Origin: Rhodospirillaceae bacterium
GTDB lineage: Bacteria; Pseudomonadota; Alphaproteobacteria; UBA7887
Reading direction: 5' to 3'
DNA: 35,120 nt
NCBI GenBank assembly: GCA_002728255.1
Contig: PBWV01000019.1
Span: 176,414 to 211,533, forward strand
Below the pieces are notes generated by a model. It worked only from the letters and a program-made list of their open reading frames with translations. It did not search any database and was not told the origin of the DNA. A program made the position numbers and the translations under genes. Numbering within the stretch: the stretch's first letter is position 1; each line of letters opens with the position of its first letter. Positions 1 through 35,120 of this stretch are shown piece by piece.

Positions 1-410
1 GCGGGAGTAATAATTGCGAATGTCATTTGAAACATAAAGAATACAGTTTCCGGTATATCTCCTGACATTGACATTAGGCCGACGCCGGCTAAAAAGGCTT
101 TGCCAAGTCCCCCTACATAATCGTTTCCGTTACTGAAGGCTAAACTGTATGTGCAAACAAACCACAACACAGAGGCAAGGCAGCAGATAGCAAAACAATG
201 CATCAAAACAGATACGACGTTTTGAGCACGCACCAGCCCTGCATAAAAGAGCGCCAGTCCAGGCATTGTCATAAATAGGACCAAGGCCGTACAGGTCAGA
301 ATCCATGCGGTGTTTGCGCCCGATAAGGCATCTTGTGCAAGGGCCGGTCCTGCAATGAGAGACAGTCCCATTGTTAACGTGGGACCATATACGTAATTCA
401 TTAGTCTCAT
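1..410 (-). CDS. amt: Ammonium transporter, N-terminal part (cut by window edge)
   Basis: Reverse-strand reading from an ATG at 410 gives an open frame of 136 codons running off the left edge. It begins MRLMNYVYGPTLTMGL and has a hydrophobic stretch ending GPALAQ, which looks like a cleavable signal peptide. Next comes a first membrane segment with MPGLALFYAGLVRAQN, a hallmark of the Amt/MEP/Rh family, then two further hydrophobic segments. Family members are inner-membrane channels that take up ammonium. A GAGGG stretch about 11 bases before the ATG may be the ribosome site; a second ATG at 401 is possible. No glnK is seen upstream, where the next gene on this strand is an amidase. The remaining two thirds of the protein lie outside the window. 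Confidence 0.93.
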   Translation of the reverse strand, partial: MRLMNYVYGPTLTMGLSLIAGPALAQDALSGANTAWILTCTALVLFMTMPGLALFYAGLVRAQNVVSVLMHCFAICCLASVLWFVCTYSLAFSNGNDYVGGLGKAFLAGVGLMSMSGDIPETVFFMFQMTFAIITP

Positions 411-494
411 GGTTTTTTTACCCTCTATCTTTGTACCACTCAATAATTTGTGCTGATTGCACCAGAACGGCTTGAAACCCAAAGCCAACTTTCC

Positions 495-521
495 GAGCAT
501 AAGACTATGGCATTTATGCTC
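495..521. promoter_or_regulatory. Perfect 8-bp inverted repeat upstream of amt
   Basis: GAGCATAA at 495-502 is matched by its exact reverse complement TTATGCTC at 514-521, with an 11-base spacer. It sits 85-111 bases upstream of the amt start and about 50-70 bases after the amidase stop. No T-run follows on the minus strand, so it does not look like an intrinsic terminator. It could be an operator or an RNA hairpin. It does not match the NtrC-site pattern as I know it. Confidence 0.4.
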
Positions 522-568
522 AAATTTCTACCATTAATCTCTGGGCCGTTTGTACAACCGCACAAATA

Positions 569-1957
569 TTAGTCAAGAGCCTTTGTGTTGGTTGATTCCT
601 GGGCAGAGCCCAAGGCATTTTCGACCGTTGCGGCTATTCGCAGTAGCCTGTTGTCATGTCCGGCTGGTGCCATCACCATAAGGCCACATGGGATTTCTGC
701 CGGTATTGGAAGGGTTACGGCGCAGCACGGGAGTATGTTGCCGAGTGTTGTGTTGCGGAGCGCTAACATGTTTGCGATACGATAGGCTTCTGGATCTCGA
801 TCGACGCTCTCAAGCGTTGGTGGAAGTATTGGTACCGTTGGCATTACCATCGCATCGAAACCTGCAAGCTTCGCATAGAGAGCTGGTGCCTGTTTCCGGA
901 CCTCGGCCCGAACTATTTCCACATCAGGCGCTGACATCTCTCGACCTTGGTGAAAACGTGCTAAGACATTTGGATCTATGGCCGCGCCTTTGGTGTCTAC
1001 CAAATGGCGCCAAGTTGTGTAGGCCTCTGCCGTAGCAATACCACCTTTTTTTATTATTGCGTCGGTAATTTCATCGAACGCCTGCACGGTGTCGTGCACC
1101 ACCGCGGCTCCTAAGTTGTCGAGGGCGTCGAGGGCTTTGCGAGTGTTTGACTCGACTGTCGGATCAGCCTGATCCCAAACTACATTAGTTGGGCATAGAA
1201 GGCGGAGCCGATTAACCGGGTTACGGCCTTCTAAGTCCACGGGAATACGGGCCCCCAAGATTCCAAATATTTCGGCGGCATCAGCTACACTCTTAGTTAG
1301 CGGTCCAACGGTGTCTAGGGTTGGAGATAGTGGCAGGACCCCATCGAGTGGGAGTGCACCATATGAAGTTTTGAGACCCACGAGACAATTCCATGCTGCT
1401 GGCACTCGCACTGATCCACCAGTGTCGGATCCTATTGCCGCAGCGGCCAGCCCGCTGGCAACTGAGACCGCTGCTCCACAAGAGGAACCTCCGGGAGCGC
1501 GAGGTGCATCCTTCATAACAGCATTCGGCGGGGTGCCGGTATGAGGATTGCTGCCAATTCCACCCAGCGCGAATTGGACGGTATTGGTTTTACCTAGGCA
1601 GACTAGGCCAGCCATTGTAGCTCGCTTAAGCACTAGGGCATCTGTCGTGGGTGTTCGCCCTACCAGCAAAGGAGAGCCCCCTTCGGTGGGAATATTGGCA
1701 GTATCGTATAGGTCTTTCCAAGATATTGGTACACCATCGAGTCGGCTCCGGGTCATTCCTGCCTTAGCCCGTTGTCTTGCAGCCTCAGCTTCTTGAAAAG
1801 CCCGGGCTCTCGTGTGGCGTACATAAATTGAGCCGGTTCTATCATGATGTTTCATGCGCTCAAGAAAATATTCGGTCAATTCCACAGGGTTGATGAAGTT
1901 TTCTGCTATTTTTTGTCCTAGCTCAAGTGCTGTCATCGTGTCCCAGTTATGTTGCAT
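569..1957 (-). CDS. Amidase signature family hydrolase
   Basis: The 462-residue protein carries the amidase signature Ser-cisSer-Lys triad: Lys81 in ISWKDLYD, cis-Ser158 in GGSSCGAA and nucleophile Ser182 in DTGGSVRVPA. Length and layout fit single-domain amidases such as those hydrolysing small amides, ureas or allophanate; the substrate cannot be told. The usual GGSSGG glycine is replaced by Cys (GGSSCG). The start at 1957 is preferred because AAGGA lies 10 bases before it, whereas the ATG at 1966 would have only 1 base of spacing. It is not likely to be GatA, since no gatB or gatC is adjacent. It is divergent from the UbiH-like gene across about 95 bases. Confidence 0.88.
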   Translation of the reverse strand: MQHNWDTMTALELGQKIAENFINPVELTEYFLERMKHHDRTGSIYVRHTRARAFQEAEAARQRAKAGMTRSRLDGVPISWKDLYDTANIPTEGGSPLLVGRTPTTDALVLKRATMAGLVCLGKTNTVQFALGGIGSNPHTGTPPNAVMKDAPRAPGGSSCGAAVSVASGLAAAAIGSDTGGSVRVPAAWNCLVGLKTSYGALPLDGVLPLSPTLDTVGPLTKSVADAAEIFGILGARIPVDLEGRNPVNRLRLLCPTNVVWDQADPTVESNTRKALDALDNLGAAVVHDTVQAFDEITDAIIKKGGIATAEAYTTWRHLVDTKGAAIDPNVLARFHQGREMSAPDVEIVRAEVRKQAPALYAKLAGFDAMVMPTVPILPPTLESVDRDPEAYRIANMLALRNTTLGNILPCCAVTLPIPAEIPCGLMVMAPAGHDNRLLRIAATVENALGSAQESTNTKALD

Positions 1958-1967
1958 TGTCAGCATT

Positions 1968-1972
1968 TCCTT
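1968..1972 (-). promoter_or_regulatory. Ribosome binding site that decides the amidase start
   Basis: AAGGA on the minus strand lies 10 bases before the ATG at 1957 and only one base before the in-frame ATG at 1966. This makes the downstream ATG the more likely start. Confidence 0.5.
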
Positions 1973-2053
1973 CAGGTGCGTGGAGCAAATGTAAAACGGC
2001 TAGTGCGAGGACCTTGGAATAGTTTAATATTTCCCATACTCTCCTGTTGAGAA

Positions 2054-3322
2054 GTGAGTGGTGTATTATACGGATCGGTAGAGTGGTGTAACGAATTGAG
2101 CCCGATTGATGATAGTCTAATCGCAGACATTTTGGTAGTTGGCGGTGGGTTAGTTGGGCTTACCTTAGCCATTTCCGCTGCCCAGTCGGGTTTCCGTGTG
2201 GTGGTGATTGATCGAGACACACCAGAAAATTCGACAGGTGCAGAATTCGATGGTCGCGTTTCGTCGGTCGCAGCAGGATCGGCCAACTTGTTTAAGGCGC
2301 TAGGGTTGTGGGGGATGGTCTCATCCGAAGCCCAGCCCATTTACCAAATCCGGGTTTCTGACGGGGAGGCGCCGAGGTTTCTGCACTATGATAGTGATGA
2401 CCTTGGCGGAGAGCCAATGGGCTATATTGTGGAGAACCGAATTCTGCGCTGTGCCCTCTATCTAGCGGCCAAGCGTGAAGAGAGAATAACGCTGAAAAAC
2501 GGAACCTTCCTAGAAAAACTAGAGACGGATGCTTTTCGAGTTTCAGCACTTTTCTCTGATGGGACTTTCGTGCGGGCCCCGTTGGTCATCGCAGCTGATG
2601 GTCGGGTGTCTTCCGTAAGGGCTTGTGTTGGCATTGGCACGACGTACAAAGATTATGGGCAGATGGGAATAGTTTGCACGGTGACGCATGAACTTGACCA
2701 TGAAGGAATCGCCCACGAGCGTTTTCTGCGTGGAGGCCCCTTCGCAATATTGCCTATGAGAGGAAAGAGGTCGTCTCTGGTCTGGACCGAAAGAACAGAA
2801 CTCGCACGGGAATTGCTTAAAGTGAAGGCGGAGATTTTCCTAGATGAGTTGAGGTGGCGTTTGGGCGATTTTCTCGGAGATTTAGGCCTGGCTGGAAGGG
2901 TCTGGTCTTATCCTCTTAGCCTTACCATGGCCAAAGACCTAGTGGCCCAACGAACCGCCTTGGTTGGTGATGCTGCTCACGCAATCCACCCCATTGCCGG
3001 TCAGGGTTTGAATTTAGGGCTACGGGATGCGGCGGTGTTAGTGGAGGTGATAGCTGATGCTCGACGCCTTGGTCTCGATATCGGAGACCAGGGGACCCTG
3101 AGCCGGTATAGCCGTTGGAGGAGGTTCGATGCATTGACTATGGCTGCGGTTACGGATGGCTTGAATAGGCTATTTGCTCACGACAGTGAGGTCTTTCGGG
3201 TTATGCGAAATGTTGGGCTAACTGCGGTGAATAGCAATAGGCCACTAAAGGCCCTTTTTCGAAAACACGCGATGGGCCTTTTGGGTAAGCTTCCAAAACT
3301 TTTAGAGGGGGAGCCTTCGTGA
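2054..3322 (+). CDS. UbiH/UbiF/VisC-family FAD-dependent hydroxylase
   Basis: The protein has up to 422 residues. An N-terminal Rossmann FAD motif (ILVVGGGLVGLTLA, about residues 26-39) is followed by the family's second FAD signature GDAAHAIHPIAGQGLNLGLRDA in the last third. This is the arrangement of aromatic-ring hydroxylases of ubiquinone biosynthesis, which add hydroxyl groups to the quinone ring at the inner membrane. Which position it hydroxylates (UbiF, UbiH, UbiI or UbiL type) cannot be told. The start is uncertain: GTG at 2054 has no clear ribosome site, and a TTG at 2096, closer to the FAD motif, is an alternative. It ends five bases from the convergent DUF971 gene. Confidence 0.88.
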   Translation: MSGVLYGSVEWCNELSPIDDSLIADILVVGGGLVGLTLAISAAQSGFRVVVIDRDTPENSTGAEFDGRVSSVAAGSANLFKALGLWGMVSSEAQPIYQIRVSDGEAPRFLHYDSDDLGGEPMGYIVENRILRCALYLAAKREERITLKNGTFLEKLETDAFRVSALFSDGTFVRAPLVIAADGRVSSVRACVGIGTTYKDYGQMGIVCTVTHELDHEGIAHERFLRGGPFAILPMRGKRSSLVWTERTELARELLKVKAEIFLDELRWRLGDFLGDLGLAGRVWSYPLSLTMAKDLVAQRTALVGDAAHAIHPIAGQGLNLGLRDAAVLVEVIADARRLGLDIGDQGTLSRYSRWRRFDALTMAAVTDGLNRLFAHDSEVFRVMRNVGLTAVNSNRPLKALFRKHAMGLLGKLPKLLEGEPS

Positions 3323-3327
3323 GGGTC

Positions 3328-3693
3328 CTATGGGTCCCTGCTAAGACCCGTATCCGTTAGACATTTTAAATACTTAGCCCAGATATCTCCGGCGTTTTCT
3401 CCAAGAAATTTGAGGTACTCCCACGAATATATTCCAGAATCGTGAAAATCGTCGAAGCGTATACGGATTGCATAGTTGCCCACGTTTTCGACTCCCAGAA
3501 AACCGACGTGGCGTCTTTGGGAAACGAGTTTTTTTTCTTTCGCACTGTGACCCTGAACTTCTGCGGAAGGGCTCTCGACCCTTAAGAGCTCCGCCGGAAG
3601 CGTATAAGATTTTCCATCATTAAAATCTATTTCTAATATTTTTTCCTTTGTTTTAACCCGAATTCCAGTCGGTATAGGTGGAGATAAGTTCAC
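3328..3693 (-). CDS. DUF971 family protein (gamma-butyrobetaine hydroxylase-like N-terminal domain)
   Basis: This 121-residue protein has the compact pattern of the DUF971 / GBBH-like N-terminal domain: [18 protein letters not shown] near the start, then [20 protein letters not shown] and [10 protein letters not shown]. In eukaryotic gamma-butyrobetaine hydroxylase this domain binds zinc. The free-standing bacterial form is common, and some versions occur with iron-sulfur factors, but its function is not established. Its GTG start overlaps the TGA stop of the Trm112-like gene (GTGA, 3690-3693), so the two are translationally coupled. It is the last gene of the thioredoxin - LON - Trm112 - DUF971 run and ends five bases from the convergent hydroxylase gene. 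Confidence 0.85.
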
Positions 3694-3917
3694 TCTCTCG
3701 TTCCTGGTTCAAGTGGGCGAGCTTCTTCGGCAAGCATGATAGGTATGCCCTCACGGATCGGAAATGCCAGCCCAGCTTTCTTACTTATGAGTTCCTGAGC
3801 TTGTTCGTCGTATTGCAATGGGCCATGGGTTACCGGACACACAAGCACTTCGAGTAGTTTGGAATTCAATTTCGGACCTGTTTGCTGAGTTCTAGGTGGT
3901 TTGGGATTCTGTTCCAT
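3690..3917 (-). CDS. Trm112-like / YcaR family small protein
   Basis: The 75-residue protein carries the Trm112 core: [16 protein letters not shown], then a strand-turn region and [19 protein letters not shown]. Only the first Cys of the zinc-knuckle pair is kept, as in many bacterial YcaR-type members. Family members are small stabilising partners of methyltransferases in eukaryotes; bacterial members are mostly uncharacterised. A GGGAG stretch 11 bases upstream may be the ribosome site. It lies 62 bases after the LON-domain gene and overlaps the DUF971 gene by four bases. Confidence 0.88.
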
Positions 3918-3979
3918 CAGAAGTGTTTCTCCCTGTTAAAAATTGTGTGCCCATCTTGTTTGCGTGGCGCTCTAACGAT

Positions 3980-4627
3980 TTAATGCTGAGCGGTCGAAGA
4001 CGTTGCATTACTGTCGGTAGCCATAGTTAATAAAGACGTTATGAGACTGGTCAACTCTCCTAGGTTCTGGGTTTCAAGCAAAGCTTGTTTTTCTTCCACT
4101 GTAAAAGGGCATTGCATGGCTAGGGAGGTTAATAGTGAGGAGCTGGGTGTCTTTGTTATTTCTTCCCATTTTGCCGGAATATTTTTTGATTCTAAATATT
4201 GCCGCAACACTCTTTCCAAATTGTTGCGATCAATTTCGCCTTCGGAGGCAGGTTGAAGGTCAGCCCGAAATGGTTCCCAGTCAATTTGAAATGTGCGATA
4301 ATCGTTCTGCGGCGGCAGTTCTTCTGTAGTCTTAAATCTTATTAATCCGCTTAGTGTTATTAGCAAACGATTGTCTTCAGTTTCGGAAAACGACACGACT
4401 TTCCCAGCGCAACCGACCTCGTATAGATGGTCGCCTTTTTCGGTGCCTTTACGTTTTGGCTGTATCATGCCAATGAGCCAATTTGTTTTGAGGGCATCTC
4501 GCACCATGCTGAGGTATCGAGCCTCAAAAATGTTAAGGGGTAACTTACCGGAGGGTAAAAGAATTGCACCCGGTAAGGGAAAAACGGGAAGTGTTTCGGG
4601 CAGATGCTCAATTTGATATGGTTGCAT
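3980..4627 (-). CDS. LON substrate-binding (N-terminal) domain protein
   Basis: At 215 residues the protein corresponds only to the N-terminal domain of Lon protease. It opens LPVFPLPGAILLPSGKLPLNIFEARYLSMV, broken here as LPVFPLPGAILLPSG and LPLNIFEARY, and later has LPPQNDYRTFQIDWEPF. There is no AAA+ module and no Ser-Lys protease domain, so it is a stand-alone substrate-recognition domain and probably not a peptidase itself. Such proteins are widespread in alphaproteobacteria next to a thioredoxin/TPR gene, as here, where only four bases separate the two. A role in protein quality control is inferred from this neighbourhood. Confidence 0.9.
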   Translation of the reverse strand: MQPYQIEHLPETLPVFPLPGAILLPSGKLPLNIFEARYLSMVRDALKTNWLIGMIQPKRKGTEKGDHLYEVGCAGKVVSFSETEDNRLLITLSGLIRFKTTEELPPQNDYRTFQIDWEPFRADLQPASEGEIDRNNLERVLRQYLESKNIPAKWEEITKTPSSSLLTSLAMQCPFTVEEKQALLETQNLGELTSLITSLLTMATDSNATSSTAQH

Positions 4628-4631
4628 CTCT

Positions 4632-5546
4632 TTAAGAGAACAGAAGGGATGAAAGTTGACTGCGGGCCTCCATGGTTAACGGGTCGGTGGGGCCCATTGC
4701 CTCAAAATATTTTAGTAGCTGTTTACGGGCGGCGTCTTCATTCCAACTCTGATTTTGGCGAATAATCTCAAGCAACTCATCCACGGATTTGGCTCGTTCG
4801 CCTATAGCCCACAAAGCGCAAGCTAGATCATATCTTGCCTGGTGATCGGAAGGTGAAGCCTCAAGTTTCATCTTTAAGGGCTCCAGGTCCGCATCGGTGT
4901 TGGTTAATTCGGAGGCTTCCTCGGCCAACTCCAGAGCGGCAATCGCCCCAGAAATTTCTGCTTGCTGGTGAAGCGCTGGATCTAGCGAGTTTAGCAAGTC
5001 GCGTCCCTCAGATAACTGTCCCATGCTAACATGGCAGCGAAGAGCGCCGGCAATGGCAGCAGTATTGGCTGGGTCATGTGCAATGACTTGTTCGAAGATA
5101 GTTTGCGCTTGGGCGTGGTTATTTTGAGAAACAAGGGACTCGGCCTCCTCCAGAGCAAGGTCTATAGGTGACGGCCCCGAATCTCCAGCCAATCGGTCAA
5201 TGAAGGCTTTAATTTGACTTTCGGGTTGGGCTCCCACGAAACCATCCACCGGCCTGCCATCCTTAAAGGCAAAGACCGCTGGTATCGACTGCACTTGCAA
5301 CTGCGCTGCTATTTCTTGGTTTTCATCCACGTTGATTTTAACCAGTTTTACCTGGCCGTTTTTTCCTGTCACCGCCTTTTCTATTTGAGGACCAAGTTGT
5401 TTGCAGGGTTCGCACCAAGGTGCCCAGAAGTCCACCACCACAGGTGTTTCGCGGGATGCCTCGATCACATCAGAAATAAAATTCGCTGCGTCGCTGTCCT
5501 TTACAACGTCGTCAGGTACAGCCTGACCACCTATAATGGGTTCCAT
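4632..5546 (-). CDS. Thioredoxin-TPR protein, CnoX/YbbN type
   Basis: The 304-residue protein has an N-terminal thioredoxin fold with active site WCEPC (Cys45 and Cys48, inside VVDFWAPWCEPCKQLGP) and the cis-Pro region VQSIPAVFAF. The rest is alpha-helical, with TPR-like repeats (ALEEAESLVSQNNHAQAQ and similar). This is the layout of CnoX/YbbN chaperone-redoxin proteins, which hold unfolded clients under oxidative stress. The full CxxC suggests redox activity, unlike the E. coli protein. GGAG lies about nine bases before the ATG at 5546. It is first in the run that continues through the LON-domain, Trm112-like and DUF971 genes, and a good sigma70-like promoter lies upstream. Confidence 0.92.
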   Translation of the reverse strand: MEPIIGGQAVPDDVVKDSDAANFISDVIEASRETPVVVDFWAPWCEPCKQLGPQIEKAVTGKNGQVKLVKINVDENQEIAAQLQVQSIPAVFAFKDGRPVDGFVGAQPESQIKAFIDRLAGDSGPSPIDLALEEAESLVSQNNHAQAQTIFEQVIAHDPANTAAIAGALRCHVSMGQLSEGRDLLNSLDPALHQQAEISGAIAALELAEEASELTNTDADLEPLKMKLEASPSDHQARYDLACALWAIGERAKSVDELLEIIRQNQSWNEDAARKQLLKYFEAMGPTDPLTMEARSQLSSLLFS

Positions 5547-5636
5547 TTCAATGTGCTCCGTGGTTCCTGACCATTATTTGATTCATAACCTGGCTCTTAA
5601 AGGCCCGTAAATAAATAGTTTGCTTCCGTAGTCCCA

Positions 5637-5664
5637 ATTATATTTAGGCGCGATTTATCCTCAA
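5637..5664 (-). promoter_or_regulatory. Sigma70-like promoter for the thioredoxin operon
   Basis: On the minus strand TTGAGG (5664-5659) and a perfect TATAAT (5642-5637) are separated by 16 bases. This predicts transcription starting near 5630, about 85 bases before the thioredoxin-TPR start codon. Confidence 0.45.
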
Positions 5665-5836
5665 TTTGCGAAATAATACACCGATTTTGGGGTTATTCCA
5701 TTGTTATTACTAGGCCTAATGCTTATGCCATGGGTAAAATGAAGAAAAGTCTCCGTGGACTTCGGCGTGCGGGTCTGATATGAGCGTGCCTGTGGTCTTC
5801 TCACCTGGTCGTGTTGGAAAGGTGTGGAGTTTTTAT

Positions 5837-5911
5837 GCGGGCGTAGCTCAGGGGTAGAGCGCAACCTTGCCAAGGTTGAAGTCGTGAGTTCGAATCTCAT
5901 CGCCCGCTCCA
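5837..5911 (+). tRNA. tRNA-Gly (anticodon GCC)
   Basis: A 75-base cloverleaf can be folded by eye. The acceptor stem GCGGGCG pairs with CGCCCGC. The D-arm is TAGCTCAGGGGTAGAGC. The anticodon stem CAACC/GGTTG encloses loop TTGCCAA with anticodon GCC. The T-arm contains GAGTTCGAATCTC. Discriminator T is followed by an encoded CCA. Its 3' end is seven bases from the pyrE stop on the opposite strand. Confidence 0.97.
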
Positions 5912-5918
5912 CTATTAC

Positions 5919-6482
5919 TTAGGCGGCGGATACGTCAAAGTCTGAAGCGCTGAATAATGCATGGAATGGGAGGTTTCGGCTGGCAAAGGCTTCTGTAGCA
6001 CCCTCCTGTCTGTCAACCAGAGTAATGATAACGGAGACCTTACAACCTGCTGCCTCAAGCGCGTCCACGGCTTGCAAGGCTGAAGCGCCAGTGGTGGTAA
6101 CATCTTCAATAATAGCAACCTTTGTTCCCGCCGGTTGGTTGGGCTCAATCAAAGATTTGGTGCCGTGACCTTTTGTTTGTTTTCTGACAAAAAACCCGGC
6201 AACAGGCAGGTCTGTCTGAAAGCTTCGGCATGTTACGGCGGCTGCAATAGGGACTGCACCCATTTCAAGGCCTCCTATGCTATCTACTCTGTATGGTTCC
6301 AGTAGCTCTAAGATAAGGTCGGATAAGAGCAGGGAGCCCTCCGGGTGAAAGGTTGTATTTTTCATATTAAAGTAATATTGGCTCGTCTCGCCGGAGGCCA
6401 GGGTGAAATTAGCGCCACATAATAGAGACTTTTCTCTTACTAGGTTTTTGAGTTTTTCCTTAATGTTCGTGCAGCTTGTCAT
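5919..6482 (-). CDS. pyrE: Orotate phosphoribosyltransferase
   Basis: This enzyme converts orotate and PRPP to orotidine 5'-phosphate in pyrimidine synthesis. The 187-residue protein shows the PRPP-binding motif VAIIEDVTTTGASAL (about residues 117-131) and the flexible-loop region FFVRKQTKGHGTKSLIE upstream of it. A conserved early segment reads FTLASGETSQYYFNMK. Length fits the short bacterial PyrE class. GGAGAG lies six bases before the ATG. It follows purH by 59 bases on the same strand, so purine and pyrimidine genes may be co-transcribed, and it converges with tRNA-Gly. Confidence 0.96.
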   Translation of the reverse strand: MTSCTNIKEKLKNLVREKSLLCGANFTLASGETSQYYFNMKNTTFHPEGSLLLSDLILELLEPYRVDSIGGLEMGAVPIAAAVTCRSFQTDLPVAGFFVRKQTKGHGTKSLIEPNQPAGTKVAIIEDVTTTGASALQAVDALEAAGCKVSVIITLVDRQEGATEAFASRNLPFHALFSASDFDVSAA

Positions 6483-6541
6483 GTGTTTCTCTCCATTGCC
6501 TCGGCGCTCTGCGCCTTCCTGTTTATAAAAGAAGTGCAGTA

Positions 6542-8128
6542 TTAGTGTCGGAAATTACGCACGCCCGTAAATACCATTGCGAGATTGTGATCGTTTGCGG
6601 TTTGTATAACTTCCTCATCACGTATGGACCCGCCTGGTTGAATAATAGCCTTTGCACCCGCCTTAACCAGCGCCAAGATTCCATCCGCGAAGGGAAAAAA
6701 AGCATCAGATGCGGCCACAGAGTTGGCAGTAGGGATGAGGGTCGCATTTTCCTCTTCACTGTTTTCGGATGCTTTCCACGCAGCTATTCGGGCGGAGTCC
6801 ACCCTGCTCATTTGTCCTGCTCCTATGCCTATTGTCATTCCGTCTTTTGCATATACTATGGCGTTCGACTTAACGTGTTTACATACACGAAAAGCAAACA
6901 GAAGATCATCCAATTGCTTATCCGTGGGCCTTTTCTTCGTTACGACTTTAAGGTCGGATGCGGTAACCTGCGAGTTGTCACTTTCTTGGACCAGCAAACC
7001 ACCAGTTATTGATTTTATGTTTAAGATCTTTTCATGAGATGCGGGCATCGTTTCCGTCAAAAGAAGCCGGAGGTTCTTTTTTGTTGAAAATACAACTTTT
7101 GCTTCTTCAGTCGCGTTGGGAGCAATAATCACTTCCGAAAATTTCTTGACAACTTCGGAAGCTACGTTTTTATCTATCGGGCAATTGAAGGCGACAATCC
7201 CGCCAAATGCGCTGGTTGGATCGCATTTAAGCGCGTTTTTATAGGCCTCTACAGCGTTCGCCCCTAGTGCAACACCGCATGGGTTTGCGTGTTTGATAAT
7301 GGCTGCCGCGGGGCTATCAAATTCCCCAATTAACTCAAATGCGGCATCGGTATCATTAAGATTATTATAACTGAGTTCCTTGCCCTGAATTTGTTTGGCG
7401 TTTCCCACACCTGTACGACCATGGTCTAAAGGGAAAAAAGCGGCCTTTTGGTGCGGGTTTTCCCCATAACGCAAAGGTATGAGGGTGTTGGCTGAGAGCA
7501 AAAGCCTGGAGGGAATTGTATCTCCGAGGTCTTCGCTAAACCAGTTGGCAATCGCGACGTCGTAACTAGCGGTTCTTGCAAATGCAAGGCGGGCAAGTTT
7601 CTTGCGGAGCTTAAGCGATGTTGCACCCTGATTTTCTTTAATCTCTTTAGCCACCATTTCATAGTCATTTACGTTGGTAACTATGACAACCCTCTCATGG
7701 TTTTTCGCCGCTGACCGGATCATAGCGGGTCCGCCAATATCTATTTTTTCAATACAATCTGGCCGACTGTTCCCCTTTTTAACGGTTTCTTGGAATGGGT
7801 ATAAGTTAATTACAACCAGGTCTATTGGTTTTATTCCATGGCGGCTCATATCTTCAGCATCGTTTTGATTGTTATGACGCGCGAGAATACCCCCGTGTAT
7901 TTTGGGGTGAAGTGTTTTAACCCGCCCCCCCATCATCTCTGGCAGGTCCGTCAAACTAGCTACCTCCGTGACGGGAATGCCTGCATTTTGCAGAGTTAGT
8001 GCCGTGCCGCCGGTGGATAATATTTCTACGCCGTAATCGTTTAGGTCTTGGCCAAAAGAAACAAGGTTAGTTTTGTCAGATACGGAAATTAGGGCCCGCC
8101 GGAGTTTTAGGGTTTTTGGATTAGTCAT
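6542..8128 (-). CDS. purH: Bifunctional AICAR formyltransferase / IMP cyclohydrolase
   Basis: PurH catalyses the last two steps of purine synthesis, formylating AICAR with 10-formyl-tetrahydrofolate and closing the ring to IMP. The 528-residue length is typical. The N-terminal cyclohydrolase (MGS-like) domain shows LISVSDKTNLVSFGQDL, LSTGGTALTLQNAGIPVTEV and GGRVKTLHPKIHGGILARH. The C-terminal transformylase domain shows RYGENPHQKAAFF and IKHANPCGVALG, with a late GGSIRDEEVI. GAGGA lies seven bases before the ATG. It is followed by pyrE. Confidence 0.98.
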   Translation of the reverse strand: MTNPKTLKLRRALISVSDKTNLVSFGQDLNDYGVEILSTGGTALTLQNAGIPVTEVASLTDLPEMMGGRVKTLHPKIHGGILARHNNQNDAEDMSRHGIKPIDLVVINLYPFQETVKKGNSRPDCIEKIDIGGPAMIRSAAKNHERVVIVTNVNDYEMVAKEIKENQGATSLKLRKKLARLAFARTASYDVAIANWFSEDLGDTIPSRLLLSANTLIPLRYGENPHQKAAFFPLDHGRTGVGNAKQIQGKELSYNNLNDTDAAFELIGEFDSPAAAIIKHANPCGVALGANAVEAYKNALKCDPTSAFGGIVAFNCPIDKNVASEVVKKFSEVIIAPNATEEAKVVFSTKKNLRLLLTETMPASHEKILNIKSITGGLLVQESDNSQVTASDLKVVTKKRPTDKQLDDLLFAFRVCKHVKSNAIVYAKDGMTIGIGAGQMSRVDSARIAAWKASENSEEENATLIPTANSVAASDAFFPFADGILALVKAGAKAIIQPGGSIRDEEVIQTANDHNLAMVFTGVRNFRH

Positions 8129-8156
8129 GCAGGTATCCTCGTAATTGGAGTTGTCT

Positions 8157-8177
8157 AAAAAATGTGGTGGCCGACCA
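8157..8177 (-). terminator. Weak possible intrinsic terminator after the capD-like gene
   Basis: On the minus strand TGGT-CGGCC-ACCA (8177-8165) forms a 4-bp stem and is followed two bases later by six T residues (8162-8157). It lies between the stop of the capD-like gene and purH, where the glycan genes should end. The stem is short. Confidence 0.25.
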
Positions 8178-8214
8178 GCCTTTGACAGTTCTAGTGCCCT
8201 GATAAAAAACGATT

Positions 8215-10143
8215 TTACTCGGGATCTCCAGTGGTTCTAGTCCGGCTAAATTCTGGCACTAATTGGTGTAGGAACTCAAGCGTTGGCCCCTCTTCCCTTG
8301 CACTGGCCAACGAGGAAAGTTTTGAAAGAGTTATTTGCAATGTATCTATAGCAGTCGGTTGAGTGACGGCAAGGCGGATTGCTTCGTGGTCGGTGGGAAT
8401 CAAGGTTTCCCAGTCATGAAAGAGCTCCTCCGAGAGCTTTTCACCTCCTCTAAGGCCAATATATTTTATGGAGATATCTTCATCGGGCCTTAGTCCGGAA
8501 AGACGAATAATCTGTTTTGCTAGATCTTGGATACGGATTGGTTCCCCCATATCCAGTACATAGAGACTCCCCAAAGGTTCAGAGGCGGTGTTAGCTTTTT
8601 TGCCTGGGGAGAGCGCTAATACACAGGCTTGCAATACTAGTTCTACAGACTCGCTCACCGTCATAAAATACCGCTGGATATCCGGGTGCGTCACTGTAAG
8701 AGGCCCCCCGTTAGCAAGCTGTTCCTGGAATAGCGGCACTACGGAACCTGTTGAACCCAAAACATTGCCAAATCGGACTGTCATAAAACGGGTACCACTA
8801 TTTGGGTTCAGCGTGTTCAGAGCCTGGCAGTAGTTCTCCGCAAGCCATTTGGTTGCCCCCATTACGCTGCTAGGCTTGACTGCCTTATCGGTGGAAATTT
8901 GAACCATAGCAGAAACATGGAATGCTTTGCAGACGTCGGCAACGTTCACGGTACCCTGTACATTAGTGAGGATAGCCTCACAAGGATTGGACTCAGCGAG
9001 AGGAACGTGCTTTAGGGCTGCGGCGTGAAAGACCAAATCAGGCCTTTCTGCCTCGAACAATTGGGACAAAAAGTTTTTGTCTCGGATATCGCCTAAAACA
9101 GCACATTTATCTAAAGATGGAGCCTGTTTGGCCAGCTCTTTTTCTATGCAATATAGGTTATATTCGCCGTGGTCTAAGAGAATGAGCCGATGAGGTTGTT
9201 TTGCGGCAACTTGGCGGGAGAGCTCGCTGCCTATCGATCCGCCGGCACCGGTGATCAACACTTTGCGACCGCGTACCAGAGATGTCATCGCCGCTCGATC
9301 GAGCCGGGATTGAGGTCTTCCAAGAAGATCTTCAATGGCAATGGGGCGGGATTCGGTTACATTAGAGCTTTCCATTTTGAAGTCAGTAAGACGGGGGAGC
9401 CTCGCAAGTGTCATGCCGTGACTATCAGCTAATTCCAATAAGCTACGAATTTGCACACCGGTTACCGGTGCCCCTGCAATAAGTATTCGCTGAGGTCTCA
9501 CGCTCGCCTGGTTGAGGTCTTTCAGCACTCCTTCAAGGGTTGTCAAATCGCCAAGAATGGGTATGCCGTGGATGTACCTTCCTATAGCATCTCCGTTGGT
9601 TCCGATTAAACCAAGAATGCGGTATTGCTCCCCCGGTCTTTTTTGCTGGCGCAGAAAAGCATCAGCGATATCGTCCGTGCCAACTACTATGACGGGAATT
9701 CGGCTAAGGCCGCTGCTATCTAATAGTCCAACAACACCCCTGTCCTTAAAGATCCTATAGAAGAGCCGCGGACCTCCTAAAAGACCGATGAGTAGAAGCC
9801 ACGTAATTACTAATACCGACCTAGGGATAGACTCCAACCTAGTAAGAACAAACATTGCCAACGCAAAAATCAATATTGCTAGTGACACAGCCTTAGTAAT
9901 GGCCAAAAAATCGTCCAGGGATGCGTAGCGCCAAATTCCCCGATAGAGGTGCATTTTGACGAATACAATCCCAGAGATGGTCGTAAAAATGATCGTGCCC
10001 TCTAGCAGAAATCCCTGAGCCTGGAGCCAAAAATCCGAGCCCATCCTAAGATATAAAGAGGAAATGAAAGCGACCCCTGCCATAATTATATCATGGCCGG
10101 CGGCTACGTAAGGGCGGTCTAATCTTAAGCGAAAGTGAGTCAT
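8215..10143 (-). CDS. CapD/WbpM-type membrane nucleotide-sugar 4,6-dehydratase
   Basis: The 642-residue protein has an N-terminal half with about four hydrophobic segments and a CoA-binding-like Rossmann region (VIVVGTDDIADAFLRQ). The C-terminal SDR domain starts at VLITGAGGSIGSELSRQ. Its catalytic segment reads ISTDKAVKPSSVMGATK, where Met stands in the place of the usual SDR Tyr, as is normal for the WbpM/FlaA1/CapD group. These enzymes make 4-keto-6-deoxy UDP-HexNAc sugars (for example toward QuiNAc, FucNAc or bacillosamine). The start at 10143 (MTHFRLRLDRPY) is chosen because longer readings overlap the upstream gene; no strong ribosome site is visible. The gap to the WecA-like gene is 11 bases. 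Confidence 0.92.
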   Translation of the reverse strand: MTHFRLRLDRPYVAAGHDIIMAGVAFISSLYLRMGSDFWLQAQGFLLEGTIIFTTISGIVFVKMHLYRGIWRYASLDDFLAITKAVSLAILIFALAMFVLTRLESIPRSVLVITWLLLIGLLGGPRLFYRIFKDRGVVGLLDSSGLSRIPVIVVGTDDIADAFLRQQKRPGEQYRILGLIGTNGDAIGRYIHGIPILGDLTTLEGVLKDLNQASVRPQRILIAGAPVTGVQIRSLLELADSHGMTLARLPRLTDFKMESSNVTESRPIAIEDLLGRPQSRLDRAAMTSLVRGRKVLITGAGGSIGSELSRQVAAKQPHRLILLDHGEYNLYCIEKELAKQAPSLDKCAVLGDIRDKNFLSQLFEAERPDLVFHAAALKHVPLAESNPCEAILTNVQGTVNVADVCKAFHVSAMVQISTDKAVKPSSVMGATKWLAENYCQALNTLNPNSGTRFMTVRFGNVLGSTGSVVPLFQEQLANGGPLTVTHPDIQRYFMTVSESVELVLQACVLALSPGKKANTASEPLGSLYVLDMGEPIRIQDLAKQIIRLSGLRPDEDISIKYIGLRGGEKLSEELFHDWETLIPTDHEAIRLAVTQPTAIDTLQITLSKLSSLASAREEGPTLEFLHQLVPEFSRTRTTGDPE

Positions 10144-10154
10144 TGGAGAAACAA

Positions 10155-11147
10155 CTAGGGTCCGACGGACTGAGATACTAGCCGAAAATAGCATAAAAGG
10201 GCTACTATCCCAAAAAAGGCCCCAATAAGACCCGGTAGGATTATAATGGTGCTTACCAACGCACAAGCAATCAGCCAAATGTTGGTTATTATGATTGCTC
10301 TAGTAGCTTGAGAATGGCTGAGTTGGCCAGCGACAGCCCTCTGATAGAAATGCTGCCTGTGGGCCTTCCAAACGGGCTCAAGTCTAATGGCCCGGTCAAT
10401 TAGGGTCAGACTTGCGTCTACTAGGTAATAACTCGGTAAAATCAAAGCGGCGGCCCACTCTCCTTCCCGGGCTAGGCTGAAAAGTAGCCACCCGAGTAAG
10501 AAGCCTAAAGGTATACTGCCAACATCTCCCAGAAATAACTTTGCCGGATGCCAGTTCCAGGAAAGAAAACCCAAGGTTGAGGCGGCAACAATAATAGCGA
10601 GCGAGGAAATGTAACTTTCTGATCCAAGGAAGCCTAGCGTGAGGGCTATCCCCGCACATATTGAAATGGTTTCAACACCAGTTATGCCGTCGATGCCGTC
10701 CATAAAGTTGAAGACATTCATAAACCAAATCCAACCTATACCGACTACTATCATTCCCAGGGGATGAGCTAGAAAACCCAACAACATAAAATCTGTTGGG
10801 ATTAGAAGCATACTTATTGTTACCACCACTGTTTGTGCAGATAAGCGGCTTATTACTGAAAGATTGCTGATATCATCAAACCAGCTGACTATAGCTATTA
10901 GTAGAGCCATTGAAGTTATCACACTAATTTGGCGCATATGATCTAACCCAAGTGCGCTGAGAGCCGCCCATCCAATTAATATCACGCTTACCAGGGCAAT
11001 TCCTCCGCCCCTTGGTACCGAACCGCAATGACTTGATCGTGTGCCTGGGTTGTCCAGTATACGATGTCTTAACAGCAAGGAACGCGCGAACGCCGCGCAT
11101 AACCATGTTGAGCCGGCGGCAATCCCGGCTGACACAGCTAGTATCAT
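10155..11147 (-). CDS. WecA/WbpL-type polyprenyl-phosphate phosphoglycosyl transferase
   Basis: A multi-pass membrane protein of 330 residues in the MraY/WecA superfamily. Family motifs seen are PRGGG after the first membrane segment, Asp-Asp at residues 91-92 (WFDDISN), NFMDGIDG (148-153 region), FLGDVGS (about 205-211), and the basic loop KAHRQHFYQR. These enzymes move a HexNAc-1-phosphate or deoxysugar-1-phosphate onto undecaprenyl phosphate, the first membrane step of O-antigen assembly. Pairing with the CapD/WbpM-type gene just downstream matches the WbpL-WbpM partnership of Pseudomonas. The start at 11147 matches the expected N-terminus; a GTG at 11207 would add 20 non-conserved residues. 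Confidence 0.92.
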   Translation of the reverse strand: MILAVSAGIAAGSTWLCAAFARSLLLRHRILDNPGTRSSHCGSVPRGGGIALVSVILIGWAALSALGLDHMRQISVITSMALLIAIVSWFDDISNLSVISRLSAQTVVVTISMLLIPTDFMLLGFLAHPLGMIVVGIGWIWFMNVFNFMDGIDGITGVETISICAGIALTLGFLGSESYISSLAIIVAASTLGFLSWNWHPAKLFLGDVGSIPLGFLLGWLLFSLAREGEWAAALILPSYYLVDASLTLIDRAIRLEPVWKAHRQHFYQRAVAGQLSHSQATRAIIITNIWLIACALVSTIIILPGLIGAFFGIVALLCYFRLVSQSVGP

Positions 11148-11299
11148 GATGTCTAGAGGCACAACGGGCCTAAGGCCGATGTGGCAACTTTTAGAAAGGG
11201 GCGGCACGGCATGAATCCCGACGTGGACTTTGGTCCTACTTCGAGCCCAACATTGGTTACTTTTGTTTTGTGGAAAATTAATTTTGCAAGGTACATACG

Positions 11300-12799
11300 C
11301 TATATGGCTTTCAATTTACGCCATGCGAATGTGATCATCCGCACTAGTAACCATCCGTCCCGAAAGCGAGAAATTTGGGTTACTCCATAGGTCCGAGCGG
11401 CATAACGAATCGGTATTTCTGCTATTTTTAGGTTGAGTTTTGCGGCGCCAAAGAGGAGGTCATAATCTCCGAACGGGTCAAATTCTCCAAAATAGGAACG
11501 ATTTTCCGCTATTTTCTTATAATCCTCCCTCGAAAGTACCTTGGTGCCACAGAGGGTGTCGGTGAGCCTCTGATCTAGTAACCATGAAAATAAAATTGAA
11601 AAACCCCTATTTGCCACAAGATTAAGAAAACGCATCGCCTTTGGGTCAAGGGGATAGATGAGCCGACTTCCATTTATAAATTCCCCCTTACCTTGGATGT
11701 AGGCATTATAGAATTTGGGTAAGGCCTCGGGCACTACAGTGAGATCGGCATCCAATATCATGAGGAGGTCGTTTTTAGCTTCGGCAAAACCTTTACGAAC
11801 GGCATCACCTTTTCCAATGCCCTCTTGTACATAACTCCGTATATCCCAATCTGGATATGTGCGGATAACCCTATCAATTTGCTGAAGGGTATTATCGTCA
11901 GAGTGACCCTCAACAAATATCACTTCCATAGTTTGACAAAATCGGGGCATGCGAGATATCGCGTTTTCAATATTACCCTCTTCATTACGGCAGGGGATAA
12001 TTATGGAAACAGACGGGTTGGCAAGTGGTTTACGAACCTCAGGTCGAGCAACGATATAGTGGCGAAGGCATAGACTTCTTATAGCGGGCCACCAAGAAAA
12101 AACTTTATTGATCACTCGGCCCAACCCAAAAAGGTGTTTCGGAACTAGCTGTCGGTAATTCCGTTTTACCACTTCAAAATCAGCAAGTTCCAGCAGGTGA
12201 GCAATGTCTCGTGAGGAAAGCCAATTCGATGGTACCTGACGCTGCTTAAATCCAAAACGTTCAGCTAGTTTTAGCGCCGGGCTCCAAAGGAGAGAGTAAT
12301 AAGATACTATTATCCGAGTGTGTGGCTTACATAGTGTCTTGAGAGAGGCAAGCGTGTCAGAGATATCTTCTAACATTCCAATAGTGTCAGAGAGAATGAT
12401 TATGTCAAAGGTGCCTCCTAGTTTTTTGAACGTGTCAGGGTTTTCTATATCGCCTACATAAAACCTGTATTGTGGAAGATTATCTGTGGCTATTTGAATA
12501 GATTTCTCGCTCAGGTCGACCCCCACACCGCTTCTTGGAGAGAGTGCTTCTAACAGATCCCCAACGCCGCACCCTAAATCCAGTATCCGAGCATTGGATG
12601 GTGTTAAAAAACGCATAAATCTATAGTGATCATCGTAGTAAAATTGGTTGCGTGCAATCCACGTCGTTCTCTGGTCAGCTACCTGGTCAGCTAGTGCCTT
12701 TATAGTTTGCTTCCGCAGTGATAATGGCGCGTTTGTAGGTGTAGTTTCTAGGCTATTTTTCATCAATTTGGGCTGATTGGGATAAAAAGGATAGTTCAT
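11300..12799 (-). CDS. Fused SAM methyltransferase - GT2 glycosyltransferase
   Basis: The protein (499 residues) has two enzyme domains. The N-terminal half (to about 250) is a class I methyltransferase with motif I ILDLGCGVGDLLEAL near residues 72-86 and a following acidic GVDLS. From about 263 a GT-A type family 2 glycosyltransferase begins (VSIIIPCRNEEGNIE), with the metal-binding DAD at about 350 (ILDADLTV) and a late QISRFRDGW. Such GT2 domains often use polyprenyl-phosphate or nucleotide-sugar chemistry at the membrane, but no membrane segment is evident. It lies between the WecA-like gene and cysQ. The 5' end is uncertain: ATG at 12799 or 12763, neither with a good ribosome site. Confidence 0.87.
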   Translation of the reverse strand: MNYPFYPNQPKLMKNSLETTPTNAPLSLRKQTIKALADQVADQRTTWIARNQFYYDDHYRFMRFLTPSNARILDLGCGVGDLLEALSPRSGVGVDLSEKSIQIATDNLPQYRFYVGDIENPDTFKKLGGTFDIIILSDTIGMLEDISDTLASLKTLCKPHTRIIVSYYSLLWSPALKLAERFGFKQRQVPSNWLSSRDIAHLLELADFEVVKRNYRQLVPKHLFGLGRVINKVFSWWPAIRSLCLRHYIVARPEVRKPLANPSVSIIIPCRNEEGNIENAISRMPRFCQTMEVIFVEGHSDDNTLQQIDRVIRTYPDWDIRSYVQEGIGKGDAVRKGFAEAKNDLLMILDADLTVVPEALPKFYNAYIQGKGEFINGSRLIYPLDPKAMRFLNLVANRGFSILFSWLLDQRLTDTLCGTKVLSREDYKKIAENRSYFGEFDPFGDYDLLFGAAKLNLKIAEIPIRYAARTYGVTQISRFRDGWLLVRMITFAWRKLKAI

Positions 12800-12853
12800 T
12801 AGCAAAGGGGTTGGGACCCATCGTATTGGAGTGTCGGAGGATGTAAAGCGGGA

Positions 12854-13636
12854 TCAGCCTCCATCGGCGAGAAAATTGGGATTTTCAAAGCCAGGTTTTC
12901 CGTAGCGTAAGCGCTCACCGGTAATAGTCCTTATGCGCCCGCCCGCCGCCGCTAGGATCGCGTGACCGGCTGCGATGTCCCACTCCATGGTCCTTCCAAA
13001 ACGGGGATAAATGTCTGCACTGCCTTCCGCGACTTTGCAAAACTTCAAGGAGGAGCCAGCGGCTTGGAAATCCCTTATCTTTTGTTGAGAAAGCCATTCC
13101 TCGGTTGCCGCGTTGGAATGGGAGCGGCTGCCCACTGCGGTGGGACCGGCGGGAGGGATTGGCCTTGTGCTGATTTGGATAGGATTTTCCCCGCCAGATG
13201 CCCTAAACGCTCCAACGCCGTTTTCACCCCAATAAATGCAGTCTTGTGCCGGGAGATAAATGACGCCTAATTGCGGTTTTCGGTGGACGATTAGGGCAAT
13301 ATTAACGGTAAATTCATCACGCCCAGCTATGAACTCCTTAGTGCCGTCTAGGGGGTCGACAAGCCAGAACGGCTCACTTACGTTTTTAATGGCCTCCATG
13401 CTCTCAACGCTTTCCTCGGCAACAATTACAGCGCCCGGTTGTATGCGCTTTAGGGCTGTCACAATATGGTCGTTGGCTGCCTTGTCGGCTTTAGTGACAG
13501 GTGACATATCATGCTTCAGGTCGTACTCAACCACTCCGCTAATTGGGACAAAGGAATTTATAATTGCACCAGCTTCTGCGGCGATGGAGCATACTTGATG
13601 AATGAGTGTAGATCCTGTTGGTACGAGAGAACCCAT
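12854..13636 (-). CDS. cysQ: 3'(2'),5'-bisphosphate nucleotidase CysQ
   Basis: An inositol-monophosphatase-fold protein of 260 residues. Metal and substrate motifs are VAEESVES (first Glu), WLVDPLDGTKEF and, near the C-terminus, MEWDIAAGHAIL. The wording DGTKEF and the GSRSH segment fit CysQ better than IMPase. CysQ hydrolyses 3'-phosphoadenosine 5'-phosphate (PAP), the product left when a sulfotransferase uses PAPS. This matches the sulfotransferase gene at 14951-15823 and the sulfotransferase-like protein at 31498-33168. The start is ATG 13636 (a GTG lies just before it). It is divergent from the KAS III-like gene across about 290 bases. Confidence 0.92.
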   Translation of the reverse strand: MGSLVPTGSTLIHQVCSIAAEAGAIINSFVPISGVVEYDLKHDMSPVTKADKAANDHIVTALKRIQPGAVIVAEESVESMEAIKNVSEPFWLVDPLDGTKEFIAGRDEFTVNIALIVHRKPQLGVIYLPAQDCIYWGENGVGAFRASGGENPIQISTRPIPPAGPTAVGSRSHSNAATEEWLSQQKIRDFQAAGSSLKFCKVAEGSADIYPRFGRTMEWDIAAGHAILAAAGGRIRTITGERLRYGKPGFENPNFLADGG

Positions 13637-13847
13637 CACGATTTTCCAATAGTTCTAGTGCATAGAGTAACGCTAAGGTCTACCATAACATGATCTATTT
13701 TAACGCCATGACCTCCACACGAGGGATTTTATTGGTAAAATGGAGTGTTTGCCATTATTAAACATTAACATGGGATTTATTTCCGGCCATTCATCTTTTA
13801 CTCGAGACCACCACAACACGCTGCAGGGGGTATTGGTGTCATTATTT

Positions 13848-13876
13848 TTGACGCCAGCTGGATGGATGTTTAATGT
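13848..13876 (+). promoter_or_regulatory. Possible promoter for the KAS III-like gene
   Basis: In the divergent cysQ - KAS III gap, TTGACG (13848-13853) matches five of six -35 positions. TTTAAT at 13869-13874 is a fair -10 but with a short 15-base spacer; TAATGT at 13871-13876 has 17-base spacing but a poor match. It lies about 55-80 bases before the start codon. The rest of this gap shows no further structure. Confidence 0.25.
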
Positions 13877-13929
13877 CATAACAGAATTTTAAGAGCCTGG
13901 TAAGGGCTTAGGTACTTTAGGTAGAGAAA

Positions 13930-14877
13930 ATGCGGATCGAAGCTATAGAATTTCAGCTTGGCTCAAGAGTGGAGGGTCTTTCCGACTTATCTGACGATAA
14001 TCCCGAGTGGCAAATCGACCGCTTATTTGCCAAAACGGGCGTTGAGCGCCGACATCTTTTGGCATCTAACGAAACACCTTTGCAGTTAGCCGAAGGCGCG
14101 TGCAACCGCCTATTTCAGCGAACTGGAAAACGTAAGGTGGGTGGCTTGATTTATGTTACCCAGTCGCCTGAATCGACAATACCAACTACAGCGTGTCTTC
14201 TCCACGAGACTTTAGGGTTAGAGGAGGCATGTTTAGCCTTTGATCTTAACCAAGGTTGTTCTGGTTTTGTGTATGGTTTGTCAGTAGCTAGTGGGCTTAT
14301 CAAAAGCCAAGCTATTGATAGTTGTTTGGTTGTCTGTGCGGAGGCCTATAGCAAGTATATTTCCCCTCACGACAGAACGTGCCGTCCCATATTTAGTGAT
14401 GGCGCAAGCGCGGCTCTAGTGGTTAATGATGGTGAGGGTGATATTGGCCCGTTTGTATTCGCTACGGATGGTAGTGGTGCGCCTAACTTAACCCTTCTCC
14501 ATAAATCCGATAATGACGGATTGGGACGCCAGGTTCTTCATATGAATGGGCCTAAAGTCTTAGATTTCACCATGGAAGCAGTTCCTAAGTATGTCCACGA
14601 ACTGCTGAACAGATCATCTTTGTCGGTAGAGGAAGTTGATTTATTTATTTTTCATCAGGCGAGTAAGGTTGTATTAGATCGCATTGGATCCAAGTTAGCC
14701 TTGGACGAGGAAAAAATCTTTAGAAACTATAGGGAAGTAGGAAATACAGTTTCTGCTACTATACCCGTTGCAATGAAGGAGGCCCTGGGTGCCGACGTGC
14801 TCCGTTCGGGCATGACGGTGGTTCTGATGGGCTTTGGAGTTGGGTATTCTTTGGCAGGCTGCATTTTGCGCACGTGA
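13930..14877 (+). CDS. 3-oxoacyl-ACP synthase III-like protein
   Basis: The 315-residue thiolase-fold protein keeps the full KAS III triad: Cys110 in LNQGCSGFVYGL, His242 in FIFHQAS and Asn272 in GNTVSATIP. Glycine-rich GFGVGYS closes the fold. FabH-type enzymes condense acyl-CoA with malonyl-ACP. Homologues outside fatty-acid synthesis make acyl chains for other products or move acyl groups. It is the only + strand gene in the glycan region, has no plsX, fabD or acpP nearby, and is therefore unlikely to be the housekeeping FabH. AGG lies eight bases before the ATG. An acyl or acyl-transfer role in modifying the surface glycan is inference. Confidence 0.85.
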   Translation: MRIEAIEFQLGSRVEGLSDLSDDNPEWQIDRLFAKTGVERRHLLASNETPLQLAEGACNRLFQRTGKRKVGGLIYVTQSPESTIPTTACLLHETLGLEEACLAFDLNQGCSGFVYGLSVASGLIKSQAIDSCLVVCAEAYSKYISPHDRTCRPIFSDGASAALVVNDGEGDIGPFVFATDGSGAPNLTLLHKSDNDGLGRQVLHMNGPKVLDFTMEAVPKYVHELLNRSSLSVEEVDLFIFHQASKVVLDRIGSKLALDEEKIFRNYREVGNTVSATIPVAMKEALGADVLRSGMTVVLMGFGVGYSLAGCILRT

Positions 14878-14950
14878 ACAGGGCTTCAGGAGAGCACGGC
14901 AACGTGGTTTAGGTATTGTGTGGAGCAGAACGATTTTCATTCTACTGACC

Positions 14951-15823
14951 TTACAGTTTGAAGCTCTTTGCTCCGCTTAAAAGCTGCATCATTCTAAGGT
15001 TGCTGAGATCGTAAAAACTTTGGACAAACCTCTTCTCCTCGGATGACAGCGTATATTTGCTCTTGGAACCCAGAAGGGGCACGAGCTGTTTGCCTAATTT
15101 TCTTAGGCTCGGAGTGTCCGGGGCCCATCTTGGTAAGTGTTTTAATATCTTGGCTGCCGTTTTTGAGCGTCCAGAGTTTTGTGGAGGGGCAGTAAAAGGC
15201 ATTGGACTGAGGTCGAAAAATTCACAGAGTTCTCTGAGAAAGTCAGTTCTATTTTCTGAGAGTTGAGTGAAACTTAATACTTTAACATTTTCAGGGCCAA
15301 ATTCATCAATGTAAGCTTGTATCGTGAGGTCATAGTGGCCGGCTCGTAATAACACTTTTCCTTTTGATGTGGAGCAAAAGTCTATGAAAGAGCGGTGTCC
15401 CGGTTGCAAGTGATCAAGGTAATAGCTGTATGCTGAACTTAACCATGTAACCTGATCTCTGACTACCATTAGAACCTTGCTGTTTGGAAAGCGGGTGCGC
15501 CACGCAGAGGCGATTTTTCTTGGAGCTATGTCGATAGCTTTACTCAAATCATTCCATGGAACACTTTCCCATTTGAGTTGAGGCCATAACTCGGGCTTCT
15601 TATATATTACAGATTCACAGAGACGCTCTTGCATGGAAATATACAACTTGGCTTGTCCGGCTTGCCTTCGTTCTTTCTCTGAGAAGGTTACTCGACTTGG
15701 CGAAAATAGGTGGCGAGCTGCAATTCGATCTATAAAAACTTGCGGATGGGTTTGAAAAAATTTCTGAAGGAATGTAGAGCCTGCCTTAGAATAGCCCATA
15801 AAAAGGACATCAGGCTGTTTCAT
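14951..15823 (-). CDS. PAPS-dependent sulfotransferase
   Basis: The 290-residue protein has the sulfotransferase 5'-phosphosulfate-binding loop at residues 10-17 (GYSKAGSTFLQKFF) and the 3'-phosphate site VLMVVRDQVTWLSSAYSYY with Arg122 and Ser129/130. It fits the carbohydrate/heparan-type sulfotransferase group, so it likely sulfates the polysaccharide or another cell-surface acceptor. A sulfated product fits the nearby cysQ. It overlaps the 3' end of the O-antigen ligase gene by 14 bases and is the last gene of the long minus-strand run. AGGT lies about nine bases before its ATG. The acceptor is unknown. Confidence 0.9.
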   Translation of the reverse strand: MKQPDVLFMGYSKAGSTFLQKFFQTHPQVFIDRIAARHLFSPSRVTFSEKERRQAGQAKLYISMQERLCESVIYKKPELWPQLKWESVPWNDLSKAIDIAPRKIASAWRTRFPNSKVLMVVRDQVTWLSSAYSYYLDHLQPGHRSFIDFCSTSKGKVLLRAGHYDLTIQAYIDEFGPENVKVLSFTQLSENRTDFLRELCEFFDLSPMPFTAPPQNSGRSKTAAKILKHLPRWAPDTPSLRKLGKQLVPLLGSKSKYTLSSEEKRFVQSFYDLSNLRMMQLLSGAKSFKL

Positions 15824-17081
15824 GATTCATACCTAAATTCGTTGTGCTAGAAGGCGGCGGTATATCATGTTTTCTAATTGCAATCATAAACATAGCAGTC
15901 ATACCCAGGGTCGCTAGCCACCATCCCTGCCAGATGCCAAAACAAAGGTGGGCAACCACCAGTGCGGAACTTAAGGTTCCTATAGTGGCGGCTGCATAAA
16001 GTCTGGTGTTTGCTCTTAGGTTACGAATGGTTAACAAGAATAAGGTGCCCCATAACAGTAAGCCAACTGCGCCTAACTCCAGCCAAATTTGTAGGGCCGC
16101 GTTATGAGTGTGCAGTGGTATAGCTGGCGCGGTAACAGCCACTCCCTCGGTAGTTGTGTTGACAAAGAGCTCTGTGTCACCACCTGGAAAGATGCGAGCT
16201 GTATCTAGGCCCCACCCGAGAAATGGGCGTTGCAACACGTGGTCCGCGGCAAACTGCCATATAACAAATCGGTGGATCTCGGCTGTATTGTCAGTGACGT
16301 TGGCTATTAGAAACTGGGTGGCCCAAGGAGAGAGCTGGGGAAAGAACGGGATCACTGCAATGGAGGCAACGAAAGACACACACACTAATGTGGTTGCCAC
16401 GCGGAGTTTGAGCCAGGCGACAAAAAATCCACAAGCTCCAAGTGCTAAGGCAAGAGAGGGAGCCGTGGGGCCGAGTAGAAGGATTGCGACGAAGGTTATT
16501 CCTAGGAAGGCTGCAGCCACCAGTAACCCAAAACTCTTGGTTAGGCAAAAAACAGAGGGCCATACTAAAATAGCGAGGATACTGGCAGTCCTATTTAAGG
16601 CAGTTAGCTTATGGGCCGCCATCTCCTCCTGGTTAATCCAAATGGTGATAGCCGTAATTGCGCCCGTTCGGAGTAGCGTGACCAGTACACCTAAAAGCAT
16701 ACCAAATGCGAGAAACTTGCCAACGTTATGGCTGTCCTCAGGTTCAATATTCAATGCGGCACTAAGTAGCACAATAAGTACACAGCTAATTGCTAAGATG
16801 CGCAGTGCTGCCAGGAGGCTTTGTGTCTCATTTACTGACCAGAGAGCTGATGCGCAGCCCCATAGTGCTAAGCCTAACGCCGTCAATGCAAACGGGTGGG
16901 ATGGGGTCGGCAAAAGGCGCGTTCTGTGTAGAAACCTGTGCAATAAGATTATTGTGGCAGCGGCTATTCCAGGGACCCCGATTAAGAGAGGCGCGAGAGC
17001 TGCTGTGATTGGGGTTATTATGGCAAGTCCACAAAGCACACCGCCCTCGGAGGGTGCCCAGCTTGGATATTTAACCTGCAT
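15810..17081 (-). CDS. O-antigen ligase / Wzy polymerase family membrane protein
   Basis: A polytopic protein of 423 residues, with roughly ten or more hydrophobic segments. It carries the WaaL/Wzy_C hallmarks in the last third: PFLGWGLDTARIF and, after a short periplasmic stretch, PLHTHNAALQIWLELGAVG, where the H-x-H-N-x-x-L-Q pattern is typical. Family members either polymerise repeat units (Wzy) or ligate the glycan to lipid A-core (WaaL), and sequence alone does not separate the two. The start at 17081 (MQVKYPSW) is preferred because a longer reading overlaps asparagine synthetase by 88 bases. It lies 14 bases after that gene and overlaps the sulfotransferase gene. Confidence 0.88.
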   Translation of the reverse strand: MQVKYPSWAPSEGGVLCGLAIITPITAALAPLLIGVPGIAAATIILLHRFLHRTRLLPTPSHPFALTALGLALWGCASALWSVNETQSLLAALRILAISCVLIVLLSAALNIEPEDSHNVGKFLAFGMLLGVLVTLLRTGAITAITIWINQEEMAAHKLTALNRTASILAILVWPSVFCLTKSFGLLVAAAFLGITFVAILLLGPTAPSLALALGACGFFVAWLKLRVATTLVCVSFVASIAVIPFFPQLSPWATQFLIANVTDNTAEIHRFVIWQFAADHVLQRPFLGWGLDTARIFPGGDTELFVNTTTEGVAVTAPAIPLHTHNAALQIWLELGAVGLLLWGTLFLLTIRNLRANTRLYAAATIGTLSSALVVAHLCFGIWQGWWLATLGMTAMFMIAIRKHDIPPPSSTTNLGMNHETA

Positions 17082-17095
17082 GGCACGATGTCCCG

Positions 17096-19054
17096 TTACT
17101 GAGCATGGAGCCAAGCCTGAAACATTAGCACGGGCCACAGACGATGTTGGTGATTTCTGTTCTCTTTCAGGTGGTCTAGCCAAAGACGACGGACAGTACC
17201 AGCCTCGAAAAAACCACCCCGTTTTAGGTCATGTTCTGATAATAAATCCTCTGCCCAAGATCGGAGATCTCTTCTTAGCCAGTCTCCAATCGGGACACCG
17301 AACCCCATTTTTGGTCGTTCGAAGAGGTGCCTGGGAATATACTTAGCTAAAACTTGTTTTAATATTCTCTTCCCTGAGTTCTTATAAATCTTTGTCTCTA
17401 TGGGCAAGCGCCAAGAAAATTCGAATACCCGATGGTCAAGGAAAGGTACGCGTGCCTCGAGGCCTACCGACATACTAGCCCTGTCTAGTTTTACCAGAAT
17501 ATCGTCCGGTAGGTATGTAACTGTATCCATTAACATCATTTGGTGTTGGAAGTTACTAATGGAAGACCAGTTGTGTCTTTCACTTAAAAGGGTGGCAGGT
17601 TCTGTGCTCTTGAGAAGCGCGTTATGGGGGTTCTGCCACTGGGAAATTAACTTCCAGTAGATGTCTTCTTTATCCTTAGCATTCATAATCCCGGCCAACT
17701 TATGAATTTTTTCACCATACTGTGCTTGACGTAGTGACTGAGGTATAAATGGGGAAACTCTCATAAAGAAGGTATCCCATCTCTGTGATGGGATCGAGCA
17801 AATAGCTTTTGAGATGTTTTGGCGTAGCCGTAGTGGTGTGTTTCCTATTATTTTTCCCATATTGCGCGACCAAACATAACGATTATAACCACCGAAAAGT
17901 TCGTCTCCGCCATCTCCCGATAGGGCGACCGTAACTTTTTCTCTCGCAAGATTTGATACTATATAGGTTGGAATTTGTGAAGAATCGGCAAAAGGCTCAC
18001 TGTACATAGTAGGTAACTTTGGGATCACTGCTTGAGCTTCACTGGGCGTGACGTAGAGTTCCGTATGCTCGGTTCCCAGGTGTTGTGCAATGGATGCAGC
18101 AGCATCAGCCTCATTGTACGACGCCTCGGAGAAACCAATAGAGAAAGTTTTAACAGGGCGTGAGCTGCATTTCTGCATTAGGGCTACAATTGTTGAAGAA
18201 TCTATGCCGCCCGATAGAAAAGCTCCAAGGGGTGCATCAGATAGCATGCAGTCGGCGACAGCCCCTTGCAACACCGCATCTAGTTGTTTCGAAAGTTCTG
18301 GATCGTTTGTTTTGAGGGGATTGCCAAGATTTTGTTCTGCACATTCCTTTGCAGACCAATAGAACTTCGGTTGAGGGACAGAGTGGCTGCGGAGTGTTTC
18401 GTAATCAACACTTAGGATAGCACCGGGGACTAACTTCCAGCAGTCTAAGTAAATTGTATGTGGTGCAGGCACGCTACTGTGTCGCAACAATAATGAAATA
18501 GCATCTCTGTTTATATTCGCGGGGAAATTTCTGAATTCCTTTATAGCGGCCAATTCCGAGCCGAACACGAGCGACTTTCCAGCCCAAGCATAATATATTG
18601 GCTTTTGGCCAAAGCGATCCCGAGCTAAATGAAGGCATCTATCTTTCCGGTCCCAGACAGCTAGAGCAAACATACCATTTAATGCCGTAAGGGTTTTGCG
18701 CAATCCCCAGTTGCTGATGGCTTCAACCAAAACCTCCGTATCCGACCGACTCTTGAATGTTATCCCCATCTGAGAGAGCGAGCCTTTTAGTGAGGGCGCA
18801 TTGTATACCTCACCATTGTAGCTTAACACGAACCGGCCGTCCCTAGAAATCATTGGTTGATGGCCTCGATGTGAGAGGTCTACAACTGAAAGCCTTCGGT
18901 GACCTAGAGATATGCCGGCTCGCTGGTCCGACCATTCCCCAGAGTCGTCAGGACCGCGATGGGTTAGCGCTCTTACGGCGCTACGTAATTCTGCTATAGC
19001 ATCAGAAGATGAGCCATGATCCATTAGTCTGAAACTGCCAGCTATTCCACACAT
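17096..19054 (-). CDS. asnB: Asparagine synthetase-type glutamine amidotransferase 1
   Basis: The 652-residue protein begins MCGIAG, so the Ntn nucleophile Cys is exposed after Met removal. The glutaminase domain keeps LGHRRLSVVDL, NGEVYN and SDTEVLVEA. The ATP-pyrophosphatase synthetase domain has the P-loop SGGIDSS at 281-287, LSGDGGDELFGGY and late SVGLEARVPFLDH. It should use glutamine and ATP to amidate a carboxyl group. In glycan clusters such proteins are thought to amidate uronic acids, as for Pseudomonas WbpS, rather than to make free asparagine. It is 19 bases after a GT4 gene. A second paralogue lies at 22550. Confidence 0.93.
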   Translation of the reverse strand: MCGIAGSFRLMDHGSSSDAIAELRSAVRALTHRGPDDSGEWSDQRAGISLGHRRLSVVDLSHRGHQPMISRDGRFVLSYNGEVYNAPSLKGSLSQMGITFKSRSDTEVLVEAISNWGLRKTLTALNGMFALAVWDRKDRCLHLARDRFGQKPIYYAWAGKSLVFGSELAAIKEFRNFPANINRDAISLLLRHSSVPAPHTIYLDCWKLVPGAILSVDYETLRSHSVPQPKFYWSAKECAEQNLGNPLKTNDPELSKQLDAVLQGAVADCMLSDAPLGAFLSGGIDSSTIVALMQKCSSRPVKTFSIGFSEASYNEADAAASIAQHLGTEHTELYVTPSEAQAVIPKLPTMYSEPFADSSQIPTYIVSNLAREKVTVALSGDGGDELFGGYNRYVWSRNMGKIIGNTPLRLRQNISKAICSIPSQRWDTFFMRVSPFIPQSLRQAQYGEKIHKLAGIMNAKDKEDIYWKLISQWQNPHNALLKSTEPATLLSERHNWSSISNFQHQMMLMDTVTYLPDDILVKLDRASMSVGLEARVPFLDHRVFEFSWRLPIETKIYKNSGKRILKQVLAKYIPRHLFERPKMGFGVPIGDWLRRDLRSWAEDLLSEHDLKRGGFFEAGTVRRLWLDHLKENRNHQHRLWPVLMFQAWLHAQ

Positions 19055-19073
19055 ATTCAGGCCTGCACCAAGT

Positions 19074-20231
19074 TTACCCTGGAGTGGTCAAGGAATTGTA
19101 CAATCGAAAATAGGAGCTAACGCATACCTCCATGGAAAATTTTGATAACGCCCGCCTCTTTCCTGCTTGTTTCATAGAATTTCTCAGCTCGGCATTTTGG
19201 GCGAGATACTCACAGGCCTCGCCTAGTAGGCTAGGGCTTCTTGCGGGAACAACTAGCCCGGTTTCCTGGTCGGTGATCAACTCGGTGTTTCCGCCGACAT
19301 CAGTCACTATCATAGGAATCCCCAAAGCCATTCCTTCCAGCACTGAATTAGACAAACCCTCTTCGTGAGAACTTGATATGCCAATATCTGATGCTTTCAT
19401 CAAGTCGTAGATGTCCCTGCGTGAACTAAGCCAAATCACATTTTGACTTATTCCGAGGTGACTTGCGCTCTGTTCTAGGTTGTTGAGAATACCATCGTTT
19501 CGGCCGACACAAATTAATCGCCAAGGGTCTGGCAGTTTACCCTTAACATTTGCTAGTGCCTTGAGAAGATCCTTGTGCCCCTTATAGGGAATGAAATTGG
19601 CCACAGTAATAAATACAAGTGCCTGAGCTGGAATGTTGAGTTCTCGTCGCACTTCATCAGGTTTTAGTTTTTCAACAAATTCATTGGGGTCGATGCCATT
19701 GTATATTAGTTGTATCCGGGCTTTTGAGTTGGCGCTTTCCTTCTCTAAGTCTCGTATAATGGCCTTGCTGTTCCCGACCAGCACGTCCATAGTTTTATGT
19801 AAATAGCGTTCAATCCAAGCGCCTAAAGGGTGTTTTTTTTGATAAAAATTTAGGCTCCGTCGGCTCATTATCCGAAAGGGAATTCCAAGAAAGAAAGACC
19901 ATACCCCCCCAAGGAGGTAGGCCTCGGGCAAAAAGAAATGGACAATATTGGGGCGTTCGCGGGCTAGGGTGAATCCTAGCCAAAAGACAATAAAGGTGCG
20001 TCTAATAAACCTTTGGCGCGCAATCCATTTGGTAGGTGGAGGAGACAGTACGGGCACATTTTTGCGTTCCATTTCATTAGCGAGAGCGCCCCGAGCCCGA
20101 AAAGCGATTATTGAAATCTCCAAGCCGTTACCTTGTAATTTAGGCATGACCCGAAGCAAATGATTTTCAGTGCCCCCAATGTCCAACGAACCAATAATCA
20201 CAAATAACTTTGAGGTGTCCCCATTTTTCAT
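19074..20231 (-). CDS. GT4 glycosyltransferase A
   Basis: A GT-B fold protein of 385 residues. The acceptor domain starts LFVIIGSLDIGGTENHLLRV and the donor domain has VANFIPYKGHKDLL and the retaining E-x7-E motif near residues 290-299 (HEEGLSNSVLEGMALG), followed by VTDVGGNTELI. This is a family 4 transferase using a nucleotide sugar at the cytoplasmic face. No signal peptide is seen. It is preceded directly (TAAGTGATG) by the stop codon of the next GT4 gene, so the two are coupled. Sugar and linkage are unknown. Confidence 0.9.
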   Translation of the reverse strand: MKNGDTSKLFVIIGSLDIGGTENHLLRVMPKLQGNGLEISIIAFRARGALANEMERKNVPVLSPPPTKWIARQRFIRRTFIVFWLGFTLARERPNIVHFFLPEAYLLGGVWSFFLGIPFRIMSRRSLNFYQKKHPLGAWIERYLHKTMDVLVGNSKAIIRDLEKESANSKARIQLIYNGIDPNEFVEKLKPDEVRRELNIPAQALVFITVANFIPYKGHKDLLKALANVKGKLPDPWRLICVGRNDGILNNLEQSASHLGISQNVIWLSSRRDIYDLMKASDIGISSSHEEGLSNSVLEGMALGIPMIVTDVGGNTELITDQETGLVVPARSPSLLGEACEYLAQNAELRNSMKQAGKRRALSKFSMEVCVSSYFRLYNSLTTPG

Positions 20232-20234
20232 CAC

Positions 20235-21458
20235 TTACAATGCTTTCCGCCTAATTATTGTACGATAGGCCTCAAGGTATTGATTTACAATTGACCGCCA
20301 CGCAAACACTAATGCCCGTTCTCTTGAAATGTTAATGTATTTCTCCCTGAGATCCTTGTGGGACAAGAGTTGGTTCATTGCTTCCGCTAGCCCTTCATGG
20401 TCCTTTACGGGCACCATTATTCCATACTTTCCTTGGCCTATCACGTCCCGGCAGCCGGGTCCATCTGTAGTGATTATCGGAAGGCTTGCCGCCATTGCCT
20501 CAATAATGGCTATTCCAAAGGATTCGACATGTGATGGAAAGACGAACGCATCTGCACTTTTGTACAGTCCAACTAATTTATTACTTGGTGCCTCAAAGGG
20601 ACTTCCTTCGGCGTCTTGATCAGAAATTTCACCAAGCAGATGAACGTGTTCAGTCAGGCCTTGTTTTGCCACCTGGTTCTTGAGAGTTTCTGTGTGCTTA
20701 CCCGCAATAGCCAAACGGAACGGCCGACTAGCCTTTTTCCTTAACAAAGCGGCAGCCGATATTAGGTCGCTAAACCCCTTTTTTGGATGGTGCCGCCCTA
20801 CTGAGAGATAGAGAAAGGCATCGTTGTTTATTCCAAATTCTTTGCGAATAGAAACAGTGTCAAACGGGCGTTGAAATCGGGGTAGATCGACCCCATTCGG
20901 GATGTTCCATACCTTTTCACTTATTATTTTAATATCGTCATACTCTCGAGCCATTGACTTCGTAATAGCAGACAGAGCATCAGCTCGCGGAAGCCACTTT
21001 CTAATAATTTGGTCGATACGGGGGTCGAGCCGCATGCCGTATCCAAGGTCATGGTTAACTTGGATGTCTTCGCCTGCGCATCTGATAATATGAGGAACAT
21101 CCTTTTCAGCAAAGCGTGCCAAAGCTACGCCAATGGGGAATCCTACCGTGCCGTGCCAGATATCAAAACGATATTTCCACTGTAAAATTCTGAAAAAGCT
21201 TGCAAGTAGTAGAGTGGCGGTTTCTGGAAAGTTTTGGGTGAAAGAGATAGTTTTTGGAGGCATCGTGATGAGCTTGTATGCTAACCTGCGGCCAGTTTCT
21301 TGTATTTGTCGTACGTTGGTTGCTGGTGCAATAACGATTGGGGTATGTCCCTGCGCCAGTAGTCCAGAAGCGATGTTATGGAGACCTATCTCTACCCCCC
21401 CAATGGCAGGTAAAAAGGTTGAAGTCGGAAGTGCTATTACGAGCTTTTTACGTTGCAT
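20235..21458 (-). CDS. GT4 glycosyltransferase B
   Basis: A GT-B fold protein of 407 residues. It opens KKLVIALPTSTFLPAIGGVE and has a donor domain with VGRHHPKKGFSDLI and the E-x7-E motif HVESFGIAIIEAMAASLP. The start at 21458 (MQRKKL) is taken because it matches the usual N-terminus. Any longer reading would deepen the overlap with the upstream gene, which is already 11 bases. No good ribosome site is visible, so translation is probably coupled. It belongs to the retaining family 4; donor and acceptor are unknown. Confidence 0.89.
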   Translation of the reverse strand: MQRKKLVIALPTSTFLPAIGGVEIGLHNIASGLLAQGHTPIVIAPATNVRQIQETGRRLAYKLITMPPKTISFTQNFPETATLLLASFFRILQWKYRFDIWHGTVGFPIGVALARFAEKDVPHIIRCAGEDIQVNHDLGYGMRLDPRIDQIIRKWLPRADALSAITKSMAREYDDIKIISEKVWNIPNGVDLPRFQRPFDTVSIRKEFGINNDAFLYLSVGRHHPKKGFSDLISAAALLRKKASRPFRLAIAGKHTETLKNQVAKQGLTEHVHLLGEISDQDAEGSPFEAPSNKLVGLYKSADAFVFPSHVESFGIAIIEAMAASLPIITTDGPGCRDVIGQGKYGIMVPVKDHEGLAEAMNQLLSHKDLREKYINISRERALVFAWRSIVNQYLEAYRTIIRRKAL

Positions 21459-22557
21459 CGGGTTCGATAGTTGAGACTGTGTCGTGGACGATACTAACAA
21501 CACGGTTGCAGAAGCCTATCTCGCTTGTTTTTTTTTCGAGCTCTTCCCGGTAGGTTTGTTGTGCACACTCAGCCAACGTTTTCAGTTGATGGGGACATGA
21601 ATAGGCCATGCTCAGCTTCTCCATGAAATCTGATAGGTCCCAGGAATGGGTTAAAATTGTTTTTCCAGATACAAAAAGGTTAGGCCAGGTCTCCATATGG
21701 GACATATCTGGTTTCAATAGGGTGGCTCCACAGAGGGTCGCCTCAAAATCCTTGAGTGTGATCTCCCCGAAACCAAATGGAGATATTACCAATCGTGTTT
21801 CCCGCATTTCCTGGTAGTAAGCCCGCCGGCTCAGCTTCCTGGTGCTGAGCCTATCTTTTAAGAGTGTTTGAATTTTCTTGCGCTGGTAGGAAACGGTTTC
21901 CCGTTCATACTTGGTTCCCATCCGGCAAGATAGGGCCACGGTCCTCTCGGAGTTAGATGGTACGAATTTTTTGGGAAGCCAAAAGAGTGCGTTGATCGGG
22001 ATAAACCTTCTTAATCCCATGATATGAGGGCCGTACATACTGTAGTTCGCCAGGCCTGAATTCCATGATAATCTGAGCTGGCCAAGGCGACTCGGATCGG
22101 TCAGCACTCGGTTCCGAGCAGGTGTAGAATCAGTTGCCCCAAAGGACTGGTGATAGTAGTCAGCCCAAAGTCGATTCCCGTATAATTTTTTCATGTATAG
22201 GGACTTATCTTTGAGTAATTGGCCTTTGCAGTACCAGCGGACAAACGGCAGGACTTGGGGCTGAAGCCAGCCACTGCTGTCCGAAATATCAAACCACACT
22301 AAGGGCACGCTCTCCGCTAGCCTTGATAAGTCCATCAAGACCGCCTGATCTCCCTCAACTTCCCATCGATGGCTAACGCTGCGACTTTCTATAAACAGCA
22401 CATCGCAATCGCATAGCTTCGGGTGTGCAATGGACGTGAAAAATTTAGTTTGAATACCGCAATCCGCGAGTTCTTTTCGATACACAATGAATGGAAATAA
22501 GAATGCAATTCCGTTAGGAGACTGAAAGCCCTTAGTGAGAATGTGAATTTTATGCAT
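21448..22557 (-). CDS. Probable glycosyltransferase, family unclear
   Basis: The 369-residue protein has no strong match I can name. Near the C-terminus is a block that looks like the donor-binding region of GT-B or exostosin/CgeB-like transferases: RLVISPFGFGEITLKDFEA, then LCGATLLKPDMSHMETWPNLF, broken here as LCGATLLKPD and METWPNLF. The N-terminus IHILTKGFQSPNGIAF looks like a sugar-transferase opening strand. No signal peptide or membrane segment is seen. The start ATG overlaps the end of asparagine synthetase 2 by about eight bases, and the 3' end overlaps the next GT4 gene. A glycosyltransferase role rests mainly on the C-terminal block and the context. Confidence 0.6.
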   Translation of the reverse strand: MHKIHILTKGFQSPNGIAFLFPFIVYRKELADCGIQTKFFTSIAHPKLCDCDVLFIESRSVSHRWEVEGDQAVLMDLSRLAESVPLVWFDISDSSGWLQPQVLPFVRWYCKGQLLKDKSLYMKKLYGNRLWADYYHQSFGATDSTPARNRVLTDPSRLGQLRLSWNSGLANYSMYGPHIMGLRRFIPINALFWLPKKFVPSNSERTVALSCRMGTKYERETVSYQRKKIQTLLKDRLSTRKLSRRAYYQEMRETRLVISPFGFGEITLKDFEATLCGATLLKPDMSHMETWPNLFVSGKTILTHSWDLSDFMEKLSMAYSCPHQLKTLAECAQQTYREELEKKTSEIGFCNRVVSIVHDTVSTIEPDAT

Positions 22558-24397
22558 CATCTAACCGAGGTGCATTGGCATTACGTATATCAGCTACTGA
22601 CCTTAGCCAAAGCTCTAAGTTTATTAGGTGTTCCAACGGTATGGGTTTCTTGTTCCTTTTGTTTCGAAAGTCGTCCACTGCGGTGCGGACTTTTTTAGGG
22701 TCAGAATACGAAGCAAGCTGGCTATCGGGTTGTACTAGTAGATCTAAATATCTACCCAATCCGGTCTCATTTTCAAGCCAACTTCGAAGTGGCAATGCAA
22801 GACCGACTTTGCGGCGATCCACTATCTCCGATGGGAGAAATTGCTTTGCAACCCTTTTGAGTATGGGTTTGGTATCACCACCCGGGGCCCGAAGTTGAAC
22901 TGGTATTCGATTGATTTTCTTGGCCAGGGGGGCGTGGCTGAAGGGCACCCGTGCCTCTACGGAGGCCGCCATAGCCATTTTATCTTGTCTCATCAAAAGC
23001 GATGATAAATATGAGGTTTGATCAACTGCAAACATCCTTTCCCGGAAATCCAAGAATCGGGAGGCAGTGTCTTCACGCTGGCCACCTCTGTGAATCAGGG
23101 GTGGGAAAAGTTCTTCTAATTCGAGAATATCATGATAAACGGCTCCGAAAATCGCTGCATCTCTGCCTGAGAACTTTTGGATTTCTCGCCAGCGTTGAAG
23201 AATGGGCCAAAGAAAACCGGGGACTAGATCGGCAAATAGACCGTTCCTCTTTAGTTTTCGCCAGATGTCATATCGTTTGTATCCGCCAAATAGCTCATCG
23301 GCCCCCTCGCCCGTTAGGACCACTTTGTGTTTTTTACGAATGGTTTCGCACAATAGCATCAACATTACGCAGCCATAGTGTGGAACTGGACCCTCCATGT
23401 GTTTAATGGCCCGCGGCAGGGCATCGGCAAAATCGTTATTGTCCAGTGTTACTTCATGATGTTCTAGGTTTAAGCGTTTTTGGATAATGCGACGATAGGG
23501 TCGCTCGTCCTGTGGGTATCCTGGTATGTGAACGCCATATGATGTAAGTGTTCCGGCAGTTTCCTTTGCAGCTATCGCCGTCACAAGGCTAGAGTCGACA
23601 CCCCCCGAAAGTTGTACGGCATAGCCTACATCACTGACCAGGTGAGCCTTAACCGAGGCATATACTGTTTCCTTTGATAATTGTACCGCATCGTCTTGGC
23701 TCAAGGAGTTATCGGAGTTCAGGTGCTCCAAAGGGTCGTCAAATTGTTCAGGCTTTGTCCTGGCATCATTAATATTAGCAGTGCATGTATATCCTCCCGG
23801 AAGCAGCTCAATGTCTGAGATGTTACTTAATGTTCCTGAAGCATAGCGAAAAATTAGAAGTTCAGGCAAGGCGTTGGTATCTACCTCAAATGGAGTGATC
23901 CCAGCGAAGGAACGCATTTCTGTGGCAAAACCAATTAAATGACCTCTTTTGAGTATGTACAAAGGCTTTATTCCAAGGGTATCACGTGCCGCTATCACCT
24001 CGCACCTGTGTCGATCAAAAATTACAAGTGAAAACATTCCCTCAACTTTGGGAAATAGCTTTTTTTTCCAATGAGCGTAACCATGAAGAAGTACTTCTGT
24101 ATCTCCCTCGGTTTGGAACAGGTATCCTTTTTGCTCTAGTTCCCTTCGGAGCTTTCTGAAATTATAGATCTCACCATTGAATACTAAGGAGTAGCGGCCT
24201 GTGGGATCGGTCATGGGTTGGTCGGAGGTGGATCCAGGGTCCAGTATAGCCAGCCTTCGAAAAACCATGGCTATCCCGGGCTCGGCAATCATTCCTCCTG
24301 AGTCTGGCCCCCTATGTAGAATGTCTTTTTCTAGCCTCCGTAGCAGTGGGCTGGAGAAAAGGCGTTCCTTTTGGCATAAAACTACGAACCCACACAT
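22550..24397 (-). CDS. asnB: Asparagine synthetase-type glutamine amidotransferase 2
   Basis: The 615-residue protein begins MCGFVV with nucleophile Cys2 and has VFNGEIYNFRKL and EGDTEVLLHGY in the glutaminase domain. The synthetase domain has P-loop SGGVDSS at 264-270, LTGEGADELFGGYKRYD and SVEARVPFSH. All residues normally needed for ammonia transfer and ATP use appear present. It is clearly diverged from the 652-residue paralogue at 17096, so a recent tandem copy is unlikely. The two probably act on different carboxyl groups. It starts six bases after the stop of the sugar dehydrogenase/cytochrome gene and has no obvious ribosome site. Confidence 0.91.
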   Translation of the reverse strand: MCGFVVLCQKERLFSSPLLRRLEKDILHRGPDSGGMIAEPGIAMVFRRLAILDPGSTSDQPMTDPTGRYSLVFNGEIYNFRKLRRELEQKGYLFQTEGDTEVLLHGYAHWKKKLFPKVEGMFSLVIFDRHRCEVIAARDTLGIKPLYILKRGHLIGFATEMRSFAGITPFEVDTNALPELLIFRYASGTLSNISDIELLPGGYTCTANINDARTKPEQFDDPLEHLNSDNSLSQDDAVQLSKETVYASVKAHLVSDVGYAVQLSGGVDSSLVTAIAAKETAGTLTSYGVHIPGYPQDERPYRRIIQKRLNLEHHEVTLDNNDFADALPRAIKHMEGPVPHYGCVMLMLLCETIRKKHKVVLTGEGADELFGGYKRYDIWRKLKRNGLFADLVPGFLWPILQRWREIQKFSGRDAAIFGAVYHDILELEELFPPLIHRGGQREDTASRFLDFRERMFAVDQTSYLSSLLMRQDKMAMAASVEARVPFSHAPLAKKINRIPVQLRAPGGDTKPILKRVAKQFLPSEIVDRRKVGLALPLRSWLENETGLGRYLDLLVQPDSQLASYSDPKKVRTAVDDFRNKRNKKPIPLEHLINLELWLRSVADIRNANAPRLDDA

Positions 24398-24403
24398 ATT
24401 AAG

Positions 24404-26218
24404 CTATGAACTCTGCTTTTTCCTTCCATGGGAACGGCGGGACCATGGCATCCAAATACTAAGGGTGAAAATAATGGTTGCGACTGTGCCCATTGCAAAT
24501 GCTACCAAAATATGTCGATATCGCAATTCTGGAAGGAGATACGCTATGAAAAACCTAAGCCGATCAAGGGAACTTATCGCTTTTTCTTGCTGGCTTTTTG
24601 GCTCGTTGATTTGGATCAAGTGGGTTGCAACGACGGCCGCGTGTTGTGGGGTGAGACCTAGGTTCGGCATCTGCGATTGCGGATTATCAAAGGCCGGTTC
24701 CTGAAGATAGTGGGTCAGCCAGACTAGGAGACGATCCTTTTCCGAAGAAGCAAGTACATTGTGTCTTGCATCGTAGGTTTCCACAAAGGGAGCACTTTCC
24801 AATGTGTCGACGAGCGCCACTTGTTTGGCATAGTTTTGATTATTTATCCGAGCTCCAATTGAAGCAATTAGGGTGGAGTCTAAGGGAGGGCCAAAATTCC
24901 CCCCCATACCGGAAATCTGATGGCAGTCCCGGCAACCATAACGACTGAGCAAGGCGGTTGGCCGAGTGTCTTGTTCAATTATATGGGGATGCCCGATGGA
25001 AGGGTTGTAAGAGAGCTTTAAGATGGGGGTTGTTCCATCATTTTGGGGCATCATCGCAACCAAATACAGGCCGTCTGGCCCGAACTGGACGGAGACAGGG
25101 AGTTGGTAACCGTTGCCGCGGTAGGCTAAAAGCTGCTTAGGCGGTGTGGCGGCTCTATTATTGTCAAAGTCGTAGTCAAACACCACGACGGTTCTTTGTC
25201 CTCTCATGCTTGGTCCTTGGGCACCAGGTGTGCCGGCCAGGGCGATGAAGAACTTGTTTGTGTACGGATCGGGGAAAATATTGCTCTCAGATTCTAGAAA
25301 ATCCAGTTGGACTAAACCCACTGCTGGCCCAAATATATAGTTAGCTCTTGCGGCAAAAGACCAATCGTTCCCCTCCCACAAATAATTTTCACCTCTGTTG
25401 ATTTCAAGAAAACGATCTATAAATCCGCCGTTTTCTGTTGCAAATAGGCGGCTCTTAGCCAGTACAAGGCCAAAAATATTTCTGTGTCCGTAGGACCATA
25501 TAAAGTCCGTAGATGTTGTCTGACCATCATCAACGAAAAAGGGATTGTCAGCGTATGGTTCTAGGTCTAAGTCCATTCGCAATACCGATCCTAGCGCAGA
25601 GGCTAGGTTCTGGCTTTCGTGGCGTTCCTTTCCATAACCAACTGGCACAAAGAGCTGATGGCCATCGATGACACAGGGGCCTATTTGGTGGCTGGTATCA
25701 CTTCTTTCATTCGCAAATATATCAAGAAGAAATTTGGGGTCCTTTGCCTCCAAGCTGAAAGTACCAGGATTTGATTGGAATCTCACTAGGCCGTTTCGAA
25801 ACACCTGGGTTTTATCCAAATAGCCGAAGGAAATAAAAATGAAGCCATTGAGCGGATCCAAGCAAAGGCCTGCAGCTCCCAGTGTTTGAAATTCTTCTTT
25901 GAGTGGGACGGGTAAAAAGTTATCGGCGACTGTGTATACCTCCCGGTTTCGGGTTACCACTTTTAGAGCTCCCTTCAATTCTATGACGTAGTATAGAGGC
26001 GAAAGCGGCTCGTTTCCGGGGTTAGGGACAAACTCTATATCTGATGGAAATCGATATCCTGTTGAATCAATTTCCAATGAAAAACCCTGTGCCACAGCCC
26101 AGTCATCCTTCCAAATGTTGGCTCGGTCTTCTTCTGCCATGGAACCTGTTACGGAGAGGCTAACCCCTATGAAGGGGAGCGCGAGGAAACAAAGTTGCTT
26201 TGTAAAACCTGGCCACAT
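24404..26218 (-). CDS. Membrane-anchored glucose/sorbosone dehydrogenase-like protein with cytochrome c domain
   Basis: The 604-residue protein starts with a signal-like segment (MWPGFTKQLCFLALPF to about residue 26). It continues with a beta-propeller region of the soluble glucose/sorbosone dehydrogenase type containing SYGHRNIFGL. Then comes a cytochrome c domain with one heme site CRDCH (residues 429-433) and a distal MPNLGLT Met. A C-terminal membrane helix (HILVAFAMGTVATIIF) and a basic tail follow. It would sit on the outer face of the inner membrane and pass electrons from a sugar or alcohol to a c-type heme. AAAGGAG nine bases upstream fixes the start at 26218. Finding such an enzyme inside a glycan operon is unusual. 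Substrate and cofactor are not determined. Confidence 0.82.
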   Translation of the reverse strand: MWPGFTKQLCFLALPFIGVSLSVTGSMAEEDRANIWKDDWAVAQGFSLEIDSTGYRFPSDIEFVPNPGNEPLSPLYYVIELKGALKVVTRNREVYTVADNFLPVPLKEEFQTLGAAGLCLDPLNGFIFISFGYLDKTQVFRNGLVRFQSNPGTFSLEAKDPKFLLDIFANERSDTSHQIGPCVIDGHQLFVPVGYGKERHESQNLASALGSVLRMDLDLEPYADNPFFVDDGQTTSTDFIWSYGHRNIFGLVLAKSRLFATENGGFIDRFLEINRGENYLWEGNDWSFAARANYIFGPAVGLVQLDFLESESNIFPDPYTNKFFIALAGTPGAQGPSMRGQRTVVVFDYDFDNNRAATPPKQLLAYRGNGYQLPVSVQFGPDGLYLVAMMPQNDGTTPILKLSYNPSIGHPHIIEQDTRPTALLSRYGCRDCHQISGMGGNFGPPLDSTLIASIGARINNQNYAKQVALVDTLESAPFVETYDARHNVLASSEKDRLLVWLTHYLQEPAFDNPQSQMPNLGLTPQHAAVVATHLIQINEPKSQQEKAISSLDRLRFFIAYLLPELRYRHILVAFAMGTVATIIFTLSIWMPWSRRSHGRKKQSS

Positions 26219-26227
26219 AGTCGGTCT

Positions 26228-26234
26228 CTCCTTT
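26228..26234 (-). promoter_or_regulatory. Strong ribosome binding site for the dehydrogenase/cytochrome gene
   Basis: AAAGGAG on the minus strand ends nine bases before the ATG at 26218 and overlaps the TAA stop of the upstream methyltransferase gene. It rules out the longer in-frame reading that starts at 26305. Confidence 0.7.
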
Positions 26235-27009
26235 AGGGTTTTCGGCAGTAGAAGGTCATAAAGTTTCCATAAGCAGGTGGCGAAATGCGGTTTGTATTGA
26301 AACATCTTAATAAATTAGTGCGATTGAACCACTTGGTAGAGAAAAAAGGATAATCTACTTTTAGTATTTGGAAGCCACAATCACGCAGACATCTATGCAT
26401 AGAGTCATTAGAGAAGAGACTAATATGAGTAGGATCATTTAGTAACCGGTAGTTGTTTCCGAAACGCCGCGCACAACCTGAATCAAAATCAGGGGTTCCG
26501 ACAATTATTGTTCCACCTGGCCTTAAAAGGTCGCGAATTTTCCTGAGTGTAGTCACGGGGTCCTTCATGTGTTCGATAACATGGTAGGCGATTACAAGAT
26601 CGAAAAAACTATCGTCATAGTCAACCGTCTCAAAAACCCCCTTATATATAATTCCATGCGGAGAAGCCTCTGTTGAGGCTTGGGCAGATGGTTCAACGCC
26701 ATACTTGGACCAGTGGTTATCAACACATGATAGAAGCCAGCCAGGACCACAACCAATATCCAGCAGCCTACCTGGTTTTAGACAGGAAATAAAATGTAGT
26801 TCAGTTTTCAGATTTTCCAAATACTGGTTTTTCTCATTCAACCTATTTCGCTGAATGCCATCGGGATCTGTGGATTCACCCCAATAGTCAGTTGTCAGGT
26901 CCTGTGACGTTTCAGGCCGCACTCTAACAAAATATTGGCCAGTGGTGTATAGGGATTCCATGGCATTAGTGAGGTCAAAGTTGGCAAGATTTCGTTTCAT
27001 AGGAGTCAT
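26233..27009 (-). CDS. Class I SAM-dependent methyltransferase
   Basis: The 258-residue protein has motif I LLDIGCGPGWLLSCVD, an acidic end of strand 2 (YGVEPSAQA), motif FFDLVIAYHVIEHMKDP and LLRPGGTIIVGTPDFDS. The VIEH-type fingerprint fits the methyltransferase 11/23 group often found in surface glycan clusters, where members methylate sugars or glycosyl lipids. The ATG at 27009 lies three bases after the ABC transporter stop; an in-frame ATG at 27000 is an alternative. The 3' end carries the ribosome site of the next gene. Acceptor unknown. Confidence 0.87.
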   Translation of the reverse strand: MTPMKRNLANFDLTNAMESLYTTGQYFVRVRPETSQDLTTDYWGESTDPDGIQRNRLNEKNQYLENLKTELHFISCLKPGRLLDIGCGPGWLLSCVDNHWSKYGVEPSAQASTEASPHGIIYKGVFETVDYDDSFFDLVIAYHVIEHMKDPVTTLRKIRDLLRPGGTIIVGTPDFDSGCARRFGNNYRLLNDPTHISLFSNDSMHRCLRDCGFQILKVDYPFFSTKWFNRTNLLRCFNTNRISPPAYGNFMTFYCRKP

Positions 27010-27012
27010 TAC

Positions 27013-28815
27013 TTATTTCGTATCAGCAACTTGGTGATCCCACATTTTTCTAAAGAACGACCCCCTATTTTCGTAAAGGTTCTTAAAAGAACCACTTTCC
27101 AGTATTCTGCCAGCTGCCATAACGTAGATATGGTCACACTTGGCAACAGAAGACAAGCGATGGGCGATGACAACGATCGTTCTCTTTCCATGAAGTTTTT
27201 CTATGGATGCTTGCACGATTTTATCGGTTTCTGCATCAAGGGCATTGGTGGCTTCGTCAAAAATTAGAATATCGGGATCCTTGTACAGTTCTCTTGCAAT
27301 GGCAATGCGTTGTCGTTCACCCCCTGAGAGAGAAGCGCCACGCTCACCTACTTGGGTCATATATTTTTGGGGAAGCGCCTCGATAAAGTCGTGGCAGTGA
27401 GCGGCACGGGCAGCCTCCTTCATTTTTTCTATATTGTTCTCTTTTTGGTTAGGCCCTAACCGGAGGGTCAGGTTAGTCGCAATAGTGTCATTAAGAATCA
27501 TAGGGTCTTGCGTCACATAACCGAGGCGACTGCGGAATGCCTCGTTATTTAAATCCGAGAAGTTGTGCTCGCCGATTGTAATCGACCCCTCATCAGGGAC
27601 TATTAGGCGGGTCAACAAACGAAAGATCGTAGTTTTTCCAGCACCAGATTCTCCAACGATAGCAACAGATTTATGATACGGAATGGTAAGATTGATGCCC
27701 TTAAGAATATGATGTTTTTTCCTGTGCAGGCTTACATTCTGAAAAATGATATCGTCATTTAACGAGTCTATAACTATACTTCCGTTGCATTCGTGGGCCT
27801 TCCATATTTCTCGGGAAAAATTAGATATATAATGGACGCCTCCAATTAATTGGTGGAGCCGTTGTATGGCAAGAGGAAGAGTAAGGACATGGCTAAGAAC
27901 TCGATACATTATTAGTGCTATCACTACCGTGCTCGCCATGGAGCTACTAAGCATTTCTACATTGTAGAATATGTATCCTAGCAAAGAGAGCACAGCCAGC
28001 GGCTCCTTAATGGCACCTAAAGCAGCTGTTCGTCGACCCATTCGGATTTGACGATCTGCAAGGTCATTGACGCGCTTAAGCACATGTTGTCTGACCCTAC
28101 GAGAATTCGCGGTTGCCTTCAGGTAATCGAATGACTCCACAAATTGTACCATCTCGGAGGACAGCGAGGCTGTTTTATCGGACACATCCATGGACAAAGC
28201 CTTGGTATGGCGAATTAATGGTCGCGCTACAAGGAAGGCGAGCATTCCAACCACAACAATTATAAGAGAAATTTCCATTTCTAGTACGATGATGGTTGGT
28301 ATGTATATAAGGGAATAAACCAGGGAAACAATAATGCGGCTGAAGATCCGGAGCGAGGCCGCAAAACGGGCGCTTTCTACCGTCATTAAATTAGCCAGAT
28401 ATCCAGTCTTTTGTTCCAAATAAAATTCATATCGGGCCTGCTCTAATCCCCGAGCAAGAGAACTTTGGAGAGAGTGGCGAACCAAGGCGATGGTACGAAT
28501 GGTCCAATAATTTTGGGCAAAAGAAACTAACGCCTTAAAGATAAAAATCGCCGAGATTATCAACGCTAGGCTTGCAAAAGAAGTGCTAAATCCGAGATTA
28601 GAGATTGTGGCCAAGACTTTTTGGGATATGGGGTTATTGAGATCTTCACCCAGGGAAAGTTGTAGAAGTGGGAGCAACGTGACTACCCCCAAAAGCTCCA
28701 TAAACGTTCCGATGAATATTAGAAATATTAAAAGAGCTAATCGCCATTGAGCAAACCTTATGAATAGCCCCATATAACTAAAGAAAATAGAGTTAGAGTT
28801 CGTTTCTAAGGCCAA
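27013..28815 (-). CDS. ABC half-transporter (permease-ATPase), probable glycan-lipid flippase
   Basis: The 600-residue protein has an N-terminal six-helix type membrane domain (about residues 20-330) and a C-terminal ATPase. The ATPase shows Walker A GESGAGKTT (388-396), Q-loop Gln436 in VTQDPMI, signature LSGGERQR (496-503), Walker B DILIFDEATNALD and switch His552 in IAHRLSS. This is a type IV exporter fold like MsbA or PglK, acting as a homodimer. In a cluster with no recognisable Wzx, it is the best candidate for flipping the lipid-linked glycan to the periplasm, as PglK does. It starts a few bases after the radical SAM gene. Confidence 0.9.
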   Translation of the reverse strand: MALETNSNSIFFSYMGLFIRFAQWRLALLIFLIFIGTFMELLGVVTLLPLLQLSLGEDLNNPISQKVLATISNLGFSTSFASLALIISAIFIFKALVSFAQNYWTIRTIALVRHSLQSSLARGLEQARYEFYLEQKTGYLANLMTVESARFAASLRIFSRIIVSLVYSLIYIPTIIVLEMEISLIIVVVGMLAFLVARPLIRHTKALSMDVSDKTASLSSEMVQFVESFDYLKATANSRRVRQHVLKRVNDLADRQIRMGRRTAALGAIKEPLAVLSLLGYIFYNVEMLSSSMASTVVIALIMYRVLSHVLTLPLAIQRLHQLIGGVHYISNFSREIWKAHECNGSIVIDSLNDDIIFQNVSLHRKKHHILKGINLTIPYHKSVAIVGESGAGKTTIFRLLTRLIVPDEGSITIGEHNFSDLNNEAFRSRLGYVTQDPMILNDTIATNLTLRLGPNQKENNIEKMKEAARAAHCHDFIEALPQKYMTQVGERGASLSGGERQRIAIARELYKDPDILIFDEATNALDAETDKIVQASIEKLHGKRTIVVIAHRLSSVAKCDHIYVMAAGRILESGSFKNLYENRGSFFRKMWDHQVADTK

Positions 28816-28821
28816 TTGGGT

Positions 28822-29901
28822 TTACCTAGTTAGTTGGTCTAACAATTTGGGAAATTGCCTTCTCATGAAATCTATGACTACCCTTTTTCGGTTCTTTTTT
28901 ATAAATGTATCTACCCCTTCATATCTGGTGCATGTTTGGCACACCTTCGGTAATTTTCCGGCGCGCCATTCTGTCCTGTATCGTCTAAGTGCAGGACCGC
29001 GCCATATATCTTGAAGGGTGTGAGTATTAAGGTTGCCCACTTTTATTTCGCTCTCTAGGTCTACACAGACACAGGCGCCAACGTTCCCATCGGCGAGGAC
29101 ATGAAGACGCCGATAAAGCTCGAAGCATGGAGACACAATTTTTTCCTTCAGCGGCAAGGGCTCGTCCAGGAATGTTCCTTCAGGAACGTCATCTTTCTTT
29201 ATGAGGCCTCCCCATGCGTCATAAATATCAAGATAATCAATGTTTTCTTCGCCAATTAGCTTAGCAATTTTTTTGTATGTTTTTGTGCCTTGCCATAGTT
29301 TGCGGCTTCCTTCTACTCTTAGGTGAAGAGTTATTCTAACGGGACTCTCCAGTTTTAAGTTAGCCTGAGATATATCAAGGATGTTTTGTACAACTCTCTC
29401 GTATTTATCATTCCCATAATACTTTAAGTACCCCTCCCGACTTCCTATGAATGTTGATATAGCCAAGCGACTCAGGCCGGATTTCAGTAATGTTTCACAG
29501 CCAAATTTTTGAATTAGAATAGCATTGGTGTAGAGGAAGATATCACCAATTCGGGCTTGTGAGCGGGCATACTGTATCTTTTTCACTAAGTCCCGGTCTA
29601 CGAGGGGGTCTCCTACTGTTGGGGTAAAATTCAGATTTCCGCCACCACTATCAACAAAATCATCTACGGCCTTCTTGTATAGGTTCCAACTCATCTCGAG
29701 TTTTGGACGTTGCATGTAGCGATATCCGCAGAAAGAACAATTAGCGTTGCACAAGTTTGTGGTTTCGACGCCAAAGTTAATAAATGTGTGTTCCATTAAA
29801 CGGCGGAGAGCGAAAACTGGTAAAAAACTAGCGGCAACTTTAGCTATGCGAGAGCGGAGGCGTTGTCGTTGGTTTTGCATTATCAGAGAAACTTGGCGCA
29901 C
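28822..29901 (-). CDS. Radical SAM protein with C-terminal SPASM-like cysteines
   Basis: The 359-residue protein has the radical SAM cluster motif CNANCSFC (Cys51, Cys55, Cys58). This is followed by a TPTVGDPLVD segment in place of the usual GGEP-type motif and by SRLAISTF. A C-terminal SPASM-like set of Cys (259, 277, 279, 321, 324) would bind a further iron-sulfur cluster. Relatives in glycan and peptide-modifying loci oxidise or rearrange substrates; its own is unknown. The start is GTG at 29901, with AGG about seven bases before it; an ATG at 29880 is an alternative without a ribosome site. A reaction on a sugar or a nucleotide sugar is inferred from the cluster. Confidence 0.86.
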   Translation of the reverse strand: MRQVSLIMQNQRQRLRSRIAKVAASFLPVFALRRLMEHTFINFGVETTNLCNANCSFCGYRYMQRPKLEMSWNLYKKAVDDFVDSGGGNLNFTPTVGDPLVDRDLVKKIQYARSQARIGDIFLYTNAILIQKFGCETLLKSGLSRLAISTFIGSREGYLKYYGNDKYERVVQNILDISQANLKLESPVRITLHLRVEGSRKLWQGTKTYKKIAKLIGEENIDYLDIYDAWGGLIKKDDVPEGTFLDEPLPLKEKIVSPCFELYRRLHVLADGNVGACVCVDLESEIKVGNLNTHTLQDIWRGPALRRYRTEWRAGKLPKVCQTCTRYEGVDTFIKKNRKRVVIDFMRRQFPKLLDQLTR

Positions 29902-29909
29902 GTGATTAC

Positions 29910-31496
29910 CTATTGGGCTATGTAGTTCTTATAAAAATCGGGCGGACAGCCCGTGTTATCTGATGTAGATTCAATTGCATTGCCCAAATCATCACGGGAA
30001 ACCCTAAATCTTCCCCGATCATCTTGAGAGGCGCTTACGATTTTGCACCTTTTTAGTAAATCCGGTTTGGTTGTTTTATCAAAGGCGCGAATGGTTGTGT
30101 CGGCAAGAATAATATTGTGGTGGGAAGCGAGGGCATCGAAGAAGGCGCTGCCAGCGAAATCGAAGATTAGAAAATCTACCTCGTGGTCGAGCGGGTCAAA
30201 AAACCCGGTTATTACCCTATCAGAATAGGGCTCCAAGAGCGATCTATTGGGCATTATCCCTCTGGGGTGGAGTTTGGTGGTTATGCGATAGCCAAGTGAC
30301 CGCAACTCCTTGAGAAGTGAGACTTGCCAGTCTAGGTACAAAACATCGGGTGGCTTTCGACTTGCGAAGTCCGCCAACGCCTCTCCCAGATAGCCGCCAG
30401 CCACATATAATGCCTGTCTTGTTTTTGAACCGTGCCGTCGTTTTTGGCCATTTTCATAAATATGTCGGTGTCGACTTGATCCATTAGAAAGAAATTTTAT
30501 TGTATTTGCTTGTGGGGATCCAGCGATCTCCCGATTTGCAATTCGTTTTTTTATAGCGTGGGCTTCTCCTGTGCTATGGGTATAGTACTTGTCGCAATTT
30601 ACTAGCTCAGCCACAGCCCACTCATTATCAACAAAAAAAGCCCGTTCGCCGCCGTGTGCGAAGCGAATGACTGGACGGGCATCCTGCTGGTACAAAAATG
30701 ACGTAAGACGACCAAGGTGCTTTGGTGTGCCACTGAGCAATCGGAGTCCTAGTGCCCTTCGGCGGGTGGATCTACTGATAATTGTATAATCTAGCCCTGC
30801 TTTCCCTAAGTGATAGTGTATTAAAAGATTCCCCAATTGTTTCAGCCGCTTCAGTAATAACGCTTTCACGGGCAGGTTTTCGGATACTAAAGAATTAAAA
30901 GTCTCTGTCAGACAGATAGTAAGATCATTAAACTTTGTTCTGCCTTGGCTAGGCTCTCTCCAACTAAATAGGTTGGCCGGCCAGTCAACTTGGCGACCCG
31001 GGTGCAATGTGAGATAGTCGCTAAGCAGGTAATTCCGATTAAGAATATCGTCGTGCTTAGCCACAGCAATTGCTTGTCCATGTGTAATCCATCGTTTGGC
31101 TGTTTTCTTTATCCGTGGCCAAATTGTACTATCAGGCGGGTGGTGCCAGACCCGAATCCTAGAAAGATTGTTTAGGGTGTTACCCGTATCTAGGAAGGCT
31201 AATAAAGGACTTTCCCTTGGGCTATAGCGCGGTGTTGGGTTGTTATTAAGGTCTAACCCAAGTCTGCAAATGAAAGCAAGGTCGGTTATTATATCGTAGG
31301 CTTTTGCATCTCCCAGGATGCGGGGAAGAGTACTCTTCTGAAACTGAAGAATGGCCTGAAGAACGCGAGTAGTAATGGCATTAGATATGGCGCTATAGTC
31401 GTGGTAGTTGGTATGCCACGATAACTCATTTAGGGCCGCAGTTCCGTCTCTTAAGCTAGCTATATCAAGTGGGGTTGAGGACGAAACTTTATCCAT
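29910..31496 (-). CDS. Capsule-type GT-B protein, candidate nonulosonate transferase
   Basis: I do not recognise a named family for this 528-residue protein. Its C-terminal half has a pattern seen in capsule GT-B transferases (Kdo, sialic-type and CDP-glycerol-type): HGG at 281-283, a strand ALYVAGGYLGEA, KLHPR at 408-412 and IFDFAGSAFFDAL at about 444-456. The N-terminal half is mostly helical, with no signal peptide or membrane segment. It starts one base after the stop of the sulfotransferase-like/kinase-like gene (TGAAATG), so the two are coupled. NeuA and NeuB are two and three genes upstream, so transfer of an activated nonulosonic acid is a reasonable but untested idea. A CDP-linked polyol donor is the main alternative. 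Confidence 0.6.
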   Translation of the reverse strand: MDKVSSSTPLDIASLRDGTAALNELSWHTNYHDYSAISNAITTRVLQAILQFQKSTLPRILGDAKAYDIITDLAFICRLGLDLNNNPTPRYSPRESPLLAFLDTGNTLNNLSRIRVWHHPPDSTIWPRIKKTAKRWITHGQAIAVAKHDDILNRNYLLSDYLTLHPGRQVDWPANLFSWREPSQGRTKFNDLTICLTETFNSLVSENLPVKALLLKRLKQLGNLLIHYHLGKAGLDYTIISRSTRRRALGLRLLSGTPKHLGRLTSFLYQQDARPVIRFAHGGERAFFVDNEWAVAELVNCDKYYTHSTGEAHAIKKRIANREIAGSPQANTIKFLSNGSSRHRHIYENGQKRRHGSKTRQALYVAGGYLGEALADFASRKPPDVLYLDWQVSLLKELRSLGYRITTKLHPRGIMPNRSLLEPYSDRVITGFFDPLDHEVDFLIFDFAGSAFFDALASHHNIILADTTIRAFDKTTKPDLLKRCKIVSASQDDRGRFRVSRDDLGNAIESTSDNTGCPPDFYKNYIAQ

Positions 31497-31497
31497 T

Positions 31498-33168
31498 TCA
31501 ATCTGGTTTCTTGCAGCGCAAAAATATTTTTATGTTAAGCGCAATTTCCTTAGCGACAGAGTGAGCATCCCTTTGATCAATGTGAATTACTTTAAGGAAT
31601 GCATTATTCTTTTTTGTAGTTTCAAGTAGTAGTGTTTGGTAGCGATTTATTTCATTTTCCTCCAATTCTTGTTTACGATCGTATATGTTTTTGGGTGTGT
31701 CAATGAGTATGAAGCTCATGGCGGGCTGTGGTGTCAATCGGCAAAATATTGCTACGGCGCAAATATGGTACCAGGGGCGCTTGCGGATTTTTAGGTCGGT
31801 CAAACGATCATATATATAACGATCGGCAAGCGCTATTTGTCCCGATTCGGAGATATCAAAAAGCTTAGAAAAAATCGATGTAGCATAAGTATATTCATCT
31901 ATAAGTGCACGGAGGAGATATCGGATTGCGCTTGGTAAAAGATGCCAACAGGTACGGAGAACGCCCTTGCTGTTATATGGTCGTATCCTCTCAGGGTTGC
32001 TGCGCATCTTGTCGAGACGATGGTGAAAGCCCGTGGCGGGGATCCCCTCTTCCTGAAGTATATTGAGTGCTATACCTAGGGAGGTACTTTTGCCAACGCC
32101 ATGCGCCCCTGAAACAACAAAAAAATGCTGGGACAAGGAGTTAGTAGATGGGAAAGTGGCCTGGCGTTTCAGTCGCAGGCCGTGCCTAGTGTCGGTCCAG
32201 CATTGTTTTACAGCGTTTAATTGTCTGATTAAGCTCTGCTTCGGGTAAAGGTAAAACTCCGATAATTTGCGGGCTGCAATTGGTCTTCGCCACCCAACTG
32301 CGATTATAGATTTGAGGTATATTCCTTTATGGTTTCCCAGTGTGGTTGAGCGAATTGTCTCCAGTTCACTTTTGGTTAATAGGTGCTCCCAAGTGCCACC
32401 TGGGGTGTAGAAACCTCGAGACTTCTCAAATCGGAAGTGTGGAGTAAAGTCAAAGTTTGAATAAAAATCTATTTTATCACTTTGAAAAAAATTAGCGGCG
32501 TTGCGTAATTCTTGATCATTTTTCTCACAAAGTAAATCAAGTGACATCGTGATTACATCATTGGGATTTGTTCGAGATAAATTGCGGGACACTTGCTGCG
32601 AAAGAGCTAAGAGGCCTAATATATTGCGGAAACGTGTATGTCGATCGCTGGGAGGCTGTGGCCAAGTTCGCCAGTACATGGCTGCGGCAACAGCTGATTC
32701 TGGCTGCCTTTGCATTACAGCTAATCTTAAATTAGGAATCTTTGAACGATATAATGTGTAGCGAAATTCGGGATGAAGATCAAAGGCTGCCCAGGTACGC
32801 TTATCATGTGAAAGTGCTATTTGTTGTAATATCCAGCTTAAAAGCGACACTTGGTTGTCTATTGTTTTTGGGACGTCGTTAAGCAGCTGACGGCCATGAC
32901 TATTGATAAATTCGGCCGGAGTTTTTATTGCACTGCGGGAACCATCTATATACCGAGGGCGGTTGATGTACTCTTCAACTATTTTGTGTAGCTGCTGTTC
33001 GAAAAATAGAAACACGCGTTTGTCATATACATGAAAGACGGCCTCTAGCGGAAACCCAAATACCGGGCCTCGACTATTAAACAAAGCATCAGCAAGTAAG
33101 GTCTTCCCAGATCTTCCGGCACCTCCTATAAGTGTAGGTCCCAGCGTTTGAGGTTTATCCGGTTTAAT
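31498..33168 (-). CDS. Sulfotransferase-like plus thymidylate kinase-like fusion, non-ATG start
   Basis: From an ATT at 33168 the frame encodes 556 residues with two Walker A motifs. The first, GAGRSGKT (16-23), sits in GGAGRSGKTLLADAL, which resembles the sulfotransferase 5'-loop (GxxRSGTTLL). It is followed by QRQPESAVAAAMYW, near the usual 3'-phosphate region, and a late GGTWEHLLTKSELE, which is typical of sulfotransferase tails. The second, GAHGVGKS (354-361), begins a thymidylate kinase-like half with DRYIYD and RKQELEENEINRYQ. The first conventional start (TTG 33084) would remove the first P-loop. Between 33085 and the neuA stop no in-frame ATG, GTG or TTG exists. GGGGGAA lies a few bases before the ATT. 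It is coupled to the next gene. Nucleotide kinase, sugar kinase or sulfate-activating roles are all possible. Confidence 0.6.
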   Translation of the reverse strand: MKPDKPQTLGPTLIGGAGRSGKTLLADALFNSRGPVFGFPLEAVFHVYDKRVFLFFEQQLHKIVEEYINRPRYIDGSRSAIKTPAEFINSHGRQLLNDVPKTIDNQVSLLSWILQQIALSHDKRTWAAFDLHPEFRYTLYRSKIPNLRLAVMQRQPESAVAAAMYWRTWPQPPSDRHTRFRNILGLLALSQQVSRNLSRTNPNDVITMSLDLLCEKNDQELRNAANFFQSDKIDFYSNFDFTPHFRFEKSRGFYTPGGTWEHLLTKSELETIRSTTLGNHKGIYLKSIIAVGWRRPIAARKLSEFYLYPKQSLIRQLNAVKQCWTDTRHGLRLKRQATFPSTNSLSQHFFVVSGAHGVGKSTSLGIALNILQEEGIPATGFHHRLDKMRSNPERIRPYNSKGVLRTCWHLLPSAIRYLLRALIDEYTYATSIFSKLFDISESGQIALADRYIYDRLTDLKIRKRPWYHICAVAIFCRLTPQPAMSFILIDTPKNIYDRKQELEENEINRYQTLLLETTKKNNAFLKVIHIDQRDAHSVAKEIALNIKIFLRCKKPD

Positions 33169-33235
33169 GATTTCCCCCGAGTGTTTGGCAGAATAACGAT
33201 TATGTAATCTGATAGTGTTAATTAAGAGTGAGTTT

Positions 33236-33949
33236 TTATTTTGTGGAGCACCCTTCGTTGAGAAGGAAAGAGTTCATTAAGGCTTCGCAAAAAGTTAAAT
33301 CGGAGGGTTCATCAATTTGAAAACTTTTCCAGAGTTCCATTTCCCATATGCCTATTTTACCACCTAGGCGGTTATTGTGGCTTTGAATGCAGTCCGGTGT
33401 GAAGATCCAAAAAGAACCGTTTTCTAGGAATTGGTCCGGCTTTTCTTGTCGCCGGCCACGGTTTTTGTAATCATAGGTATAACTAGAAAGTTGGCCGTCA
33501 GCGGACGGCTTCCAGATGTTGAAATCGGTAACCAAGCTTGCTGAGAACAACGAGTCTAGGTTTTGCTCAATGAAGTGTTGAATAGCTCCATCAAAGTCCA
33601 CGCTGCTTCGGACGGGAGACGTGCATTGTGGCCCTACAATTAACTTTACCGAGCGGCCTGTTTCTTGAATATATTTGAGGGCATGTAACCAACCACTTTC
33701 CGATGAAGCTGTATCACCAGATATGTGGGAAGGGCGTGGAATTACCTCCGCACCATACTCCTTAGCAACGTTAAGGATATTGGTATCGTCGGAACTCACC
33801 CAAACGCTGTCGATATGTTGTGCGTCAAGAGAGTGTTCAATGGTCCACGCAACCAGTGGTTTCCCGCAGAACGTGGCTATATTTTTTCCAGGAATACCTT
33901 GGGATCCGCCTCTGGCAAGAATTATAGCGATATTTTCAGCCATTTTCAT
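33236..33949 (-). CDS. neuA: CMP-nonulosonic acid (sialic-type) cytidylyltransferase
   Basis: The 237-residue protein opens with the nucleotide-binding IAIILARGGSQGIPGKN and has CGKPLVAWTIEHS, then WVSSDDTNIL and VIPRPSHISGDTASS. GPQCTSPVRSS, FSASLVTDFNIWK and ENGSFWIF follow. This is the acylneuraminate cytidylyltransferase family, which activates Neu5Ac, legionaminic, pseudaminic or related acids with CTP. AAGG lies five to six bases before the ATG. It follows neuB by 31 bases. No NeuC-, Leg- or Pse-type genes are visible in the window, so the exact acid is unknown. Confidence 0.93.
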   Translation of the reverse strand: MKMAENIAIILARGGSQGIPGKNIATFCGKPLVAWTIEHSLDAQHIDSVWVSSDDTNILNVAKEYGAEVIPRPSHISGDTASSESGWLHALKYIQETGRSVKLIVGPQCTSPVRSSVDFDGAIQHFIEQNLDSLFSASLVTDFNIWKPSADGQLSSYTYDYKNRGRRQEKPDQFLENGSFWIFTPDCIQSHNNRLGGKIGIWEMELWKSFQIDEPSDLTFCEALMNSFLLNEGCSTK

Positions 33950-33980
33950 AACACCTTATTTGGGAAAACGACGATATGGG

Positions 33981-34841
33981 TTAGCCAGGGACATTTTTTC
34001 GGAGCTTCTCACGGGCGGATTGTTCTGATTCTTGTAGAGTTTTCTCGCCATTCCCAAGCACTTTGGGAAATACCCTCACGGCTGATGTAAAGCTTCGCAG
34101 TGCTTTTGTTTCTATAGATGCGGCTTGATCAGAGCCATACATAGTTCTGTCCAATGTCACATGCCTTTCAAGGGAAGTAGCCCCTAATGCGAGGGCAGCG
34201 ATGCAAACGGTGACTAGACTTGTTTCGTGACCAGAATATCCCACCGGAACGCCATAACGGCTTTTGAGTGCTGGGATCATTCGCAAATTAGCCTCTTCCA
34301 CATTCATGGGATAAGTCGAATTACAGTGCATGAGTTCAAAGGGGCATTGGGCTTTACGAAAAAGACCCACAACTTGATCTATTTCCTCCAGAGTGGACAT
34401 TCCAGTTGATATAAATGTCCGTTTTCCTTGTGCCGCTATGTCCCTGATTAGAGGGATATGCCCTAACATTGGAGAAGCTACTTTGTGAAAAGGCGGGTCA
34501 AATTCTTGGAGGAACTGTAAGCTTTCTTGATCCCAACAGGATGCAGACCACGATATATTTTTACTCTGGCAATAGGCGTCTATTGTCTTGTATTCTTGCA
34601 ACCCAAATTCCAGACCTTCCTTCTGCTCACGCTGTGTATTTCCCCACGGGCTCTCTCTGTGGCTGTCCAAGTACTCTTCTGTATAAACAGCATTGATAGT
34701 GCGCTTTTGGAATTTTACGGCGTCGAAACCAGCGTCGGACGCTGCATCTATCATCTGTTTAGCGAGTTCCAATGAACCATTGTGGTTAATACCAACTTCA
34801 GCAATCAGAAAAATTGGTGTCTCTGAAAATTCTGATGACAC
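33981..34841 (-). CDS. neuB: N-acetylneuraminate synthase-type enzyme lacking the SAF domain
   Basis: NeuB condenses a HexNAc-type sugar with phosphoenolpyruvate to a nonulosonic acid. The TIM-barrel part is complete: FLIAEVGINHNGSLELAKQM, VKFQKRT, FHKVASPML, FISTGMSTLEEI, MHCNSTYP, VGYSGHE and GATSLERHVTLDR. At 286 residues it is shorter than usual and stops just after EQSAREKLRKNVPG, where the C-terminal SAF (antifreeze-like) domain normally begins; no such domain follows before neuA. GTG at 34841 is the start, with AAGGAG seven bases upstream. It is preceded by the PhyH-like gene and followed by neuA. A NeuB, LegI or PseI substrate cannot be chosen from sequence. Confidence 0.92.
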   Translation of the reverse strand: MSSEFSETPIFLIAEVGINHNGSLELAKQMIDAASDAGFDAVKFQKRTINAVYTEEYLDSHRESPWGNTQREQKEGLEFGLQEYKTIDAYCQSKNISWSASCWDQESLQFLQEFDPPFHKVASPMLGHIPLIRDIAAQGKRTFISTGMSTLEEIDQVVGLFRKAQCPFELMHCNSTYPMNVEEANLRMIPALKSRYGVPVGYSGHETSLVTVCIAALALGATSLERHVTLDRTMYGSDQAASIETKALRSFTSAVRVFPKVLGNGEKTLQESEQSAREKLRKNVPG

Positions 34842-34848
34842 GAATAAT

Positions 34849-34854
34849 CTCCTT
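34849..34854 (-). promoter_or_regulatory. Ribosome binding site supporting the neuB GTG start
   Basis: AAGGAG on the minus strand lies seven bases before the GTG at 34841, the expected N-terminus of neuB. Confidence 0.6.
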
Positions 34855-34882
34855 ATATGTTACACTAGATGTGTCCGCCGAT

Positions 34883-35120
34883 TTATAAATCATGTTGTGG
34901 TAGCAATAACTGTTCGTCTATGAGACGATTTTTCAATGCAGTGGGAATAGTTTTACTGTAGGTGGGCCTTCTTAAAAAGAAAGTGCGGTGGTTAGCCGCG
35001 TGGGAATTGTTTGCTCCGTATGACATATAAATTGCGTACTTAGAAAGGGGTCCATGAAGATTTCCTCCAGCATGCATTACTCTTTGGTCAAAGATAAGAC
35101 AATCCCCCGGGTGTGTTTTC
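34883..35120 (-). CDS. PhyH-like Fe(II)/2-oxoglutarate oxygenase, C-terminal part (cut by window edge)
   Basis: Reverse-strand reading from the right edge (codons in frame with the stop at 34883) gives THPGDCLIFDQRVMHAGGN and ends LLLPQHDL. PGDCLIFDQRVMHAGG fits the end of the double-stranded beta-helix of phytanoyl-CoA dioxygenase-like oxygenases: the distal iron His in MHAGG, then a basic position before YAIYMSYG for 2-oxoglutarate. It is the first gene seen of the minus-strand run and lies 41 bases before neuB. It could hydroxylate a sugar, a lipid or a glycan building block. Only about 79 residues are in view, so the identity is moderate. Confidence 0.6.
   Translation of the reverse strand, partial: KTHPGDCLIFDQRVMHAGGNLHGPLSKYAIYMSYGANNSHAANHRTFFLRRPTYSKTIPTALKNRLIDEQLLLPQHDL

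Follow-up and report, generated by a model that had tools for sequence, protein, structure and literature searches.

A natural gene fusion of a sulfotransferase-fold half and a thymidylate-kinase-fold half in a nonulosonic acid locus of a Rhodospirillaceae bacterium

The described proteins with which the present one is best compared are the PAPS sulfotransferases, the thymidylate kinases (Tmk) and the bifunctional PAPS synthase. In Tmk the Glu or Asp of the P-loop has a role in dTMP binding and AYQ is the thymidylate-binding element, and the bifunctional PAPS synthase makes PAPS. A passage of PMC11625862 gives as hallmarks of PAPS sulfotransferases a Lys or Arg in the loop (RxG for PF13469) and a Ser on the 3'-phosphate-binding helix, and a passage of PMC11697783 describes the bifunctional synthase as an ATP sulfurylase-APS kinase. 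The gene reported here resembles the synthase in that a single chain would join sulfate chemistry and a P-loop kinase, but its kinase half instead matches thymidylate kinase, and APS kinase is encoded by a separate gene in this genome. Literature searches, which lay mostly outside subscription papers and do not prove absence, returned no description of a fusion between a sulfotransferase-fold and a thymidylate-kinase-fold protein.

Reading frame and start of the fused gene

The window, by which we mean the whole 35,120-nt stretch of DNA analysed, is the end of contig C19. The features of the fused gene on which the argument depends are as follows.

31498..33168 (-): fused gene, 556 codons plus stop, with a probable ATT start (open frame, copy in contig C1, start column)
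33174..33178 (-): GGGGG, which lies 5 nt upstream of the ATT and may be a ribosome-binding site
32143..33168 (-): N-half, residues 1-342, sulfotransferase-fold domain (Sulfotransfer_3 rows, model, Foldseek, VIA)
31498..32142 (-): C-half, residues 343-556, thymidylate-kinase-fold domain (Thymidylate_kin rows, model, Foldseek, VIA)
32134..32172 (-): fusion junction, in which TTG 32136-32134 matches the probable TTG start of the C protein of locus L020
33100..33123 (-): first Walker A motif (GAGRSGKT, residues 16-23), which occupies the site of the PAPS 5'-phosphosulfate loop
32086..32109 (-): second Walker A motif (GAHGVGKS, residues 354-361), in which His replaces the Glu/Asp of TMK

On the minus strand a frame free of stops extends from 33168 to 31498 and gives 556 residues, within a whole open frame of 591 aa. 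No in-frame ATG, GTG or TTG lies upstream of the first Walker A motif; the first such codon is the TTG at 33084, and a start there would remove that motif. The ATT at 33166-33168 is the likeliest start, because the GGGGG lies 5 nt upstream and because the ATT shares an alignment column with the starts chosen for six relatives (ATG in five and TTG in L017; L018 has an additional earlier ATG). An ATT start would probably be weak. Counted from this codon, the two Walker A motifs stand where the earlier note had read them, and since both are kept in homologues (the first in seven N rows, the second in five C rows) they are not chance matches.

The nonulosonic acid locus and its relatives

The fused gene is preceded by two genes of nonulosonic acid synthesis and followed by a conserved gene in the same direction.

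33981..34841 (-): neuB-like nonulosonate synthase (NeuB, 1.2e-68)
33236..33949 (-): neuA-like cytidylyltransferase (CTP_transf_3, 1.6e-23)
29910..31496 (-): 528-aa conserved protein, next gene in the same direction, with a homologue in five of six related loci

This neuA/neuB setting, claimed before on the basis of the letters, was correct and is conserved in related loci. The gene order in the window is neuB, neuA, the fused gene, the 528-aa gene, and then genes for a radical SAM protein, an ABC transporter and a methyltransferase; in L017 and L018 it is neuB, neuA, N, C, ABC transporter, 528-aa gene, radical SAM and methyltransferase. As to the homologues of the 528-aa gene, the L020 locus ends before it and the L019 locus ends inside it. 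Searches of Pfam, NCBIfam and the PDB gave no significant match for the 528-aa protein, its best Pfam hints being non-significant (E 0.11 and 0.12, the latter to A-2_8-polyST, each in one of five rows); that it is a glycosyltransferase, perhaps a nonulosonate transferase, is a guess. The window also holds a further Sulfotransfer_3 gene at 14951-15823. PAPS supply is plausible since the genome carries an APS kinase gene (PF01583).

Several neighbours may be recorded in their own right. In L017, L018 and L021 the radical SAM/SPASM enzyme (28822-29901, minus strand) has counterparts that are about 67% identical to it, and in L016 the match covers just 73 residues at 35%. A protein that by eye is sugar-dehydrogenase-like and carries CxxCH (24404-26305, minus strand) overlaps the methyltransferase gene (26233-27009, minus strand) by 73 nt and has homologues in L016 and L021. 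Beyond the end of the window lie two genes that by eye encode PhyH-type dioxygenase-like proteins (L010:14983-15828 and 17355-18233), of which the first adjoins neuB and has homologues in all six related loci and the second in L018 and L020.

The N-half is rare and was detected in 2 of 96 related genomes, namely its own and that of a genus mate (G001), and in 1 of 289 and 1 of 385 genomes of the class, in two overlapping samples and each time in its own genome. Six N-half loci were found in genome_contigs by a scan with two short peptide patterns, which may miss distant relatives. In all six, which are neuB/neuA loci of the same kind, the N gene is unfused. The C gene follows it directly in three, after gaps of 10 nt (L017), 9 nt (L018) and 16 nt (L020): in L018 the two genes share a frame that is interrupted by just one TAG, and in L017 and L020 the C gene is in a shifted frame. 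In L016 the C gene lies about 7.8 kb from the N gene beside an ABC transporter gene, and in L019 and L021 no C gene is adjacent and the 528-aa gene comes directly after the N gene. A whole-genome search with the C profile nevertheless recovered a C-half relative in each of the six genomes with an N gene. Four genomes (L016, L017, L018 and L020) have a short form; L021, and L016 in addition, have a longer protein that is extended at its N terminus; the relative in L019 is a 120-residue fragment cut by the contig end. Outside these genomes no strong C relative came to light: at E <= 0.001 the C profile matched 22 of 398 genomes of the phylum including its own (best match elsewhere 2.8e-9), and a search with the single C-half sequence matched its own genome alone among 289. 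Searches for phage or plasmid relatives gave no match in viral_contigs (0 of 11 candidate stretches), plasmids or phages.

Since the halves are separate genes in all six relatives, the gene is by this comparison a gene fusion, seen in this genome only, and the simplest history would be that ancestral neighbouring genes were fused here by loss of a stop or by a frame shift. Both folds are known but their combination is new; it occurs in a rare lineage, and the gene pair behind it stands side by side in three of the six relatives. Homologues of the full fusion beside neuA/neuB, which the earlier note had looked to other genomes for, were not found among these six. The opposite finding, that the halves are always split into unrelated genes, holds in part: they are split in all six, but they are neighbours in three and share the same region in a fourth.

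A fused frame might still yield two proteins, with the C-half made from the internal TTG at 32136, in which case the fusion would have little meaning. That TTG does lie at the position of the probable TTG start of the L020 C protein, and the start of the first gene is itself the non-standard ATT; but no ribosome-binding-like sequence precedes the TTG by eye, and both halves, their motifs intact, are joined in one frame of 556 codons, so that we consider separate synthesis quite unlikely. The fusion could also be an error of assembly or base calling, with the stop of the first gene masked by an indel of one base. Stops do occur near the junction in both remaining frames, close to where the N proteins of the relatives end, and the shifted frame of the C gene in L017 and L020 would fit such an indel. 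However, positions 19901-35120 of the window are repeated in contig C1 of the same assembly at 99.8% identity, with 29 mismatches and no gap over 15.2 kb, and the two contigs agree at the junction, though as parts of one assembly they are incompletely independent. The fused gene has five base differences between C19 and C1. Because its frame is open in these two differing contigs, a base error is unlikely even though both come from one assembly, and an artefact as the source of the fusion is in our view very improbable. The C19/C1 repeat (G000:C1 = L010) perhaps represents two strain haplotypes in one assembly, and it may contribute to the assembly's contamination estimate of 4.84%.

Folds and active-site residues of the two halves

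The halves were folded separately because alignments of the whole fusion placed the P-loop of the C rows onto the P-loop of the N-half. Modelled alone from seven sequences, the N-half reached a pLDDT of 81.6 and a pTM of 0.83; the C-half, from five sequences, reached 86.6 and 0.81. Comparison of these models bore out what had been proposed from the letters, namely a PAPS sulfotransferase fold in the N-half and a Tmk-like fold in the C-half. That both halves might match one known two-domain kinase family can be rejected, as the models match different families.

For the N-half, all 16 Foldseek matches at E <= 0.001 were sulfotransferases (best, human TPST1, 2.7e-6) and the first kinase stood at rank 19 with an E of 0.01. 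All 50 matches listed by VIA were likewise sulfotransferases; against 4gox the Z-score was 13.9 (rmsd 4.1, 219 aligned), the fold extending over residues 8-278. At the level of sequence, PF13469 (Sulfotransfer_3) matched four of the seven N rows (best 8.3e-5) and the window's row matched no Pfam family at E <= 10. The N-half profile found nothing in the PDB by sequence, SlmA alone appearing at E 0.3, and against a Sulfotransfer_3 control profile it gave an E of 6.9e-06 and a probability of 84.5. The profile-profile values given here and below are pairwise comparisons with control sets of our own choosing, each with one misread row, and not database searches. The sulfotransferase controls comprised 30 of the highest-scoring Sulfotransfer_3 loci from 142 genomes of the class plus the window's own, and being picked from the highest-scoring loci they lean towards typical members. 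The segment GGTWEHLL...SELE, previously likened to a sulfotransferase tail, has its counterpart just in the weak end of one profile alignment. Two further segments of the N-half bear on its chemistry.

33025..33057 (-): GFPLEAVFHVY, residues 38-48, holding Glu42, which is invariant in 7/7 rows
32671..32721 (-): AVMQRQPESAVAAAMYW, residues 150-166, strand-turn-helix of the 3'-phosphate type with an invariant Arg154 and no Ser at R+8

Measured against the PAPS sulfotransferases (PF13469; nearest 4gox, 4gbm and TPST1/2), the N-half has the same fold, the RxG of the 5'-phosphosulfate loop, the invariant Arg of the 3'-phosphate turn and an invariant Glu after strand 2. The RSGKT part of the first Walker A motif is invariant in the seven rows, and R19-S20-G21 aligns without gaps to the RxG loop of the control profile, in which one control (L047) has Lys instead of the loop Arg. 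Glu42 is a candidate catalytic base, a role suggested by comparison with TPST. The N-half differs from these enzymes in two residues as well as in the lack of a Pfam match for the window's row. Its Walker A Lys stands where Thr or Ser is found in every one of the 29 readable Sulfotransfer_3 controls, and the Ser of the 3'-phosphate helix, present in 25 of 27 readable controls, is missing from all seven N rows, being Ala in two (the window and L016) and Glu in five. The Walker A Lys and the missing Ser speak against ordinary PAPS use, and the N-half may prefer a nucleotide without a 3'-phosphate; because of these two features the name PAPS sulfotransferase should not be transferred to it.

Taken further, the same residues could mean that the N-half no longer uses PAPS and binds ATP or another NTP through the Walker A Lys, acting as a kinase or NTPase, which would make the chain a double kinase. 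GAGRSGKT is indeed a complete Walker A motif, with an invariant core and a Lys found in none of the readable controls, and the loss of the Ser throughout the N rows points the same way. Nevertheless, the structural matches down to E 0.001 are without a kinase, the RxG Arg and Arg154 are kept, two of the 27 controls also lack the Ser and the control set is biased to typical members. We regard this alternative as rather unlikely.

In the C-half, the motifs expected of a nucleoside monophosphate kinase, DRYIYD and a lid-like Arg/Glu segment, are present as the first reading had it.

31786..31824 (-): DRYIYDRLTDLKI, residues 449-461, DR motif (C-row alignment and Tmk profile alignment)
31636..31701 (-): DTPKNIYDRKQELEENEINRYQ, residues 490-511, lid-like segment (Tmk profile alignment)

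All 50 matches listed by Foldseek and all 50 listed by VIA for the C-half model were thymidylate kinases, the best Foldseek match having an E of 5.6e-9 and 1e9f a VIA Z-score of 18.6 (rmsd 3.6, 187 aligned). PF02223 (Thymidylate_kin) matched five of six C rows (best 8e-6), the window's row not among them, and TIGR00041 four of 11; the window's C row had no PF02223 match at E <= 1 and no TIGR00041 match at E <= 0.1. Against the Tmk control profile the C-half profile gave an E of 4e-07 and a probability of 92.8. With the thymidylate kinases (PF02223, TIGR00041; nearest 1e9f, 1e2g and 4s35) the C-half shares the whole fold, the GxxxxGK[ST] and DR[YF] motifs and the lid-like segment, and GVGK and DRY are invariant in five C rows. 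It differs in having His at the P-loop acid position (5/5 C rows), where all 23 readable Tmk controls have Glu (19) or Asp (4), FHHR in place of the TREPGG of Tmk, and DRYxYDxLxDL in place of its DRFxDSxxAYQG; no AYQ element occurs in its DRY segment in the Tmk profile alignment. A search of the genome with PF02223 yields just the Tmk gene on C42. Since neither the P-loop acid nor AYQ is present in the C-half and the genome has this separate Tmk, the name dTMP kinase should not be transferred to the C-half. A role as the housekeeping Tmk is rejected, the PF02223 gene standing elsewhere in the genome, and identity with APS kinase is unsupported, the PF01583 gene lying elsewhere and the C-half aligning to Tmk.

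TMK-like domains related to the C-half also occur in long proteins, two from related genomes (L016:1-1353 and L082) and three from other genomes of the phylum (L025, L026 and L040). Unlike the fused protein, these have no sulfotransferase match and carry an extra N-terminal part without a Pfam match at E <= 0.01, and those of L016 and L082 have the P-loop Asp of TMK and not the His of the C-half. By eye, the N-terminal part of these proteins (L016:1-1353, L082:1432-2934, L025, L026 and L040) is nucleotidyltransferase-like, and some of them adjoin genes of a sugar-polymer type.

The window's row keeps 80 of the 99 columns of the N-half, and 46 of the 63 of the C-half, in which all the other rows agree; among those kept are the two P-loops, Glu42 and Arg154 as well as the DRY motif. 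By leave-one-out it is the most diverged row, followed by L016 (80/93 and 46/59), the others keeping 80 of 81-84 and 46 of 46-51. Judged by the residues retained, the active sites of the window protein are not decayed, though its row is the most diverged. One might still suppose, from the replacement of the Tmk P-loop acid and AYQ, that the C-half carries out no catalysis and is a kinase-like domain that has degenerated or serves regulation, but the invariance of GVGK and DRY and the proportion of its columns that are kept make this improbable.

What the fusion may mean

The best explanation, to which we give a probability of roughly 0.55, is that loss of a stop joined two adjacent genes of the nonulosonic acid locus and that the resulting chain is a tethered pair of a sulfotransferase-like group transferase and a kinase that does not act on dTMP, at work in the synthesis of a nonulosonate glycoconjugate. 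Comparison with the relatives shows that the sulfotransferase-fold and thymidylate-kinase-fold genes came into one frame here, probably when the intervening stop was lost, and the product would be a single chain with two nucleotide-binding sites. From its fold, the N-half would transfer a group, probably sulfate from PAPS, to a glycan or an intermediate, using the loop residues Arg19 and Lys22 and Glu42 as base; the C-half, again from its fold, would phosphorylate a small substrate other than dTMP on the same pathway. In the simplest reading both domains would act on the same pathway intermediate, and the fusion would keep the halves together and in equal amounts. The fusion, the adjacency of the genes and their co-occurrence suggest that the two products work together. 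The coupling of a sulfate reaction to a kinase that was proposed at the outset is at most a hypothesis: the N-half is without one PAPS-binding hallmark and has a kinase-type Walker A Lys.

A more far-reaching reading, which we put forward as speculative and unlikely, is that a Lys-bearing, Ser-less family of the sulfotransferase fold forms with the TMK-fold kinase a two-step, nucleotide-dependent machine for nonulosonic acid modification, for example by phosphorylation followed by transfer, or with ATP in both sites. If so, the enzyme family and the modification would both be new to knowledge.

The natural joining of these two unnamed proteins, which belong to a conserved alphaproteobacterial nonulosonate locus, is good evidence that they act together, and it offers a way into a glycan modification not predicted from sequence alone. 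If the N-half uses ATP and not PAPS, this would be a case in which the sulfotransferase fold serves kinase-like chemistry; should both halves work in the way that their folds suggest, the chain would be a one-chain sulfation and phosphorylation enzyme in the pathway of a sialic-acid-like sugar.
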